The position numbers were made by a program, and so were the translations under genes. Shown here one piece after another: positions 1-64,000 of a DNA stretch of 64,000 bases. The stretch is from contig NZ_CP047942.1 in NCBI RefSeq assembly GCF_014279835.1, positions 186,001 to 250,000 of the forward strand, in the 5' to 3' direction. How positions within the stretch are numbered: position 1 is the first letter of the stretch; every line of letters starts with the position of its first letter. A model generated the notes under the pieces. The model was not told the DNA's origin. It ran no database searches and was given only the letters and a program-made list of their open reading frames with translations. The stretch comes from Synechococcus sp. MVIR-18-1. GTDB lineage: Bacteria; Cyanobacteriota; Cyanobacteriia; PCC-6307; Cyanobiaceae.

Positions 1-123
1 GACGCTGAAACTGCACGTTATTCTATATCTCTTGCCAAACACCACTATAATTGGGAACCTCAATGTACACTTGATAAATCAGTCAAAAAGCTCATTCATG
101 AAGATTTTGAGAGGAATTTCTAA
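1..123 (+). CDS. C-terminal end of an unidentified protein (partial)
   Basis: An open frame runs from the first base to TAA at 121-123 and encodes 40 residues that enter from outside the window. The last base of the stop is the first base of the next ATG, a tight overlap typical of an operon. The tail is polar with a basic end and carries no motif I can name; a glycosyltransferase C-terminus would fit the neighbourhood but is not shown. Confidence 0.55.
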   Translation, partial: DAETARYSISLAKHHYNWEPQCTLDKSVKKLIHEDFERNF

Positions 124-1241
124 TGAACTCAAGCTCTTTGTTGATTCCTAATTTGCCATTCTGTATTGGAGCTTCTTTAACATCCAACAATCCTTCCGGA
201 TTGCCTAGCACATATCCTTTTCAATTAGAGTTAAATAGATCTCTTTGCAGATTAGAACAGTCTGTAAATAAAGAATTAGAATCTTTGCTAGAAAAGGCCT
301 ATCTTGTTGGAAATGAGATGGGAACGCCCTCGGATGATACTAATCTTGGTAGACCGTATGTTGACGATTTCATATCCTTTGTTAGCAAATTTTCCTCCCA
401 TTCTGGATCTTTACTTGAGATCGGTGCTGGTACTGGATTTTTAAGTAAACGATTAAGTGAAGAGGGTTGGACTGTAACTAGTATTGAGCCTGGAACGGGA
501 TATCAGCCCCAATGGATCTCTAATGATGTAGATGTTATTAATGACTTTTTTCCATCAGCGGAAATTTCAGGTCAATTTGATGTAATTGTGTTCTATACAG
601 TTCTAGAACATATTAAAGATACAAAGTCATTTCTTACTGATGTAAAAAATTATTTGAAGCCTAATGGTTATATATTTCTTGCAGTACCAGATTGCACACT
701 TGAAATTTCTAATTGTGATGCAAGTATTTTGTTGCATGAACATTTTCACTATTTCACCAAGCACTCATTGCTAAATACTTTAATTGAATCGGGTTTAACA
801 GGAAAAGTCTATCCTTCTGAGTATGGCCGTTGTCTATATGCAGTTGCCCAAATTTCTTTAGAGGTGCAAATCCCACAAGTATCTAATATACATTTGGTCG
901 AATACTCAGACTATATTAGTGGCATACTCAAAGCGCAATCTAAGCTTTCGAGTATGTTTAACAATTGGCTTAATAAAGGACAGCTAGGGATATTTTGCCC
1001 AAGTCGTTTGTTGAATTTAATGTCACCAGATAATGATTTCTTATTTTACGATGATTCTCCAGCCTTGCATGGCAAATTTTATCCACCATTCTCTTCACAA
1101 GTACGAAGTCGCGCAGATTTATTCATTGATAAACCTGATAAGATTTTAATCGCGTCAAGAACTTTTGGTTCTAAAATAAAAACGGATCTTTTGAATTCCG
1201 GCTTGAATTCAGATATTATTTTGATAAGTGATTTGTTGTGA
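123..1241 (+). CDS. Class I SAM-dependent methyltransferase with extra C-terminal domain
   Basis: The 372-residue protein has a SAM-binding glycine-rich motif I (LLEIGAGTGF) near residue 97, an acidic strand-2 end (SIEPG) and a later VLEHI...LKPNGYIFLAVPD segment, the usual order of Rossmann methyltransferases. The first 80 residues and the last 80 lie outside that core; the C-terminal part has a second alpha/beta look, as in sugar C-methyltransferases, but this is a weak comparison. It overlaps both neighbours by 1-4 bases, so it is co-transcribed with the next genes. It probably methylates a nucleotide sugar or glycan residue; the substrate is unknown. Confidence 0.75.
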   Translation: MNSSSLLIPNLPFCIGASLTSNNPSGLPSTYPFQLELNRSLCRLEQSVNKELESLLEKAYLVGNEMGTPSDDTNLGRPYVDDFISFVSKFSSHSGSLLEIGAGTGFLSKRLSEEGWTVTSIEPGTGYQPQWISNDVDVINDFFPSAEISGQFDVIVFYTVLEHIKDTKSFLTDVKNYLKPNGYIFLAVPDCTLEISNCDASILLHEHFHYFTKHSLLNTLIESGLTGKVYPSEYGRCLYAVAQISLEVQIPQVSNIHLVEYSDYISGILKAQSKLSSMFNNWLNKGQLGIFCPSRLLNLMSPDNDFLFYDDSPALHGKFYPPFSSQVRSRADLFIDKPDKILIASRTFGSKIKTDLLNSGLNSDIILISDLL

Positions 1242-1987
1242 ACAAGCAAATATCAAAACATAATAATGTAACTCGATGGTCGACAATTTCTAGATGTCTT
1301 CCGCAATTTCATTTTGAAGATGTGTCTTCTTTAACCTTCGACATCGATTGGGCCTGTGATGAGATATTAGCTGACTGCATTAACTTGGTTGAAAGTTATA
1401 ACATCCCTGCCACATGGTTTGTTACTCATGACACACCTTTATTGTCTAGGTTGCGTGATAATAATAATTTTGAACTTGGTATTCATCCAAATTTTAATAA
1501 TTTGCTCAACGGTCCTTGTAATACACAATCTATCGACAAAATTATCGATGACCTTTTGAATCTTGTCCCTGAAGCGGTATCAGTACGCAGCCATTCTATG
1601 GTTCAAAGTTCCAGACTGCAGGATGTTTTTTCAAAGAAAGGACTTATATTTGATTGTAATCATTTTATTCCTGAGCAATCTAAAATTGTATTAAAGCCTT
1701 GGTCTCTCTGGAATGGCTTGATAAAAGTTCCCCATTTTTGGGAGGATGATGTTTTTTGTTTATATCCTAAGGGCACTGAGCCAGATCTTTTGTTATCGCG
1801 AGAAGGGCTTAAAGTATTTGATTTTCATCCAATTCATGTTTTTCTAAATACAGAATCTATCGAACGCTATGAAAATTCGAGGAATGTACATCATGATGCT
1901 TCCCAATTAATTGATTATCGTTTTCCGGGACACGGTGTTCGTAATCAGCTTTTAAACTTAATTAAAACCCATGACAATGATAAATAA
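1238..1987 (+). CDS. Polysaccharide deacetylase-like protein (NodB/CE4 fold, WbmS type)
   Basis: This 249-residue protein starts at GTG 1238, overlapping the previous stop. It has a TFDIDW motif at residues 33-38 where CE4 deacetylases have TFDDG, an ATWFVTHDTP strand near 58 and a GIHPNF motif near 81, followed by RSHSM near 117. These match the metal-binding Asp and His positions of the NodB fold in the WbmS subgroup found in O-antigen loci. The second Asp is shifted (DID instead of DD). It likely removes an acyl group from a sugar, which would free an amine for the formyltransferase-like gene downstream; that link is inference. Confidence 0.65.
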   Translation: MNKQISKHNNVTRWSTISRCLPQFHFEDVSSLTFDIDWACDEILADCINLVESYNIPATWFVTHDTPLLSRLRDNNNFELGIHPNFNNLLNGPCNTQSIDKIIDDLLNLVPEAVSVRSHSMVQSSRLQDVFSKKGLIFDCNHFIPEQSKIVLKPWSLWNGLIKVPHFWEDDVFCLYPKGTEPDLLLSREGLKVFDFHPIHVFLNTESIERYENSRNVHHDASQLIDYRFPGHGVRNQLLNLIKTHDNDK

Positions 1988-3047
1988 GAATATTATATGC
2001 GACCTAATTTCTTCTTTTGACTTAAATCTTGATGGGTTGAGGATATATACTGAGGCCGCATCTGGGCCCTATATGTATGCCCCTATTCTTGCAGCTCTTG
2101 CCGGTGCAAAATCCGTTACTGCACAGGTTTCTGATAGTAGCTATGCCAATGCAACTGATATAATAACTCAGACTTATGATTTAGCCAAGGAGTTTAATGT
2201 TGCCGATTCTCTTACTTGTATTAATAAAAGAGACTACTCTAAACTAGCGTCTGCAGACATAGTTACAAACTCTGGACATGTAAGGCCAATAGATAGAAGC
2301 CTCATCGATAGTTTGAAGCCTACAGCGGTGATTCCTTTAATGTGGGAGACATGGGAGTTCCGAGAGACGGATTTCGATCTTAATCGATGTCACGATCGAG
2401 GGATCTTAGTCCTTGGAACTAATGAGCAGTCTTTGCAGTGCGATATGCGTCCTCATATTGCCCTTGCAGGCTTAAAGCTCTTACTTAGCCTTGGTTATGA
2501 TGGAGGCCCTTTATTGATCTTGGGTAATTCACCAATACCTGGCAAATCACTTGTTGATTACCTCAAACGTTTAAATGTAGAAATTTATTGGGTTTCTGAC
2601 AGTTCCGATGCAGATTTAGATTATTCCGATTTTTCCAACTATTTCGAATCATTTGGCAGTCGCTATACTCATATGTTGTTGGCTGAACATCATAATCCTG
2701 TACTTTTACTTGGTAGAGGCGGTTTGCTCGAATATTCCCAAGTATTTGAGCGTAATCCTTATCTAAAAATTGCAGTAATGGCTGGAAATATTGAAAAAGA
2801 GGGTCTCTTGGCTTCTGGTCTGATTTATGCTCCTTCTGAAATTGCTCCATTTGGGTTTATTAGTTATCAATTAGCTGAATTGGGTTGTCGACCTATTCTT
2901 ACGTTGTATGCGGCTGGCTTAAAGGTGGGTGAATTGATGGCTAGACAACGGCTGTCTGGTCTACCTATTGATACAGTTGTTAAGTCGCTTATCTCTAATG
3001 ACCTTGTTATGGATTTTCAAGGAGCAAAGTCATGGTTGAAAAACTGA
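1971..3047 (+). CDS. Rossmann-like protein of unknown function in polysaccharide locus
   Basis: This is a 358-residue soluble protein that overlaps the previous gene by 17 bases and the next by 16, so translation is probably coupled. It has two alternating alpha/beta halves, with an ALAGAKSVTAQVSDS segment near residue 40 and a second nucleotide-binding-like strand (GGPLLILGNSPIPGKS) near 180. The overall look recalls NAD-dependent dehydrogenase or S-adenosylhomocysteine hydrolase folds, but I see no complete GxGxxG motif or catalytic set. Position between deacetylase-like and formyltransferase-like genes points to a role in modifying a sugar amine. I cannot assign a reaction. Confidence 0.6.
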   Translation: MTMINKNIICDLISSFDLNLDGLRIYTEAASGPYMYAPILAALAGAKSVTAQVSDSSYANATDIITQTYDLAKEFNVADSLTCINKRDYSKLASADIVTNSGHVRPIDRSLIDSLKPTAVIPLMWETWEFRETDFDLNRCHDRGILVLGTNEQSLQCDMRPHIALAGLKLLLSLGYDGGPLLILGNSPIPGKSLVDYLKRLNVEIYWVSDSSDADLDYSDFSNYFESFGSRYTHMLLAEHHNPVLLLGRGGLLEYSQVFERNPYLKIAVMAGNIEKEGLLASGLIYAPSEIAPFGFISYQLAELGCRPILTLYAAGLKVGELMARQRLSGLPIDTVVKSLISNDLVMDFQGAKSWLKN

Positions 3048-4030
3048 GCATTATTCCAATCGGTGGGACATCTCGCGCGGTTAATACTTTGCGATCCCTT
3101 TTACTTAGAGATGACATCTATATTCCTCTAGTTATTATCATGGAAGGAAATCAAGACGATATATCTAGCTCTCAAATTCTTGCTAATATCTGTTCTGAAA
3201 GTCAGTTAAAGTATTGCGTCATAAATAAGGTTACACCTGCTTTAGAAGATGAAGTAAAGAAATTCAAATCTAAGGCATTGATAGGAATAGGAGTATGGCG
3301 CCCACTTTTGTCAACTTCTTTCTTAAATTCAACTGAATTTGGCTTTCTTGCAGTGCATGGGACCCCTTTACCCCGATATCGTGGTTGGGCAGGAATAAGT
3401 TGGCAGATTATTAATGGTGAAGATACTGTTTCGTTACAAGGATACCAGCTTTCTTCAGGTATTGATGATGGTCCTCTTATTTCAAGATCTGATGGATCTC
3501 TTCTTTGTGCTGAAATTCCATTAAGTTCACATATGCATTTGGAGGATGTTTTTGTTGAATATGAAAAGTGCCACATTGCACTTGTTAATAATATTATTAA
3601 TCTTTTGCTAGATCGCGAATTATGTTTGGCTTCACAAGATGAATCAAAGGCTTCTTTTTCATGTCACCGAGGGCCATCAGACGGCGAAATTAACTGGAAT
3701 CTTTCAGCAACTGAAGTTTTCAACTTCATCAGAGCCCAATCCCCTCCATATCCATGCGCCTTCACCTACTACAAAGGAAAAAAAGTTTATATATTGCATG
3801 CTAGTTTGCCTCCTTATGTCCGCTATGAAGGAATTATTGCTGGCAAGGTTATATCTCGCTGTGTTGATTCTGGTTCTGTAACTATATTGTGTAATGACGG
3901 TTTACTTGATGTTCATAAAATTTCTGTTGATGGCGCAGTATGCAGCCCTAGAGATTTTTTCATTAGCATTCGAGATCGTTGTAAATCACGCCTCGAGGCT
4001 TTTATTGATTGCTACTATCCTGATTTTTAA
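3032..4030 (+). CDS. Formyltransferase-fold protein (probable sugar N-formyltransferase)
   Basis: The 332-residue protein has the methionyl-tRNA formyltransferase fold: a GIGVWRPLLS strand, the folate-site motif AVHGTPLPRYRG (residues 107-118) and SSGIDDGPL around residues 142-149. Catalytic His109 and an Asp (145 or 146) are present, but the Asn that normally stands two residues before the His is Ala107. The C-terminal third contains INWNLSATEVFNFIRA and PYPCAFTYYKGKKV, as in the OB-like C-domain of this family. In glycan loci such enzymes use N10-formyl-tetrahydrofolate to formylate aminosugars. Loss of the Asn leaves activity uncertain. Confidence 0.72.
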   Translation: MVEKLSIIPIGGTSRAVNTLRSLLLRDDIYIPLVIIMEGNQDDISSSQILANICSESQLKYCVINKVTPALEDEVKKFKSKALIGIGVWRPLLSTSFLNSTEFGFLAVHGTPLPRYRGWAGISWQIINGEDTVSLQGYQLSSGIDDGPLISRSDGSLLCAEIPLSSHMHLEDVFVEYEKCHIALVNNIINLLLDRELCLASQDESKASFSCHRGPSDGEINWNLSATEVFNFIRAQSPPYPCAFTYYKGKKVYILHASLPPYVRYEGIIAGKVISRCVDSGSVTILCNDGLLDVHKISVDGAVCSPRDFFISIRDRCKSRLEAFIDCYYPDF

Positions 4031-4150
4031 TGATTTCACTAATTCTCTAATTTTTACTCATTCACATCTGCCACTATATCGATTGACCATTATACCTCGC
4101 TTCACTGGCACGTGCTACACTGAAATGTAATTATAAGGTTTTTGTTTTAA

Positions 4151-5359
4151 GTGAGTTCGATCTCTTCCCAGGGTTTACATATTGATAGTAAGTCTTGCCG
4201 AACCCCTGACGCCAAAATTACTTGCACTAGATGTGTTTATGATAATGTGAATATCCCTAAGATTACTTTTGATTCAGAAGGTGTTTGTAATTACTGCCGT
4301 CAGATTGACGAGATGAAGTTAAAGTATAAAACTGGAACTCCTGAGGGTGAAAAGCAGTTTGATGAAATAGTAAAAAAAATAAAAAAAGATGGAAAGGGTA
4401 AGCCTTACGACTGTGTTATGGGAGTTAGCGGAGGAACTGACTCTTCATATATGGCTTACTTAGCAGTAAGAAAATATGGCTTGAGACCTCTTGCTGTTCA
4501 CCTTGATAATACTTTCAATAACGATATCGCCACCCAGAATATTTATAAGGTTTTATCGGCATTAGATATTGATCTTGTTACGCATGTAGTGGCAAAAAAA
4601 GAGGCAGAAGATATTTATCGATCTTTTTTTAAAGCCAGTGTAGTAGATTTTGATGTATTTGCTGATATTGGTGTTCCTCAATTGCTTTATTCAACAGCAG
4701 CAAAGTATGGCGTCAAATATCAATTAGAAGGTCACTCATATATTGCCGAGGGTATTTCACCGCTGGGTACTATGTATGCAGATGGTAAATACATGAAGAG
4801 TGTTCAAAAGATATTTGGGAGTTTGCCCCTTGACACCTTTCCTAATATGTCTTTTCTTGATTTTATCAAGTGGATAACAGTTTATCGTATTGAAAAAATT
4901 AGACCTCTATGGTTTGTTCAATACAGTAAGGAGGAAGCCAGGGAATTGCTGGCTCGAGAATTTGGCTGGATTTATTATGACGGGCATCATTTAGAAAATA
5001 GAACAGGTGCATTCCAGCATAGTGTTTTAGGACCTCAAAAGTTTTCGCTAGATTCAAGAGCAAATTCACTTTCAGCCTCTGTACGTTCAGGTAAAATTGA
5101 TCGTGCAGATGCTTTATCTGAACTCGATTCTCCCCCTATCGTTGAGGATGGTTTAGTAGAATATATGAAAAAACGGATGCAATTGTCTGATTCTGAGTAC
5201 GAAGAGATTATGAACCTTCCAAGAAAGACTTGGCAGGATTATCCGACCTATAAAAAACGTTTTGAAAAGTTTCGCCCTTTCTTTTATATTTTGCTTAAAT
5301 CTAATTTGATACCTGAAAGTTTTTATCTAAAGTATTGTTTCCCTTATAACGCTAACTGA
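4151..5359 (+). CDS. wbuX: N-acetyl sugar amidotransferase (WbuX/WbpG family)
   Basis: This 402-residue enzyme has an N-terminal zinc-ribbon-like pair of CxxC motifs (Cys25/28 and Cys46/49) and a PP-loop ATP pyrophosphatase signature (VSGGTDSS) near residues 92-99. A long C-terminal region has WFVQYSKEEARELL and WIYYDGHHLENRTG segments. The family adenylates an N-acetyl group so that ammonia can convert it to an acetamidino group, using ammonia from a HisH-like glutaminase. Exactly such a gene follows with stop and start overlapping at 5357-5361. The start is GTG 4151 with a TAAGG stretch about 12 bases upstream. The sugar could be an ManNAc3NAcA or legionaminic-type residue. Confidence 0.85.
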   Translation: MSSISSQGLHIDSKSCRTPDAKITCTRCVYDNVNIPKITFDSEGVCNYCRQIDEMKLKYKTGTPEGEKQFDEIVKKIKKDGKGKPYDCVMGVSGGTDSSYMAYLAVRKYGLRPLAVHLDNTFNNDIATQNIYKVLSALDIDLVTHVVAKKEAEDIYRSFFKASVVDFDVFADIGVPQLLYSTAAKYGVKYQLEGHSYIAEGISPLGTMYADGKYMKSVQKIFGSLPLDTFPNMSFLDFIKWITVYRIEKIRPLWFVQYSKEEARELLAREFGWIYYDGHHLENRTGAFQHSVLGPQKFSLDSRANSLSASVRSGKIDRADALSELDSPPIVEDGLVEYMKKRMQLSDSEYEEIMNLPRKTWQDYPTYKKRFEKFRPFFYILLKSNLIPESFYLKYCFPYNAN

Positions 5360-5973
5360 TGATAACTATTGTTGATTATGGCATGGGTAATATTGGTTCG
5401 ATGGTCAATATGTTTAAGAAAATTGGTGTCAATGCTGTTGTTGAATCTTCTGCTAGCAAAATAAGTTTAGCCGAGAAGCTCGTTCTACCAGGTGTAGGGG
5501 CTTTCGATGCAGCGATGGATCGCATAAATAGTATTTCTGGTTTGCGTGATGCTCTTGATCGAAAAGCTTTAGTAGATCAAATCCCTATTTTGGGAGTTTG
5601 CTTGGGAATGCAGTTATTTACTGATTCAAGCGAAGAGGGCGCTTTGTCAGGTTTAGGATGGATACCTGGCTCAACACATAGATTTCCGAGTAAACCATTG
5701 CTTAAAGTTCCTCATATGGGATGGAATCTTACCAAAATTAACTCCTCAACACCACTTACTTACAATATTGTTGAGAAATCTCGTTATTATTTTGTTCATT
5801 CCTATTTTGTTTTAGCGGCTAATCCGGATAATTGTTTAATGAAAACTGAATATGGTGTTGAGTTTCACTCTGCTATCCATCGTGATAATATTTTCGGCGT
5901 ACAGTTTCATCCTGAAAAAAGTCATCGTTTTGGTATGCAGCTTTTGAAAAATTTTGCGGAGATAGCATGTTAA
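5359..5973 (+). CDS. HisH-like glutamine amidotransferase of sugar amidination cassette
   Basis: The 204-residue class I glutaminase matches HisH over its full length. It has an N-terminal DYGMGNIGSM strand, an oxyanion strand PGVGAF, nucleophile Cys81 in GVCLGMQLF, and His184/Glu186 in FHPEKS completing the triad. It sits between wbuX and wbuZ with overlaps at both ends (ATGA at 5357-5361; 7 bases with the next gene). By analogy with Pseudomonas HisH2 and E. coli WbuY it supplies ammonia for amidine formation rather than for histidine synthesis. No other his genes are nearby. Confidence 0.85.
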   Translation: MITIVDYGMGNIGSMVNMFKKIGVNAVVESSASKISLAEKLVLPGVGAFDAAMDRINSISGLRDALDRKALVDQIPILGVCLGMQLFTDSSEEGALSGLGWIPGSTHRFPSKPLLKVPHMGWNLTKINSSTPLTYNIVEKSRYYFVHSYFVLAANPDNCLMKTEYGVEFHSAIHRDNIFGVQFHPEKSHRFGMQLLKNFAEIAC

Positions 5974-6728
5974 GAACTAGAGTTATTCCTGCATTGCTTG
6001 TTTTAGATGGAAGTCTTGTTAAAACTGTAAACTTCAAAAATCCTAATTACATTGGTGATCCTTGTAACACTGTTCGGATTTTTAATGATCTAGAAGTTGA
6101 TGAACTTATGGTTCTTGATATATCCTCCGATAGGCATGTTCGTGGTCCGGACTTAGATCTCATTCGTCAGCTTTCTGACGAGTGTTTCATGCCCCTTTCC
6201 TATGGTGGTGGTGTTCGTTCTTTTTCAGATGCACAATCATTATTCTCCTTAGGTATTGAAAAAGTCGTCCTCAACACATCTGCCCTTAAAGATCCTTCTA
6301 TTATTACCTCAATATCATCTATATATGGAAGTCAAGCTGTAATTGTATCCATTGATGTTAAACAGGGTTTCTGGGGCTCAGAGACCGTGCGAAGTTGCAA
6401 CGGCAAACATAGAACTGGTATCGACCCAATTTCATGGGCAAAGAAAGTGGTCGAATATGGTGCTGGCGAAATTTTGCTTACTTCAATAGCTCGTGAAGGC
6501 ACATGGTCTGGCTTTGACATAGATCTTCTTCACAACGTCTCAAGTGCAGTGGAGGTTCCTGTTATTGCGCATGGTGGAGCTGGAAATTTACAAGATATAG
6601 GATATGCAGTTTCTTTAGGTGGTGCCTCTGCTGTTGCGCTTGGCAGCATGGTTGTGTTCCAAAAGCGTGGCATGGGTGTTCTTGTTAACTTTCCTGCTCA
6701 GTCTGATCTCTTGAACGTTTTAAACTGA
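5967..6728 (+). CDS. wbuZ: HisF-like glycosyl amidation protein (WbuZ family)
   Basis: This 253-residue (beta/alpha)8 barrel has both HisF phosphate-site halves (SYGGGVRSF and VIAHGGAGN) and keeps Asp130 (SIDVK). The first catalytic Asp of HisF, at position 11 in CLDV, is Leu11 here (IPALLV). That loss is expected if the barrel no longer cyclises the imidazole precursor and instead channels ammonia from the HisH-like partner to WbuX. The gene overlaps its partner by 7 bases. A 301-base stretch without genes follows. Confidence 0.82.
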   Translation: MLRTRVIPALLVLDGSLVKTVNFKNPNYIGDPCNTVRIFNDLEVDELMVLDISSDRHVRGPDLDLIRQLSDECFMPLSYGGGVRSFSDAQSLFSLGIEKVVLNTSALKDPSIITSISSIYGSQAVIVSIDVKQGFWGSETVRSCNGKHRTGIDPISWAKKVVEYGAGEILLTSIAREGTWSGFDIDLLHNVSSAVEVPVIAHGGAGNLQDIGYAVSLGGASAVALGSMVVFQKRGMGVLVNFPAQSDLLNVLN

Positions 6729-7029
6729 ACCTTTTATTTTTCCTTCTTTCGTTTATTAACCCTCCCTTTTACAGCATGTTACTTTAGTCCCATTTGGCTC
6801 TTTCTTAATTTGTTTGGCTTGTCAGTACTATGTTTTCGCAAATAAACTCTTATTTTAATTCATGTTTAACCCGTTGCTATTATTGCCCACATTCTTTTTT
6901 CATCTTATATCAATAAAACGCCCGCGCTTCAATATTTATCCATCGGACTATGTGCTAACATATTGCAAATAATTTTTAGCTATTAGCACTTCTGCTCACG
7001 TTTAGAGGTCTTTTGATTTTCTGTTTCTT
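6729..7029 (+). other. AT-rich gap, no gene seen
   Basis: This 301-base stretch after wbuZ is T-rich, with stops in all frames. I see no convincing hairpin terminator, RNA gene or repeat. It separates the amidination cassette from a decayed glycosyltransferase start. Confidence 0.5.
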
Positions 7030-7292
7030 ATGAAAATTGGAATTATAGGCAATATGAATAATAACAACTTGGAATCAATGGATACCTGGCCGCGTCATCA
7101 CCGTGGGTTGGCACAATATCAACCCCTACGCAGCTATAATAACAATAATATGTCTTTACTCTCCTTAGAAAGGATGATCCATCTTGTGTATGGAGCTCAG
7201 CAATTTTGCCGTTGATAAAGAAAGTTTTCCCTCGAAGATTTCTTGATTACTGCCGTCCATTCGATCTGGTATATTTTTGTAAACTAATGGAT
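7030..7292 (+). pseudogene. Decayed 5' copy of the downstream glycosyltransferase
   Basis: It opens with MKIGIIGNMNNNN, nearly the same as the start MKIGLIGNMNNNN of the intact gene at 7344. After about 14 residues the similarity is lost, the first frame stops at 7213-7215, and protein-like sequence continues in another frame to a TAG near 7292. This looks like the remains of a paralogous gene with internal losses and frameshifts. It is too short and broken to act as an enzyme. Confidence 0.6.
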
Positions 7293-7343
7293 TAGCGATA
7301 TTTTTTGACCTACACTAAATAAATTATTTTGCAATCATCTGCA

Positions 7344-8657
7344 ATGAAGATTGGACTTATCGGAAACATGAACAATAATAATTTCTCACTGATGCGTTAT
7401 TTCCGTGATCTGGGTGCGGACGCGCATTTGTTATTATATTCGAATGATGGTTTATCTTCTCTAAGTCATTTCACTCCAGAGGCAGATACCTGGGATTTAA
7501 AATGTTGGGCTCCATTCATCCACCAGACCGAGATTCCTAATGCACCAATATCTGCTTTCGATTTTCCTTTATCATTTATCTTAGGGATTCGTGCAAGGTT
7601 CAGATCCAAGACTACCGACCAAGATTTCTTTCCTGGTCCTGTTAGTCGAGAGGAAATAAGAAACACGTATGGCGATTATGATTTATTGATTGCATCAGGT
7701 TCATCCCCTGCGGCATTGATAAGAATTGACCGAGGTTTAGATCTTTTCTATCCATATTCCATGGGCGTCGAGTTTCTTGGTTCATACGTTTTTACCGCGA
7801 GTTCAAGAGGAAGTTGGATTCGACGTATGTTCGGGTTTGCAATTCGACGTCAGCAGCTTAAGGGTCTTTTACGCTCTAAATCCGTTATTGTTCTTGATAA
7901 TGAAGTTACCGGTTTGTTATGTTCTAAGCTGGGAATTCCAAACTTACTTCTCTCAACGCCAATGGTTTACAACAAGGAGAATCTACCTTTAAAACCAATT
8001 ACCTCTACTCAATTTGTTGCTGAAAAGGCTATTACTAATGCAGACTTCACTGTTCTCCATCATGCAAGACTAATGTGGACGCATAATGAATCTTATTCAG
8101 AAGAAGAAAACTTTTTGGCAACTAAAAATTCGGATTGGTTAATCCATGCTTTCTCCAAGTTGTTGTCTCGTCTACCCTCACTTCGTGCCTGCCTTCTTAT
8201 TGTAGAGTATGGACCTGATGTGGCGGCAACTAAGGAACTTGTAAGAAAATTGGGAATTCATGAAAATGTTACTTGGCTACCAGTTATGTCGCGTAGAGAG
8301 ATCATGTGGATTCTTAGTCGTATATCGGTGGGTGTTGGAGAGTTTATGAACCCTTCGCGTATGATCTGGGGTGGAACAGGGTGGGAAACATTAGCGGCTG
8401 GTAAGCCGCTATTGCAAAGAAATCTGTTTAATGATGGTGAGTTTGCAACTATGTTTGGTTACCCACCTCCACCAATGCTCTCAGTAAGAACCGAATCTGA
8501 TGTTTTTGAACAGCTGTTGTACGCGGCTGAATGTCCAGAAGAAGTGGCTAAGATTGGCCAAGCGGCTTGTGAATGGTTCGATACATATAATGGTATTGCT
8601 ATGGCAAAGAGGTGGCTTGATGTTGTCTGTTCCGAATCTTCTACAGCCAATCATTGA
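7344..8657 (+). CDS. GT-B glycosyltransferase-like protein
   Basis: I take ATG 7344 (MKIGLIGNMNNNNF) as the start because it matches the decayed copy upstream; an in-frame TTG lies 15 bases earlier. The protein is about 437 residues. It has a GT-B outline: an N-terminal Rossmann start, a central TVLHHARLMW linker, and a C-terminal donor-site region (ENVTWLPVMSRREIMWIL; GGTGWETLAAGKPLL) with Glu in the expected place. The usual EGxPxxxxEA motif is diverged. It is probably a glycosyltransferase of the repeat unit. Donor and acceptor are unknown. Confidence 0.68.
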   Translation: MKIGLIGNMNNNNFSLMRYFRDLGADAHLLLYSNDGLSSLSHFTPEADTWDLKCWAPFIHQTEIPNAPISAFDFPLSFILGIRARFRSKTTDQDFFPGPVSREEIRNTYGDYDLLIASGSSPAALIRIDRGLDLFYPYSMGVEFLGSYVFTASSRGSWIRRMFGFAIRRQQLKGLLRSKSVIVLDNEVTGLLCSKLGIPNLLLSTPMVYNKENLPLKPITSTQFVAEKAITNADFTVLHHARLMWTHNESYSEEENFLATKNSDWLIHAFSKLLSRLPSLRACLLIVEYGPDVAATKELVRKLGIHENVTWLPVMSRREIMWILSRISVGVGEFMNPSRMIWGGTGWETLAAGKPLLQRNLFNDGEFATMFGYPPPPMLSVRTESDVFEQLLYAAECPEEVAKIGQAACEWFDTYNGIAMAKRWLDVVCSESSTANH

Positions 8658-8672
8658 TTAACTATTAATTGA

Positions 8673-8677
8673 AAGGA
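8673..8677 (+). promoter_or_regulatory. Shine-Dalgarno site deciding the wzx TTG start
   Basis: AAGGA lies seven bases before TTG 8685, while no ATG follows soon in that frame. The spacing supports TTG as initiator. Confidence 0.5.
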
Positions 8678-8684
8678 ATCAATT

Positions 8685-10184
8685 TTGCCATCGAACATTG
8701 ATCAACTAAGGACTTTAACCTCGAATGATCGTTTAAAGTTTCTACTTCGCGATTCTATTCTATATGGTGGATCAGCTGCCATAAGCAAGGCTTTAGCGTT
8801 GCTGACTTTTCCTGTTCTCTCGCGTCATTTTAGTGTTGCTGAGTATGGCATTCTTGACTTTTTCCTGGGTATTGGCGGACTTCTTGCAACTTTGTTTATT
8901 TTTGGCCAAGATTCTGCAGTTTCAAGATATTTCTATGAGTACACTGCCTTTGATGCCCGACAGAAATTAATTTCTCAATCACTTTTTTTTCAAATAGGCC
9001 TCATTATCGTTGCTGCTCCAATATTGTGGATTTTCGCCGATCAGATAATCTCTGTAGTGTTTCCTATGAAAAACAATCTATATGCAACAGAACTTTTTCG
9101 CTTAATTTTGCTCCAGTTCCCATTTCTTTTGCTGATAAATTTTTCACGAAACATTCTGAAGTGGACATTTGATAGAAAGCGTTTTTTAACTATGACACTT
9201 GGGATGTCCGCGTTACAAGCGTCTGGTATTTTGATAGCTGTATTTCGCTTTGACGCAACTATACGTACAGTATTAATTGTATTTTTGATAACTAACTTTA
9301 TTTTCGGCTTGCTTGGTTTGTTGTTTGTACGAAGATGGATCGTAAGGCCATATAATATCTTTTATTTGCGTGAAATGCTGAATTATGCATTTCCGATGGG
9401 TCTTATCTGTGTTACAGCTGCCTTTTTACCAACTCTAGAAAGAATGCTTACGGAGAGATTACTAGGCTCCACTGACTTAGGTTTGTTTGCTGCTGGATCT
9501 AAAATCGCAATGTTGATTGGTTTAGTAATTGGTGCTTTTCAGACGGCCTGGGGGCCTTTCTCCTTATCTGTTTACAAAGAAGAGGATGCTTCTCATACTT
9601 ATAATTTAGTGCTTCGCCTATTTTCTTTTGGGGTATGTTTACTAGTTCTATTGCTCACACTCTTTACTGGCTTAATAATATCAATTCTAGCTTCTAATGA
9701 CTACAGTGGTGCATCTGTTGTGGTTTTTCCTCTCTGTTTAGGTTTGGCCATTCAGGCTACAAGCTGGATCAGTGAGGTGGGCATTGGAATATCAAAGCGT
9801 AGCCATTTAAATATATACCCGTACCTAGCTTCCCTTATTATTTCACTATCTTTTATTTATTTTTTTGTACCCTATTTTGGGCTACTGGGGATTGGTCTGG
9901 GTGTTCTGTCAGGACACATTGCTAAGGCTTTATCTGCATCTTGGCTCGCTCAAAGAGCATATCCATTACCTTGGTCATACAAACCAATATTATTATTGTT
10001 TCTTGTGACAACCTTTATAGGGTTTGTAGCCGGTTGGCTGGGTCAAGTAGTTTCTCCTATTATTGAGTCCACCTTCATTATTTTCGGGTTGGTGATTACT
10101 TCTGTTCTGGGCTTCTCACTTCTTTTCAGCAGAGAAGAACGCCGGAATTTGTTAAAATTTATATTTAAGTATATACCGAGTTGA
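8685..10184 (+). CDS. wzx: Wzx-type oligosaccharide flippase
   Basis: The 499-residue protein is almost entirely hydrophobic helices (about 12-14 segments) separated by short basic loops. It opens with GGSAAISKALALLTFPVLSRHFSVAEYGILDFF, a typical polysaccharide-exporter start. Family knowledge: it flips undecaprenyl-linked repeat units across the inner membrane. The start is TTG 8685, supported by an AAGGA seven bases upstream at 8673-8677. It lies 27 bases after the glycosyltransferase. Confidence 0.85.
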   Translation: MPSNIDQLRTLTSNDRLKFLLRDSILYGGSAAISKALALLTFPVLSRHFSVAEYGILDFFLGIGGLLATLFIFGQDSAVSRYFYEYTAFDARQKLISQSLFFQIGLIIVAAPILWIFADQIISVVFPMKNNLYATELFRLILLQFPFLLLINFSRNILKWTFDRKRFLTMTLGMSALQASGILIAVFRFDATIRTVLIVFLITNFIFGLLGLLFVRRWIVRPYNIFYLREMLNYAFPMGLICVTAAFLPTLERMLTERLLGSTDLGLFAAGSKIAMLIGLVIGAFQTAWGPFSLSVYKEEDASHTYNLVLRLFSFGVCLLVLLLTLFTGLIISILASNDYSGASVVVFPLCLGLAIQATSWISEVGIGISKRSHLNIYPYLASLIISLSFIYFFVPYFGLLGIGLGVLSGHIAKALSASWLAQRAYPLPWSYKPILLLFLVTTFIGFVAGWLGQVVSPIIESTFIIFGLVITSVLGFSLLFSREERRNLLKFIFKYIPS

Positions 10185-10626
10185 TCTGTCTAGTCCTTGA
10201 AAGCATACAGTTTACTTTTACCCCCCCCCCCCATTAGCGACATACTATTAAGTTAATATCGGTAAAAGCATTGTTGAAAATTGCTTCTTTTACTGGTGTT
10301 CGATTTTGATTTTGTCGGTTTTTTAGTTGTAGGGCGTGCTTGTTAGCACGAACATACTCTGTTGTGATAATTTTCAAAGTTATCCTAGATTTTAATAAAT
10401 TTGTTCTGTTATTGATTGATAATGTCTTTATTATTCGCTGTAATTCCTTTTGCTTCTCTCTAGATTCTCTTTCCCTGGGTTGTATTACAATATTATTGTC
10501 TATCTTTGTTCTGCTTTTTGTCTCTTTTTTGGCTTTAATGTTTAGCACATTTCTTGTCTTTAAAATGCTTTCTTAATGAACCACGCCTAGTTTTCTGTTG
10601 TCTTCGTCGCTGTTATTTGCTTCTTT
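10185..10626 (+). other. 442-base gap between wzx and wzy
   Basis: This stretch is T-rich and contains a run of twelve C at 10221-10232, very unlike its surroundings. Short open frames exist on both strands (for example 78 hydrophobic residues at 10340-10576), but they follow the T-rich composition and have no start signal or recognisable motif. I see no clear promoter or terminator. Leader or regulatory function is possible but not shown. Confidence 0.5.
10221..10232 (+). repeat. C12 homopolymer tract
   Basis: Twelve consecutive C bases stand in an AT-rich intergenic region 37 bases after the wzx stop and about 395 bases before the wzy start. Such tracts slip easily during replication. It is outside any supported coding frame, so an effect on expression would have to be transcriptional or through spacing. 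Confidence 0.85.
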
Positions 10627-11970
10627 ATGATTTTCTTATTTGTGCTTATAGCGCTGTTCATTGTTTTCATACTTGAATATTCTAGGCGTACATATTTTGT
10701 TATTGATTCTTTCAGATTGGCGGTTTTATCATATTGTTTGCTTTATTTTGTAGCTCCGATGCTTATCCCCTTTGTCTCCGAATGTGAGCCTTATTGTAGT
10801 GGTATTGACATTACCGTTTTTATTATATCTGTTTTCGGTCTTTTGTTCCTCTATCTTGGATTTAAGTTTTCACTCTTGCTGCCATTGTTTCGTATTAGCA
10901 AGAAATATATGCCGCAACCTCGTGATTTTTATATTTTTGTATTTTTATTGATCGCATTCTCTGGTGGTTTCCTTTTGATTTATCTCGACTCTTATGGTGG
11001 CTTGTTGAATGCCATCTCTTTCGGCGCACTTTCTCGCTTTACCGGAACTGCGCCTATCGAGGTTTCTTCTGGAGCTGTCGCGTTATATTTTATCGGCACT
11101 GCTTTTATAGCTCAATTTATATCTCAGTGGGAAATTCAATCAAAGGTCTCATTTAGCAAAAAATGGGTTTTTGTTTTCATCGTAAGTGTCCTTATTTCTA
11201 TTCTTTTCGGACTTGTTAATGCTAGTAGAGGTACTTTGATGACGGTAATTATCGCATCTTTATTTGTATACCTTAATTTCTATAGTATTTCATTTTTTTC
11301 ACTCCGAAATTCTACCTTCAGGCTTTATTTACTTCTAGCTGTAGTATTCTTATTCGGTTTATTCTTTATACTGAATGGTAAAGCTTTGATTGGCACGGTT
11401 GCTTTATTCTTTCGTGAAGATAATTTAGATTATTCTTCTTTTGAGGGCTTACGATTAAGTAAGTTATACGACAGAGTGATCTTGGAAATTGCTTTTCCGT
11501 TCAAGTCTTTATCAAATGTTTTAAAATTAAATCTTGAAATTAATTGGTTTTATCATTTCATTGTATCACCTCTCCACCTTATACCTACAAGACTTTTAGG
11601 TTTTATTGTTGATAAGCCCTTTAGAATTACTGAAGTCAATTCGTTCCTTTTGACTGGCGATCCTTCTAGAGGCATACCTCCCGGAATTCTTGCTTCTTTT
11701 TGGTACGGGGGTAATTTTTTGGGTGTGATCCTTGGGATGTTTCTCTACGGTTTATTATTAGGTTTTATACAAAAGCAAGGCTATTTCCTTATTGAATTAA
11801 GCCACAGGTATACGCCTATTGTCTTATATATTTTCTTTTCTATTCCTGGTTTCGTGCAGAGCGGTGATCCTTCTGTCTTTCTCAAAAGCATATTTTCTAT
11901 TTTCTTCCTAATCTTTTTTCTGCTATTCTTTTCGTTTTTCCGCCGATTCAAGTTTTATCTTTCTTCTTAA
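10627..11970 (+). CDS. wzy: Wzy-type O-antigen/oligosaccharide repeat polymerase
   Basis: The 447-residue membrane protein has about 11-12 predicted helices and a large periplasmic loop, roughly residues 255-345, between the later helices. The segment NASRGTLMTVIIASLFVYL and the following loop are typical of repeat-unit polymerases. Wzy proteins share little sequence, so the call rests on topology, length and position just after wzx. A 268-base T-rich gap follows. It would polymerise flipped repeat units in the periplasm. Confidence 0.7.
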   Translation: MIFLFVLIALFIVFILEYSRRTYFVIDSFRLAVLSYCLLYFVAPMLIPFVSECEPYCSGIDITVFIISVFGLLFLYLGFKFSLLLPLFRISKKYMPQPRDFYIFVFLLIAFSGGFLLIYLDSYGGLLNAISFGALSRFTGTAPIEVSSGAVALYFIGTAFIAQFISQWEIQSKVSFSKKWVFVFIVSVLISILFGLVNASRGTLMTVIIASLFVYLNFYSISFFSLRNSTFRLYLLLAVVFLFGLFFILNGKALIGTVALFFREDNLDYSSFEGLRLSKLYDRVILEIAFPFKSLSNVLKLNLEINWFYHFIVSPLHLIPTRLLGFIVDKPFRITEVNSFLLTGDPSRGIPPGILASFWYGGNFLGVILGMFLYGLLLGFIQKQGYFLIELSHRYTPIVLYIFFSIPGFVQSGDPSVFLKSIFSIFFLIFFLLFFSFFRRFKFYLSS

Positions 11971-12238
11971 TTCTTTTGTTTTAAACACTTATTTGTTTTT
12001 ACTTTGTTTTTCATTGATTGCTTTTAGTATCAACTTTTCTTTATTTCTTTTGATTATTTGAAAATATTGTGGTCTTTTGCTGATACTATTTTGCCTTGCT
12101 TCGCTTTTGGGCGCTCTTGATTGCCTTGTTTTGACGTGCGATGCATAGTAATACTATAAGCACAAATGGTTCTGATTTGTTTCAGGGGGCTTTGCCGACT
12201 CTTGTGTTAAAGTCAATTTGCTGCCTTAATTCTTCATT

Positions 12239-12973
12239 GTGGATCAATTCTTGATAGCTCAACGACTTTGTGATCTAGGTCTTTATTCTTCTCCTGAAAA
12301 CCTTATACAGCATTGTGACTATATATTTTCAGGTTGTAATTTTGAAGGTTTAAATATTCTCGATGTTGGCGGCGGAAGCGGACTCCTATCAATGTGGACC
12401 CTATTGAATGGGGCTTCTTCTGTTACTTTGTTAGAGCCAGAGTTTTCTGGTAGTACTCAAGGTATTACTTCTAAAATTTCATCATTAGCGCATGAATTAG
12501 GAGTTTATGATAGATTGATATTCTATCCACTTACTATCCAGGATTATCTAGCTTCAGACAAGGTCAATCATCATTTTGATCATGTTGTTTTTGCTAATTC
12601 TATTAATCATGTCAATGAACCCGCTGTAGAGAGTTACTATAAATCGAATTTTGGTTCATCTGCCTATATTGATCTTTTCAGTTCAATCAGAAAAATCTGT
12701 AGGTCTAATTCAAATATTTTTATCTCTGATTGTTCTAGAAGCAACGTTTTTAAGTATTTGCCTTTTGCTAATCCCTTGATGCCTTCCATTGAATGGAACA
12801 AACATCTTAATCCTTCTGAGTGGTCAAACCTTCTTTTGAGGAGTGGATATTATGCCGTTAACGTCAAATGGTTTTCTCCAAACTCATACCCCGCACTACG
12901 TCCAATATTAGGCAATCAAATTCTAAATTACTTTACTTTTTCGCATTTTTCTCTTCAGGCTAAGATTAATTAG
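12239..12973 (+). CDS. Class I SAM-dependent methyltransferase
   Basis: The 244-residue protein starts at GTG 12239 and has a clear SAM motif I (ILDVGGGSGLLS) near residue 40, an acidic TLLEPE strand end and an FDHVVFANSINHV segment in the motif IV position. It stands alone between wzy and a polymerase fragment, with no overlap to either. It probably methylates a sugar or glycan. Nothing in the sequence tells the acceptor. Confidence 0.75.
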   Translation: MDQFLIAQRLCDLGLYSSPENLIQHCDYIFSGCNFEGLNILDVGGGSGLLSMWTLLNGASSVTLLEPEFSGSTQGITSKISSLAHELGVYDRLIFYPLTIQDYLASDKVNHHFDHVVFANSINHVNEPAVESYYKSNFGSSAYIDLFSSIRKICRSNSNIFISDCSRSNVFKYLPFANPLMPSIEWNKHLNPSEWSNLLLRSGYYAVNVKWFSPNSYPALRPILGNQILNYFTFSHFSLQAKIN

Positions 12974-13133
12974 TTTTGTTTTATATTCAATATTTGCGTA
13001 TTCTTGGTGGTTTTGCCTATTCATGATTGCGAAAAACTTGCTTTGATGAAATTAAAACCATGCTAAGATTATAGTTATTTGTAAATATTTATTCCCACAT
13101 TGTTATGAAAATTCTTCTCTTTATTGACTCTTC

Positions 13134-13616
13134 ATGCAATTGGTTTCGCCTGAACTGCGCACTCATCTTATTTCTTGGTCCTTACTTCCTTTCCATAACA
13201 TTATAAATCAAACCGAAGATAGTACGATAAGCGCTATTGCTGAAATGTGGAGACTGCCGAATCAATTTAACGATTTCTTTTTCGGCAACGGCATCTTTGT
13301 GCCGGCAAATGAATTTGATCATTATGGTGATCCAGGCTATTTGTGTTACTTCATTTATTTTGGAATAGTTGGATGTCTTTTGCATCACGGACTATTTCTT
13401 TGGATGGGATATACTACGATTAAAAAAATTCAGCCTATTAAGTTGAAACTAGCAATATTAATAATATATATTCTCATGTTTGTCACTGAATCCAAGGAAC
13501 CATTTTTCAACAAAGCAAATGTCATTTTATTTATCATGTTTTTCCTTTCTGTCTGGACATCATCAAATCAGAAGCATCATAGATTTTCGCCCGAACTTTC
13601 TGAGTATTTCTGGTAA
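13134..13616 (+). pseudogene. C-terminal fragment of a second O-antigen polymerase/ligase
   Basis: The 160-residue frame begins with a soluble loop and contains FFGNGIF...YGDPGYLCYFIYFGIVGCLLHH, the pattern seen near the C-terminus of Wzy/WaaL-like proteins, then three helices. The N-terminal 250 or so residues expected for the family are absent. Just upstream, a separate frame at 13105 starts MKILLFIDS, like a glycosyltransferase start, and runs into this one out of frame. This suggests an illegitimate join of two genes. Confidence 0.55.
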
Positions 13617-13649
13617 TTCACTTTATCTAGGATTTTTCCTGAGTCATAT

Positions 13650-14762
13650 ATGAAGTATCTTCTTGTCATAGATTCGCTAGGTTCTGGTGGCGCTCAGCGT
13701 CAATTAGTTAATCTCGCTTGTGGCCTCAAGTACAAAGGGCATAGTGTTTACGTTTTTACTTATTACCCAAAATTTGACTTTTACCGCAATCTTCTAGTTG
13801 AAGCTGGAGTCGTAATTCTATCGCTCGAGCATGTATCTGGCTTCTCACTACGCATACCCTTGCGTATTGCATATATTATTAGATACTATAGGATAGACGT
13901 GCTTATCAGTTACCTAGATTCTCCTAATATTTACTCTATAATTGCAAATATTTTTTGTCTATGCAGGGCTAAGTTATTTGTTTCTGAGCGTTCAAGTTAT
14001 ACTGCAAATCCAGGCTTTCGTTGGAGAAGTTTTATTTTATATCTTCTCTATATTATGTCTGATGGAATTGTGGCTAATTCCTATCATCAGTCTCATTATC
14101 TGCGTTCTTTCCCATTGCTCTGTCGTAAAACGACAACTATCTATAATGGCTATTCTTTTACAAGTGCTATTCCCTCCTCAACTCCTCAGGGGGCGATTAC
14201 ATTTGCAGTAGTGGGAAGAATCGGTGCGCGTGCCAAGAATTCACTCCGGCTTGTTAAGGCTCTGTCTAGGTTTGAAGCAAGAAATGGATTTGTTCCCACT
14301 ATCCTTTGGGCTGGAAGACGAGAGACCGATTGTTTCTCCTCTCATGAGCTTGTATCCATCGATAAGATTGTTAATGCAAGCGCGGCACTCAGTTCATCTA
14401 TCAAGTGGCTAGGCGAGTCTGATGATATCGCTGCTATTCTCAATATTTCTCATGCATTGCTACATGTAAGTCTCTATGAAGGGCTTCCAAATGTCATATG
14501 CGAAGCTTTTATTGCAGGTCGTCCAGTCATTGCCTCTTCTATTTCTGATCATCCTCGTTTGGTTGATCATGGAGTCCGTGGACTTCTCTGCGACCCTCTT
14601 TCTGATGAATCGATTTGTCAAGTAATTGAAGATTTCTTTGCTATTAATCCAGAAGAGCGTGTTGTGATGGGTTTGAATGCTCGCAAATATGCCGAAAAGT
14701 ATTTAACACTTGATCGAATGGTAAATGATTACGAATCTTTATCCATTAATGCCTTTTTATAG
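13650..14762 (+). CDS. GT4-family glycosyltransferase
   Basis: The 370-residue GT-B enzyme has an N-terminal GSGGAQRQLVNLA loop typical of GT4 enzymes, a TIYNGY hinge near 170, and a donor-site EGLPNVICEAF motif near residue 275 followed by GRPVIAS. The two glutamates of the E-x7-E motif are present. It would transfer a sugar from a nucleotide donor to the lipid-linked repeat unit on the cytoplasmic side. It starts at ATG 13650. Confidence 0.82.
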   Translation: MKYLLVIDSLGSGGAQRQLVNLACGLKYKGHSVYVFTYYPKFDFYRNLLVEAGVVILSLEHVSGFSLRIPLRIAYIIRYYRIDVLISYLDSPNIYSIIANIFCLCRAKLFVSERSSYTANPGFRWRSFILYLLYIMSDGIVANSYHQSHYLRSFPLLCRKTTTIYNGYSFTSAIPSSTPQGAITFAVVGRIGARAKNSLRLVKALSRFEARNGFVPTILWAGRRETDCFSSHELVSIDKIVNASAALSSSIKWLGESDDIAAILNISHALLHVSLYEGLPNVICEAFIAGRPVIASSISDHPRLVDHGVRGLLCDPLSDESICQVIEDFFAINPEERVVMGLNARKYAEKYLTLDRMVNDYESLSINAFL

Positions 14763-14863
14763 CCATCGGGTGTTCTTGCGCTTGAGTATGTTTTCATTGG
14801 TTTGCATCACGATTTTAATGCATACTTCTCCTGTTTATTTGCTGATTGTTTGACTTTACTTCT

Positions 14864-15837
14864 ATGCCTCTCGCTCTTCCCGCTAAGCGGTTGCTCTTAA
14901 TCGGAAAGCTACCTCCTCCTATCGGCGGTGTCACAATTCATGTTGAGATGCTCAAGTCTCTACTTGATGGAAGACTAGAAGTAACCCACTTAGAGCTAAA
15001 ACCTAAAGTTTTGCCTCGTTTGCTGTTTGCAATTTTTTTCGTAAATATCAAACACTGCATCTTTACACTTCAAATACGCTCCTTCGATTTGTATTTTCCT
15101 TCCTCGCTAAGTTTACTAATTCTAATTCAGTAATTACTTATCATGGTAATCTTGGGCGGTATCATTCCCTTTCTAATTGGTTAGACTTCCTTTCAATCTT
15201 TTTAGTTGATATACCTCTTGTTCTGAATTCTCACAGTCTAATCCTAGCCAAGCGTTTAAACAAAAGATCTCGTATTGTCTCTGCTTTTATTCCACCTTTT
15301 AAGGCTGAGTTTCTTCCTTGCAGTGTAGGTCAAAGTGTCGTACAGGCTCGTACCAGCTTCAAGTTTATTGTATGCACTAATGCTTATAATGTTTCCTTTG
15401 ACCGATCAGGCCAAGAGATATATGGGATAAATGCCCTAATAGAGCTTTTCCAACTTTTTCCAGAGTTTTGCCTCTTGGTGAGCGATCCAAGTGGTCGCTA
15501 TGCTCAGTTTTCTGCCTCTAAGTTTCCATTCATCCCCCGTAATGTAGTCTTCCTGTCGAAGCCTCATCCTTTTATTGAGATTCTTCGATCTTCAGATTTA
15601 TTTATTCGAAATACTTCTACCGACGGTGATAGCATCTCGATATGGGAGGCTCTATCATTAATTGTTAATGTATTTGCCACTGATGTAGTGAGCCGGCCTC
15701 CTGGTGTTACCCTTTACTCATCTATTGAAGAATTAACAGACCTTCTTGGTGATTTCAACCCTAAGTGCAATGCTTACGCTAATTCAAATGTTCCATCTCT
15801 TGATGAATTAGCTGATTTTTATTTAGAGATTTACTAA
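14864..15837 (+). pseudogene. GT-B glycosyltransferase interrupted by a -1 frameshift
   Basis: The first part (ATG 14864; TTG 14846 also possible) encodes a good GT start with LLLIGKLPPPIGGVTIHVEM and stops at 15131-15133. In the -1 frame the protein continues without a break: the joined reading gives FFRKYQTLHLYTSN, then VITYHGNLGRYHSL, and runs to TAA 15835-15837 with a C-terminal donor domain. The two frames meet at seven T bases, 15033-15039, where the codons read T TTT TTC. Adding one T restores about 325 residues. It is either a broken gene, a slippage-controlled gene or a sequencing error. Confidence 0.7.
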
Positions 15838-15894
15838 ATTTTACCAGCTTGCTATTTTATTCTACCAAGCTTTTTAATTTGTTTTGTCGCTTGC

Positions 15895-17994
15895 ATGAAA
15901 CAACTTTTCCAATCCCTTTCCACCGGTTCTAGCGACCTTCCGGAGCTTCCAGCTCCTGTCGTTGGCCGTGGTCAGCTGTTGATCCGCACATCTTGCTCTC
16001 TGGTGTCGGCCGGGACTGAGCGGATGCTTGTTGATTTCGGCAAGGCCAGCTGGATTGATAAAGCCCGTCAGCAGCCAGATAAGGTTCAGCAGGTGTTGGA
16101 TAAGGCCCGCACCGATGGTGCTTTCACCACCCTTGATGCGGTACGCAGCAAGCTCGATCAGCCGCTGCCCCTCGGTTACTGCAATGTAGGCATTGTTGTG
16201 GCGGTCGGCTCCGGTGTCGTCGGTTTTCAGGTGGGTGATCGGGTCGCTTCCACTGGCCCCCATGCAGAACTGGTGGCCGTGCCCCAGCACCTCAGTGCCC
16301 TTATCCCATCAACGTTGAACGATGAGGCCGCCGCTTTCACTGTGCTGGCTTCTATTGGTTTGCAGGGCATTCGCCTGGCCAATCCCACCCTCGGCGAAAC
16401 CTTTGTTGTTAGTGGTCTGGGCCTGATTGGCCTGCTTACCGGTCAGCTTCTCGCCGCTCAGGGTTGTAATGTGCTCGGTCTTGATCCCGATCCCTCCAAA
16501 TGCGCCCTCGCGCAATCCCTTGGTATTACGTCCCTCCATCTCGCCAACGGAGTGGATCCGGTGGCCTGGTGTCTGGGCCATACGGCAGGCATCGGCGTGG
16601 ATGGCGTGTTGATCACTGCTGCCACCTCCTCCAGTGAGCCGGTCCATGTAGCAGCCCAGGCCTGCAGGCAGCGCGGTCGCATCGTGCTGGTGGGGGTGAC
16701 TGGCCTCGAACTCCGCCGCGATCTCTTTTACAAAAAAGAGCTCACTTTCCAGGTGAGCTGTTCCTATGGCCCAGGACGTTACGACCCGGCCTATGAGCAG
16801 CAGGGCCACGACTACCCCATAGGCTTTGTGCGCTGGACCGAGCAGCGCAACTTCCAAGCTGTGCTTCACGCTCTGGCCAGCGGTTCCCTTCGTACTGAGC
16901 CGCTGATCTCCCATCGCTTCTCGTTCGAGCAGGCCTCTGAGGCCTACGAGCTGCTCAGCAGCTCTGAGCCTTCACTCGGAATTTTGCTGCGCTACACCGA
17001 AACTGCTGATCCCGCTATGCGTGTGATTCAGCTGCCGGCAGCCACCGAATCGGTGGCCCCCAGTCAGCCTCTTCTGAGCGTGATTGGTGCGGGTAACTAC
17101 GCCAGCCGCATGTTGATCCCGGCTTTCGCCAAGGCTGACGCACGCTTCCACACCCTGGCGGCATCCTCAGGCATCGGCCCGGTGCATGTGGGTCGCAAAT
17201 TCGGCTTCCGTCACGCCAGTACTGACATCTCCGCTTTGCTGGCGGATTCCAGTGCCAACAGCGTTGTAATCGCCACCCGCCACGACAGTCATGCCTCCCT
17301 GGTGCAGCAGGCTCTGGATGCTGGCAAGCACGTGTTCGTGGAGAAGCCTCTTTGTCTCAACGCTAATGAGCTCTCTGCTATCGAGGCTGCCCATACGGGC
17401 CAGACCCTGCTAATGGTTGGCTTCAATCGTCGCTTTGCGCCGCTTCTCCTGGATCTTCAGCACCAGCTATCCCGCCAGCAAGGGCCGAAGGCCTTCGTTT
17501 ACACCTGCAACGCCGGTGCCATTCCCGCTGACCACTGGACCCAGGATCCAGAAGCTGGCGGCGGACGGTTACTCGGAGAGGCATGCCACTTTATTGACCT
17601 CCTGCGACACCTGGCCGCCAGTCCCATTGAAGACCTGCAGCTGCTCAACGCTGTCGATCGCAAACCCTGCCCCGACACTTTCTCGCTCCAGTTGCGCTTC
17701 GCCGATGGATCGATTGGTACCGTGCATTACTTCGCCAACGGCAGCAAGGCCTTCCCAAAAGAGCGTCTGGAGGTTTTTGCCGATGGCAAGGTTCTCCGTC
17801 TCGATAATTATCGAAAGCTCAAGGCCTGGGGCATTACTGGCTTCCGCACCCGCCGGCTTCTGTCGCAAGACAAAGGCCAGGAGGCTTGCTGTGCAGCTTT
17901 CCTTAAAGCGATTGAATCGGGAGGGTCACCTCCGATACCTGTCGCCGAGATCTTTGAAGTGCAGCGATGGCTCCTGCAGGCGGTGAGCCAATGA
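15895..17994 (+). CDS. Bi-domain sugar oxidoreductase (MDR plus Gfo/Idh/MocA), intact copy 1
   Basis: The 699-residue protein joins a medium-chain alcohol-dehydrogenase-like half (residues 1-370, with GLGLIGLLTGQLLAAQG as the nucleotide site) to a Gfo/Idh/MocA half from about 388 (VIGAGNYASRM; EKPLCL near 483). Such fusions occur in cyanobacterial and bacterial polysaccharide loci; the reaction is not established. GC content rises sharply at its start compared with the genes before it. A diverged second copy at 22083 has a nonsense codon, so this is the only intact version here. Its stop overlaps the start of wecC copy 1. Confidence 0.8.
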   Translation: MKQLFQSLSTGSSDLPELPAPVVGRGQLLIRTSCSLVSAGTERMLVDFGKASWIDKARQQPDKVQQVLDKARTDGAFTTLDAVRSKLDQPLPLGYCNVGIVVAVGSGVVGFQVGDRVASTGPHAELVAVPQHLSALIPSTLNDEAAAFTVLASIGLQGIRLANPTLGETFVVSGLGLIGLLTGQLLAAQGCNVLGLDPDPSKCALAQSLGITSLHLANGVDPVAWCLGHTAGIGVDGVLITAATSSSEPVHVAAQACRQRGRIVLVGVTGLELRRDLFYKKELTFQVSCSYGPGRYDPAYEQQGHDYPIGFVRWTEQRNFQAVLHALASGSLRTEPLISHRFSFEQASEAYELLSSSEPSLGILLRYTETADPAMRVIQLPAATESVAPSQPLLSVIGAGNYASRMLIPAFAKADARFHTLAASSGIGPVHVGRKFGFRHASTDISALLADSSANSVVIATRHDSHASLVQQALDAGKHVFVEKPLCLNANELSAIEAAHTGQTLLMVGFNRRFAPLLLDLQHQLSRQQGPKAFVYTCNAGAIPADHWTQDPEAGGGRLLGEACHFIDLLRHLAASPIEDLQLLNAVDRKPCPDTFSLQLRFADGSIGTVHYFANGSKAFPKERLEVFADGKVLRLDNYRKLKAWGITGFRTRRLLSQDKGQEACCAAFLKAIESGGSPPIPVAEIFEVQRWLLQAVSQ

Positions 17995-18963
17995 CGACTT
18001 GCTGCATTCTTGGCCTCGGCTACATCGGCCTGCCTACTGCTGCCGTGCTCGCCCGCGCCGGCCATCGAGTGATCGGCGTGGATGTCAACGCCCAAGTGGT
18101 CGCCACCGTGAACCAGGGGCAGATCCATATCGTGGAGCCCGATCTTGATCAAGCGGTGGCGGATGCGGTGGCCTCCGGTGCCCTTAGTGCCCAGCTCACA
18201 CCGTTGCCAGCCGATGTGTTCCTGATCGCTGTGCCACCGCCGTTCCGTAGCGGGTCCGATGGCATCCCACAACCCAACATCGACTACGTACTGGCTGCAG
18301 CCCGCGCGATCGCGCGGGCTGCAGCCCGGCAATCTCGTACTGCTCGAATACACCTCACCGATAGGCACCACCGAGCAGGTGGCCCAGGTGATCGCAGAGC
18401 TTTCTGGTCTAAACGCCGACCAGCTGCATATCGCCTACTGCCCCGAGCGGGTGCTGCCCGGCCGCATCCTGCAGGAACTGGTTAGCAACGATCGCGTAAT
18501 AGGTGGACTCACTCCTGAGGCGGCAGAAGCAGGAACGGCCTTCTATGCCACCTTCTGCAATGGCGAATTGCTCACCACCACCTCCCGCACCGCCGAGCTC
18601 GTGAAGCTCACCGAAAACAGCTTCCGCGATGTGAACATCGCCTTCTCCAATGAGCTCTCACTGGTGTGCGATCACCTCAGCATCAACGTGCGCGAGCTTA
18701 TCCGCCTCGCCAATCATCATCCGCGTGTGAATGTGCTGCAACCAGGCTGCGGTGTGGGCGGCCATTGCATCGCCGTGGATCCTTGGTTCATTGCCGCAGA
18801 AGCTCCCGATTGCACCCCCCTGATCCAAACGGCCCGCCGCGTGAACGACGGCAAAAGCCGCTGGGTGATCGAGCAGGTTCAGGCTCGTGCTGCGGCCCTG
18901 GAAGACCAACTCGGACGCCCGGCCCGTATCGGCTGCTTAGGTCTGGCCTTTAAGCCGAACTAA
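17991..18963 (+). pseudogene. wecC: UDP-N-acetylmannosamine dehydrogenase, broken copy 1
   Basis: It opens MTTCCILGLGYIGLPTA, like the intact copy at 24179, and stays in frame to about residue 107. A local rearrangement that forms a 34-base palindrome (18293-18326) leaves the gene two bases short relative to copy 2. The rest of the protein therefore lies in another frame, visible from LQPGNLVLL to GCLGLAFKPN. It ends at TAA 18961-18963, about 80 residues early, because asnB sequence is joined there. The catalytic Cys motif (GCGVGGHC) remains, but both lesions should abolish function. Confidence 0.88.
18293..18326 (+). repeat. 34-base perfect palindrome at the wecC frameshift
   Basis: The half-site GGCTGCAGCCCGCGCGA is followed at once by its exact reverse complement, with GCGATCGC in the centre. 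The paralogous region near 24484 encodes LAAARAIAPVLRPGN and is not palindromic. The right arm thus looks copied from the left arm, which explains both the symmetry and the two-base loss. Confidence 0.95.
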
Positions 18964-20687
18964 GCATCATTGATCCAACTTCTTCTGGGGCTCAACCAAT
19001 GCGCCTTGGAAGTTATGGGCCTCTAATCTCTTACAATGGTTAAGTTTATAATTTCATGGATTTACGCCATGAATTAATTAGTCTTGGATATAATCATTGG
19101 AGAGGTCAGTCTGATACTGAAGTCATTCTAAATGCCTATGCTCAGTGGGGTCTTGAGGGGTTAAAAAAACTTGAAGGTATCTTTTCTCTTGCACTTTGGG
19201 ATTCTGCTCAACAGCGATTAATCCTTATGCGCGACCGTCTCGGGATAAAGCCTCTTTTCTATGGAAAATGTAAATATGGCCTTGCTTTTGGTTCCGAAAT
19301 AAAAGCAGTACTTGCTTCTGGTGGTGTTGACACTAGCCTTGATGAGCAAGCCTTCTCAGAGTACCTGTGGTACGGAAACTCTTATGGTGAGCGTACTTTT
19401 TATAAGGGTGTCCATGCTTTAAAGCCTGGTCATTGGTTAATATTTGAAAATGGCTCTCAATTCATAGATAAATGGTGGTCCGTAGAGGATTGGCTTGAAG
19501 ATCATCCGTTTTCATGCGATGCATCTGAAGCTGCTTTACTTACACGAGATGCCGTTGATGCTGCCGTTAATCGTCAGTTAGTTGCTGATGTTCCTATTGG
19601 GCTGTTCTTGAGCGGCGGTGTTGATTCATCAACTATTGCTGCTTCCGCTATTCACAGCGGGAGTGTTCCTCTCCAAAGTTTTGCAGCTGGCTTTGATTAT
19701 GAATATGGTGTCAATGAGTTACCGAAGGCAGCACAGGTTGCGTCTTATCTCGGTCTTAACCATCAAGAACTAGTTATTAGTGGTACCGACTTGCGGTCTG
19801 TTCTATATAGGCTTGCTGACGCGCATGATGAGCCCTTTGCTGATGCGGCCAATATTCCTCTTTTTCTGATGTGTGATCAGCTGCAATCCAAGGTGAAGGT
19901 AGTTTTGCAAGGTGACGGAGGCGATGAACTTTTTGCAGGCTATAGACGTTATAGTCTTCTCCGCAATTCAAAGTTTTGGCGTCTTTTCCCAAAAATTCTT
20001 GCAAAATCTTTTCGTTCATTTTCTTCTTCTGGTAGGCGCCTCGCACGGATAGCGGAAACTGTAGGTCACCATGACCCTTCATATAGGATGGCTTTTTTAT
20101 TGACTGTTGAAACGCAGTACTCTCCACCCGATCGTTTATTTTGTTCCGATTTTCAACAACATCTTTGTGAAAATACCAATCCTTTCCAAGAATACCAGAA
20201 CGCGGCCAAACGCTTTGCACATTTTGATCCTGTTAGTCAGATGATGTTAACTGATCTTGTGCTTCAACTCCCATCTCAGTTTCTTACTAAGGTTGATCGA
20301 GCGTTTATGGCAGCTTCCGTTGAGGCTCGCGTCCCACTTTTGGATGAGGGTGTGTTGCGTCTAGCGTTAAATCTTCCATCTCACTTAAAAGTATCTAGAT
20401 TTGGGAAAAAGTTACCGCTCAGAGGCTCTCAGAGAAATCGTTTGCCATCCCAAATCTTAGATGGTCCTAAAACTGGGTTCGGAGTTCCATATTCTCAATG
20501 GCTTCGGACTTCTCTTTTCGATTTCTGTTGTGAACATATTTTAGATCCATCTTTCACATCACGTTTTTCTTTGGATGAATCTCTCGTTGAGGATCTTTTG
20601 CAAGACCATAAACGTGCTCCTGGTGGAAATGGCTTTTTGTTATGGAAACTATTGCAGCTCTCTTTATGGTCATCCTTAAAAAGATAG
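18959..20687 (+). pseudogene. asnB: Asparagine synthetase-like gene lacking its glutaminase start
   Basis: AsnB-like coding begins abruptly at about 18959 (reading LSIIDPTSSGAQPMRL), right after wecC sequence. The N-terminal Cys nucleophile and about 50 residues are gone. A TAA at 19041-19043 replaces the codon expected between NG and VYN. From ATG 19056 there is an open frame of 543 residues with the remainder of the glutaminase fold (SDTEVILNAYAQWG) and an intact synthetase PP-loop (LSGGVDSST) near residue 185. Without Cys1 it could at best use free ammonia. The AT-rich composition differs from the flanking wecC and oxidoreductase copies. Confidence 0.85.
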
Positions 20688-20729
20688 CTTATCGTTTTAT
20701 AGTCGACTCCTCTTTACTATTTACCAGGC

Positions 20730-21833
20730 GTGAAATTGAAATATTTACTTGTCGGAGCCTTCCCTCCGCTTTCGTCTGACGTTATTGGTGGTCAAGTTAC
20801 TGCTTGCATGAACTTATTTCCACCTACGCTTTATCCTTCTAGCAACACTGTTAGGTTTGATTCTACCCAGATTTCTAATCCTCCGCCTCATTTTCTCGTA
20901 CGTCTTGCCCTTTCCTTCTTGAAGGTATTTAGATTTACTTTTTTGATTTATAAATGCAGGCCTCAATATGTGTGCATTCTTTTTACCTCAGGTTCCTCTC
21001 TCCTGGAAAAAACATTATTTGTACTTGTTGCCCGACTTTTCTCCTCAAATTCGAGAATAATTTTATTCCCTCGTTCGGATGTTGTCCTTTCTCAGCTTTC
21101 TTGTAACTTCTTCCTGCGCTATTCTTTTGCACTCCTTTTGCGCATTGCAAATGGATGGGTCTTGCAATCTCCTAGTTTTATCAATAAATTTCCTGTATTA
21201 GACGCGCCTAGTACATTCATTTCTCCTAATTCAATAGATTCCGGTCTTTACCCTTACTCTCTCTCCTCTCTTGTTTTGGCAAAGCAAAAATCTCTCGGTT
21301 TTTCTATTTTATTCGTAGGTTGGCTTGAGCCCGTAAAGCAAGTCGATTTAATTTTTTATGGTATTAGGCATTTTATGAATAAGCATGCTAATTGTGATAT
21401 CGAATTTAACATTATTGGTGATGGCTCATGTCGCCATGATCTCGAACATTTAGCCACCAAGCTCTGTATAAATACAATCTTTCATGGATGGGTTTCTGAT
21501 AAAAATCTGCTATCGAGGATTTATTCAGAATCATCTTGCTTCTGCCTCGCTTCAAGGCAGGAAGGTTTCCCTAATGTTGTCCTTGAAGCTTTAATTCATA
21601 ACCTGCCTGTTTTATCAACACAAGTAGGAGCATTGCCTTACTTCTTTGATGACAATAGGCATATAATTTTCTTTCATTCAAGTCCTGACAGTCTTTCTAG
21701 GTCTATTGAAAAGATCTACTTTGACAGTGATTTCTATAAATTATTGCAGGTCAATTCGCGACGGCTTATTTCGGATTTTAGTCCAACAGTCACCTCCTCT
21801 AAGGTTAAGGGTTTTATTGACTCTATTAGTTGA
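20730..21833 (+). CDS. GT4-family glycosyltransferase
   Basis: The 367-residue enzyme starts at GTG 20730 and has LLVGAFPPLSSDVIGGQVTA at its N-terminus, a FLFVGWLEPVKQ-like hinge (ILFVGWLEPVKQVDLI) near 190, and donor-site motif QEGFPNVVLEAL near residue 272. It is AT-rich like asnB and lies with it between the two GC-rich oxidoreductase-wecC copies. It probably adds a sugar to the repeat unit. A 249-base gap without genes follows. Confidence 0.8.
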   Translation: MKLKYLLVGAFPPLSSDVIGGQVTACMNLFPPTLYPSSNTVRFDSTQISNPPPHFLVRLALSFLKVFRFTFLIYKCRPQYVCILFTSGSSLLEKTLFVLVARLFSSNSRIILFPRSDVVLSQLSCNFFLRYSFALLLRIANGWVLQSPSFINKFPVLDAPSTFISPNSIDSGLYPYSLSSLVLAKQKSLGFSILFVGWLEPVKQVDLIFYGIRHFMNKHANCDIEFNIIGDGSCRHDLEHLATKLCINTIFHGWVSDKNLLSRIYSESSCFCLASRQEGFPNVVLEALIHNLPVLSTQVGALPYFFDDNRHIIFFHSSPDSLSRSIEKIYFDSDFYKLLQVNSRRLISDFSPTVTSSKVKGFIDSIS

Positions 21834-22082
21834 ATAATTTTTGCTTTTTATTATTAGTTTGGTTTTATTGGCATTTTTAATTTTCGCCTCTTGTTATCCA
21901 AGTCTTGGCGTATTTTCTGTATCGCTTTTGTAGTCGCTGATCACTTGTGTTTGTCTTTTATGCGCTTTTGATTTACATTGACTAAAAAATACGTCTTGGC
22001 AATCGATTAGCCTTTGATGTCCACTTATTAAGATTTTGCGGTCGGAACCCAGGAGCATGACACAGCTCCCTTTCTCTTTTTT

Positions 22083-24182
22083 ATGAAACAACTTTTGCAC
22101 TCACTCGCGACAGGGGCCATCGAGCTAACTGATCTACCTGCTCCTGTTGTTCCGCATGGACATCTACTGGTCCGAACAGCCTCCTCTTTGCTTTCAGTTG
22201 GCACCGAGCGAATGCTGGTTGATTTCGGCAAAGCTAATTGGCTTGACAAGGCACGCCAGCAGCCTGACAAAGTTCAGGAGGTGATAGAAAAGGCTCGCGC
22301 CGATGGCCTATTTGCAACTCTTGATGCTGTAAAAAGCAAACTAGATCAGCCTATTGCTCTTGGTTACTGCAATGTCGGCACTGTATTGGCAGTTTGAGAA
22401 GGTGTTTCTGGCTTCCATGTAGGTGATCGTGTTGCATCTAATGCTTCTCATGCTGAGCTTGTAGTAGTCCCTAAGCATCTCTCCGCCCGGATCCCTGCTC
22501 ATGTCAGCGATGAGGCTGCTTCTTTCACGGTTCTTGCATCTATTGGACTTCAGGGCACCCGTCTGGCTCAGCCCACTCTTGGCGAAACTTTTCTGGTGAG
22601 TGGTCTTGGGTTGATCGGGCTTCTTACAGCTCAGTTGTTACAGGCTCAAGGTTGTCGAGTACTGGGCTTGGATCCAGATTCGTCTAAGTGTGACCTTGCA
22701 GAAGGCCTTGGTGTAAAGGCCCTCAACTTACGCTCTGGTACCGACCCGGTTGCTTGGTGCCTGGAGCACACTGACGGTATTGGTGTGGATGGCGTGTTGA
22801 TTACCGCTGCCACTTCCTCCAGTGAGCCGATGCATCTTGCTGCCCAGTCCTGCCGCCAGCGAGGCCGAATCGTTTTGGTTGGCGTAACGGGCCTCGAACT
22901 TCGCCGCGATCTTTTTTACAAAAAGGAGCTCTCCTTCCAGGTGAGCTGCTCCTACGGACCCGGTCGTTATGACCCGGCCTATGAGCAGCAGGGCCATGAC
23001 TACCCAATCGGATTTGTGCGCTGGACCGAGCAGCGCAACTTCCAGGCTGTGCTTCACGCCCTTGCCACCGGCGCTTTGCGAACTGAGCAGTTGATCTCCC
23101 ATCGCTTCCCGATCGAGCAGGCCTCTGATGCCTATCAGCTGCTCAGTAGCCCTGAGCCTTCCCGCGGGATACTGCTGCACTACACAGAAACAGCAAATCC
23201 TAAGCAGCGTGTTGTTGATTTGCCAGCTGCTTCAGAATCGTTGGCCCCAAGCCAGCCGCTACTGAGCGTGATCGGTGCCGGTAATTACTCCAGCCGCATG
23301 CTGATACCCGCTTTCGCAAAAGTTGGCGCACATTTCCACACCCTGGCCGCCTCTTCGGGCATTGGACCAGTGCAAGTGGGGCGAAAGTTCGGCTTCCGTC
23401 ACGCCAGTACTGATATCCCCGCCTTGCTGGCGGATTCCAGAACTAACAGCGTGGTAATTGTCACCCGCCACGACAGTCACGCCGCCCTGGTGCAGCAGGC
23501 TCTGGACGCTGGCAAGCACGTTTTCGTGGAGAAGCCGCTCTGCCTTACTATTGAAGAACTCGCTGCTATCGAAGCCGCCCACACGGGCCATTCGCTGCTG
23601 ATGGTGGGTTTCAATCGTCGCTTTTCGCCGTTGCTTCTGGATCTGCAGCAGCAGCTCTCTCGGCTGCAAGGACCTAAGGCTTTCGTGTACACCTGTAATT
23701 CCGGTGCAATCCCCGCCGACCACTGGATCCAGAATCCAGCCGCCGGTGGCGGCCGACTGCTCGGTGAGGCCTGCCACTTTGTAGATCTGCTTCGCCACCT
23801 GGCCGGCAGCCCCATACAAGAACTGCAGTTGATCAACGCCGCCGACTGCAAACTCTGCCCTGATACTTTTTCGCTGCAGCTGCGCTTCGGCGATGGTTCG
23901 ATCGGCACCGTGCACTATTTCGCTAACGGCAGCAAGGCATTCCCTAAAGAGCGCCTCGACGTATTCTGCGACGGTAAAGTGCTGCAGTTAGATAATTTCC
24001 GCAAACTAAAGGCTTGGGGAATTCCTGGCTTTCGTACTCGCCGTCTCGTGTCGCAAGACAAAGGCCAAGAAGCCTGTTGTGCTGCTTTTCTTAAAGCGAT
24101 TGAAATCGGCGGGTCACCCCCGATTCCAACTGGCGAGCTCTTTGAGGTGCAGCGTTGGCTGCTGCAGGCGGTAAACCAATGA
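22083..24182 (+). pseudogene. Bi-domain sugar oxidoreductase, copy 2 with an in-frame stop
   Basis: This copy matches copy 1 (15895) along its whole length and encodes the same two domains. TGA at 22395-22397 interrupts the first domain where copy 1 has GSG (GTVLAV-stop-EGVSGF here). After the stop the frame remains open to 24182. The second frame could start inside the MDR half (ORF from 22596), but this would lack its first 170 residues. The defect is a single base change, so it is recent, an error, or read through. Confidence 0.85.
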
Positions 24183-25393
24183 CAACGTGCTGCATCCTTG
24201 GCCTCGGCTATATAGGCTTGCCTACTGCTGCTGTGCTCGCACGTTCTGGCCATCGGGTGGTCGGGGTGGATGTGAACTCCGAGGTTGTGGCCACTGTGAA
24301 TCAGGGCCAGATCCACATTGTGGAGCCCGATCTCGATCGTGCTGTAGCTGATGCCGTTGCCTCCGCTGCCCTCAGCGCTCAGTCCACACCGGTGCCAGCC
24401 GATGTCTTCCTGATCGCCGTGCCAACCCCGTTCAGCAGCCGGGCTGATGGTATCCCCCAGCCCAACATCGACTACGTGCTTGCTGCAGCTCGTGCAATCG
24501 CGCCTGTTCTTCGTCCGGGCAATCTCGTACTTCTGGAATCCACCTCACCGGTGGGCACCACTGAGAAGGTGGTGGAAGAGATGAGTAAAATTGCTAATTT
24601 AGACTTCGATCATATCCACGTTGCCTACTGCCCTGAGCGGGTGCTGCCAGGCCGGATCTTGCAGGAACTGATCAGCAACGACCGTGTGATCGGAGGCTTC
24701 ACTTCAGCAGCAGCAGAAGCAGGCAAGGCTTTTTATGCCACCTTCTGCCAAGGCGAATTACTCACCACTAGCGCCCGCACCGCCGAGCTGGTAAAGCTCA
24801 CTGAGAACAGCTTCCGCGATGTGAACATCGCCTTCGCCAATGAGCTCTCGCTGGTGTGCAATCACCTCGAGATCAATGTGCGTGAGCTGATCCGCCTAGC
24901 CAACCACCATCCTCGAGTGAATGTGCTGCAGCCCGGCTGCGGTGTTGGAGGCCACTGCATCGCCGTGGATCCCTGGTTTATTGCCGCCGCAGCCCCCCAT
25001 TGCACACCTCTGATTCAAACTTCACGCCACGTGAATGACGGCAAGGGCCGATGGGTGATCGAGCAGGTTCAGGCCCGCGCTGCAGCCCTGGAGGATAAAC
25101 TTGGTCGTACTGCTCGTGTCGGCTGTCTGGGCTTGTCTTTTAAGCCGGATGTGGACGATTTGCGTGAATCTCCCGCTCTGCACATCACCACTGAGCTGCT
25201 CGTTGCTGGCCTCGACGTCCTCGCCTGCGAGCCCAACCTCCACGACCACCCCACCATCAAGCTCCACAGCCTCCAACAGGTGCTCGCCAAGGCTGATCTG
25301 CTGGTGTTCCTCGTGGCCCACACCCCTTTCCGCAATCTTGATCTCGGCGGCCGCACTGTGTTTGACCTCTGCGGTGTGACCGAGCAAGCGTGA
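24179..25393 (+). CDS. wecC: UDP-N-acetyl-D-mannosamine dehydrogenase, intact copy 2
   Basis: The 404-residue protein has an N-terminal NAD site (ILGLGYIGLPTAAVLA), a central STSPVGTTEKV segment, catalytic Cys260 in QPGCGVGGHCIAVDPW, and a complete C-terminal UDP-binding domain starting LGLSFKPDVDDLRESPA. It should oxidise UDP-ManNAc to UDP-ManNAcA. No UDP-GlcNAc 2-epimerase (WecB) is seen in the window. ATG 24179 overlaps the preceding stop by four bases, the same arrangement as in copy 1. It also overlaps the next gene. Confidence 0.9.
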   Translation: MTTCCILGLGYIGLPTAAVLARSGHRVVGVDVNSEVVATVNQGQIHIVEPDLDRAVADAVASAALSAQSTPVPADVFLIAVPTPFSSRADGIPQPNIDYVLAAARAIAPVLRPGNLVLLESTSPVGTTEKVVEEMSKIANLDFDHIHVAYCPERVLPGRILQELISNDRVIGGFTSAAAEAGKAFYATFCQGELLTTSARTAELVKLTENSFRDVNIAFANELSLVCNHLEINVRELIRLANHHPRVNVLQPGCGVGGHCIAVDPWFIAAAAPHCTPLIQTSRHVNDGKGRWVIEQVQARAAALEDKLGRTARVGCLGLSFKPDVDDLRESPALHITTELLVAGLDVLACEPNLHDHPTIKLHSLQQVLAKADLLVFLVAHTPFRNLDLGGRTVFDLCGVTEQA

Positions 25394-27351
25394 GGGTTCT
25401 TTCTCAGCTTCGCACCAGTAAGCAGCTGGGTTGGCGCAATTGTGCGGCTGTTTTCGCCCACCGAGTGGCGCTGCGTGCTGGCCTCTACGAGCACCAGTTG
25501 CCGCTAATGCCTTGTCCCATCCCTGAGCTGCTCAACGGCCAGCCCCAACCGGCTCCGTTATCCTCCGATTTCTGGCCGGTGACATCCCGCAAACAATGTC
25601 TCGCTGTGGCCGATGCCCTGCTGTCGGGCACGGCCACCTGGTTCAGCCATGAGAGCTATGCCGTTGGCTCCCCTCCCGATTGGTTCCTTGACCCCGCCTC
25701 TAGCCAGCGCTTTCAGGATGGCGCGCAGCACTGGAGCCGTTGCCGTCCATTCTTCGGCGCCGATATCAAGCGCTGTTGGGAGCTCTCCCGCTGGGGCTGG
25801 GCTCCACTCCTGATCCGTGCCTGGCGCTTAAGTGGCGACCAGCGCTACCGCGATGGCTTCAACAGCTGGTGCCAGAGCTGGTGCCAGGTCAACCCCGTGA
25901 ATGGCGGAAGCAACTGGCTCTGCGGCCAGGAAGCGTCCATTCGCCTGCTCCATGCCCTACAGGCCTGGCAGCTCGCGGATGCCCCAGCCCAGCTGCCTGA
26001 TTCCAGCTCCCAGCGTGCTGCATTTGCGGCGGCGCATCTACAGCGCATCGCTGCCACCGAGCGCTATGCCCAGGCGCAGGACAACAACCATTGGACTTCA
26101 GAATCTGCCGCCTTGTTCATCGGCGGCAGCTGGCTGGCCGCTTCCGCTGGCCCCCATGCTGCCGCCGGCCGTCGCTGGGCCGCTGAAGGACGCCGAGCTC
26201 TAGAACGCAGCGTGGCGCGACTGCTAATGGCCGATGGCTCTTTTGCGCAGCACTCGCTCACTTATCACCGCCTGCTGCTCGATACCCTTGCCCAGGTGGA
26301 GCTCTGGCGCCGCTGGCTGAATCTGCCGCCCTTCTCGAAGCGCTTTCAGGAGTGCTGCCTTGCGGCGTCTCATTGGTTTGCTGCGCTGGTCGATCCCTGC
26401 AGTGGTGATGGTCCCAATCTGGGCAGCAACGACGGGGCCTGTGTCTATCAGCTGCACAGTCAGCCCTACCGCGATTTCCGGCCCACTTTGCAACTTTCCT
26501 CGCTGTTGTTTTCAGGTCAGCCAGCCCTGGCGCCGGGCCCTTGGGATGAGCCGCTCCATTGGCTTGCACTGATCAGTTCGTCAGCAGAAGGTTTTGGTGC
26601 TTTATCACCGCAAGCAACGGCGGCTTCTTTGCTAGTGCCTCAGCCGCCACAAGCAATTGAGCTCTTTGCCCATGGCGGCTATGGGCTGCTGAGGCCAACC
26701 AGCACCAGCTGGGCTTTGCTGCGGCTGCCCGTCTACCGTTTCCGGCCGGCCCATTCTGATCCGCTGCACCTCGATCTCTGGCATCAGGGCGTGAACCTGC
26801 TGCGCGATGGCGGCAGCTACGCCTACAACGCCGAAGCCGCTGATCTGGCCTACTTCCCCGGCATAGCTAGCCACAATTCTGTGCAGTTCGATGGCACCGA
26901 GCCCATGCCCCGCCTCGGTCGCTTCCTATGGGGCGACTGGCTGCAGCTGGAAGTACCTCCGCAGAAGGAGTCGGGCAAGGCCGCCCCGTCGATCACCGCG
27001 GCCTACCGCTGCCCCCATGGCCGCCATCAGCGCAGGGTGCAGGTCGATTCCAGTGGACTGCGCTGGACGATCACCGACCACTGCTCCGCGTTCCGCGATC
27101 GCCTAGTGCTGCGCTGGCGTCTCTGCCCCTCTAATTGGCAGCTATCGACTAAAGATGCGTCAGCTGAGCTCTGCAGCCTCCATGCCAAGATCAGGATGGA
27201 GTGCAACCAGCCGTTCCAGCGCTTGGAGCTGGTGGAAGGGTGGGAATCTTTGTTCTATGCCCACAAAATATCGCTACCGGTGTTGGAGCTTGAAGTAGCC
27301 GCAGTCCCATCACCTGTTTTGATCACAACCCACATCGCCCTGCCGGCATAG
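25390..27351 (+). CDS. Heparinase II/III-family protein
   Basis: The 653-residue protein starts at GTG 25390, overlapping the wecC stop. The alpha-helical N-terminal toroid includes DNNHWTSESAALFIGGSW near residue 230 and DGSFAQHSLTYHRLLLD near 282. A beta-rich C-terminal part has HSDPLHLDLWHQGVNLLRDG near 455. This is the layout of heparinase/alginate-lyase-like proteins common in exopolysaccharide loci, where they are thought to cleave or edit the uronic-acid polymer. No obvious signal peptide is seen, so export is unclear. Pairing with a uronate-forming wecC is consistent. Confidence 0.8.
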   Translation: MRVLSQLRTSKQLGWRNCAAVFAHRVALRAGLYEHQLPLMPCPIPELLNGQPQPAPLSSDFWPVTSRKQCLAVADALLSGTATWFSHESYAVGSPPDWFLDPASSQRFQDGAQHWSRCRPFFGADIKRCWELSRWGWAPLLIRAWRLSGDQRYRDGFNSWCQSWCQVNPVNGGSNWLCGQEASIRLLHALQAWQLADAPAQLPDSSSQRAAFAAAHLQRIAATERYAQAQDNNHWTSESAALFIGGSWLAASAGPHAAAGRRWAAEGRRALERSVARLLMADGSFAQHSLTYHRLLLDTLAQVELWRRWLNLPPFSKRFQECCLAASHWFAALVDPCSGDGPNLGSNDGACVYQLHSQPYRDFRPTLQLSSLLFSGQPALAPGPWDEPLHWLALISSSAEGFGALSPQATAASLLVPQPPQAIELFAHGGYGLLRPTSTSWALLRLPVYRFRPAHSDPLHLDLWHQGVNLLRDGGSYAYNAEAADLAYFPGIASHNSVQFDGTEPMPRLGRFLWGDWLQLEVPPQKESGKAAPSITAAYRCPHGRHQRRVQVDSSGLRWTITDHCSAFRDRLVLRWRLCPSNWQLSTKDASAELCSLHAKIRMECNQPFQRLELVEGWESLFYAHKISLPVLELEVAAVPSPVLITTHIALPA

Positions 27352-27353
27352 CC

Positions 27354-29246
27354 GTGAAGGTTCTCTACTACCACCAGTACTTCTCAACCCCCGCAGGTCC
27401 GGCCGGTACCCGCTCCTATGCCCTGGCCCATTCCCTTGTGGAAGCTGGCCATCAGGTGCAGATGGTCTGCTTGCAGGACGCCCGCACCCACACCGGCCTA
27501 TCCGGGCCCTTCACCGCAGGGTGCCGGTCTGGTCTGGTGGATGGCATTGAGGTGATCGAGTTCGATCTGCCCTACTCCAACCACGCCGGCTTGCTGGATC
27601 GCGCGCTGGTCTTTTTGCGTTACAGCTGGCAGAGCCTGCGGCTCGCTCTGCGCTCCGATGCAGATCTGATCTTCGCCACCACCACTCCGCTCACAGCTGG
27701 CATTCCTGGAATCGCCGCCCGCTGGCTGCGCGGGATTCCCTTCGTGTTTGAGGTGCGTGACCTCTGGCCCGAGCTGCCCCGCGCCATGGGTGTGGTGCGC
27801 AATCCTCTGGTGCTGCGAGCTCTCTCCGTTCTGGAGTGGTGCAGTTATCACTCGGCAGATGCCTGCATCGGTCTGGCCCCCGGCATCTGTGAGGGCATTG
27901 CTGATCGTGGCGTTGCTCCCAGCCTGATCACTTCCATTCCCAATGCCTGCGATTTGGTTCTGTTTCACCCTCCGTCGCCTGCCCAGCACAAGCGGCCCGA
28001 GTTGATCCCAGGGGTAGCGGCACGTTCGTTTGTGGCGGCCTTCACCGGGGCCCATGGCCAGGCCAATGGCTTGGATGCTGTGCTCGATCTCGCTGCTGAA
28101 TTGCGCCGTCGGGGTCGCAACGACATCAAGTTATTGTTAATTGGCGATGGCCGCTGCAAGCCAGCCCTGAAGCAGCGCGTGGCTGCCGAGAATCTGCAGA
28201 ACTGCCATTTCCTGCCACTTGTCCCCAAGCCCCACCTGGCTCATTTGCTGCGCCAGTCAGTGCATGTGGGCTTGATGGTGCTTGCGGATGTGCCGGCCTT
28301 CTATCGCGGCACCTCCCCCAACAAGTTCTTCGACTACCTGGCTTGCGGTTTGCCTGTGGTGAACAACTACCCCGGCTGGCTGGCTGATCTGATTCGCAGC
28401 CATCAGCTGGGTGTGCCTGTCCCCCCCCGCGACCCCAAGGCCTTTGCCGATGCCCTGATTGCTCTTGCGGATGATCCGGTGCAGCGCCAGACCATGGGGG
28501 AGAACGCCCGCGCTCTGGCGGAATCCAAGTTTTCCCGTGTTCTACTGGCGGCCCAGTGGCGCAAGGTGCTGGAAAGTACGGCTAAGCGCTATGGCCGTCG
28601 CCGTATTGGCTTTGTGCGCCGTACCGCCTATCGGTTGCTCAAAGGTGCCGCTGATCGCCTGGCCGCTCTGCTCGCCCTGCTACTGCTTTCTCCGTTGTTG
28701 CTGGTGGTAGCTGTTTTGGTGCGCTGGCGTTTGGGAGCACCGGTGCTGTTCCGCCAGCAGCGCCCTGGCTATGTCGAGCGGCCCTTTGAGCTGCTCAAGT
28801 TCCGCACGATGACCAACGCCCGCGATGCCTCCGGCGCCCTGCTAACCGATGCCGAGCGGCTCACGCCCTTTGGCCGTTGGTTGCGTGCCACCTCCATTGA
28901 TGAATTGCCAGAGCTGATCAACATCCTGCGCGGCGAGATGAGCTTTGTTGGGCCGCGTCCGCTGCTGATGCAATACCTGCCCCTTTACTCCCCCGTGCAG
29001 GCCCGCCGCCATGATGTGAAGCCTGGTTTCAGTGGCTGGGCTCAGATCAATGGCCGCAATGCCCTCCCGTGGGAGGAAAAGTTCCGCCTGGATGTCTGGT
29101 ATGTGGATCACCAGAGCTTCTGGCTGGATCTGCGCATTTTCCTCATCACCCTTTGGAAAGTGATACGCCGTGATGGCATCAGCGCTGCTGGTGAAGCCAC
29201 CATGGCGCCGTTCACAGGATCGGCGCCTGCTTCTGAGGCGCGCTGA
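27354..29246 (+). CDS. Fusion of GT4 glycosyltransferase and phosphoglycosyl transferase
   Basis: The 630-residue protein starts at GTG 27354. Residues 1-410 form a GT4 enzyme (YYHQYFSTPAGPAGTRSYALA at the start, TSPNKFFDYLACGLPVV at the donor site). Residues 422-610 form a bacterial sugar transferase: one hydrophobic re-entrant helix, then FRQQRPG, ELLKFRTMT, SIDELPELINIL and MSFVGPRPLL. The second part would transfer a phosphosugar to undecaprenyl phosphate; the first would add the next sugar. With PglD/E/F-like genes next door, the phosphosugar is likely diacetylbacillosamine. Confidence 0.88.
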   Translation: MKVLYYHQYFSTPAGPAGTRSYALAHSLVEAGHQVQMVCLQDARTHTGLSGPFTAGCRSGLVDGIEVIEFDLPYSNHAGLLDRALVFLRYSWQSLRLALRSDADLIFATTTPLTAGIPGIAARWLRGIPFVFEVRDLWPELPRAMGVVRNPLVLRALSVLEWCSYHSADACIGLAPGICEGIADRGVAPSLITSIPNACDLVLFHPPSPAQHKRPELIPGVAARSFVAAFTGAHGQANGLDAVLDLAAELRRRGRNDIKLLLIGDGRCKPALKQRVAAENLQNCHFLPLVPKPHLAHLLRQSVHVGLMVLADVPAFYRGTSPNKFFDYLACGLPVVNNYPGWLADLIRSHQLGVPVPPRDPKAFADALIALADDPVQRQTMGENARALAESKFSRVLLAAQWRKVLESTAKRYGRRRIGFVRRTAYRLLKGAADRLAALLALLLLSPLLLVVAVLVRWRLGAPVLFRQQRPGYVERPFELLKFRTMTNARDASGALLTDAERLTPFGRWLRATSIDELPELINILRGEMSFVGPRPLLMQYLPLYSPVQARRHDVKPGFSGWAQINGRNALPWEEKFRLDVWYVDHQSFWLDLRIFLITLWKVIRRDGISAAGEATMAPFTGSAPASEAR

Positions 29247-29890
29247 TGGCGTCTTTGCTGCTATTGGGTGCAGGTGGTCACGCCCGGGTCGTGGCTGAAA
29301 CCGCTCTCTCCACCGGACGCTTCAGCAGCATCGCCTTCCTTGATGATCGCTGCAGCGGCCCCGCTCAGCTACCTGATCAACTCGGCTGGCCGGTGATCGG
29401 CCCCTTTTCGGCAGCCCACGATCGCCAGATCTGTCAGCAATTCCAAGCAGCGCTGGTGGCCATCGGCAATGCCACCGTGCGTCTGCAGTGGTTGCCACGT
29501 CTTGCCGCTGCTGGCTACGAGCTCCCCGTTGTGATTCATCCCACTGCCTGGCTGTCGCCTTCCGCTCAGCTTGGTGCCGGTTCGGTGGTGTTCGCCCAGG
29601 CCGCCATCCAGGCCCAGGCCATGATCGGTAGCGGCGCCATCCTCAATACGGGGTGCTCGGTGGATCACGACGCCCAGCTTGGCGATGGCGTGCACATCTG
29701 CCCCGGTGCCCGTCTCGCGGGCGAAGTGCAGGTGGGTGATCGCAGTTGGATCGGCATCGGCGCGTCAATGATTCAGCAGATCTGTATCGGCGCTGATGTC
29801 ACCGTGGGTGCCGGTGCCTCCGTGGTGCGTGATCTGCCCGATGGCGTCACCGCCGTCGGCGTGCCGGCGAGGGTGTTGCCCACCGCCTAA
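29246..29890 (+). CDS. PglD/NeuD-like sugar O/N-acetyltransferase
   Basis: The 214-residue protein has an N-terminal Rossmann-like domain (LLLGAGGHARVVAET) and a C-terminal left-handed beta helix of hexapeptide repeats (GSGAILNTGCSVDHDAQLGD, then PGARLAGEVQVGD). His in the VDHDA turn is the usual catalytic base. Family members acetylate UDP-4-amino sugars using acetyl-CoA. It overlaps the fusion gene by one base (TGATG). Confidence 0.85.
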   Translation: MASLLLLGAGGHARVVAETALSTGRFSSIAFLDDRCSGPAQLPDQLGWPVIGPFSAAHDRQICQQFQAALVAIGNATVRLQWLPRLAAAGYELPVVIHPTAWLSPSAQLGAGSVVFAQAAIQAQAMIGSGAILNTGCSVDHDAQLGDGVHICPGARLAGEVQVGDRSWIGIGASMIQQICIGADVTVGAGASVVRDLPDGVTAVGVPARVLPTA

Positions 29891-29916
29891 CTCATTAGCT
29901 TTCACCTCTTCCTCGC

Positions 29917-31083
29917 GTGACTCTCGCCCCCTGGCCCCAGTTCGACGCCGATCAGATCGACGCCGCCACCCGCGTGCTCGCTTCCGGCAAGGTGAACACC
30001 TGGACCGGCCAGGAAACCACCGCCTTTGAGCAGGAGTTTGCTCAGTGGTGCGGCACTGCCCATGCCATCGCCATGGCCAATGGCTCCCTGGCCCTCTCGG
30101 CCGCCTACCTGGCCATTGGCCTCGGGCCCGGCGATGAGCTGATCACCACGCCGCGCACCTTCATCGCCACCGCCTCCAGCGCCGTGCTGCTCGGCGCCAA
30201 GCCGTTGTTCGCCGATGTGGATGCCGAATCCGGCGCCATCACCGCCGCCACGATTGCACCGCTGATCACCCCCCGCACTAAGGCCATCTCCGTGGTGCAC
30301 CTCGGTGGCTGGCCCGCAGACATGCCCGCGATTCTCGAATTGGCCCGCGCCCACGGCATTGCAGTGATCGAAGACTGCGCCCAGGCCCATGGCGCCCGCA
30401 TCCACGGCCAGTCCGTGGGCAGCTTCGGCGATGTATCTGCCTGGAGTTTTTGCCAGGAGAAAATTATTTCCACTGGCGGTGAGGGCGGCATCGTGACCAC
30501 TAGCCGAGCTGATCTCTGGGATCTGATTTGGGCCTTTAAAGACCATGGCAAAACCCATGAGTCGGTCTTCAGCCGCGAGCATCCGCCCGGCTTCCGTTGG
30601 CTGCACGAGCGCTTTGGCTCTAATTTCCGCCTCACGGAATTGCAGAGCGCCATTGGCCGAATCCAGCTGCAGCGTCTACCAGAGTGGACCGCCGCCCGTA
30701 CCCGCAATGCCTTGTTCCTTGCCGAAGCCCTGGCCGATTGCTCCGCGGTGCGTGTGCCCCTGCCGCCCGAGGGAATCACCCATGCCTGGTACAAGTTCTA
30801 TGCCTTCGTAAAGCCCGATGCGCTTGCCGATGGCTGGAGCCGCGATCGGATCCTTGCCGAGATCGCATCCCTCGGCTACCCCGCCCTTTCTGGCAGCTGC
30901 AGCGAGATCTACCTAGAGCGCTGCTTCAAGGAAGCTGGTCTGGCTCCCGCTGAGCGCTTGCATGTGGCCCGTGAGTTGGGCGAAACCAGCTTGATGTTCT
31001 TGGTGCATCCCACAATTACTTCTGAGCAGATGGCGGCCTATGCCGATGCTTTGCGTTCGGTGGTGAAGCAAGCGTGTCGATGA
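29917..31083 (+). CDS. DegT/DnrJ/EryC1 aminotransferase (PglE-like)
   Basis: This 388-residue PLP enzyme starts at GTG 29917. Lys182 in CQEKIISTGGEGG is the PLP lysine. IEDCAQAHGA near 150 carries the ring-stacking and Asp positions of the family. HPTIT close to the end is also typical. In this setting it should aminate a UDP-4-keto-6-deoxy-GlcNAc made by the next gene's product, giving the substrate of the acetyltransferase before it. Confidence 0.87.
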   Translation: MTLAPWPQFDADQIDAATRVLASGKVNTWTGQETTAFEQEFAQWCGTAHAIAMANGSLALSAAYLAIGLGPGDELITTPRTFIATASSAVLLGAKPLFADVDAESGAITAATIAPLITPRTKAISVVHLGGWPADMPAILELARAHGIAVIEDCAQAHGARIHGQSVGSFGDVSAWSFCQEKIISTGGEGGIVTTSRADLWDLIWAFKDHGKTHESVFSREHPPGFRWLHERFGSNFRLTELQSAIGRIQLQRLPEWTAARTRNALFLAEALADCSAVRVPLPPEGITHAWYKFYAFVKPDALADGWSRDRILAEIASLGYPALSGSCSEIYLERCFKEAGLAPAERLHVARELGETSLMFLVHPTITSEQMAAYADALRSVVKQACR

Positions 31084-32999
31084 AGCTTTTTTCGTTGCGC
31101 CAGTTCGCTCGGCTCTCTCCCCTTGCCCGCCGCCTGTTGCTGATCGGTATCGACGCTTTGCTGCTGCCCCTGGCGATATGGTTAAGTTTCTGGCTGCGGC
31201 TGGCTCAGCCGTTCCATGCCAGTTTTATGGCTGCCGGTCTGTGGTTGCTGCCAGCGGTGTTGCTGGTTGGCCTTCCGCTGTATGCCTTCACCGGGCAATA
31301 CAAAGGCCTCACGCGCTACGTCGGTAGTCGTGCCCTTTACCGCCTTGCCGGCCGCAATGGATTGTTTGTGCTGCTTTTGGCGGCTACCGGCATGATGCTG
31401 CGTTTGCCGATGCCTCCCCGCAGCAGCTGGATCCTGCTCTGGTTGCTGCTCACCGGCTTCACCGGAGCGGTGCGCTTTGCCCTGCGCGATCTGCTCCTGT
31501 CACTGCGCTCGGTTGCGCACAAGCGGCAAATGGTGCGTGTTGCCATCTATGGCTCCGGTGAGGCCGGTGCTCAGCTCGCTGCTGCCCTGCGCCTAGCGGG
31601 AAACCATCAGATCGTCACTTTTCTGGATGATGCACCAGTGCTCTGGCAGCGCACGATCAACGACATTCCGATCCAGCCTCCCCAAGTGCTGAGTGAGATG
31701 CAGGATCAGCTCGATCAGGTGTTGCTGGCAATCCCCTCATTGCCCCGCAGTGAACGCCGCCGCATCGTGGCTGAGTTGCAACGCCAGTCGATCCCGGTGT
31801 TGCAGATCCCCTCGGTTGATGACCTCACCTCCGGACGGGCCCAAATCGATGCGCTCCGCCCCGTAGCTATTGAAGATCTGCTCGGCCGTGATCCTGTTCC
31901 GCCCGTGCCGGAGCTGCTTGGCCCTGGCCTGCGTGATGCGGTGGTGTGCGTCACCGGCGCCGGTGGTTCGATCGGTTCTGAGCTCTGTCGCCAGATCCTG
32001 CAGTTAGCCCCCAGGGTTTTGCTCCTGCTCGAAAGCAGTGAACCGTCGCTTTACGCCCTGGAGCAGGAGCTCCGCCAGCAGTTGCCTGCTTCGGTGACCC
32101 TGCTTCCTGTGCTTGGCAGCGCCGCCAATCCTGCTCTGGTGCAGCGGCTTTTTGCAGACCATGGCGTGCAGACCGTGTTCCACGCCGCCGCTTACAAACA
32201 TGTGCCTTTAGTAGAGGCCAACCCGTTGGCGGGCTTGGCCAACAATGTGGGCTCCACGCGGGTGGTCTGTCAGGCCGCCGTTGCCGTGGGCGTCAACGAG
32301 CTAGTCCTGATCTCCACAGACAAAGCGGTGCGTCCCACCAATGTGATGGGCGCTAGCAAGCGCCTGGCGGAGCTGGTGGTTCAGGCCTCAGCTCTTGAGG
32401 CGTTGCAGGGTGCCCATGCAGCTGGCCAGCCCTGCACCCGTTTGTCGATGGTGCGCTTCGGCAATGTGCTGGGCTCGTCGGGATCGGTGGTGCCTTTGTT
32501 TCGTAAACAGATTGCCGCTGGGGGACCGATCACACTCACCCACCCCGAAATCATCCGCTACTTCATGACGATCCCAGAGGCAGCAGAACTGGTGCTTCAG
32601 GCCTCCACCCTGGCCAAGGGCGGTGATGTTTTCTTGCTCGATATGGGCGAACCTGTGCGCATTAAATCCCTGGCCGAGCAGATGGTTCGCCTCAGCGGCC
32701 TCTCACTTCGCGATGCTCAAAACCCCAACGGAGAGATCGCCATCTCCTGCACGGGCCTGCGCCCCGGCGAAAAGCTCTACGAAGAACTGCTGATCGATGC
32801 CGAATCCGAACCCACCAAGCACCCCCTGATCTTCCGCGCTCAGGAGCGATCCTTGCCACCGGAGCTGCTCTGGCCTCGCTTGGATGCGCTCGATGCCGCG
32901 ATCGCGGCGCAGGATGTTGAGGGAGCGCTGGCGTTGCTGGCGGAGCTGGTGCCCGAGTGGCAGCGAGGCGATCGTGTGAATGAAGCTGTTAGGGCCTAG
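31080..32999 (+). CDS. Membrane-bound UDP-sugar 4,6-dehydratase (PglF/WbpM-like)
   Basis: The protein is about 639 residues from ATG 31080, which overlaps the previous stop; GTG 31074 is an alternative. Four hydrophobic helices fill residues 1-130, followed by a nucleotide-binding CoA-binding-like domain (VAIYGSGEAGAQLA) and a C-terminal SDR domain. That domain has VTGAGGSIGSELC near residue 290 and STDKAVRPTNVMGASKR near 412. Met stands where short-chain enzymes have Tyr, as in the long PglF/WbpM type. It likely converts UDP-GlcNAc to the 4-keto-6-deoxy sugar. Confidence 0.88.
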   Translation: MKLFSLRQFARLSPLARRLLLIGIDALLLPLAIWLSFWLRLAQPFHASFMAAGLWLLPAVLLVGLPLYAFTGQYKGLTRYVGSRALYRLAGRNGLFVLLLAATGMMLRLPMPPRSSWILLWLLLTGFTGAVRFALRDLLLSLRSVAHKRQMVRVAIYGSGEAGAQLAAALRLAGNHQIVTFLDDAPVLWQRTINDIPIQPPQVLSEMQDQLDQVLLAIPSLPRSERRRIVAELQRQSIPVLQIPSVDDLTSGRAQIDALRPVAIEDLLGRDPVPPVPELLGPGLRDAVVCVTGAGGSIGSELCRQILQLAPRVLLLLESSEPSLYALEQELRQQLPASVTLLPVLGSAANPALVQRLFADHGVQTVFHAAAYKHVPLVEANPLAGLANNVGSTRVVCQAAVAVGVNELVLISTDKAVRPTNVMGASKRLAELVVQASALEALQGAHAAGQPCTRLSMVRFGNVLGSSGSVVPLFRKQIAAGGPITLTHPEIIRYFMTIPEAAELVLQASTLAKGGDVFLLDMGEPVRIKSLAEQMVRLSGLSLRDAQNPNGEIAISCTGLRPGEKLYEELLIDAESEPTKHPLIFRAQERSLPPELLWPRLDALDAAIAAQDVEGALALLAELVPEWQRGDRVNEAVRA

Positions 33000-33064
33000 A
33001 GGCGCTCCCTGATTTTTCTTTGGCTGCCTTTAGCGCGATGTCCGATGCTGAGGACGTCTTTGTA

Positions 33065-33710
33065 TTGCCGATCCCTGTGAGGCCGTCTTGAGCGCCTTGG
33101 TTACCTTGCTGCTGTTGGCGCTAGCGATCGCCTGTTTCATCGGCGGTTGGCTCGCGCCTGAGCTGGTGGCCTTATTGGCTGCAGGCCTGCTCATGGCCAC
33201 AGGGGTGCTCACACCCAATGAGGCCTTGGCTGGTTTTGGCAGCCCTGCCCTGATCACCCTGGTGGGCTTGTTTGTGCTCTCCAACGGCCTGCTGCACAGC
33301 GGCGCCTTGGATCGTTTGCGCGAACTGCTGGCATCACCGCGGATCCGCAACCCCAGCCAGTTGATGCTGGTGTTTGGCTTTGTGGTGGCGCCGATTTCGG
33401 GGTTCATCCCCAACACCCCGATCGTGGCGATCTTGCTGCCGGTGGTGCAGGGCTGGTGTCAGCGCCGCGGGATCAGCCCGTCGCGGGTGTTGATGCCGCT
33501 GTCCTTCGCAACCTTGATCGGTGGCACGATCACCTTGATTGGCACCTCTACCAGTTTGCTCGCTAGTGATCTGGTTGCGCGCCTCGGCTATGGCACCTTT
33601 GAGCTGTTTTCTTTCACAGCGATTGGCATTCCGGTATGGCTGATCGGGGCCTGCTACCTCGTGATTGCAGGCCGTTTTCTGCCCGATCGCGGCGACCAAA
33701 GCGACGACAA
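33065..33710 (+). repeat. Left copy of 646-base exact direct repeat
   Basis: The sequence from TTGCCGATCCCTGTGAGG through CGACGACAA is repeated at 36234-36879 with no difference that I could find. It includes the TTG start and the first 208 codons of the permease gene. Just beyond the right end the two copies encode the same residues (NLQALSR) with different codons, so the copies have separate histories there. Confidence 0.92.
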
Positions 33711-33747
33711 TCTGCAGGCCTTAAGCCGGGTTCGGTCTTCAACCTGA
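33088..33747 (+). pseudogene. 3'-truncated copy of SLC13-type permease gene
   Basis: The first 216 residues are those of the full-length permease at 36257, then the frame leaves it (VRSST) and stops at 33747. It has the N-terminal membrane half only, without the RCK domains or the second membrane half. The truncated end borders AT-rich inserted sequence. It is very unlikely to transport alone. Confidence 0.88.
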
Positions 33748-33880
33748 GACTTCACTCTATGTGACTGCGTCCTGAGCTCCCTGTTGGTTTACAGATAGCG
33801 GTGTATCTTCACTGTCCTCACCAATGTAGATAATGTTTGTTTTATCGGGAAAGTTAAATTCCAAGACAGTAACAATCGAA

Positions 33881-34960
33881 TCAAGAAGCCAGCTTTGGGA
33901 CAAGGGTCTTCCTAAGTTCTAGACAAGGCTTTTCGAGAAAGATCCAAGAACAAATAGAAATCAAAGTAGTGAAAAGCAAAAACAGGAAAAACAAATAATT
34001 TTTACCTACTCCAGCGAAAGCAACAAGTGACAAATTTATTACTGGCATGTGATAAAGATACAACCCGTAGGAAATGTCTCCAGGCAGCTGAAAGCGTGAA
34101 CTTACCAAGCCCAAACCAACAAAGAATGCTCCCAATGACAGGTTTGACATCAAAACGCTAGGAATGCCACCTAAGCCAACCAGTCTTACGAGTATCCCTA
34201 AAAATAGACCGGAAAATATCAATAAACGGCTACATTTAGCCTGCCCCAATCGTGTCAATAATCTAACGAATGAAGCGCCCAGGAGGAATTGACCTATATA
34301 AGGCAAGACGGAAACACTCATAAGCTTTAGATAGAGTGATGCGTTGCGAGGGGAAGTACCATCTCCCGCCAGAATAGACCCAGTTAAATAATGCTGCAAA
34401 GAGAAACTAGCCCAAACAACTCCAACGGCGATAGTAATAGCAGTTAAGCGGTTGCGGCGGAAGATCCAAGCCAAGGAGGAGGTGAATAGCGGAACGAGTA
34501 TGTAGAACTCAATCTCAACAGGGATAGTCCAGAGAGATCCATTCATTACTCCAACCCCGAAATCTCTCAGCTGATCTGGATTAAAGAAGGTCACAAAAGA
34601 ACCCTGACCCAGAAGCCAAGCAAATCCAAGAGGAGAGAGTGCAAAAGAAGCTTTACCAAATAAAAGGCATATCAACCATCCAAAAATTGCAGCACACCAG
34701 AGCGCAGGAAAAATCCTCAGAGAGCGAGACACTGCATAAGATTTCCAACCCTCATGAGATGTGGAGTTATTAATCCATGAGATAGAGACTAAGAAGCCAG
34801 AAAGCGCAAAGAAGATTGGAACCCCAGGAAATGAAAACAAAGCCCCAACAAGATCGGGCAATGGGTAGTCAAGGTGTGATGCGCCATGGTGCAGAAGAAC
34901 CTGCAATGCTGCATACAGCCTTACTAAATCAAATAAATTATTACGATCCAACCGAATCAT
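33881..34960 (-). CDS. Acyltransferase 3 family membrane protein (OafA-like)
   Basis: The 359-residue protein has about ten helices. It opens RLDRNNLFDLVRLYAALQVLLHH, with the conserved Arg and His of acyltransferase 3, then FFALSGFLVS near residue 52. Members move acetyl or other acyl groups to extracellular glycans. It is AT-rich and on the opposite strand to its neighbours, inside the segment bounded by the 646-base repeat, so it looks acquired. No SGNH domain is attached. Confidence 0.82.
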   Translation of the reverse strand: MIRLDRNNLFDLVRLYAALQVLLHHGASHLDYPLPDLVGALFSFPGVPIFFALSGFLVSISWINNSTSHEGWKSYAVSRSLRIFPALWCAAIFGWLICLLFGKASFALSPLGFAWLLGQGSFVTFFNPDQLRDFGVGVMNGSLWTIPVEIEFYILVPLFTSSLAWIFRRNRLTAITIAVGVVWASFSLQHYLTGSILAGDGTSPRNASLYLKLMSVSVLPYIGQFLLGASFVRLLTRLGQAKCSRLLIFSGLFLGILVRLVGLGGIPSVLMSNLSLGAFFVGLGLVSSRFQLPGDISYGLYLYHMPVINLSLVAFAGVGKNYLFFLFLLFTTLISICSWIFLEKPCLELRKTLVPKLAS

Positions 34961-34998
34961 TTCACCATCCTATGATGTCAACTAATCCAATGTTACAC

Positions 34999-35160
34999 GG
35001 AGAGGATCCCGCACTTGCTTGGGAGGACAAATTCTGCCTTGATAACTGGTACGTAGATCATCAGAGTTTTTTCTAGATCTGCGTATTTTCCTGATCACGA
35101 TCTTGAAAGTAATCCGTCGTGAGGGGATCAGCGCGGATGGTGAAGCCACCGTACCAACCA
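34999..35160 (+). pseudogene. C-terminal fragment of a bacterial sugar transferase
   Basis: ALAWEDKFCLDNWYVDHQSFF is followed by TAG, then a shifted frame reading DLRIFLITILKVIRREGISADGEAT. This corresponds to the last 45 residues of the phosphoglycosyl transferase half of the fusion at 27354 (LPWEEKFRLDVWYVDHQSFW). One frameshift and the absence of the catalytic parts show it to be a remnant. Confidence 0.75.
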
Positions 35161-36034
35161 ACCTTCACTGGTGGTGGCCTACGCCGATGAAAGAATTGTT
35201 CTCTGCAATGTGGTTTGGCATGCCGAGCTAATAGCTGAAATGGTCATCGATACTTGGATTCCATCGAAAACTTTTACCTTGATTTCTTCTGCTTCGAGAT
35301 TGTTCTGGGCTGACCTAACTCTGTTAATACGCGGCTAGGATTCCAAGTAAAAATTATTTTCAAAATGTTTACTTGTTGTTTTATTGCATGCACAATATTG
35401 CTCTCTTAAAGCTTGCCGGCTCATGGGGCAGGCTATTGTGGCCTCCTTGGCTAAGCATCTTTGACAACATAGGAGGCTTCCAGCGCCTAACGCGCTGATT
35501 TCTTCAAGTTCATTCTATTTGGCTGTTGGTCGCTCACCTTTATTGTTAGCTGAGCTTTTGGAACATAGGAATACCTTGAGCGGTATCGTTAGGACTATCG
35601 CCGTCAGTCCTCCGCCGATTCAATACCTAAATCTCTATTCTCCGCGCCAATTCTGTTGTCACGACTTAGCCTTTTAGTGTAATAGCTGAATCAATACTCA
35701 TAGCTCTGCCAAACTGATTAAGATTAGCCTTGATGTTTGCTTGTTCGGTAATCATTTTTTTTTGAATTTACTTGTTGGTATATCGTAGATTGTTGATTCA
35801 AAAGTCTTTCCACTCAGTCAATAGTCTTTCAAGAAAACTGGGGAAGTAGTTTTCCGAGTTTTTAAGGACTTTGATCGCTATTAAAATTTACGTCACATTG
35901 TATTTTTGATTTTGTTTGCAAGTCGGCTTGAATCTGCCATTTCGGCCAATTACATATGTTTTGACGTCGCTACTCGCCGGAAGCCCTGTTGACAGAGAGC
36001 GGTACTCTATATATCTACAGTGATTACCTTTGCT
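35161..36034 (+). other. Gene debris and noncoding AT-rich sequence
   Basis: There is no open gene in these 874 bases. One piece at 35606-35668 reads SPPPIQYLNLYSPRQFCCHD. It resembles the GPRPLLMQYLPLYSPVQARRHD part of a phosphoglycosyl transferase, yet it lies downstream of the fragment that should follow it. The rest shows nothing I can name. Confidence 0.55.
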
Positions 36035-36187
36035 ATGGGTAAAATCTTATCAATTTCCAGCCATCTTCCTGAAGATGTTTTGACAAATAGCGAGCTGTCT
36101 TCTCTGTTTCCTGAATGGAGTGCTGACAAGATCTTCGATAAAACTGGCATTAGGCAGCGGTATATTGCAAAGGAAGGTGATGCTTAA
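36035..36187 (+). pseudogene. N-terminal fragment of a ketoacyl-ACP synthase III-like gene
   Basis: ATG 36035 opens MGKILSISSHLPEDVLTN and continues through KIFDKTGIRQRYIAKEGDA to TAA. This is the standard first 48 residues of FabH-like synthases, which in glycan loci often make or use acyl groups. The active-site domain is missing. The fragment ends 46 bases before the right copy of the 646-base repeat. Confidence 0.72.
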
Positions 36188-36233
36188 ATTACTTTATGCT
36201 TTCATGCAGTTAAAAAATTAACAGGTGTATAAG

Positions 36234-36879
36234 TTGCCGATCCCTGTGAGGCCGTCTTGAGCGCCTTGGTTACCTTGCTGCTGTTGGCGCTAGCGATCGC
36301 CTGTTTCATCGGCGGTTGGCTCGCGCCTGAGCTGGTGGCCTTATTGGCTGCAGGCCTGCTCATGGCCACAGGGGTGCTCACACCCAATGAGGCCTTGGCT
36401 GGTTTTGGCAGCCCTGCCCTGATCACCCTGGTGGGCTTGTTTGTGCTCTCCAACGGCCTGCTGCACAGCGGCGCCTTGGATCGTTTGCGCGAACTGCTGG
36501 CATCACCGCGGATCCGCAACCCCAGCCAGTTGATGCTGGTGTTTGGCTTTGTGGTGGCGCCGATTTCGGGGTTCATCCCCAACACCCCGATCGTGGCGAT
36601 CTTGCTGCCGGTGGTGCAGGGCTGGTGTCAGCGCCGCGGGATCAGCCCGTCGCGGGTGTTGATGCCGCTGTCCTTCGCAACCTTGATCGGTGGCACGATC
36701 ACCTTGATTGGCACCTCTACCAGTTTGCTCGCTAGTGATCTGGTTGCGCGCCTCGGCTATGGCACCTTTGAGCTGTTTTCTTTCACAGCGATTGGCATTC
36801 CGGTATGGCTGATCGGGGCCTGCTACCTCGTGATTGCAGGCCGTTTTCTGCCCGATCGCGGCGACCAAAGCGACGACAA
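36234..36879 (+). repeat. Right copy of 646-base exact direct repeat
   Basis: It is the partner of 33065-33710, offset by 3,169 bases. Here the permease gene continues beyond the repeat to full length. Confidence 0.92.
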
Positions 36880-38011
36880 CCTCCAAGCGCTAAGCCGGGA
36901 TGGCTATCTCACGGAGGTGGTGATTCCGCAGCGCTCTCCGCTTTGTGAGGTCACCTTGCATGAGAGCCGCTTGCAGCGCCGTTTTGATGTGGATGTGCTC
37001 GATGTCCACCGCGATGGCCAACGCTTGCAGCCGCCCCTGGCCCAATTGCGTTTGCAGGCTTCTGATCGCTTGCTGTTGCGCTGCAGCCGCCAGGAGCTGT
37101 TGCGCTTGCAGCAAGACCGGATGGTGGATTTAGCCGGCACCTTGCTCGCAGAAGAGTTGCCCCACATCCGCCATGCCGAAGTGTTGGTGCCTGCCGGCTC
37201 TTTGCTCGCCGGTGCCACCCTGCGTGAGCTGCGTTTTCGCCAGCGTTTCAATGCCACGGTTCTGGCAGTGAACCGTGCCAACAGCACCCTGCGCGATCGC
37301 TTGGGACGGGTGGTGCTTAGAGAAGGAGACATGCTCTTGCTGCAGGCTCCACTTGATGCCTTGCGCGGTCTGCAGCAATCCAGCGATCTTGTGGTGCTCG
37401 ATCAGCTCGACGACGATCTGCCCTCCACCCACCGCAAGGGCCTGGCCATCAGCGTGATGCTTGCCGTGCTGCTGCTGGCAGGTTTGAAGGTGATGCCATT
37501 GGTGGCAGCGGTGCTGGTGGGCGTGGGGGTGTTGGTGATCGGCAAATGCCTCGATGCCGGCACGGCCTTGCGTTCGATTCGCTGGGATCTCTATCTGCTG
37601 CTTGGTGGTCTCTACAGCTTCAGTGTGGCCTTGCAGAAAACGGGGTTGGCTGATCAGGCGGCCTCAAGCTTGCTCACGCTGTTGCAGCACAGTTCCGCCT
37701 ACACGTCTTTGTTGGTGATCTATGCGATCACCCTGGTGGCCACCGAACTGCTCAGCAATGCGGCTGCCGTGGCCCTGGTTTTACCGATTGCTGCTGCAGT
37801 GGCCACGGGCTTAGGGCAGCCGCCAATGTTGTTTGCCACGGCCGTGGTGTTTGCAGCCAGCCAGAGCTTCCTCTCGCCGATTGGCTATCAAACCAACTTG
37901 ATGGTCTATGCCCCTGGTCGCTATCGCTTCCTTGATTTTTTCCGATTTGGTTGGCCGTTGTCGCTGGCCTACACCCTGATGGTGCCTTTGCTGTTGCTTT
38001 GGTTCGCTTAG
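36257..38011 (+). CDS. SLC13/DASS-type permease with two RCK_C domains
   Basis: The 584-residue protein starts at TTG 36257. A first membrane half (about residues 1-200, with [15 protein letters not shown]) is followed by two soluble TrkA_C-like domains at about 220-285 and 305-370, each of the pattern ...[14 protein letters not shown]... / ...[13 protein letters not shown].... A second membrane half has [15 protein letters not shown]. The repeated N-T/N-A hairpins fit the anion-coordinating loops of SLC13 carriers. Substrate is not readable; sulfate or a dicarboxylate is usual. Its stop overlaps that of rimM on the other strand. Confidence 0.85.
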
Positions 38012-38571
38012 AGCTCCAGGAGTCCTGGCGGCGGGGTGAGCAGCAACCAGCCCTCCTCCAGCTGCACCTCGGGCACGATCGCTTCAACAAACGGAACCAA
38101 GACCGTTTTGCCGCTGTGGAGCTTGATCTCCAGCAGGTCATTGCCGCCGCTGATCAGGTTGCTCACCGTGCCGATCGCAGCATCACTTCCGGCCAAGCGT
38201 GCCTCCAGGCCCACCAGATCGAGCAGATGGAATTCGCCTTCAGCCAGTTCGGGCCGGTCCTCGGCGGGCACCAGCACGGTGCAACCCACGAGCGCTTCGG
38301 CGCTGGCGCGGCTGTTCACGCCCTTGAGGCGCACCACATAGATGCTTTTGCCTGGCAGTTGCCGGCCTTCGAGCAGCTCCACTTCTTTCGGTTCTGATCC
38401 CTTTGTTTGCAACCAACGAGGCCCCGGTTCCGTGAAGCGCTCTGGAAAGTCACTGGCGGGGTTGAGGCGTAGCTCGCCCCTTAAACCCTGAGCGCCCACG
38501 AGCTTCCCCACAGGCATCCATTCGTCTGCGCTGTTCGGATCAGCTGAGCTGGGAGACGGAGTGGAAGTCAT
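38008..38571 (-). CDS. rimM: Ribosome maturation factor RimM
   Basis: I choose the ATG at 38571, giving 187 residues ([18 protein letters not shown]). A longer upstream frame exists but its extra 90 residues look non-coding. It has the RimM N-domain start [16 protein letters not shown] and the C-terminal PRC-barrel [16 protein letters not shown], ending in [12 protein letters not shown]. It helps fold the head of the 30S ribosomal subunit. It is divergent from the next gene with nine bases between the starts. Confidence 0.92.
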
Positions 38572-38580
38572 CGTTCGATA

Positions 38581-38790
38581 ATGGATCCACGACTGCCCAT
38601 TTCTCGTATGGCCTCCGCTGCACCGATCCTGCCTGGCGCCACGGTCACCGTGGTGGATGCCCGTTCGATCTATGCCGGCTACACCGGCTTTGTGCAGCGC
38701 ATCAGTGGCGATTGCGCCGCCGTGCTGTTTGAAGGCGGCAACTGGGACAAGCTGGTGACAATGCGTCTGAGCGATCTCAGCGCCGCCTGA
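38581..38790 (+). CDS. CRR42-like (DUF3252) NDH assembly protein
   Basis: The 69-residue protein has the core [20 protein letters not shown] and [18 protein letters not shown] associate this with the small DUF3252 family, annotated as NAD(P)H dehydrogenase assembly in cyanobacteria and CRR42 in plants. The start could be ATG 38581 or 38608; the conserved part begins after the second. I considered NdhO but its motifs are absent. Confidence 0.65.
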
Positions 38791-38794
38791 TCTG

Positions 38795-39604
38795 GTGTCG
38801 TTGCGCCTGCGCTTTCGGAAGATTGTTCTTGATGCAGACACCCGGGCCGGCCGTGTCTACAACCTGATCATCTTCGGCACGATCTTGCTCAGTGTGGCTG
38901 GATTGTTGGTCCAACCCCATCCCTTGAGGCTGGCCGCGCCTGGGGAAGTGCCCAGCTGGGTCGGGCAACTCGAACATGGTTGTTTGTTGGTGTTCATCGC
39001 CGACTTTTTGCTGCATTTGTGGGTCTCGCCCTGGCCGCGCAAATACTTGTTCAGCTTTTACGGCCTGATTGATGTCTCAGCCGTTCTGTTCTTTTTCGTT
39101 CCCCAAATCAGCAGCGGCCTGATCCTTTGGATCTTCAAATTTGGGCGGGTGCTGCGCGTGTTCAAGCTGCTGCGCTTCCTCGATGAAGCTCAGTTGCTTG
39201 GCAATGCCCTAAAAGCCAGCGCCCGCCGCATCGGCGTGTTTTTGTTTTTTGTGGTGATGGCCCAAGTGGTGCTGGGCTACCTGATGGTGCTCGTGGAAAG
39301 CAGCCATCCAGAAACGCAGTTCCAGACCGTTGGCCAAGGGGTGTATTGGGCGATCGTCACGATGACCACCGTGGGTTACGGAGACATCGTTCCCCAAACC
39401 GTGCTCGGGCAATTGCTGGCTGCGGTTGTGATGCTGCTGGGCTTTGGAATCATTGCCATTCCCACAGGGATCATCACCGTGGAAACGATGCAACAGGTGC
39501 GCCGCGGTGGCCGCAGCTGCCTGAGTTGTGGAGCCTCAAGCCATCACAACAAAGCGCTGCACTGTGATCAATGCGGGGCGGTCTTGCCTCCCCTATCGGC
39601 GTGA
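38795..39604 (+). CDS. Voltage-gated-type potassium channel with C-terminal zinc ribbon
   Basis: The 269-residue protein starts at GTG 38795, four bases after the previous stop. Helices S1-S4 include a basic S4 ([16 protein letters not shown]), then S5, the selectivity filter TMTTVGYGD near residue 190, and S6. After S6 come CLSC and CDQC motifs about 13 residues apart (residues 242-260), a zinc-ribbon pattern not usual in this channel family. It should conduct K+ across the plasma membrane. Confidence 0.85.
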
Positions 39605-39649
39605 AGCGTGATTCTCTGATCGCGAAAGGTGGGGGGTGAAACCTCCAAC

Positions 39650-39737
39650 GTGCCAACAACTGTCGCGACTCAGCTCCCAATCTGGGATCGTCGAGAAGCC
39701 ACCAGAGCATGATCTGGGTATCAAGCAGACAGCGCAT
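39650..39737 (-). pseudogene. Truncated PIN-domain toxin start
   Basis: ATG at 39737 opens MRCLLDTQIMLWWLLDDP, the usual first strand of VapC toxins with its metal-binding Asp. After RQLLA, about residue 30, the family pattern ends and the frame enters unrelated sequence behind the channel gene. The remaining catalytic acids are missing. Confidence 0.6.
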
Positions 39738-39910
39738 CAAAGATTGAAAAGTTGGGCAACCTGCTGATCCATGGCCTCTCCAAACGCTTCATCCACGTGG
39801 GAGGCCTGAAGGGAAAGAGCAGAAAGACTTCCAGGCTCCTTCAATCCGCGAGTTTCAGCGCAGGGATCCCATTTCAGATCAGCCTTGCCTTCAGCGGAGT
39901 CGTTGTTCAA
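39737..39910 (-). CDS. Small acidic protein, possible antitoxin remnant
   Basis: This is a 57-residue frame from TTG 39910 to TGA 39737-39739; its stop overlaps the ATG of the PIN fragment (ATGA type). The C-terminal half (SHVDEAFGEAMDQQVAQL) is helical and acidic, as in antitoxins. It lies nine bases after the rnc stop on the same strand. I cannot place it in a family; the assignment rests on position. Confidence 0.35.
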   Translation of the reverse strand: MNNDSAEGKADLKWDPCAETRGLKEPGSLSALSLQASHVDEAFGEAMDQQVAQLFNL

Positions 39911-39919
39911 ATCTCTGCC

Positions 39920-40684
39920 TCAGCTGCTTTGAGTTTGAGAGCTTGATAGAACACTTGCAAGTGTTGTTTGTTGCATCGCCGCTTTGGCCGCCTGCTGCTC
40001 CGCCTGACGCCTTGATCCGCCCCAGGCTTCTGCCGTTGGGCTGTTTTGGTCTTGAATGAACACCTGGCAATGAAAGCGCCGCGGATCGCCATGGCGCCTG
40101 CTGATTTCCTGGCAGGTGTAGGTCGGCAGCCCTAGCCCCTGGGCTTGGGTCCATTCCTGCAGCGCCGACTTGCTGTTTCCGCGGTGGGGATCGGCGAGCA
40201 CCTCATGGCTCGTTTCGCGCCAATAGGGAGTGAGCCACGTCTGCACTGGAGACACCATGCCGCTGATCCGGTAGATCGCACCGATTAGGGCTTCGCAGTG
40301 CTCGGCGCGGAGGGTGGCCCGTGCGGCCAAGTCACCGCTGGCCTTGGCTCCAAGATTCAGCAGTGATTCAATCCCGATTCTTCCCCCCAAGTTCGCCAGC
40401 CAGCGGTCGCTCACAAGCTGTGCCCGTAAGGCAGAGCGTTCCCCCACAGGCATCTGAGGATGTTCGGATTCGATGAAATCCGAGGCCGCCAGCCGCAGCA
40501 CGGCATCACCAAGAAATTCCAGCTGTTCGTGGTGGCGGGCGAGCCCTGTGGAGGTGTGGGTGAGCGCTTCGTCGAGATGCTCCAACTGCTCCTGGCCCAG
40601 TTCGCTCTCTTTGGTACCGCTTGAACCGGCAACCAGTTGGCGCCAGAGCTCTTTTAGTTGCTGTTCACGCTGGGGAGTGATCAC
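39920..40684 (-). CDS. rnc: Ribonuclease III
   Basis: The 254-residue enzyme has the RNase III signature HEQLEFLGDAVLRLAASDF near residue 52 and the second acidic site EALIGAIY near 130. A C-terminal double-stranded-RNA-binding domain follows (NSKSALQEWTQAQGLGLPTY... and SRRQAEQQAAKAAMQQ). It cleaves double-stranded RNA in rRNA and mRNA processing. Start ATG is at 40684. It is transcribed in the same direction as rnpB upstream. Confidence 0.93.
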   Translation of the reverse strand: MITPQREQQLKELWRQLVAGSSGTKESELGQEQLEHLDEALTHTSTGLARHHEQLEFLGDAVLRLAASDFIESEHPQMPVGERSALRAQLVSDRWLANLGGRIGIESLLNLGAKASGDLAARATLRAEHCEALIGAIYRISGMVSPVQTWLTPYWRETSHEVLADPHRGNSKSALQEWTQAQGLGLPTYTCQEISRRHGDPRRFHCQVFIQDQNSPTAEAWGGSRRQAEQQAAKAAMQQTTLASVLSSSQTQSS

Positions 40685-40762
40685 AGCAACTCCTTCGGAT
40701 GCGAATGCCTTGGTTTTAGCTGCACGTTTCTGTTGATGCAGCCAGAGGGACCATCAAAAAAA

Positions 40763-41162
40763 GGGGTGAAAGCAGGACATAAGCCGGGTTCTGTTCACCC
40801 TTCCAAGGAAGGGGGGTGATCATCTATCTGGGATCGCCGTTACCGACGACCTCGAGCGGCGCACTCTGGCGGAACGAGGAAGATGGCCACCCGTCGTTCC
40901 TTGGCCTTGCTCCCAGCCGGGGTTTACCGAGCCAGCACCTCTCGATGCTGCTGGTGCGCTCTTACCGCACCTTTGCACCCTTGCCTGTGCCGGCAGAACC
41001 GGCCATCGGCGGTGTGTTTCTGTGGCACTCTCCTCACGGTCACCCGCACTGGGCATTACCCAGCAAGCCTGGCCATCGGGGAGCCCGGACTTTCCTCAAC
41101 CGATGACTGCAGCCCGAGGGCAACACCCATCCATTGCGATCACCTCGCCTACTTTCAACCCC
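40763..41162 (-). ncRNA. rnpB: RNase P RNA
   Basis: On the minus strand it contains the conserved 5' core GAGGAAAGTCCGGGCTCC (around 41080-41097) and, near the 3' end, ACAGAACCCGGCTTA (around 40780-40795), the pairing partners of helix P4. The ends form a long P1 helix: 5' GGGTTGAAAGTAGG with 3' CCTGCTTTCACCCC, which set the limits to within a few bases. A run of seven T follows the 3' end (A run at 40756-40762). CATTAT at 41165-41170 could be its -10 element. The length of about 400 fits bacterial type A RNA. It matures tRNA 5' ends. Confidence 0.93.
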
Positions 41163-41177
41163 CATAATGGCCTGCGA

Positions 41178-41251
<74 letters not shown>

Positions 41252-41359
41252 TTTTGTGAAACCCCGTTGACTCCATAACTTTGATGGATTTCAAGGGTCG
41301 AAAAGAGGCTCCTGCCAGCCGTTGCTGTTGGGGGCGATCCCACCGGCGTGAAGCCTGCT

Positions 41360-41833
41360 TCAGCGCCCCATTGTGCGGCGGATGTCCTTGAGCAGCAGCA
41401 ACAAGTGCAGGGGATCAGTGGGTGATCGCTCGAACTCAGGGATCAGATGTTCATAGAAGCCTCGGGCTTGCCGGGATTCGGCATGCACCAGCAAGCCGCG
41501 GCAGCCGATGGCGTCGCTGAGGCTCGCGACCCTTGAGATCACATCCAGCAGCAGAGCCGCACCGAGGCCTTGGCCTTTATGACGTTCGTCGACCCCCAAG
41601 CGGGCCAGCAGGGCAACGGGCTGCGTGATTCCCACGCTCGCTATGCACCAGGCGTAGTAGGCAACGACGGCTGATTGATCGATCTGTGTGACCCCAAACA
41701 CGCGGGTGGTGCCAGTTCCATGGGCCTGCTTGGCGAACTCCACCAGCCAGGTGGTCTGCTCCTTGGAGCGGCAGAGAAAGCCTGCGAGTTGGTGACGGGC
41801 CGCCAGCAGCTCCGGAGGGCTGTAGCGGCTCAC
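41360..41833 (-). CDS. GNAT-family toxin (TacT type)
   Basis: I take GTG 41833 as start, 157 residues beginning with SRYSPPELL; its GTGA overlaps the stop of the antitoxin frame. Acetyl-CoA-binding motif A reads LARLGVDERHKGQGLGAAL near residue 84, followed by GCRGLLVHAESRQARGFYE. This pattern, plus the preceding DUF1778-like frame, matches toxins that acetylate aminoacyl-tRNA. An open frame continues upstream to 41938 but overlaps the antitoxin and looks non-coding. Confidence 0.8.
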   Translation of the reverse strand: MSRYSPPELLAARHQLAGFLCRSKEQTTWLVEFAKQAHGTGTTRVFGVTQIDQSAVVAYYAWCIASVGITQPVALLARLGVDERHKGQGLGAALLLDVISRVASLSDAIGCRGLLVHAESRQARGFYEHLIPEFERSPTDPLHLLLLLKDIRRTMGR

Positions 41834-42106
41834 GTCTGGGGCTGATCCGCCGCGGGCTTGGCAAAGGGCGAGGGACGCTCCAGCAGGCGCGTCAGGCCGG
41901 GCAGGCTGCGGGCCGGGCGGCTGTTGATCCGCTCCCATTCCTGCGGGGCGTCTGCATCGAGCAGGACGTGCTGCCGATCAGCCAGCACCCTCTGTGCGGC
42001 TAGCCGCCCCTGGGAGAGCAGGAAGGAACTGCGGTCGTCCTCTGTGGCCCGCAGCTCGATTCGGCTCGTCTTGGCCGGCCGGTTGCCGGGCGGCGTTGGC
42101 CTTCAC
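41830..42106 (-). pseudogene. DUF1778-like antitoxin with a frameshift
   Basis: A GTG at 42106 starts VKANAARQPA in one frame. The next frame continues AKTSRIELRATEDDRSS, then FLLSQGRLAAQRVLADRQ, to TGA 41830-41832. Together these read as one TacA-type protein with an RHH-like N-terminus and helical neutralising tail. The switch falls in CCGGCCGGCC near 42076, where one extra base breaks the frame. Either the antitoxin is lost, or the base is a sequencing error. Confidence 0.65.
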
Positions 42107-42285
42107 ACGACGGTTGCTGGGTGCGTGTGCCGGTCCCAGCTCTTCACTTGGTGAGGGCTGCTGAGGAACAGTTCGTTGATCGCCTTGGCCACCAACTGGA
42201 TTTCCTTGCGCAGCCTGCCCAAGAGATCCGACACCAACGACACCTTGGCTCCCTGCTCCAGCTCGCGCAGGTCGCGGTGGGATGT
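42103..42285 (-). other. Open helical frame before the antitoxin, no start codon
   Basis: Between TGA at 42286-42288 and TGA at 42103-42105 a 60-residue frame reads SHRDLRELEQGAKVSLVSDL and continues with KEIQLVAKAINELF. It is amphipathic, and its stop overlaps the antitoxin start. It looks like the 3' remainder of a gene whose beginning was deleted. Family unknown. Confidence 0.4.
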
Positions 42286-42372
42286 TCATGCATCTCCATG
42301 TCGCACTGCGACCAATGGCTTTCTTCGAGCAAAGCGTTTGTTAACGGTCCATCGGAAGGTGCACAAGAGTCT

Positions 42373-42693
42373 TCACAGTTTTCCGTAAGTTGAATCATGG
42401 TCTGGGGCGATGCTGAGCAGCCGCATAAAGTCGCCGTCTCTGTGGGCCGTGGCCCGGCGTGATCGACTGATCCGCAATGAGTAGACCGCGTCAATCTCCG
42501 AAGGAGGCTTGATGCTGGTGATCTTCTCCCACTTGAGGCCCCGGTCGCCATAGAGCTGGTTCCAGGTGAGCTGGCGGATCTTGTTCAGCGTGTCAAGCGC
42601 TGCATGGCGCTCAGCCTTCTGCAGGCTCAGCAGTTGCCCCTGGAACACCGGGTTGTTCAGATCCAGACGGATTGTTGGCTCAGGCTTCGCCAT
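42373..42693 (-). CDS. RelE/ParE-like putative toxin
   Basis: The 106-residue basic protein opens MAKPEPTIRLDLNNPVFQGQL and contains LTWNQLYGDRGLKWEKI and YSLRISRSRRATAHRDGDFMRLLSI. The arrangement of a late basic strand followed by a hydrophobic strand (RISRSRRATA...FMRLLSI) resembles the RelE/ParE fold. ATG 42693 overlaps the stop of the upstream small gene by 14 bases, as in toxin-antitoxin pairs. Toxicity is inferred only. Confidence 0.6.
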   Translation of the reverse strand: MAKPEPTIRLDLNNPVFQGQLLSLQKAERHAALDTLNKIRQLTWNQLYGDRGLKWEKITSIKPPSEIDAVYSLRISRSRRATAHRDGDFMRLLSIAPDHDSTYGKL

Positions 42694-43012
42694 GGGCGAA
42701 GGCCTTCAGGGTGTCCTCCAGATCAGCATCCGCTGGCGGATGGCTGGCAGACCATGCCATTGCAGCTTGTAGGTGTTCCGCGGCGGCGGGTTCATGCAAC
42801 CAGCGCTCGTTATCAGGAATCACCGTGGCGGTGCGAACGACCCAGACACCAGGCTCTCTTTCCTCGACGAGGACATGACGACCGGAGTATTGCTTGCCCA
42901 AGGAGATCTGACCGTTACTGCCGACAAGCTTGAGAACAGAAGGGCAAGAATTGGTAGCCATAATTTGACGGATTCTTGCAAGCACTAAATCATAGCCTTC
43001 GTGCGGCACCAA
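42680..43012 (-). CDS. Putative antitoxin partner (AbrB-like strand pattern)
   Basis: The 110-residue protein contains KLVGSNGQISLGKQYSGRHV near residue 27, similar to the swapped-hairpin of AbrB/SpoVT antitoxins (G-x-I-x-L-x-K). It then has a conserved-looking RTATVIPDNERWLH and an acidic helical tail. It precedes and overlaps the RelE-like gene. It would bind operator DNA and the toxin. Confidence 0.55.
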   Translation of the reverse strand: MVPHEGYDLVLARIRQIMATNSCPSVLKLVGSNGQISLGKQYSGRHVLVEEREPGVWVVRTATVIPDNERWLHEPAAAEHLQAAMAWSASHPPADADLEDTLKAFAHGEA

Positions 43013-43152
43013 CAGCGTCTTCGGGAGCGGGCGCAGGAGTCGCCGGCTGTGGAGCGTTGATTGCCAGAGGCGTAGGCGGCAAGCGCTTGGCCCTGGCGCA
43101 GGCGGGGTGCTGAGGCGGCTGGGCTGTAATCGTGCTGGTCTGTGGGGTCAAT

Positions 43153-43560
43153 TCAAGCTGCCCAGTCCACCAGCTGCAGCCCCTCGATCCGGCTGAACTC
43201 GCCGACGTTGTGGCTGACCAAGGTGGCGCCGATGCTCAAGGCATGGCAGGCGATCCAGAGGTCGTTGGCACCAATCGGTGTGGCGCGGCGCTTCAAGGCG
43301 GTGGCCTGAACGGCGTAGTGCTCACAGATGCCCTGCCCCTGCGGATAAAGCACATGCACCAGGCGGGTCAGCGCTTCCAGCTGCTGCAAGGTGGCCTCTC
43401 GGCGCTGACTGCCTTCCGCCCCGCGCAACAGCTCGGCCCAAGTCACAAATGACATAGCCAGGCTGTCTTCGTCGCTGATGCCATCGATGCGATCAGCCAC
43501 CTGGGGCGGACGGTTCTTGGTCAGATAAATCAGGATGTTCGTGTCGAGCAGGTAGATCAC
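43153..43560 (-). CDS. vapC: VapC PIN-domain ribonuclease toxin
   Basis: The 135-residue protein is full length for VapC. YLLDTNILIYL gives the first metal-binding Asp, TWAELLRGAE the Glu near 43, and IGANDLWIACHA the acidic pair near 98; VSHNVGEFSRIEGL closes the fold. Family members cut tRNA or rRNA. Its ATG overlaps the antitoxin stop by four bases. Confidence 0.9.
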   Translation of the reverse strand: MIYLLDTNILIYLTKNRPPQVADRIDGISDEDSLAMSFVTWAELLRGAEGSQRREATLQQLEALTRLVHVLYPQGQGICEHYAVQATALKRRATPIGANDLWIACHALSIGATLVSHNVGEFSRIEGLQLVDWAA

Positions 43561-43811
43561 AGCTCGTCTCGTTCCTGCACGGGCAGCTTTTCGGCCTGTT
43601 GCTGCTCCAGTGCGTCCACAAAATCCGCATCAAAACCGTTGAGCGCCTGCATCAGGGCCTGACCGCGCTGGCTGGGGCAGGGGTGAACGAGCAGATCACC
43701 CTCTGGGGTGCGGCTGATCTGCACCCGGTCGCTGCTGAGGCGAAACTCGGCTGGGATGCGCACGGCCTGGCTGTTGCCATTCATGAACACGCGGCTGGGG
43801 AGGACCTCCAA
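43557..43811 (-). CDS. vapB: VapB antitoxin (AbrB type)
   Basis: The 84-residue protein has the AbrB hairpin SRVFMNGNSQAVRIPAEFRL at residues 6-25 and an acidic C-terminal tail (DADFVDALEQQQAEKL) for toxin binding. It is followed directly by vapC. Start ATG is at 43811. Such pairs repress their own promoter, which should lie just above 43811. Confidence 0.88.
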   Translation of the reverse strand: MEVLPSRVFMNGNSQAVRIPAEFRLSSDRVQISRTPEGDLLVHPCPSQRGQALMQALNGFDADFVDALEQQQAEKLPVQERDEL

Positions 43812-44177
43812 AGGAAACCTCTCTTTGTGTGTGTACGCGTAAGTATATACGGTATGAATCAGGGGCCTCTGCGCTGTCCTTAAATCCCGCAGGGGCGTTG
43901 AGCATGCCGTTTGCCTTCATGAGGCGGAGAAGGATTTGCCTGCTCTGTTTGGTGAGTGCCTGGGCAGGCTTGCTGGCTTCCGGAAAGTAGATGCAGGGTT
44001 TTACTGTCGCTCGGAGTGTTCCCGAGCGACGGTCATCGGTTCGAGTCCCGCCAGTCCGTTTTTTGAATCCCTACGGGCCGCAGAGCTTTTCATGGAGTCT
44101 CAAGTCCAGACACTGGCTCAATGAAGCGATTCCTTGCTATGAATTGCTTCGCCAGATGAAGCGATTAAGCTGGATTA
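43812..44177 (+). other. Intergenic stretch with hairpin and tRNA-like piece
   Basis: No gene is seen. At 44006-44030 a nine-base stem (GTCGCTCGG/CCGAGCGAC) closes a seven-base loop. It partly overlaps a tRNA-like piece at 44024-44058 that shares GAGCGACGGT and 17 consecutive bases (GGTTCGAGTCCCGCCAG, 44038-44054) with tRNA-Arg at 41178. The remainder of the tRNA is absent. Confidence 0.55.
44038..44054 (+). repeat. 17-base direct repeat of the tRNA-Arg T-arm
   Basis: It is identical to 41230-41246 within the T-arm of tRNA-Arg(CCT). Together the two copies bracket 2.8 kb of toxin-antitoxin genes, the geometry of an integration at a tRNA 3' end. No integrase is present. Confidence 0.6.
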
Positions 44178-44437
44178 ATGGCTTCATCCTGGATATGGCA
44201 GCAGCCAGACTGGCCCCGGTTCCGTTGGAAGAGCTCTGCTCTGGAGCCTCTGCTTGAACAGGCCCGTACGGCACGCCATGAGCTGCTGAGCAGGCTGGAA
44301 ACGCTGGAGCCCCCGCTTGATGGCGAGGCGATCTGAGCGAACTCGTGGAACAGCAGGCGATCGAGCCGATCGGGGAGGGTCGCAGCCGCGCCTATCGGAT
44401 CCATTGGCCAAGCGCTTCAGAAACCCTTGCGCTCTAG
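44178..44437 (+). pseudogene. Fic-family protein remnant (both ends, no core)
   Basis: ATG 44178 reads MASSWIWQQPDWPRFRWKSS up to TGA 44334-44336, like the N-terminal DUF4172 region of Fic proteins. In another frame ELVEQQAIEPIGEGRSRAY, then RIHWPSA, follows to TAG 44437, like the winged-helix C-terminus of the same family. The catalytic HPFxDGNGR core between them is deleted. The 3' end overlaps mscL on the other strand. Confidence 0.65.
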
Positions 44438-44800
44438 AGCTTCGGTAAGCCGAGTGATGGCGGAAGCCAGTTGAGCTTGGGGGTCAGGCTTTGTTTCGGC
44501 AATGACCTCTTGCTTCCGCTTTGAGGCCCCAATTGATTTCACAATCAAAAAGCACACAAAGGCGATCACCAGAAAGTTGATGATCGCCACAATCACGCTG
44601 CCTGCTGGCCAGGAATTGATTGAGTCCACGTTGGCGGCCTTCAAGGCAGGCTCGAGCGCATTGGTCATCAATAAGGTGACAACCGAGCTAACTACCTTGC
44701 CGAAAGCTCCCGCAATCACAACGGCAATGGCGAGATCAACCACATTGCCTTTGTTGATGAAAGCCTTGAAGTCTGAAAACAAACCAAGCTTGCGAGCCAT
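44417..44800 (-). CDS. mscL: Large-conductance mechanosensitive channel MscL
   Basis: The 127-residue protein starts FKAFINKGNVVDLAIAVVIAGAFGKVVSSVV, the conserved amphipathic helix and TM1 of MscL. A short loop, TM2 (IVAIINFLVIAFVCFLIV) and a C-terminal helix (LASAITRLTEALERK) follow. It opens under membrane tension to release solutes. Start ATG is at 44800. Confidence 0.93.
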   Translation of the reverse strand: MARKLGLFSDFKAFINKGNVVDLAIAVVIAGAFGKVVSSVVTLLMTNALEPALKAANVDSINSWPAGSVIVAIINFLVIAFVCFLIVKSIGASKRKQEVIAETKPDPQAQLASAITRLTEALERKGF

Positions 44801-44947
44801 TTAGAGCGTGAACTGAATCCCATTGGATAGTCAGTCAGGCTGAACTTCTCCCTCTCATTGATACAAATTGATTGGTTGCCTTGGATTGATTGGATGGGCT
44901 AGCCAGATGCTTAAGTCCCGCTATTTTTGAGGGTGTGAACCGGTTCC

Positions 44948-45301
44948 ATGACCCAGCTTCACGAGCTTCGGATGCGGCTTTTGGTTCAGCAGGAAAGCGA
45001 GCGTATCGCTGCCAGCCAGCCAACAGACCTTGATTTGTCTGTGGTGCAAGCGCGCTGCCTCTGCTGGCTCGCCCTCTTGGCGGAAGCCCATGAAGATCAG
45101 GCCAGTGATGCTGAGAGTCGTGGAGACACTGAACAAGCGATGGGTTGGTTTGCCGACTCCATGCGTTTGCGCGATGCGCTCAATGTGGTGAGCTCGATCG
45201 AGATTCCGCTTCCAGGAGTTGTGGACAGGGATGGAGATCCGTTAGGTGATCAGCTAGGTGATCGGTCTGGGTTCGATCAGGATCCACCGCTAGCGGCCTG
45301 A
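44948..45301 (+). CDS. Conserved-looking hypothetical protein, 117 residues
   Basis: This is a helical N-terminal 85 residues (HELRMRLLVQQESERIAA; RCLCWLALLAEAHEDQA) followed by an acidic, glycine-rich tail. No family is recognised. Its coding character (GC-rich third positions, sensible residue mix) is good, and it is followed 36 bases later by another small gene in the same direction, so the two may form an operon. Confidence 0.6.
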   Translation: MTQLHELRMRLLVQQESERIAASQPTDLDLSVVQARCLCWLALLAEAHEDQASDAESRGDTEQAMGWFADSMRLRDALNVVSSIEIPLPGVVDRDGDPLGDQLGDRSGFDQDPPLAA

Positions 45302-45337
45302 TCAGGTGCGATGATGGCTAATAACTGAGGGTCTGCT

Positions 45338-45793
45338 TTGCCTGAAGAGCCCTGTCAATGTCCTGACTGTCAACGCTTTTATCGAGAGCACGACCGTCTG
45401 ATCAGAGAGTCACCAACGTTGCGTCAGCAGCAGGAGCTGAGTTGGGCGGCGCTTCAAGCCTTTAGAACCCTGTCTGGTCGCGTGCTGGAGGATCTCCAAA
45501 AGCAACACGGCACTCCGGGCGCTGACGCCCAAACCCATGCCACCCCGATGGGTGGTGGAGAAGAGCCTGCTGATGCCATCCATCAAGCGATGGCTGATCT
45601 TGAAAATATCAATGCTCATTTGTTTTCCATCGAAGCGTTGATGGAGCGCATTTTTGATGTGCGTGTGCCCGACGATATTGAACAGAAATTCAGGGAGCTG
45701 GCCGGTGAGCTCGCCCCCGACCCTCTTAATGCTGATCGCTTGCGTTTGAATCGCCTGCTGCACCAAACCCCTGATCTTCCTGATCGCAGCTGA
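45338..45793 (+). CDS. Hypothetical protein with N-terminal CxCPxC motif, 151 residues
   Basis: TTG 45338 starts a frame with CQCPDCQRFYREHD at residues 6-19, a possible metal-binding pair or triad of cysteines, then two helical stretches ending LRLNRLLHQTPDLPD. I do not recognise the family. It ends just before a strong hairpin terminator shared with glgP. Confidence 0.6.
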   Translation: MPEEPCQCPDCQRFYREHDRLIRESPTLRQQQELSWAALQAFRTLSGRVLEDLQKQHGTPGADAQTHATPMGGGEEPADAIHQAMADLENINAHLFSIEALMERIFDVRVPDDIEQKFRELAGELAPDPLNADRLRLNRLLHQTPDLPDRS

Positions 45794-45815
45794 ACCAGCT
45801 GAGATCAATGCCGCT

Positions 45816-45852
45816 CAAAAAAAAGCCCTCGCGTTGTGCGAGGGCTTTTTTA
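45816..45852. terminator. Bidirectional Rho-independent terminator
   Basis: The stem AGCCCTCGC/GCGAGGGCT with a short loop is flanked by an A run on the left and a T run on the right, so it can stop transcripts from either side. It sits between the convergent 45338 gene and glgP. Confidence 0.92.
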
Positions 45853-45879
45853 ACGCAAGTTCAATGGCTGTGCCCTTAA

Positions 45880-48402
45880 TCAGCGCACGTCACAGGTGAT
45901 CTCAACCGGCATGGGCCCCACTTTCCAGATGTCACGGCAGTAGTCACGGATCGAACGATCCGATGAGAAGAAGCCGCTTCTGGCGCTGTTCAACACCGAC
46001 ATCCGGTTCCAGTGATGGCGATCGGTCCAGGCCAGGCTCACCGCATCTTGAGCGCGCAAGTAATCGGCGAAATCAGCCATCACGAAGAAGGGATCATTCC
46101 CCGTGAGGTTGTCGATCAGAGGACGGAACAGCTCACCATCGCCATTGCTGAAGTGACCCATCTCCACCAAGCGGATGGCCTCAGCGAGCTCAGGAACAGA
46201 CTCCACCACTTCCCAAGGCCTGTAACCGCTTTGCTTGAGGGCAGCAATTTCTTCGACGGTCTTGCCAAAGAGGAAGAAGTTTTCTGCACCCACGTGCTCA
46301 CGGATTTCCACGTTGGCGCCATCGAGGGTGCCAATCGTGAGCGCTCCATTCATCGCGAACTTCATGTTGCCGGTGCCGGAGGCTTCCTTGCCAGCCGTGG
46401 AGATCTGTTCGGAAAGATCCGATGCGGGATACACCTGTTCGCCCAGCTTCACGTTGTAATCAGCCAGGAACACCACTCGCAGTCGTCCGTCCATATCCGG
46501 ATCTGCATTGATCGTTTCGGCGATGCCGTTGATGAAGCGGATGATCAACTTGGCCATGTAATAGCCAGGTGCTGCCTTACCTCCAAAGATCACCGTGCGT
46601 GGTGCCATGCCATCGGCCTGGCCATTTTTGATCCTGAGGTACTGGGTGATCACCTGCAGAGCGTTGAGGTGCTGGCGTTTGTACTCATGGATCCGCTTCA
46701 CCTGCACGTCAAACAGGCTGGATGGGTCCACCAACACGCCCGTGTTGCGGTGGATGTAGGTCGACAGCTTGCGCTTCACGGAGAGCTTGGTGTCTTCCCA
46801 ATGCTTTAGGAAGCCAGAGTCGTTCTGGCGATCCTCAAGCTTGCGCAGAAGCTCCATGTTGGTGACCCAGTCGGGGCCCACATGCTCATCAAGCAGGCTG
46901 GAAAGTCCGGGATTGGAGAGAGCAACCCAGCGCCTAGGGGTCACGCCATTGGTCACGTTGGTGAATTTTTCAGGCCAGAGCTCAGCAAATTCAGGCATCA
47001 GCTGCTCACGCACCAAGTCGGAGTGGAGAGCCGCCACTCCATTCACGTGATGGGCGCCAATGGTGGCGAGATGGGCCATGCGGATCGACTTCCCGCCGTC
47101 CTCATCAATGATCGATAGTTTGCGCTGAATCGCCTCATTGCCCGGGTAGCGCAAGCGCACCTGCTGCAGGAAGCGGCGGTTGATTTCGTAAATCAGCTCG
47201 AGGTGCCTAGGTAGCAGGCTCCCGAACAGGTTGAGATCCCATTTCTCGAGTGCCTCGGGAAGCAGGGTGTGGTTGGTGTAAGCCACGGAACGCCGGGTGA
47301 TGTCCCACGCCTTATCCCATTCCATGTGGCGATCATCGATCAGCAGACGCATCAGTTCTGCGACCGCAATGGCGGGATGGGTGTCGTTGAGCTGAACGGT
47401 CCAGTACTCAGGGAAGTCGTCAACGGACAGCCCACGGTTATCAAGGCTGCGCAACATGTCCTGAAGGGAGCAGCTCACAAAGAAGTGCTGCTGTTTCAGG
47501 CGCAGGCGCCGGCCTTCATCGGTGCCGTCGTTCGGATACAGCACTTTGGAAAGGGTTTCGCTGCCCACCTTCTCTTCCACAGCGCCGTAGTAATCGCCAA
47601 TGTTGAACGCGTAGAAGTCAAAGCTTTCTGTGGCATCGGCGCGCCAGAGACGCAGACGATCGCAAGTGTTCACGCGGTAGCCGAGAACGGGCACATCATG
47701 GGGTACGCCAATGGCGTGATCCGATGGGATCCAGCGCGAGCGGTAGTTGCCTTTGTCGTCGAGGTAGCTCTCCGTGCGGCCGCCAAAACCCACAAAGCAG
47801 GCCTGATCGGGTTGGGGCAGTTCCCAGGGCCAACCCCCCTTCAACCACTTGTCAGTGACCTCCACCTGCCAGCCATCACGGATCAGCTGATCAAAAATTC
47901 CAAATTCGTAGCGGATGCCATAGCCCGTGGCTGGAATTTGCAGGCTTGCGAGCGACTCCATGTAGCAAGCGGCTAGGCGCCCCAGGCCGCCATTGCCCAA
48001 GCCTGGCTCTTCTTCCACCTCGATAATTTGCTGCAGGGATTCAATCCCGAAGCGTTTTACGGCTTCTTCTGCTTCGTTTTGGATGCCCAAATTGAGCAGG
48101 TTGTTGGCCAGTTGCGGTCCAATCAGGAACTCCGCAGACAAATAGGCCACCGTTTTTTGCGGTCGAGCCCGAATCGCTTCAATGCTGGCCAGGTAACGGG
48201 TCATCAGCCGATCGCGCACGGCATAGCTAAGAGCCATGTACAGGTCATGACGGCTAGCAGATGGCGCAAGCTTGCCCAGAGTGAAAAACAGATGCTCTGT
48301 CATGCCGTCGAAGACGGCATCAGCGTCCAAACCGGCCCGTTCTGGGTCGGCGTAGCAACCAGGAGTTGGAAGGCGAAGATCGAGGGGTTCGGAGCTGCTC
48401 AT
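45880..48402 (-). CDS. glgP: Glycogen/starch phosphorylase
   Basis: The 840-residue enzyme is of normal length. It has the N-terminal LGNGGLGRLAACYMESLA site, a PLP-site segment SGTGNMKFAMNGALTIGTLDGAN with the cofactor lysine, and KRIHEYKRQHLN. It releases glucose-1-phosphate from glycogen in the cytoplasm and provides carbon and energy in the dark. It is transcribed alone; the shared terminator lies directly after it. Start ATG is at 48402. Confidence 0.96.
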   Translation of the reverse strand: MSSSEPLDLRLPTPGCYADPERAGLDADAVFDGMTEHLFFTLGKLAPSASRHDLYMALSYAVRDRLMTRYLASIEAIRARPQKTVAYLSAEFLIGPQLANNLLNLGIQNEAEEAVKRFGIESLQQIIEVEEEPGLGNGGLGRLAACYMESLASLQIPATGYGIRYEFGIFDQLIRDGWQVEVTDKWLKGGWPWELPQPDQACFVGFGGRTESYLDDKGNYRSRWIPSDHAIGVPHDVPVLGYRVNTCDRLRLWRADATESFDFYAFNIGDYYGAVEEKVGSETLSKVLYPNDGTDEGRRLRLKQQHFFVSCSLQDMLRSLDNRGLSVDDFPEYWTVQLNDTHPAIAVAELMRLLIDDRHMEWDKAWDITRRSVAYTNHTLLPEALEKWDLNLFGSLLPRHLELIYEINRRFLQQVRLRYPGNEAIQRKLSIIDEDGGKSIRMAHLATIGAHHVNGVAALHSDLVREQLMPEFAELWPEKFTNVTNGVTPRRWVALSNPGLSSLLDEHVGPDWVTNMELLRKLEDRQNDSGFLKHWEDTKLSVKRKLSTYIHRNTGVLVDPSSLFDVQVKRIHEYKRQHLNALQVITQYLRIKNGQADGMAPRTVIFGGKAAPGYYMAKLIIRFINGIAETINADPDMDGRLRVVFLADYNVKLGEQVYPASDLSEQISTAGKEASGTGNMKFAMNGALTIGTLDGANVEIREHVGAENFFLFGKTVEEIAALKQSGYRPWEVVESVPELAEAIRLVEMGHFSNGDGELFRPLIDNLTGNDPFFVMADFADYLRAQDAVSLAWTDRHHWNRMSVLNSARSGFFSSDRSIRDYCRDIWKVGPMPVEITCDVR

Positions 48403-48582
48403 GGAGGGAGAAATATGGCGTTTGCTTTTTGTGTTGGGTCAAGTGTGGTGGACTTGAGCGAAGAAAGCTTGAAACGGTGCAGGAACTGTGACCGAGGCGT
48501 CCTTTTTGTTGCCATCAGCAAGCACAGGTTCCTAATGCGCGGCCGCTGACCGTGTTTGCCCTTAAGGTCCCGCTGAGAAAAC

Positions 48583-49989
48583 ATGCCGATTCCGATGCTC
48601 GCTGCTGCGATGCCGCCCGTTCTCATGCCGCTGTTGGCTGAACTGTCTGCCCACGATCTCGAGATGGCGGGAACCTTGATTGGGGTTGGCCGCTTCATGC
48701 TGATTTTCGTGGCGGCGCGAGCGCTGGCTGAGGTTCTGGTTCGCCTCCAGCTCCCCACCATCCTCGGAGAGCTGCTGGCTGGTGTGCTGATCGGCGCCTC
48801 TGGTTTGCATCTCTTGGTGCCACCTGAAACGCAAGTGGAGCTAAGCAATGGCCTGGTCACCCTGCTGAGCTCCCTTGGCAATGTGCCCCCCGAATCGGTG
48901 ACGGAGCTCTACAACGAGAGCTTCCCAGCGCTGGAATCCGTGGCGCAACTGGGTCTGTTTGCCCTGCTGTTCCTCACCGGTCTAGAGAGTGAGCTCGATG
49001 AGCTGATCGCCGTTGGCACGCAGGCTTTCACCGTTGCTGTAGCGGGTGTGGTGTTGCCATTTGCCCTGGGCACGTGGGGGCTGATGGCGATTTTCCATGT
49101 AGGAGCGATCCCGGCGATTTTTGCAGGTGCGTCGATGACCGCCACCAGCATTGGCATTACCGCCAGCGTGTTTGGAGAACTCGGATATTTGAAAACCCGT
49201 GAGGGGCAGATCGTGATCGGTGCGGCCGTTCTCGATGACATCCTCGGCATCGTGATCTTGGCTGTGGTGATCGCCTTGGCCTCCGGCGGAAGCCTGGAAA
49301 TTGGACCAATCGTCAAGCTCGTGGCGGCCGCCGCTGTGTTCGTTGTGGCGGCGATTGGCTTGAGCCGCACGGCTGCCCCCGCGTTTGACTGGCTGATCGA
49401 CAAACTCAAGGCACCGGGTGAGGTGCTGGTGGCCTCATTCGTGATTCTCGCGCTGAGCTGCTTCACCGCCACCGCGATTGGTTTGGAAGCCGCCCTTGGC
49501 GCCTTCGCGGCTGGCCTGATCCTCAGCAGCTCAAAGCACAATCACGCCATTCAGCAGGCGGTGCTGCCGATTGTGACCTTGTTCGCCACGATCTTCTTTG
49601 TGCTGGTGGGTGCCGGCATGGATCTCTCGGTGATCAACCCTTCTGATCCCGCTAGCCGCGCCGCCCTGATCATTGCCGCCTTCCTGTTTGTGGTTGCCGT
49701 GATCGGCAAGATTGCTGCGGGATGGGCCTTTGTGAGCAAGCAACCCACCCGCCGCCTTGTGGTGGGGCTTGGAATGATGCCTCGCGGAGAGGTGGGTTTG
49801 ATTTTCTTGGGACTAGGCACTAGCGCCAAGCTTCTGTCTCCGTCGCTTGAGGCGGCGATTCTGTTGATGGTGATCGGCACCACTTTTCTGGCACCGGTGC
49901 TGCTTCGGTTGGTGATTGGTGGTGATAAGCCTGACGACGACGACAAGGTGGATGGCGAGGTGGCGGCTGATCCCGTTGGTTTGATTTAG
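48583..49989 (+). CDS. CPA2-type cation/proton antiporter
   Basis: The 468-residue protein has about 12-13 helices. LPTILGELLAGVLIGASGLHLL near residue 45, LFLTGLESELDEL near 128, ATSIGITASVFGELG near 189 and VLDDILGIVIL near 215 match the KefB/NapA family, including the ion-binding Asp pair (DD) in the last motif. MPRGEVGLIFLGLG near the end is also typical. No TrkA domain follows. It likely exchanges Na+ or K+ for H+. Confidence 0.9.
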   Translation: MPIPMLAAAMPPVLMPLLAELSAHDLEMAGTLIGVGRFMLIFVAARALAEVLVRLQLPTILGELLAGVLIGASGLHLLVPPETQVELSNGLVTLLSSLGNVPPESVTELYNESFPALESVAQLGLFALLFLTGLESELDELIAVGTQAFTVAVAGVVLPFALGTWGLMAIFHVGAIPAIFAGASMTATSIGITASVFGELGYLKTREGQIVIGAAVLDDILGIVILAVVIALASGGSLEIGPIVKLVAAAAVFVVAAIGLSRTAAPAFDWLIDKLKAPGEVLVASFVILALSCFTATAIGLEAALGAFAAGLILSSSKHNHAIQQAVLPIVTLFATIFFVLVGAGMDLSVINPSDPASRAALIIAAFLFVVAVIGKIAAGWAFVSKQPTRRLVVGLGMMPRGEVGLIFLGLGTSAKLLSPSLEAAILLMVIGTTFLAPVLLRLVIGGDKPDDDDKVDGEVAADPVGLI

Positions 49990-50309
49990 TCCCCTTGCCC
50001 GCGGGCGACCACGAGAAACAAACTCCAGCCAATGGTGATTAAGGCCAGGCTGGAGGCCCAGCCTGGACCGAGCGCCCAGGCCAAGATGAGTTGGGTGATC
50101 ACACCCACAGCAAGGGCGAGCAAAAGACTGCTGATCACCAACGCGGCCTGACGCCAGGCCCCAGTGAGGGGGCTGTCCTCCAGGCTTGCCTCCAGTCTTT
50201 GCAGGGGGCCACTAAGCGGCAGGTAGAGGGCAAGCGCCCAAAACAGGCCTCCGCTGAGCGTGCTGCTTTGCAGCAGGGGCCCCATCTCGTAAGTGTCCAT
50301 CGTTGGCAA
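49986..50309 (-). CDS. Small membrane protein of unknown function
   Basis: The 107-residue protein has three hydrophobic stretches (GGLFWALALYLPLSG; ALVISSLLLALAVGVITQLILAW; SLALITIGWSLFLVVA). Starts at 50309 or at the next Met (50300) are possible. Its stop overlaps the antiporter stop on the other strand. No family recognised. Confidence 0.6.
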   Translation of the reverse strand: MPTMDTYEMGPLLQSSTLSGGLFWALALYLPLSGPLQRLEASLEDSPLTGAWRQAALVISSLLLALAVGVITQLILAWALGPGWASSLALITIGWSLFLVVARGQGD

Positions 50310-50369
50310 GTGCTCGGCGCTGCGGAGGAATGAACAGGATGCCTAGCATCGCCGCCCGACGAACAGAGA

Positions 50370-51293
50370 GTGGTGGGAGAGACCTGGTGGCAGTTTGAAA
50401 ACCATGCAGTGCATGGTCTTTGCCAAATGCCTGATCAGCCTGAGGCCGCGGCCCAGGCCAAAACGCGACCAGCGCTGTTGCTTGTGCATGGTTTTGGCGC
50501 TTCTACCGACCATTGGCGCCACAACATCCCCGTGCTGGCAAGCGAATACGAAGTGCATGCGCTCGATCTCCTTGGCTTCGGCCGCAGCGCCAAACCAGCA
50601 GGGCTCACCTACGGCGGTGCGCTCTGGCGCGACCAGTTGGTGGCTTATGTCCAGGAGCGGATCGGCCGCCCCACCGTGATTGCTGGAAATTCGCTCGGGG
50701 GGTTTGCTGCCTTAGCGGCTGGGGCCGCTTTAAAAGATCAGTCGGCAGGTGTGGTGCTTCTCAATGCCGCTGGCCCCTTCAGCGATGAACAGCGCGCGAA
50801 GCCCAGTGGCTGGGGCTCCATCGCTCGCCGAACGATTGGTTCAGCCCTGCTCAAAAGCCCAGTGCTGCAACGGGTGTTGTTTGAGAATTTGCGCCGGCGC
50901 TCCACGATTCGGCGCACCCTCAATCAGGTGTACGTCGATCGCACCAATGTCGACGACGCCCTGGTGGAGGCGATTCGTCTTCCGTCGCTGGATCCTGGTG
51001 CTTTTGGGGTGTTTCGCACTGTCTTTGATATTCCCAGCGGTCAACCTCTCGATGAGTTGTTTGCCCAGCTTCAATCCCCACTGTTCTTGCTCTGGGGGAT
51101 CCGTGATCCCTGGATCAATGCCGCCGGACGCCGGGCAAGCTTTCAGCGCCATGCTCCGGAGAACACCCATGAAGTGGTGTTAGAAGCCGGCCATTGTCCT
51201 CATGATGAGGTCCCGGATCAGGTGAACAAGGCCCTGCTCGATTGGCTGGGTTCCCTGCAAAGCCAACCCATGAAAAGTCTCCAAGAGGATTGA
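50370..51293 (+). CDS. Alpha/beta-fold hydrolase
   Basis: The 307-residue protein starts at GTG 50370. The oxyanion strand [17 protein letters not shown], nucleophile elbow [11 protein letters not shown] with Ser near residue 112, acid LLWGIRDPW and base [11 protein letters not shown] form a full catalytic triad. The substrate is unknown; similar cyanobacterial proteins are often labelled only by fold. Confidence 0.85.
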
Positions 51294-51349
51294 AACCATG
51301 GCTGCGCGGATCACTGCCCTGTGGTCACACTGAGGAAGCTCCGGGTTTC

Positions 51350-52210
51350 ATGGCCATGACCCTTCGTCAACTGTCAACGCCGTATACCCACTGGGAATAC
51401 GTCCATCCTCAAAGTGGTGATCGCCTGCGGGTGGTGCCTGAACGCGGCGGCATTGTCACGGAATGGCTCTGCAACGGGCGAGAGATTCTTTATTTTGACC
51501 AGACGCGTTACGCCGATCCAAAGCAGAGCATCCGAGGTGGGATTCCCGTGCTCTTCCCCATCTGCGGAAACCTTCCCGGCGACCGGCTGCCTTTGAAGAG
51601 CGGTGACGCCACCCTCAAGCAGCATGGCTTTGCGCGCGGCTTGCCCTGGCAGCTGGAGCTGCTCGATGACCAAAGCGGCGTGCTTTTGTGCTTAACCGAT
51701 ACGGAAGAGACTCGTGCGGACTATCCGTTCCGCTTCCGTGTGGAGATGGCGGTGCGGCCGGTGAATGGTGCCCTGGAGATCACCACCACGATTGCGAATG
51801 CCAATGAAGACGGCGAGTCGATGCCGTTCAGTTTTGGTCTCCATCCCTATTTCAACGTGACCGATCTCAGTCGCACCAGCCTCGAAGGTTTGGCACCCCA
51901 GTGCCTCAACCACCTCGTGATGGCAGAGGCTGAAACCGCAGGCCAATTGAGCAGATTGCCAGAGGGGGTGGACTTTCTCACCCGCCCTGCTGGACCGGTC
52001 ACCCTGGTGGATGAGGCTGCGGGAACGCGTTTGCAGCTGCAGCATCAAGCGCCCATGGATCTCACGGTGGTCTGGACCGAGCCCCCTCGCTCGATGGTCT
52101 GCCTCGAGCCCTGGACCGGCCCGCGTCAGTCCCTGATCACAGGGGACGGCAAGCTCGAGCTCGCACCTGGAGACAGTCTCCAGCTCAGCTGCCGCTATGC
52201 GCTGAGTTGA
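51350..52210 (+). CDS. Aldose-1-epimerase/hexose-6-phosphate epimerase-like protein
   Basis: I choose ATG 51350, just after a GAGGAAG at 51332, giving 286 residues; a longer frame from 51242 overlaps the hydrolase and looks non-coding. It has GGIPVLFPICGNLPGD near residue 65, HGFARGLPW near 95 and FGLHPYFNV near 165, with the His and Glu positions of the galactose-mutarotase fold. It would interconvert sugar anomers. Its 3' end overlaps glcE by 26 bases on the other strand. Confidence 0.87.
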   Translation: MAMTLRQLSTPYTHWEYVHPQSGDRLRVVPERGGIVTEWLCNGREILYFDQTRYADPKQSIRGGIPVLFPICGNLPGDRLPLKSGDATLKQHGFARGLPWQLELLDDQSGVLLCLTDTEETRADYPFRFRVEMAVRPVNGALEITTTIANANEDGESMPFSFGLHPYFNVTDLSRTSLEGLAPQCLNHLVMAEAETAGQLSRLPEGVDFLTRPAGPVTLVDEAAGTRLQLQHQAPMDLTVVWTEPPRSMVCLEPWTGPRQSLITGDGKLELAPGDSLQLSCRYALS

Positions 52211-53402
52211 GAGGCGCTGCCACCCCGGGCAGCCGTCCTCTGCAGAGCTGTTGTTTCGGGTCAAACTGATGCTTCACGGCTTCAATCAAGGGGCGGGATG
52301 GGGCATCCAGCCAGGCGGGTAGAGCCCCTGGCTGGGTTCCAGGTTGGATCAGCGCGCTGAGCTGACCCCCTAACTCCATCACCCGCCGTCTCAGTGCTTC
52401 GATCAGGTATTCCGGTGTGGGAGAACCGCTGGGTTGCCAGGCCTCGCCGCTGCCGGCTCCAGCGGCGAGCTGCCAAGACCAGCCCTTGAGAGCCGTGCAT
52501 TCGCGCGAGCTGAACAAATGCTGGAGCTGGGCGGGCGGTAGGCAGAGGCGCAGCAGCCAGGCCGGATCTTCGTGGGTGAAAGATCCTTCCGGGATGGGGG
52601 TCTCCCAGGGCATGCGCTCTGTGCTTAGCCCCTGCTGGTCAGCGAGTGTCTCGAGCCGGTTGAGTTGGTCGACGACCGCACCATCACTGATGCTGGCCAC
52701 GCCCAGCAGGATCTTTGCGCCCTGGTCCGGGCGCAGCTCCCAATCCATCCATTCGGGTGTGAAGCTGCTGCCCACCACTGCGGCTCGGAAGGCTTCGAGT
52801 TGGCTGACATCACCGTCCAGGACCAGCTGACCGCGTGGTTCACGAATCGGTTGCACGCGCAAGGTGAGCGCGCTGATCAAGGCGAGGCTGCCCCAGCTGC
52901 CGCAGAGCAGTCGCATTAGGTCATAGCCCGCCACGTTTTTCACGACCCGCCCGCCCGCACGGGCGCTCACCCCATCGCTGCGGATCAAGCTGATGCCAAT
53001 GATCTGGTCGCGCACGCCTAAGTGACGTTGGCGCAGACCTCCAGACAACCCCCTGGCCACAAGTCCGCCGATCGTTCCCGCCGATGAAGGCGAGGCCATG
53101 CTGCTGCCCCAGGGCCAGTTGAGCGGCAGCCATTGCTGATGCTCGGCCAGGGCTGCCTGGAGGTCGGCCAAGGGCATGCCGGCATCCACGGTGATCGTGA
53201 GGTCATCAACCGCGTGGTCAATGATTCCGGACAGCTCGCGCATGCTCAGCACCGGCCCCGAATCTGCGGCGAGGGGAGGGCCCCAGTGCAGACGGCTGCC
53301 CAGGCCGGAGGGGACCCAGGGCCGTCCTTCGGCATGCAGGTCGGCGATGAGTTGGCCAAGCTCCTCAAGAGACTTGGGTGCTAGTACCGCTGTGGAGGAC
53401 AT
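52185..53402 (-). CDS. glcE: Glycolate dehydrogenase FAD-binding subunit GlcE
   Basis: I choose ATG 53402 (405 residues, MSSTAVLAPKSLEEL). The FAD-binding PCMH domain shows WVPSGLGSRLHWG, ITVDAGMPLADLQAAL, SSAGTIGGLVARGLSGG and GRVVKNVAGYDLMRLL. A C-terminal oxidase domain follows. GlcE works with GlcD and GlcF to oxidise photorespiratory glycolate to glyoxylate. GlcF lies further along on the same strand, but the two are separated by an opposite-strand kinase gene. No GlcD is present here. Confidence 0.9.
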   Translation of the reverse strand: MSSTAVLAPKSLEELGQLIADLHAEGRPWVPSGLGSRLHWGPPLAADSGPVLSMRELSGIIDHAVDDLTITVDAGMPLADLQAALAEHQQWLPLNWPWGSSMASPSSAGTIGGLVARGLSGGLRQRHLGVRDQIIGISLIRSDGVSARAGGRVVKNVAGYDLMRLLCGSWGSLALISALTLRVQPIREPRGQLVLDGDVSQLEAFRAAVVGSSFTPEWMDWELRPDQGAKILLGVASISDGAVVDQLNRLETLADQQGLSTERMPWETPIPEGSFTHEDPAWLLRLCLPPAQLQHLFSSRECTALKGWSWQLAAGAGSGEAWQPSGSPTPEYLIEALRRRVMELGGQLSALIQPGTQPGALPAWLDAPSRPLIEAVKHQFDPKQQLCRGRLPGVAAPLNSAHSGS

Positions 53403-53458
53403 CCCTTGTTCAGGCACGTGAGCGACCAGGCCAGATCAATACAACAACCGATCGTGCC

Positions 53459-54844
53459 ATGAAGATTGTCGTAATCGACGACGATCCCACCGGTTCTCAG
53501 ACGGTGCACAGTTGCCCGCTGCTGTTGCGTTGGGATCAAGCGGCATTGCGTAAGGGATTAGGCCATCCCTCGCCGTTGCTGTTTGTGTTGGCGAACACGC
53601 GGGCGCTCACGCCTGAGGCCGCGGCATCCCGCATCCGCGAGATTGTGGACGCTCTGGTGCTGGCCATGGCCGCTGAAGGCCTTCAGGAGCATGAGCTGCT
53701 GCTCGTGAGCCGCGGTGATTCCACCCTGCGTGGTCACGGCGTGCTCGAACCCCAGGTGCTGGCGCAGGCCTGGGAGGAGCACTTCGCTGCGGTGGATGCC
53801 ACCTTGCATGTGCCTGCATTTTTAGAAGGAGGGCGCACCACCGTGAACGGGGTGCATCTGCTCCATGGAGAGCCTGTGCACACCACGGCGTTTGCCCGAG
53901 ATCGCCTGTTTGGTTACGGCACGAGTGATCTGGCGGAGTGGCTCGAAGAAAAGAGTGCTGGCCAGATCGCTGCAGACGCAGTGGTGCGAATCCCGCTTGC
54001 GTTGCTGGAAGCAGAGCGAGCGGAGGATCTCTTGGCTTGTCTTGAGGCGTTAGACGCCAACAGATCTGTTGTCGTCGATGCGACCCACCCTGAGCATCTC
54101 CGGGCGCTCGGAGTCGCAATCCGCCGGCTGCAGGGGCGCAAGCGTTTCTTGTTCCGTTCAGCGGCAAGCCTGCTTAATGGCCTGGTGGATTCCGGTCCAT
54201 CGCCCTTGGGACCCCAGCCCCTGGATGCCAGCGGCCTGGTGGGCTTGCGTCGCCGGGATCCCTTGGGTCAGACGCTCCCTGGCTTGGTGGTGGTGGGCTC
54301 CCACGTGGCCTTGGCAGATCAGCAGTTGAAAGATCTGCTGGCCAATGCGCGTTGCCGCGGCATTGCGTTGCCGGTGGCTCGCATCGCCAGGGTGCTGGAG
54401 GGAGGATCTTCTGATTGGCTCCTGCCGGATATGGAGGCTGAATGGCGCAGTCAGCTGGAGCTGGCGCTGGAGGAGGGGCTCACGCCAGTGCTGTTTTCTA
54501 GTCGTGGTGAATTGGAGTTTGGAGCAGGTGCGGCGGCGCGGCGGTTGCGCTTTGGAATGGAGCTCGCATCCTTGATGGCCCGTTTGCTGGCCGGGGTGGC
54601 ACCGCGGCTTGGCTATCTGATCAGCAAAGGAGGCATCACCACCGGCACCCTGCTTGTGGAGGGGCTTGGCCTCGAGGCTGTGCAGCTGGAGGGGCAGCTC
54701 TTGCCAGGCTTGTCGCTCGTGCGCCCCATCGCTGGTCCCAGCGATCCACTGCCGGTGATCACCTTTCCAGGCAATCTCGGTGAGCCAGACACTCTCACCG
54801 AGGCTTGGCGTTGGCTCGAAGGCTTGAAGGGTGAAGGGCTTTAG
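53459..54844 (+). CDS. Four-carbon acid sugar kinase family protein (DUF1537)
   Basis: ATG 53459 gives 461 residues starting KIVVIDDDPTGSQTVHSC, the N-terminal DUF1537 motif, followed by SRGDSTLRGHG near residue 85. The C-terminal nucleotide-binding half contains LISKGGITTGTLLVEGLGL. Relatives phosphorylate threonate or erythronate-type acids. Its start is divergent from glcE (56 bases between) and its end overlaps glcF by four bases. Confidence 0.85.
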   Translation: MKIVVIDDDPTGSQTVHSCPLLLRWDQAALRKGLGHPSPLLFVLANTRALTPEAAASRIREIVDALVLAMAAEGLQEHELLLVSRGDSTLRGHGVLEPQVLAQAWEEHFAAVDATLHVPAFLEGGRTTVNGVHLLHGEPVHTTAFARDRLFGYGTSDLAEWLEEKSAGQIAADAVVRIPLALLEAERAEDLLACLEALDANRSVVVDATHPEHLRALGVAIRRLQGRKRFLFRSAASLLNGLVDSGPSPLGPQPLDASGLVGLRRRDPLGQTLPGLVVVGSHVALADQQLKDLLANARCRGIALPVARIARVLEGGSSDWLLPDMEAEWRSQLELALEEGLTPVLFSSRGELEFGAGAAARRLRFGMELASLMARLLAGVAPRLGYLISKGGITTGTLLVEGLGLEAVQLEGQLLPGLSLVRPIAGPSDPLPVITFPGNLGEPDTLTEAWRWLEGLKGEGL

Positions 54845-56115
54845 GACTTGCTTGGCGTAGCGCTGAACGGCCCCACACCAGCGGAGCGTGCGAGCAGTTC
54901 CATCGGGTGCTCCACCTTGGGGCCGTCTTGGCTGAGGTAACGCCTCAGTTGCAGGCTGCAACCGATGTTGGCGCTAGCCACAATCTCGGCTCCGGTGCTG
55001 CTGAGGTCGTCGGCTTTGAGTTGGCCGAGTTCTGCGGCCTCGTCGGGTTGTACCAGGTTGTAGATGCCGGCACTCCCGCAACACACTCCGGCTTCTGTGG
55101 CTTCTTTGAGCCTGAGTTGGGGAATGGCACGCAGCAAGTCCCTGGGCTGGGCGGCAATCCCCTGGCCATGGATCATGTGGCAGGCGTCGTGATACGCCAC
55201 CGTGCAGGGCAGCGGCCTGAGCGCTTGTTGAAACGACTCTGAAAGCCCGCGATTCGCCAGGAATTCATGCACGTCCATCACCGGTGCTGTGAAGTTGTCT
55301 TCTCCATCGAGAAGCTCCCCATAGGCCTTCATGGTGTGCCCGCAGCCGGAGGCGGCCACGAGCACGGCATCCAGGGCCTCCTCTGAAAAGCTCTGCACCA
55401 AGGCGCTGGCCAGTTCCTGGGTTTGTTGGAGTTGGCCTTGGTGATGGCTCACCGCCCCGCAGCAGCCTTGATCGGCTGGAATCACCACCTCGAAGCCATT
55501 GGCCTGCAAAACGGCAACAGTGGCCTCATTCACCCCTGGATCAAAGCAACGTTGCACGCAACCAAGCACCAAGCCCACCCGTCCCCGTTGCTTGCCGTGT
55601 GCTGGATTCACCCGCGGGAAACGATCGGTAAACCCTTCAGGCGGCAAAGGAGGCAAGAGCGCTTCCATCGCTGCCAGTTGTGGACCCAGCAGCCGTAACA
55701 GCCCCGTTCTCCGCGTGAACCGCTGTAGCTCTGTGCCGGCATAGGCGCGCAAGGGCTGCAGAACAGCGCGCAGGCGGTTGGGGTAGGGCAGCACCATCAG
55801 CAGCAGCTGCCGGAAACTGGTTTGCCAGCTGCTGCGGAACTCCGGTTGGTTGAGCTTTGGGCGGGTCGCTTCAATCAGCTGGTCGTAACGCACGCCTGAT
55901 GGACAGGCGGTCACGCAGGCGAAGCAGCCCAAGCAGCTGTCGAAATGGCTGGCCACCGTGGCATCCATCTCCAGCTCTCCAGCCTCGATTGCTTTGAGGG
56001 TGTGGATGCGCCCGCGCGGGGAATCCATCTCCGTGCCAAGCACCCGGTAGCTGGCGCAGGTGGGCAAACAAAATCCGCAGTGAACGCAGGGGTCGCTTGG
56101 GTCGACAAAAGCCAT
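54841..56115 (-). CDS. glcF: Glycolate dehydrogenase iron-sulfur subunit GlcF
   Basis: ATG 56115 (424 residues, MAFVDPSDPCVHCGFCLPTC) is preferred; a longer start at 56184 would overlap icd. Two 4Fe-4S clusters are given by CVHCGFCLPTC and CLGCFACVTACP, and two CCG-type motifs appear later (DQGCCGAVSHHQG; GVCCGSAGIYNL). It passes electrons from glycolate oxidation to the membrane. It lies 34 bases after icd on the same strand. Confidence 0.93.
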   Translation of the reverse strand: MAFVDPSDPCVHCGFCLPTCASYRVLGTEMDSPRGRIHTLKAIEAGELEMDATVASHFDSCLGCFACVTACPSGVRYDQLIEATRPKLNQPEFRSSWQTSFRQLLLMVLPYPNRLRAVLQPLRAYAGTELQRFTRRTGLLRLLGPQLAAMEALLPPLPPEGFTDRFPRVNPAHGKQRGRVGLVLGCVQRCFDPGVNEATVAVLQANGFEVVIPADQGCCGAVSHHQGQLQQTQELASALVQSFSEEALDAVLVAASGCGHTMKAYGELLDGEDNFTAPVMDVHEFLANRGLSESFQQALRPLPCTVAYHDACHMIHGQGIAAQPRDLLRAIPQLRLKEATEAGVCCGSAGIYNLVQPDEAAELGQLKADDLSSTGAEIVASANIGCSLQLRRYLSQDGPKVEHPMELLARSAGVGPFSATPSKS

Positions 56116-56149
56116 AGGCCGATTCTGACCTGAATCGGCCTGTAGGTGA

Positions 56150-57574
56150 TCAAAAGCGCTCGATGATCGCGTCTGCAAAGCCACTGCAGCTCACTGGATC
56201 CACTTTGGGTTCCATCAGTCGGGCGAGGTCATAGGTGACCTGCTTGTCCTTGATGGCTGCGCTGAGCCCCTTGGTGATCAGGTCGGCCGCCTCTTGCCAG
56301 CCGAGGAATTCCAGCATCATCACGCCGCTCAGGATTACGGACCCGGGGTTGATGCGATCCAGTCCTGCGTGCTTGGGGGCGGTGCCATGGGTGGCCTCAA
56401 AGATGGCGGCTGTTTCGCCGATGTTGGCTCCAGGGGCCATGCCAAGACCTCCCACCATCGCGGCGGCGGCATCGGAGATGTAATCGCCATTGAGGTTGAG
56501 GGTGGCCAGGATCGAATACTCCTGGGGGCGGGTTTGGATTTGCTGGAAAATGCTGTCGGCGATGCGGTCGTCCACCAGCACCATGCTTTTCCATTTGCCA
56601 TAGCCGTGGCTTTCGCCAATCGTTGCGAGCACCTCCCGCACTTCCGAATCGATCGTCTCTTTTTTCTCGGGCGTGAGGCTGTCGTAGCCGGGCTCAATCA
56701 TGCGCGCATTGTCCTGGGCGCTGAGCGAGTGATCGCGGTCGAGATTGTCGAGAATCCAGCTCTCACGTTCGGTGATACAAACATCGCGGAATTCAGTGGT
56801 GGCTAGCTCATAGCCCCAGTCGCGGAAAGCACCTTCCGTGAATTTCATGATGTTGCCTTTGTGCACAAGCGTCACGTGACGCTTGTTCCCTTCCAGGCGC
56901 AGCGCGTGTTGGATCGCTTTGCGGATGTGGCGCTGGCTGCCGTGCTTGCTCACGGGCTTGATCCCGATGCCCGATCCTTCTGGGATTTGCCGCTTGCCGA
57001 GCTTGCCGTTGGCAGGAATAACCACCTCATTGAGGTGCTTGCGCAGTTCTTGGCCGATCGGATCGTCGGCTTCCCACTCAATTCCCATATAGATGTCTTC
57101 CGTGTTTTCTCGGTAGACGATCACGTCAAGGTCTTGGGGGCGCTTGTGGGGACTGGGGGTGCCTTCGTAGTAGCTGCAGGGCCGGACACAGCAGTAGAGA
57201 TCGAAAATTTGTCGCAGGGCGACATTCAGCGAGCGGATTCCGCCACCCACTGGCGTGGTGAGGGGGCCTTTGATGGCCACGCCGAAGCTGCGGATCGCTT
57301 CCAGGGTGTCTTCTGGAAGATATTGATAGGTGCCATAAAGATCACAGGCCTCATCACCGGCATAGACCTTGAACCATTCGATCGTTTTTTGGCCTTTGTA
57401 GGCCTGAGCCACAGCCGCATCGAGCACCTTTTGGGTGGCGGGCCAGATGTCCACTCCGGTGCCGTCTCCGCGAATGAAAGGGATGATCGGATCGTTCCCC
57501 ACCACGGGTTGGCCGTTTTCGAAGCGGATTGCTGTGCCCTTGATCGGGGCGGTGAGCTTCTCAAACTGAGCCAT
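56150..57574 (-). CDS. icd: Isocitrate dehydrogenase (NADP+)
   Basis: The start [13 protein letters not shown] at ATG 57574 gives 474 residues, the usual cyanobacterial length; the open frame extends further upstream without coding character. [47 protein letters not shown] and [12 protein letters not shown] are all present, covering substrate and NADP sites. It makes 2-oxoglutarate for nitrogen assimilation. Confidence 0.96.
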
Positions 57575-57647
57575 GGAGGGGTCGCTGCCTGGCGGCATTT
57601 TGGATTGGGCGAGCTTATGACTCGGCGGGTGCTCTCTTAAGTTCCTC

Positions 57648-57985
57648 TTGATTCCCTCTCCACGATCCAGGGTGAAACCTGAAGGTGTCTGGATCGTGGC
57701 CGCTTGTTTCAACGAGCAGGCTGTGATCACCGCGATTATTGAGCGCGTGCTCGCCGTACCAGGTGTGGAGCGATTGGTGTTGATCGACGATGGCTCAAGC
57801 GATGACACCGTGTCGCAGATTCGGGTCTAGCAAGAGCGACAGGTCCAACTCGCTTCAGACGCTCCTGTCTCCGTGTTCGAGCTCACTCGTGATATTGGGA
57901 AAGAGGAGCGATTTTGGCCGGTCTCGATAACATTCGCGGTGACTGTGCGGCTGCGGTGCTGATCGATTCCGATCTGAAGGTGTAG
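57648..57985 (+). pseudogene. Remnant of a GT2 glycosyltransferase (DPM1-like)
   Basis: The frame from 57648 reads [19 protein letters not shown] and [12 protein letters not shown], the GT2 start with its DxSxD, then stops at 57828-57830. Other frames continue SVFELTRDIGKEERF and LAGLDNIRGDCAAAVLIDSDL up to TAG near 57985. The same order is found in polyprenyl-phosphate mannosyltransferases. The gene is broken by stops and frameshifts and lacks its membrane part. Confidence 0.75.
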
Positions 57986-58126
57986 CGGGCCTGACCGGGA
58001 TATCCGATGCGTCCTTCAAGACTGAACCGAGTGAGGGGAGCTGCCAGGGGTTTGTTGTCGCTGTGGATGAACCGTAACGGCAGCTGGCGCAAGCCCTGCT
58101 GAAGCTTCACCCTTGGTTCAGAGGCG

Positions 58127-58588
58127 ATGAACCCTGTGAATGCAGCGGCAGCGGTCCATAGCGTGGCTTTGGCTCAGACTTTGGCTTCCAGCGTCACGCT
58201 GGTGAGACGGCAGTTCCCTGCGGCGCAGCCGAATTTGAGCCCTTGGCGTGATGACCCTTGCACCCGCCATTGGGACGAGGCCGCAACCTTGGATTTGGCC
58301 TTCGATTTCCCAGGCTGGAGTCCGCGGCTGCAGTGCCGCAGTTTGTTGCTGCAGTTACGGCTCAAGCCGGAGGGGGAAGGGATGGACTCGTCTTGCCCAT
58401 CCCTTCTTGGCGTGGTGATGCGTGGCATGACCTTTGATGGCGAACGTTGGCGTTTGGCAACGGTGGGCGATTGGTTGCCGGCTGGCCCCCATCTACCCCA
58501 TAGGGATCAGGTGGAGCAGCTGCAATTGATCTGTCGAGAGTTGTTTGAAGTGTTCGAACAGGGTGTGCTCAATCGCACTAGTTCTTAA
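58127..58588 (+). CDS. Hypothetical protein, 153 residues
   Basis: The protein has a helical start, a central region with PNLSPWRDDPCTRHWDEAATL, and a C-terminal hydrophobic-acidic helix (VEQLQLICRELFEVFEQGV). I do not recognise the family. It lies 73 bases before the heme oxygenase gene in the same direction and may be co-transcribed with it. Confidence 0.6.
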   Translation: MNPVNAAAAVHSVALAQTLASSVTLVRRQFPAAQPNLSPWRDDPCTRHWDEAATLDLAFDFPGWSPRLQCRSLLLQLRLKPEGEGMDSSCPSLLGVVMRGMTFDGERWRLATVGDWLPAGPHLPHRDQVEQLQLICRELFEVFEQGVLNRTSS

Positions 58589-58661
58589 CCCTTCGCAACT
58601 GATCAGGGCCATCTCAAGAAACTGAATTTAAGGTCGTTCAATCGCTTCGTTTTTCACTCGT

Positions 58662-59375
58662 ATGTCCGTCGCTCTGGCTACCCAGCTCCGGGAAGGAACG
58701 AAAAAGTCACACACCATGGCCGAGAACACCGGCTTCGTGAGCTGCTTCCTGAAGGGTGTGGTGGACAAGCTGAGCTATCGCAAGTTGGTGGCAGATCTCT
58801 TCTTTGTCTATGAAGCCATGGAAGAGGAGATGCATCGACTCAAGGATCACCCCGTGTTGGCCCCGATTGCCTTTGAACAGCTCGATCGCGTCACAGCCCT
58901 TGAGGAAGACCTCGCTTTCTATTTCGGGCCTGAGTGGCGTCAACAGATCGAAGCCTCTCCTGCGGCAACGGAGTATGTCGCTCGGATTCGTGAAGTCGCT
59001 CAGACCGCGCCTGAGTTGCTTGTGGGTCATCACTACACCCGCTACCTGGGCGATCTCTCCGGCGGACAGATCCTTAAGAACATTGCTCAGAAGGCGATGA
59101 ATAACCCCACCGATGATGGACTGCACTTTTACGTGTTTCCTGAAATCGCGGACGAAAAAGCCTTCAAGACCACCTACCGCTCGGCGATGGATGCCTTGCC
59201 GATTGACCAGGCCATGGCGGATCGCATCGTAGAGGAGGCCAATCAGGCATTTCACTTGAACATGAAAATGTTCCAGGAGCTTGAAGGTAATCTTGTGGCT
59301 GCCATCGGAAAGGTTCTGTTTGGTTTCCTTACCCGCCGACAGCGTGCAGGAAGCACGGAGGCAGCGACTGCTTAA
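58662..59375 (+). CDS. ho1: Heme oxygenase (biliverdin-producing)
   Basis: The 237-residue enzyme has proximal His17 in KKSHTMAENT and the distal-helix glycine motif YLGDLSGGQILKNI near 127. It opens the heme ring to biliverdin, CO and iron, the first step to phycobilins. The length is normal. It is the last GC-rich gene before an abrupt change to AT-rich sequence at its stop codon. Confidence 0.95.
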   Translation: MSVALATQLREGTKKSHTMAENTGFVSCFLKGVVDKLSYRKLVADLFFVYEAMEEEMHRLKDHPVLAPIAFEQLDRVTALEEDLAFYFGPEWRQQIEASPAATEYVARIREVAQTAPELLVGHHYTRYLGDLSGGQILKNIAQKAMNNPTDDGLHFYVFPEIADEKAFKTTYRSAMDALPIDQAMADRIVEEANQAFHLNMKMFQELEGNLVAAIGKVLFGFLTRRQRAGSTEAATA

Positions 59376-60459
59376 GTCATTAAGAACTTCTGATCAGTCA
59401 ATCTCATTTCAGCGCATTCGGGTTCTAGTACCTGGTACTGGCGCCCGATTTAGATGTGGTGGGTTAAGTGTTGCTCTTCAAACTGCACGGATTTTTGGGA
59501 GCTTGTTAACTACTGAGGTGGTTACATATCGTGAGAGGCAAGAAAATCATCCTTACTTAGATGATCTTTTGGAAATCATGCCAAAAGATGATGATTCCCT
59601 TTGGTTGGTGAGTTGGGGGTTTGATGTTCCTCAATTGCTCAGAAAGCTTCATCGTCGCAGTGTTCTGTATCAAGCTCATAGCAGTGGATATCGATTTGAT
59701 TTGCCTCCTGGTATTCCTATAGTTGCTGTAAGTCGCAATACTTTGGGTTATTGGGCTGATAAGACCCCTCGTAACCCAGTCTTTTTGGTTCCAAACGCCC
59801 TGGAGCCACAGTGGTTGGAAAGAGGTGATCGCTCGAATTTACGAGAACGTCCGATTGATGTTCTCGTACAGCTTAGAAAAAGTAGTCCGTATGTTTTAAA
59901 TAAACTTGTTCCTGCACTTCAAGCGAATGGCTTCAGAGTTGAGGTTCAACATGGCTGGGTTGATGACTTAGTTGGTCTCTTCAATTCTTCAAAAGTGTAT
60001 ATCTATGACTCTGCAGAGTACTGGAAAGGAGTGGGAGTTTCTGAAGGATTTGGATTACCACCGATTGAGGCTTTAGCTAGTGGATGCGTTGTTTTTACAA
60101 GCTTTAATCATGCGTTAGCCGACTTATTGACACCAGATCAAACTGCATATCAAATTGGTTGTGGTAGTTTTGCTTATGATTTGCATAGAATAAAATTAGC
60201 CATTAGATCACCTCAAGACTGGCGTGCCCCTGAGGCTCAAGTTGATGAGATTATTACGCTTGTTTCGGAAGAAAGTTTGAGGAGTCGTTGGGCTTCTTTA
60301 TTGCACAATTTGGAGATAGGTTTTCCATTTTGGGAAAATAGTAATGAACTTCTCATCAGCTCATCAGGTATAATATTGAAAATCAGTAGAAGATTGAATA
60401 AGCTTAAGTCCAAAATGAGACTTTTGGTAAATTCTCTCGGGTTTAGACGATCAGTTTAG
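59344..60459 (+). CDS. GT4-like glycosyltransferase starting inside the heme oxygenase gene
   Basis: The frame is open from 59281, within ho1. GTG 59344 is the last standard start before the conserved sequence (RIRVLVPGTGARFRCGGLSVALQTARIF); no ATG falls between. It has a PNALEP hinge and a donor-site SEGFGLPPIEALASG near residue 245. It is AT-rich from the point where it leaves ho1. The true N-terminus may have been replaced when the island joined ho1. Confidence 0.75.
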   Translation: MQEARRQRLLKSLRTSDQSISFQRIRVLVPGTGARFRCGGLSVALQTARIFGSLLTTEVVTYRERQENHPYLDDLLEIMPKDDDSLWLVSWGFDVPQLLRKLHRRSVLYQAHSSGYRFDLPPGIPIVAVSRNTLGYWADKTPRNPVFLVPNALEPQWLERGDRSNLRERPIDVLVQLRKSSPYVLNKLVPALQANGFRVEVQHGWVDDLVGLFNSSKVYIYDSAEYWKGVGVSEGFGLPPIEALASGCVVFTSFNHALADLLTPDQTAYQIGCGSFAYDLHRIKLAIRSPQDWRAPEAQVDEIITLVSEESLRSRWASLLHNLEIGFPFWENSNELLISSSGIILKISRRLNKLKSKMRLLVNSLGFRRSV

Positions 60460-60502
60460 TGTCTGGCGTACTCAGGCTGTTTTTACTTAGCAAACCAATA
60501 CA

Positions 60503-62350
60503 TTGAGTGAGAGTTGTGTTTTGCTGGTGCTTGGCTTAGCGGGCAGTCGATCGATTAAGGAATCACTGAGGCTATTAAGCTTCCTTCCTCGCCATCGCTT
60601 AAAAAGTATGCGATGGCTGGTTTTGCTTTCATTAGTTCCAGGATTTTTGGATTTTGCCTCGATAGCGGTTGTTGGTCGTTTGACAGGGGCATTGATTGGT
60701 GGAAGCTTAAGTAATATTCTTCCTGGTATACGAGTTTTTGGTGGTGGTCAATTACAGCAATCATTATGGCTTGTAGCGCTTTTTATATTTTTAACTTGGT
60801 TGCAGTCTGCAATTAGGATTGTCTTACGCATTGTCCAAGAGAGAACAGCAAGCGGCATCTGGTTAGATCTATCTGATCAAATTTTTGCGGGAATTATTCG
60901 TCAACCATACGAATACCACCTCTCTACAAATCTTTCAAAAGTTTCATCTGATTTATTGGGAAATCTGGAATGCCTTTTGAAGGAAATTGTTACTCCAATA
61001 TTGCGAGGAGTAAGCAATCTTGTTTCAATCGTCATTCTTACTATCGGAATTGTTTATATAGGGAAATCGATTGCTCTTGGGTTGCTTACTACTATGATTG
61101 CGAGCTATATAATTATGTCTGTAGTTATGACACCGGCGCTTCGAATCGCGTCGGCTCAAAAGGTACGTACAAGAGAACTTTATACTCAAACTTTTTTCGA
61201 AGTGTTCAAGTCAATTAAGGATGTAAAATTGGTTGGAGTTGAGGATTATTTTTCTAGGAGATTTAGGGAATCGACTCTTGAGTTCAAGCAGGCAGACACT
61301 TTATCCCTTGTTTTGCCTGAGCTTCCGAGAATGCTCATAGAACCTTTAGGTATTACTGCCATCTTTGCCTTAGGAGTATTGCCAAGAATCCTTTCAGGAG
61401 ATCGTCAGCAAATCTTAGAAATTTTGCCATTCTTAGCTGCTCTGTCTATAGGAGCTTTACGTCTAGCCAAGCCCTTACAAGATTTTTTCACGGCTGTTTC
61501 AAAACTAAGAGGTGGATTGCCAGAGCTATCTATTATTAATGAATTACTTATTCTAAATAACGCTAAAGATGTTAATAAGTTTAATATTTCCTCTCCAGAT
61601 GGGATTTTCCCCTTACGTACGATATCGTTAAATTCAGCATCATATCATTATCCAAATTCTAAAAAATTGGTTTTAGATAATATCAATATCTCAGTTCCTG
61701 TTGGCTCACGAGTTGCATTTGTTGGGCCAACTGGAGGTGGTAAAAGTACAGCTGCTTACTTATTATTAGCTCTTTTAAACCCTCAGAAAGGTTCACTAAA
61801 GCTTGACGGGATAGATGTTGACTTGACTGATGTCAAGTCATGGCATAATTGCTGCTCTCAAGTCCCTCAGAACATTCAGCTCTTAGATAAGTCTGTTATG
61901 CAAAATATTGCTTTTGGGATCGAGGAAGAAGTTATAAATGTTGAACGTGTGTGGGACTCTTTAGAGTCAGCGCAACTTGCGGAATTTGTGAGTGAATTGC
62001 CTTTTGGGCTACATTCTCTACTGGGTGAAAATGGGATTAACCTCTCTGGTGGACAAAGGCAAAGAATTGCACTAGCTCGAGCTTTCTATAGGGATTCGAA
62101 ATTTTTAGTTCTTGATGAAGCAACCAGTGCTCTTGACAACAAGACTGAATCTGATGTCATTCAATCACTTGAAATTGTCGGGAGACGTTGTACAACCGTT
62201 GTAATTGCTCATCGTCTTTCCACTATACAAAGATGTGATCGTATATACGAATTTGATAATGGCAAAATCGTTTGCTCAGGCAATTACCAAGAGCTTCAAC
62301 AACGATCAGAAAGCTTTAGGAACTTAGTGAGGCTGCAAGACTCATATTAG
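60503..62350 (+). CDS. ABC transporter, fused membrane and ATPase domains (PglK/MsbA-like)
   Basis: The 615-residue protein starts at TTG 60503 (later Met starts are possible). Six helices fill about residues 35-330; the ATPase has Walker A GPTGGGKSTAAYLLL near 408, signature LSGGQRQRIALARA near 513 and Walker B FLVLDEATSAL near 534. It works as a homodimer exporting a lipid-linked oligosaccharide, lipid or peptide. Its glycosyltransferase neighbours favour a lipid-linked glycan. Confidence 0.88.
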   Translation: MSESCVLLVLGLAGSRSIKESLRLLSFLPRHRLKSMRWLVLLSLVPGFLDFASIAVVGRLTGALIGGSLSNILPGIRVFGGGQLQQSLWLVALFIFLTWLQSAIRIVLRIVQERTASGIWLDLSDQIFAGIIRQPYEYHLSTNLSKVSSDLLGNLECLLKEIVTPILRGVSNLVSIVILTIGIVYIGKSIALGLLTTMIASYIIMSVVMTPALRIASAQKVRTRELYTQTFFEVFKSIKDVKLVGVEDYFSRRFRESTLEFKQADTLSLVLPELPRMLIEPLGITAIFALGVLPRILSGDRQQILEILPFLAALSIGALRLAKPLQDFFTAVSKLRGGLPELSIINELLILNNAKDVNKFNISSPDGIFPLRTISLNSASYHYPNSKKLVLDNINISVPVGSRVAFVGPTGGGKSTAAYLLLALLNPQKGSLKLDGIDVDLTDVKSWHNCCSQVPQNIQLLDKSVMQNIAFGIEEEVINVERVWDSLESAQLAEFVSELPFGLHSLLGENGINLSGGQRQRIALARAFYRDSKFLVLDEATSALDNKTESDVIQSLEIVGRRCTTVVIAHRLSTIQRCDRIYEFDNGKIVCSGNYQELQQRSESFRNLVRLQDSY

Positions 62351-62355
62351 TATAA

Positions 62356-63255
62356 TTACTCCCGAGATGATTTCTTTAATCGTAAAAATAATCTTGTCCA
62401 CTCCGGAATGACTGAGATTCTCAACATAAGTAGAAATAGTATTAATCTTATCTTCTGCCTTAAAGGAACTGATATTCTAATCACTTTAAAAAATTCTTTG
62501 ATAAATGGTCGTAAATGTAGTAAAAGTGCAATCAGTTCTCTTATAATGTTCCCCTTTGCTCGATCAAACTGGCCACCGAGTAATCGTTTGCACTTTATCA
62601 TATGCGCCTTTTTGTCTCGAGCTGGATGCATGGCAATACAGCTTTTCTCATAGAGAACAACTGTTCCTATCTTTTGATTAGCTTTTAGACAAAAATCACG
62701 ATCTCCTCCAGATTTTAAAGTTGAATTGAAGCCATTTAATTCTAGGATATCTTCACTTCTTACCCATAAGTTTGCAGTGATTCCATATTTACCCCCCTGA
62801 ACAAACTTTTTTTGTGTCATTCCAAAATATATATCTGTCAGATCGGCTAAGTTTGGGGGTGAACAAGATGGGATGATTTCTACTTCTCCGGCGATAATGA
62901 TTGATCTTTCCATTTGATTTGACTTTGACAAAAAACTAGTTACCCCTTGTTCTATCCAGTCTTCTTTTAGGACACAGTCGGCATCAGTGAAGGCCACAAG
63001 ATTCGATTTAATAAGTGATAAGGCTTTATTCCTAGCAGCATATGATCCAGGTGTTACACATTGAATTAGATGGCATGGAAATGATGTGTCTGGCAGCCGG
63101 ATAGGTATTTCTGAATGATTATCTACTACGATGACTTGGATCAGCTCCAGGTTGATCGTTTGTTTGCTTAATGAAAGTAATAGTTGATCAAGACCAGTCT
63201 GATCATTGTAAACTGGAATGATAATATCAAGATTTGTGGTTAATGATTCAATCAT
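62356..63255 (-). CDS. GT2-family glycosyltransferase
   Basis: The 299-residue protein opens LDIIIPVYNDQTGLDQLLLSL, with IVVDNHSE, AARNKALSLIKSNLVAFTDADC (DxD motif) near 90 and GGDRDFCLKANQKIG near 183. A basic, hydrophobic C-terminus may anchor it to the membrane. It is GT-A, inverting by family. Its start overlaps the previous gene's stop by four bases. Confidence 0.85.
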   Translation of the reverse strand: MIESLTTNLDIIIPVYNDQTGLDQLLLSLSKQTINLELIQVIVVDNHSEIPIRLPDTSFPCHLIQCVTPGSYAARNKALSLIKSNLVAFTDADCVLKEDWIEQGVTSFLSKSNQMERSIIIAGEVEIIPSCSPPNLADLTDIYFGMTQKKFVQGGKYGITANLWVRSEDILELNGFNSTLKSGGDRDFCLKANQKIGTVVLYEKSCIAMHPARDKKAHMIKCKRLLGGQFDRAKGNIIRELIALLLHLRPFIKEFFKVIRISVPLRQKIRLILFLLMLRISVIPEWTRLFLRLKKSSRE

Positions 63256-64000
63256 TTTTGTCGGGATTTCTGATGATCAGTCATAATTGGGGGGATTACT
63301 CTTGTGATTCCTGATCGCCCAATCATTGTTGCAATACAGTATATAAGGCCTTGCAGAGAAGGTTTTCTTGCTAGCCTAAAAAGTGGTTGAAGTAAATTCA
63401 GTAGATAGTAAAAGATTCCCAATTGCTGTCTTCTAATTAGCTCAAAGCGACCTTCTCCATACTTTAATGATCTCAGATAGGACACTTGCGAGGAGTGATG
63501 ATCAATCAGTATTCCTGGATAGGTTATTAATATTGCATTCGTTCTAAACATTCTTATTAAAAAGTCTGTTTCTTCATTTGATATTATAGTGTGGTCGCCA
63601 GGCCCAATCGTTTCATCGAAAATCATAGATATTCTTGATAGCGAACTTCGTTTGCAGAAAATGTTTGATGTCTCGGCTTTGGAATTAAATACGTCTAGAA
63701 TATTTTTAATAGTCTTTACATGGGCCTTGTTATCCCCGCCATGACGGCTTGAGGGTAATCGTCTTTTCTGGCCAATAATAATGTCGGCAAGTGGATTGAT
63801 GTGAAATGCGTCTTTTATCTTGCCTACTGTATCATTCACGAAAATACAATCGTCATCTGGGAAGGCAATAATATCTGTCTGCAGCAACTTGGCTCCAAGA
63901 TTTCGGGCTTTAGATGCTGATTTGAACGTGACTCGACGATGCTCAATTAGCAGTTTATTTGACCAACGAATGATTACTTGATCTAAGAAGCCATATTTAT
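63252..64000 (-). CDS. GT2-family glycosyltransferase (partial at window end)
   Basis: The frame stays open from TGA 63252-63254 through the last base. Visible from the edge are KYGFLDQVIIRWSNKLL, SASKARNLGAKLLQTDIIAF and PDDDCIF (the donor DxD), then LSRISMIFDETIGPGDHTI and SNEETDFLIRM. This is the pattern of a GT2 enzyme lacking only its first residues, which lie beyond 64000. The first in-frame Met (63887) is not the true start. Confidence 0.82.
   Translation of the reverse strand, partial: KYGFLDQVIIRWSNKLLIEHRRVTFKSASKARNLGAKLLQTDIIAFPDDDCIFVNDTVGKIKDAFHINPLADIIIGQKRRLPSSRHGGDNKAHVKTIKNILDVFNSKAETSNIFCKRSSLSRISMIFDETIGPGDHTIISNEETDFLIRMFRTNAILITYPGILIDHHSSQVSYLRSLKYGEGRFELIRRQQLGIFYYLLNLLQPLFRLARKPSLQGLIYCIATMIGRSGITRVIPPIMTDHQKSRQK

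Follow-up and report, generated by a model that had tools for sequence, protein, structure and literature searches.

Two oxidoreductase-wecC pairs and a destructive joint in a surface-polysaccharide region of Synechococcus sp. MVIR-18-1: a candidate scar of cassette stacking

A 64-kb stretch of the Synechococcus sp. MVIR-18-1 genome, hereafter the window (positions 186001-250000 of a single contig of 2,451,974 bases), carries two oxidoreductase-wecC gene pairs separated by AT-rich cargo (Table 1). The locus can be read, with about even confidence, as the scar that stacked cassettes left in a surface-polysaccharide operon subject to horizontal exchange, in which a segment 'asnB-GT4-oxi2-wecC2 would have joined inside wecC1. 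The case is real, explained in outline and ordinary in kind: xenologous cassette stacking with a destructive joint, not the decay of a duplication. Exchange of whole sets of surface-sugar genes is rarely seen under way, and here one genome keeps both alleles together with the joint.

Table 1. Features of the two gene pairs, the cargo and the downstream genes (window coordinates).
Feature	Position	Strand	Remarks
oxi1, two-domain oxidoreductase (zinc-dehydrogenase-like plus Gfo/Idh/MocA)	15895..17994	+	ORF open, 699 codons
wecC1, UDP-ManNAc dehydrogenase fragment	17991..18957	+	ATG 17991; 2-nt frameshift
Perfect 34-bp palindrome	18293..18326	.	contains the wecC1 2-nt frameshift
wecC1/asnB joint	18955..18963	.	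wecC1 runs mid-gene into asnB
asnB fragment	18960..20687	+	first 48 codons missing; in-frame TAA 19041-19043; ORF 19056-20687 is the remainder
GT4-type glycosyltransferase	20730..21833	+	open, AT-rich
oxi2, oxidoreductase copy 2	22083..24182	+	one stop: TGA 22395-22397, codon 105
oxi2 change point	22736..22804	.	5' part diverged, low-GC3; rest resembles relatives
wecC2, UDP-ManNAc dehydrogenase	24179..25393	+	open; ATG 24179, stop ends 25393
Downstream block	25390..32999	+	heparinase II/III-like, GT plus sugar transferase, PglD-like, DegT, Polysacc_synt_2

The neighbourhood is a surface-polysaccharide region. Its genes are AT-rich up to 15.8 kb and GC-rich thereafter, except for an AT-rich interval that separates the copies. 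Parts of the downstream block are common to three relatives, G018 (a genome of the same genus), G020 and G025. Judged by its gene families, the sugar product presumably contains ManNAcA and a diNAcBac-type sugar. Phages and grazers probably exert pressure on the surface sugars of marine picocyanobacteria.

The two oxidoreductases align without a gap from end to end and share 82% protein identity over 699 aa, far above chance, while nucleotide identity between the copies varies from 63 to 92% per 100 aligned columns. wecC2 passes the NCBIfam UDP-ManNAc dehydrogenase profile (wecC, NF008286) with 517.5 bits against a cut-off of 459. wecC1 is 79% identical to it in protein over the part matched past the frameshift (residues 100-328), and its similarity stops at about 18957, at codon ~323 of 404. 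ORFs, alignment and repeats bear out what the first-pass annotation had described, namely two diverged pairs in the same direction that have lost opposite members, oxi2 carrying a TGA and wecC1 a frameshift, with one open gene of each kind (oxi1 and wecC2) kept. That annotation had proposed to map conversion tracts. Alignment and an exact-run scan of both copies found no near-identical tract, the longest exact run common to both being 32 nt at an overall identity of about 80%; the copies thus bear no mark of gene conversion in the recent past, and this possibility is rejected.

wecC1 and asnB are both truncated at one joint, where unrelated sequences are fused and both genes are cut. The best full-length asnB relative among the fetched loci is that of Marinobacter iranensis (L080; 60% identical, 345/572 residues), against which the window asnB begins at residue 49. 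An N-terminal Cys has a role in the amidotransferase part of AsnB, and a gene without its first 48 codons is also without this residue; the TAA falls inside a conserved YNGE-YNF stretch. Two early descriptions need amending accordingly: wecC1 is frameshifted and truncated as first annotated but is also fused to asnB, and the cargo is AT-rich with an open GT4 but a broken asnB. The order asnB, GT4-like gene, oxidoreductase recurs in L080, L047 and L085 (asnB 60, 54 and 40% and GT4 27, 30 and 29% identical to those of the window), which is consistent with the cargo having its own oxidoreductase. No donor of asnB besides the window emerged in 400 family genomes at E <= 1e-120, nor any in 319 phylum genomes at E <= 1e-90; for GT4, none besides the window was found in the 400 family genomes at E <= 1e-45.

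A resident operon of variable cargo, oxi1, wecC1 and downstream genes would have been the starting state. The incoming segment, its left end inside asnB and carrying asnB'-GT4-oxi2-wecC2, would have joined by that end inside wecC1 (codon ~323) without obvious homology, and by its right end probably through homology somewhere downstream, as in homology-facilitated illegitimate recombination. This one event would have cut wecC1 short at its 3' end and asnB at its 5' end, leaving two xenologous pairs adjacent. Redundancy might then have allowed the TGA in oxi2, and wecC1 and asnB, already dead, would have taken their frameshift and TAA. We infer from the present arrangement a single event, its direction, a right-hand joint and the order of the lesions. 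A right-hand homologous joint was not found in the downstream DNA, which drops the high identity of wecC1 to G018 with no clear switch; oxi2 holds a change point that may or may not be tied to the joining event.

On the best reading, the joint killed both wecC1 and asnB, and only the TGA of oxi2 need be a separate functional loss. The joint itself thereby accounts for much of the gene loss. The complementary decay originally proposed stands as an end state and not as two parallel decays, because wecC1 was cut by the fusion to asnB and probably took its frameshift afterwards. The case is a warning against taking opposite losses in a pair of copies for matched decays, since a single fusion can explain most of them. 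A related course, in which a whole second cassette was imported and a later deletion fused wecC1 to asnB, is rather unlikely. It too would make the copies xenologs, with the fusion as a separate event; the ancestry data below (dS, AU tests, gyrB and ileS) fit it equally, the same appearance would be expected, and deletions likewise take the ends off two neighbouring genes. It requires one extra event, however, and no intermediate was seen among the relatives inspected.

Close wecC homologues occur in 17 of 400 family genomes (E <= 1e-120). Of 31 genus genomes, seven, counting that of the window, have the oxidoreductase, and among these only the window has two copies. Eight other family loci were inspected over stretches of 15-40 kb (G020, G018, G025, G016, G009, G010, G147 and G246). 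Each has one full, stop-free oxidoreductase and one close wecC, to which G147 adds a decayed oxidoreductase fragment. The gene directly upstream of the oxidoreductase mostly differs among them, asnB recurring in G009 and G016.

The wecC tree places copy 1 with G018 (support 98) and copy 2 with G025 (94), and a clade of both copies is rejected (constraint cost 60 log units, AU p 4.7e-6). wecC dS is 0.29 between copy 1 and G018, 0.60 between copy 1 and G020, 0.82 between the two copies and 0.78 between copy 2 and G025; over 18295-18894, wecC1 is 94-96% identical to G018. Between the window genome and G018, dS reaches 3.06 in gyrB and 1.46 in ileS, so these alleles of the operon were passed between lineages once the species had separated.

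The oxidoreductase tells a different story. Over codons 226-699, a tree that groups the two copies fits as well as the best one (AU p 0.54), and the groupings of copy 1 with G018 (p 0.017) and of copy 2 with G025 (0.001) are rejected; over codons 1-225, neither the two copies together (0.28) nor copy 2 with G025 (0.14) is rejected. AU outcomes thus differ between wecC and the oxidoreductase parts, so histories vary along the operon, and older shared ancestry or exchange within the oxidoreductase gene may be involved. As judged from wecC, with the oxidoreductase not rejecting a common clade, the copies are xenologs rather than a home-grown duplication. An origin of the copies in different lineages, part of what the first-pass annotation had named as evidence against its own model, is accordingly found for wecC and not for the oxidoreductase.

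That model, a local tandem duplication followed by long divergence and opposite losses, is very unlikely. It would explain the shared orientation and order of the copies, a duplicated asnB-GT4-oxi-wecC unit would also yield the wecC/asnB fusion, and the oxidoreductase trees do not reject it. Trees and AU tests on wecC, however, reject duplication in place, and wecC1 is nearer to another species' allele than to wecC2. Nor does the DNA upstream of oxi1 repeat asnB or hold another, closely similar GT4: within 7000-15894 no second asnB-GT4 block was found, and the search returned a weak glycosyltransferase-family match to GT4 (23%, E 1.4e-5) and two chance-level asnB matches. Just upstream of oxi1, at 14846-15834, lies a gene whose open sequence is split between two frames that overlap (14846-15130 and 15007-15834), which looks like one frameshifted polysaccharide gene and a further cargo lesion.

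A change-point test on five oxidoreductase alleles (both copies, G018, G020 and G025; 500 block permutations) placed a change in copy 2 at alignment column 669 (interval 653-721, about 22.74-22.80 kb). Agreement with the other alleles is 79.5% before this point and 88.6% after it, which 0 of 500 permutations reach, and GC3 of oxi2 goes from 0.38 to 0.63 at 22716. In G018, agreement changes from 51.9% to 90.6% at column 106 (0 of 500 permutations); copy 1, G020 and G025 show no change point in the same test (459, 330 and 261 of 500). The 5' end of the oxidoreductase gene is thus of other ancestry than the rest in two of the five alleles, as if cargo had been swapped by crossover inside the gene. 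The suggestion that the copies serve as recombination arms fares poorly for exchange with each other, given their divergence and short exact runs. In exchange between strains, the oxidoreductase does seem to have served as a hinge.

dN/dS is 0.07-0.17 in all comparisons of copy 1 or copy 2 with finite dS (dS is saturated between copy 2 and G025 over oxidoreductase codons 1-225), and oxi2 holds one lesion in 699 codons. By these measures, purifying selection acted on both pairs through almost the whole of their time apart, and the low dN/dS implies that the lesions are recent. A restart past the oxi2 TGA is rejected, the earliest in-frame ATG, GTG or TTG being codon 172. Selenocysteine at the TGA is rejected: neither G000 nor G677, the genomes with oxi2 and L060, had a SelB match over the selB cut-off, which 2 of 14 control genomes exceeded.

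Codon 105 is Gly in 76 of 85 aligned loci, a gap in four, Asp in two, Ala in two and a stop in one. That stop belongs to L060 (MAG Candidatus Euphemobacter frigidus), whose oxidoreductase is 51-52% identical and otherwise open; its single in-frame TGA, at 2886-2888, falls in the same codon as window 22395-22397 and is the only stop in those matches, the decayed G147 piece aside. A single change would turn 173 codons of oxi2 into a stop and 43 into TGA. Judged after the fact, the two genes would thus agree by chance about once in 170 cases, or once in 40 if the stop is taken to be TGA. Four of 44 genomes matched in the phylum of L060, the other three without any stop, and five of 139 in the family of L033, none with a stop. 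Chance or separate decay is the likeliest explanation of the shared TGA.

The palindrome that contains the wecC1 frameshift is GC-rich, with a fold of -36.8 kcal/mol (RNA parameters). It is absent in its perfect form from copy 2 and from all six aligned relatives. No other spacer-free palindrome is as long in the 2,007,961 bases of loci that were fetched, some of which overlap; the next measures 28 bp. The frameshift is likely a quasipalindrome template switch, a class of mutation in which, in the accessible text of PMC7202029, an imperfect inverted repeat is likewise turned perfect with a frameshift; the window differs in being a natural case. The frameshift probably came later than the joint, because about 80 codons had already been lost there. 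An error of sequencing or assembly behind the TGA, the frameshift or the joint is highly improbable: the lesions are read from the assembly and the frameshift sits in a GC-rich palindrome that is hard to sequence, but the assembly is one contig, 99.93% complete, and wrong calls at single bases would not produce the truncated ends of wecC1 and asnB.

Similar arrangements occur elsewhere. Each locus's own oxidoreductase was compared with the rest of that locus (E <= 1e-4) across 88 loci, 87 of them distinct (L012 and G018 are the same contig). Among the 17 matches, three from two loci are upstream N-terminal fragments with cargo between fragment and intact gene. A divergent 5' fragment, cargo and an intact copy thus recur in 2 of 87 other distinct loci, a lower bound because many loci are short and some flanks are at most 10 kb. 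G147 has broken asnB and oxidoreductase pieces, then a 229-codon ORF (methyltransferase-like by eye) and an intact oxidoreductase-wecC pair. L051, a Gemmatimonadetes MAG, has at 4613-12124 an open asnB, a 309-codon oxidoreductase piece, more ORFs and an intact oxidoreductase. The fragments are 44-47% (G147) and 52% (L051) identical to the neighbouring intact genes, a divergence that makes them look like xenologs too. One further match is a short inverted one in L055, and the remaining 13 (24-33%, confined to the Gfo/Idh/MocA part) look like family paralogs. No wecC remnant above 40% identity was found beside other wecC genes in the searched loci.

It is tempting, if speculative and on balance doubtful, to regard the oxidoreductase as a general bacterial hinge at which new cassettes bring divergent 5' ends and broken upstream fragments record past swaps. 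Were this so, cassettes would be stacked in the same way in Cyanobacteria and in at least one Gemmatimonadetes genome, and the scars would give a legible record of past surface types. As separate observations, the oxidoreductase piece of the G147 region (L125, L126) is 58% identical to window oxi2 and 44% to its own neighbour over the first ~118 residues, and L055 holds at 12262-12372, directly behind its intact gene, an inverted 40-residue match (62.5%) to the middle of the oxidoreductase.

O-antigen and capsule cassettes are exchanged between strains as variable cargo beside conserved genes, with crossovers in the conserved genes. The layout of cargo and conserved genes in the window is alike, except that the window genome still keeps both alleles. 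In the T6SS clusters of Vibrio cholerae, the accessible text of PMC5361080 describes sequential displacement, in which new modules join beside a conserved anchor and older parts are orphaned, and its authors propose for this stacking of immunity arrays a process akin to homology-facilitated illegitimate recombination. The window differs in that its genes are cyanobacterial polysaccharide genes, its remnants lie upstream and its homologous joint is not located. Homology-facilitated illegitimate recombination itself, as far as the accessible part of PMC3240628 goes, resembles the window in having one joint without homology at which the foreign DNA is cut, whereas the homologous end in the window is inferred. 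Searches found no literature that pairs the oxidoreductase name with 'polysaccharide' and none that names the locus in its title or the start of its abstract; the accessible part of PMC7522525 does not touch on the operon.

Two further features of the window lie outside the pairs. NAD_synthase-like, GATase and His_biosynth genes at 4151-6728, about 9 kb from oxi1, resemble a trio upstream of the oxidoreductase in G010 (53-67%) and G025 (33-46%). GC content dips twice more, to about 0.42-0.46 at 33500-36200 and to about 0.37-0.41 at 59500-64000, against about 0.60, and these dips are perhaps more acquired DNA.
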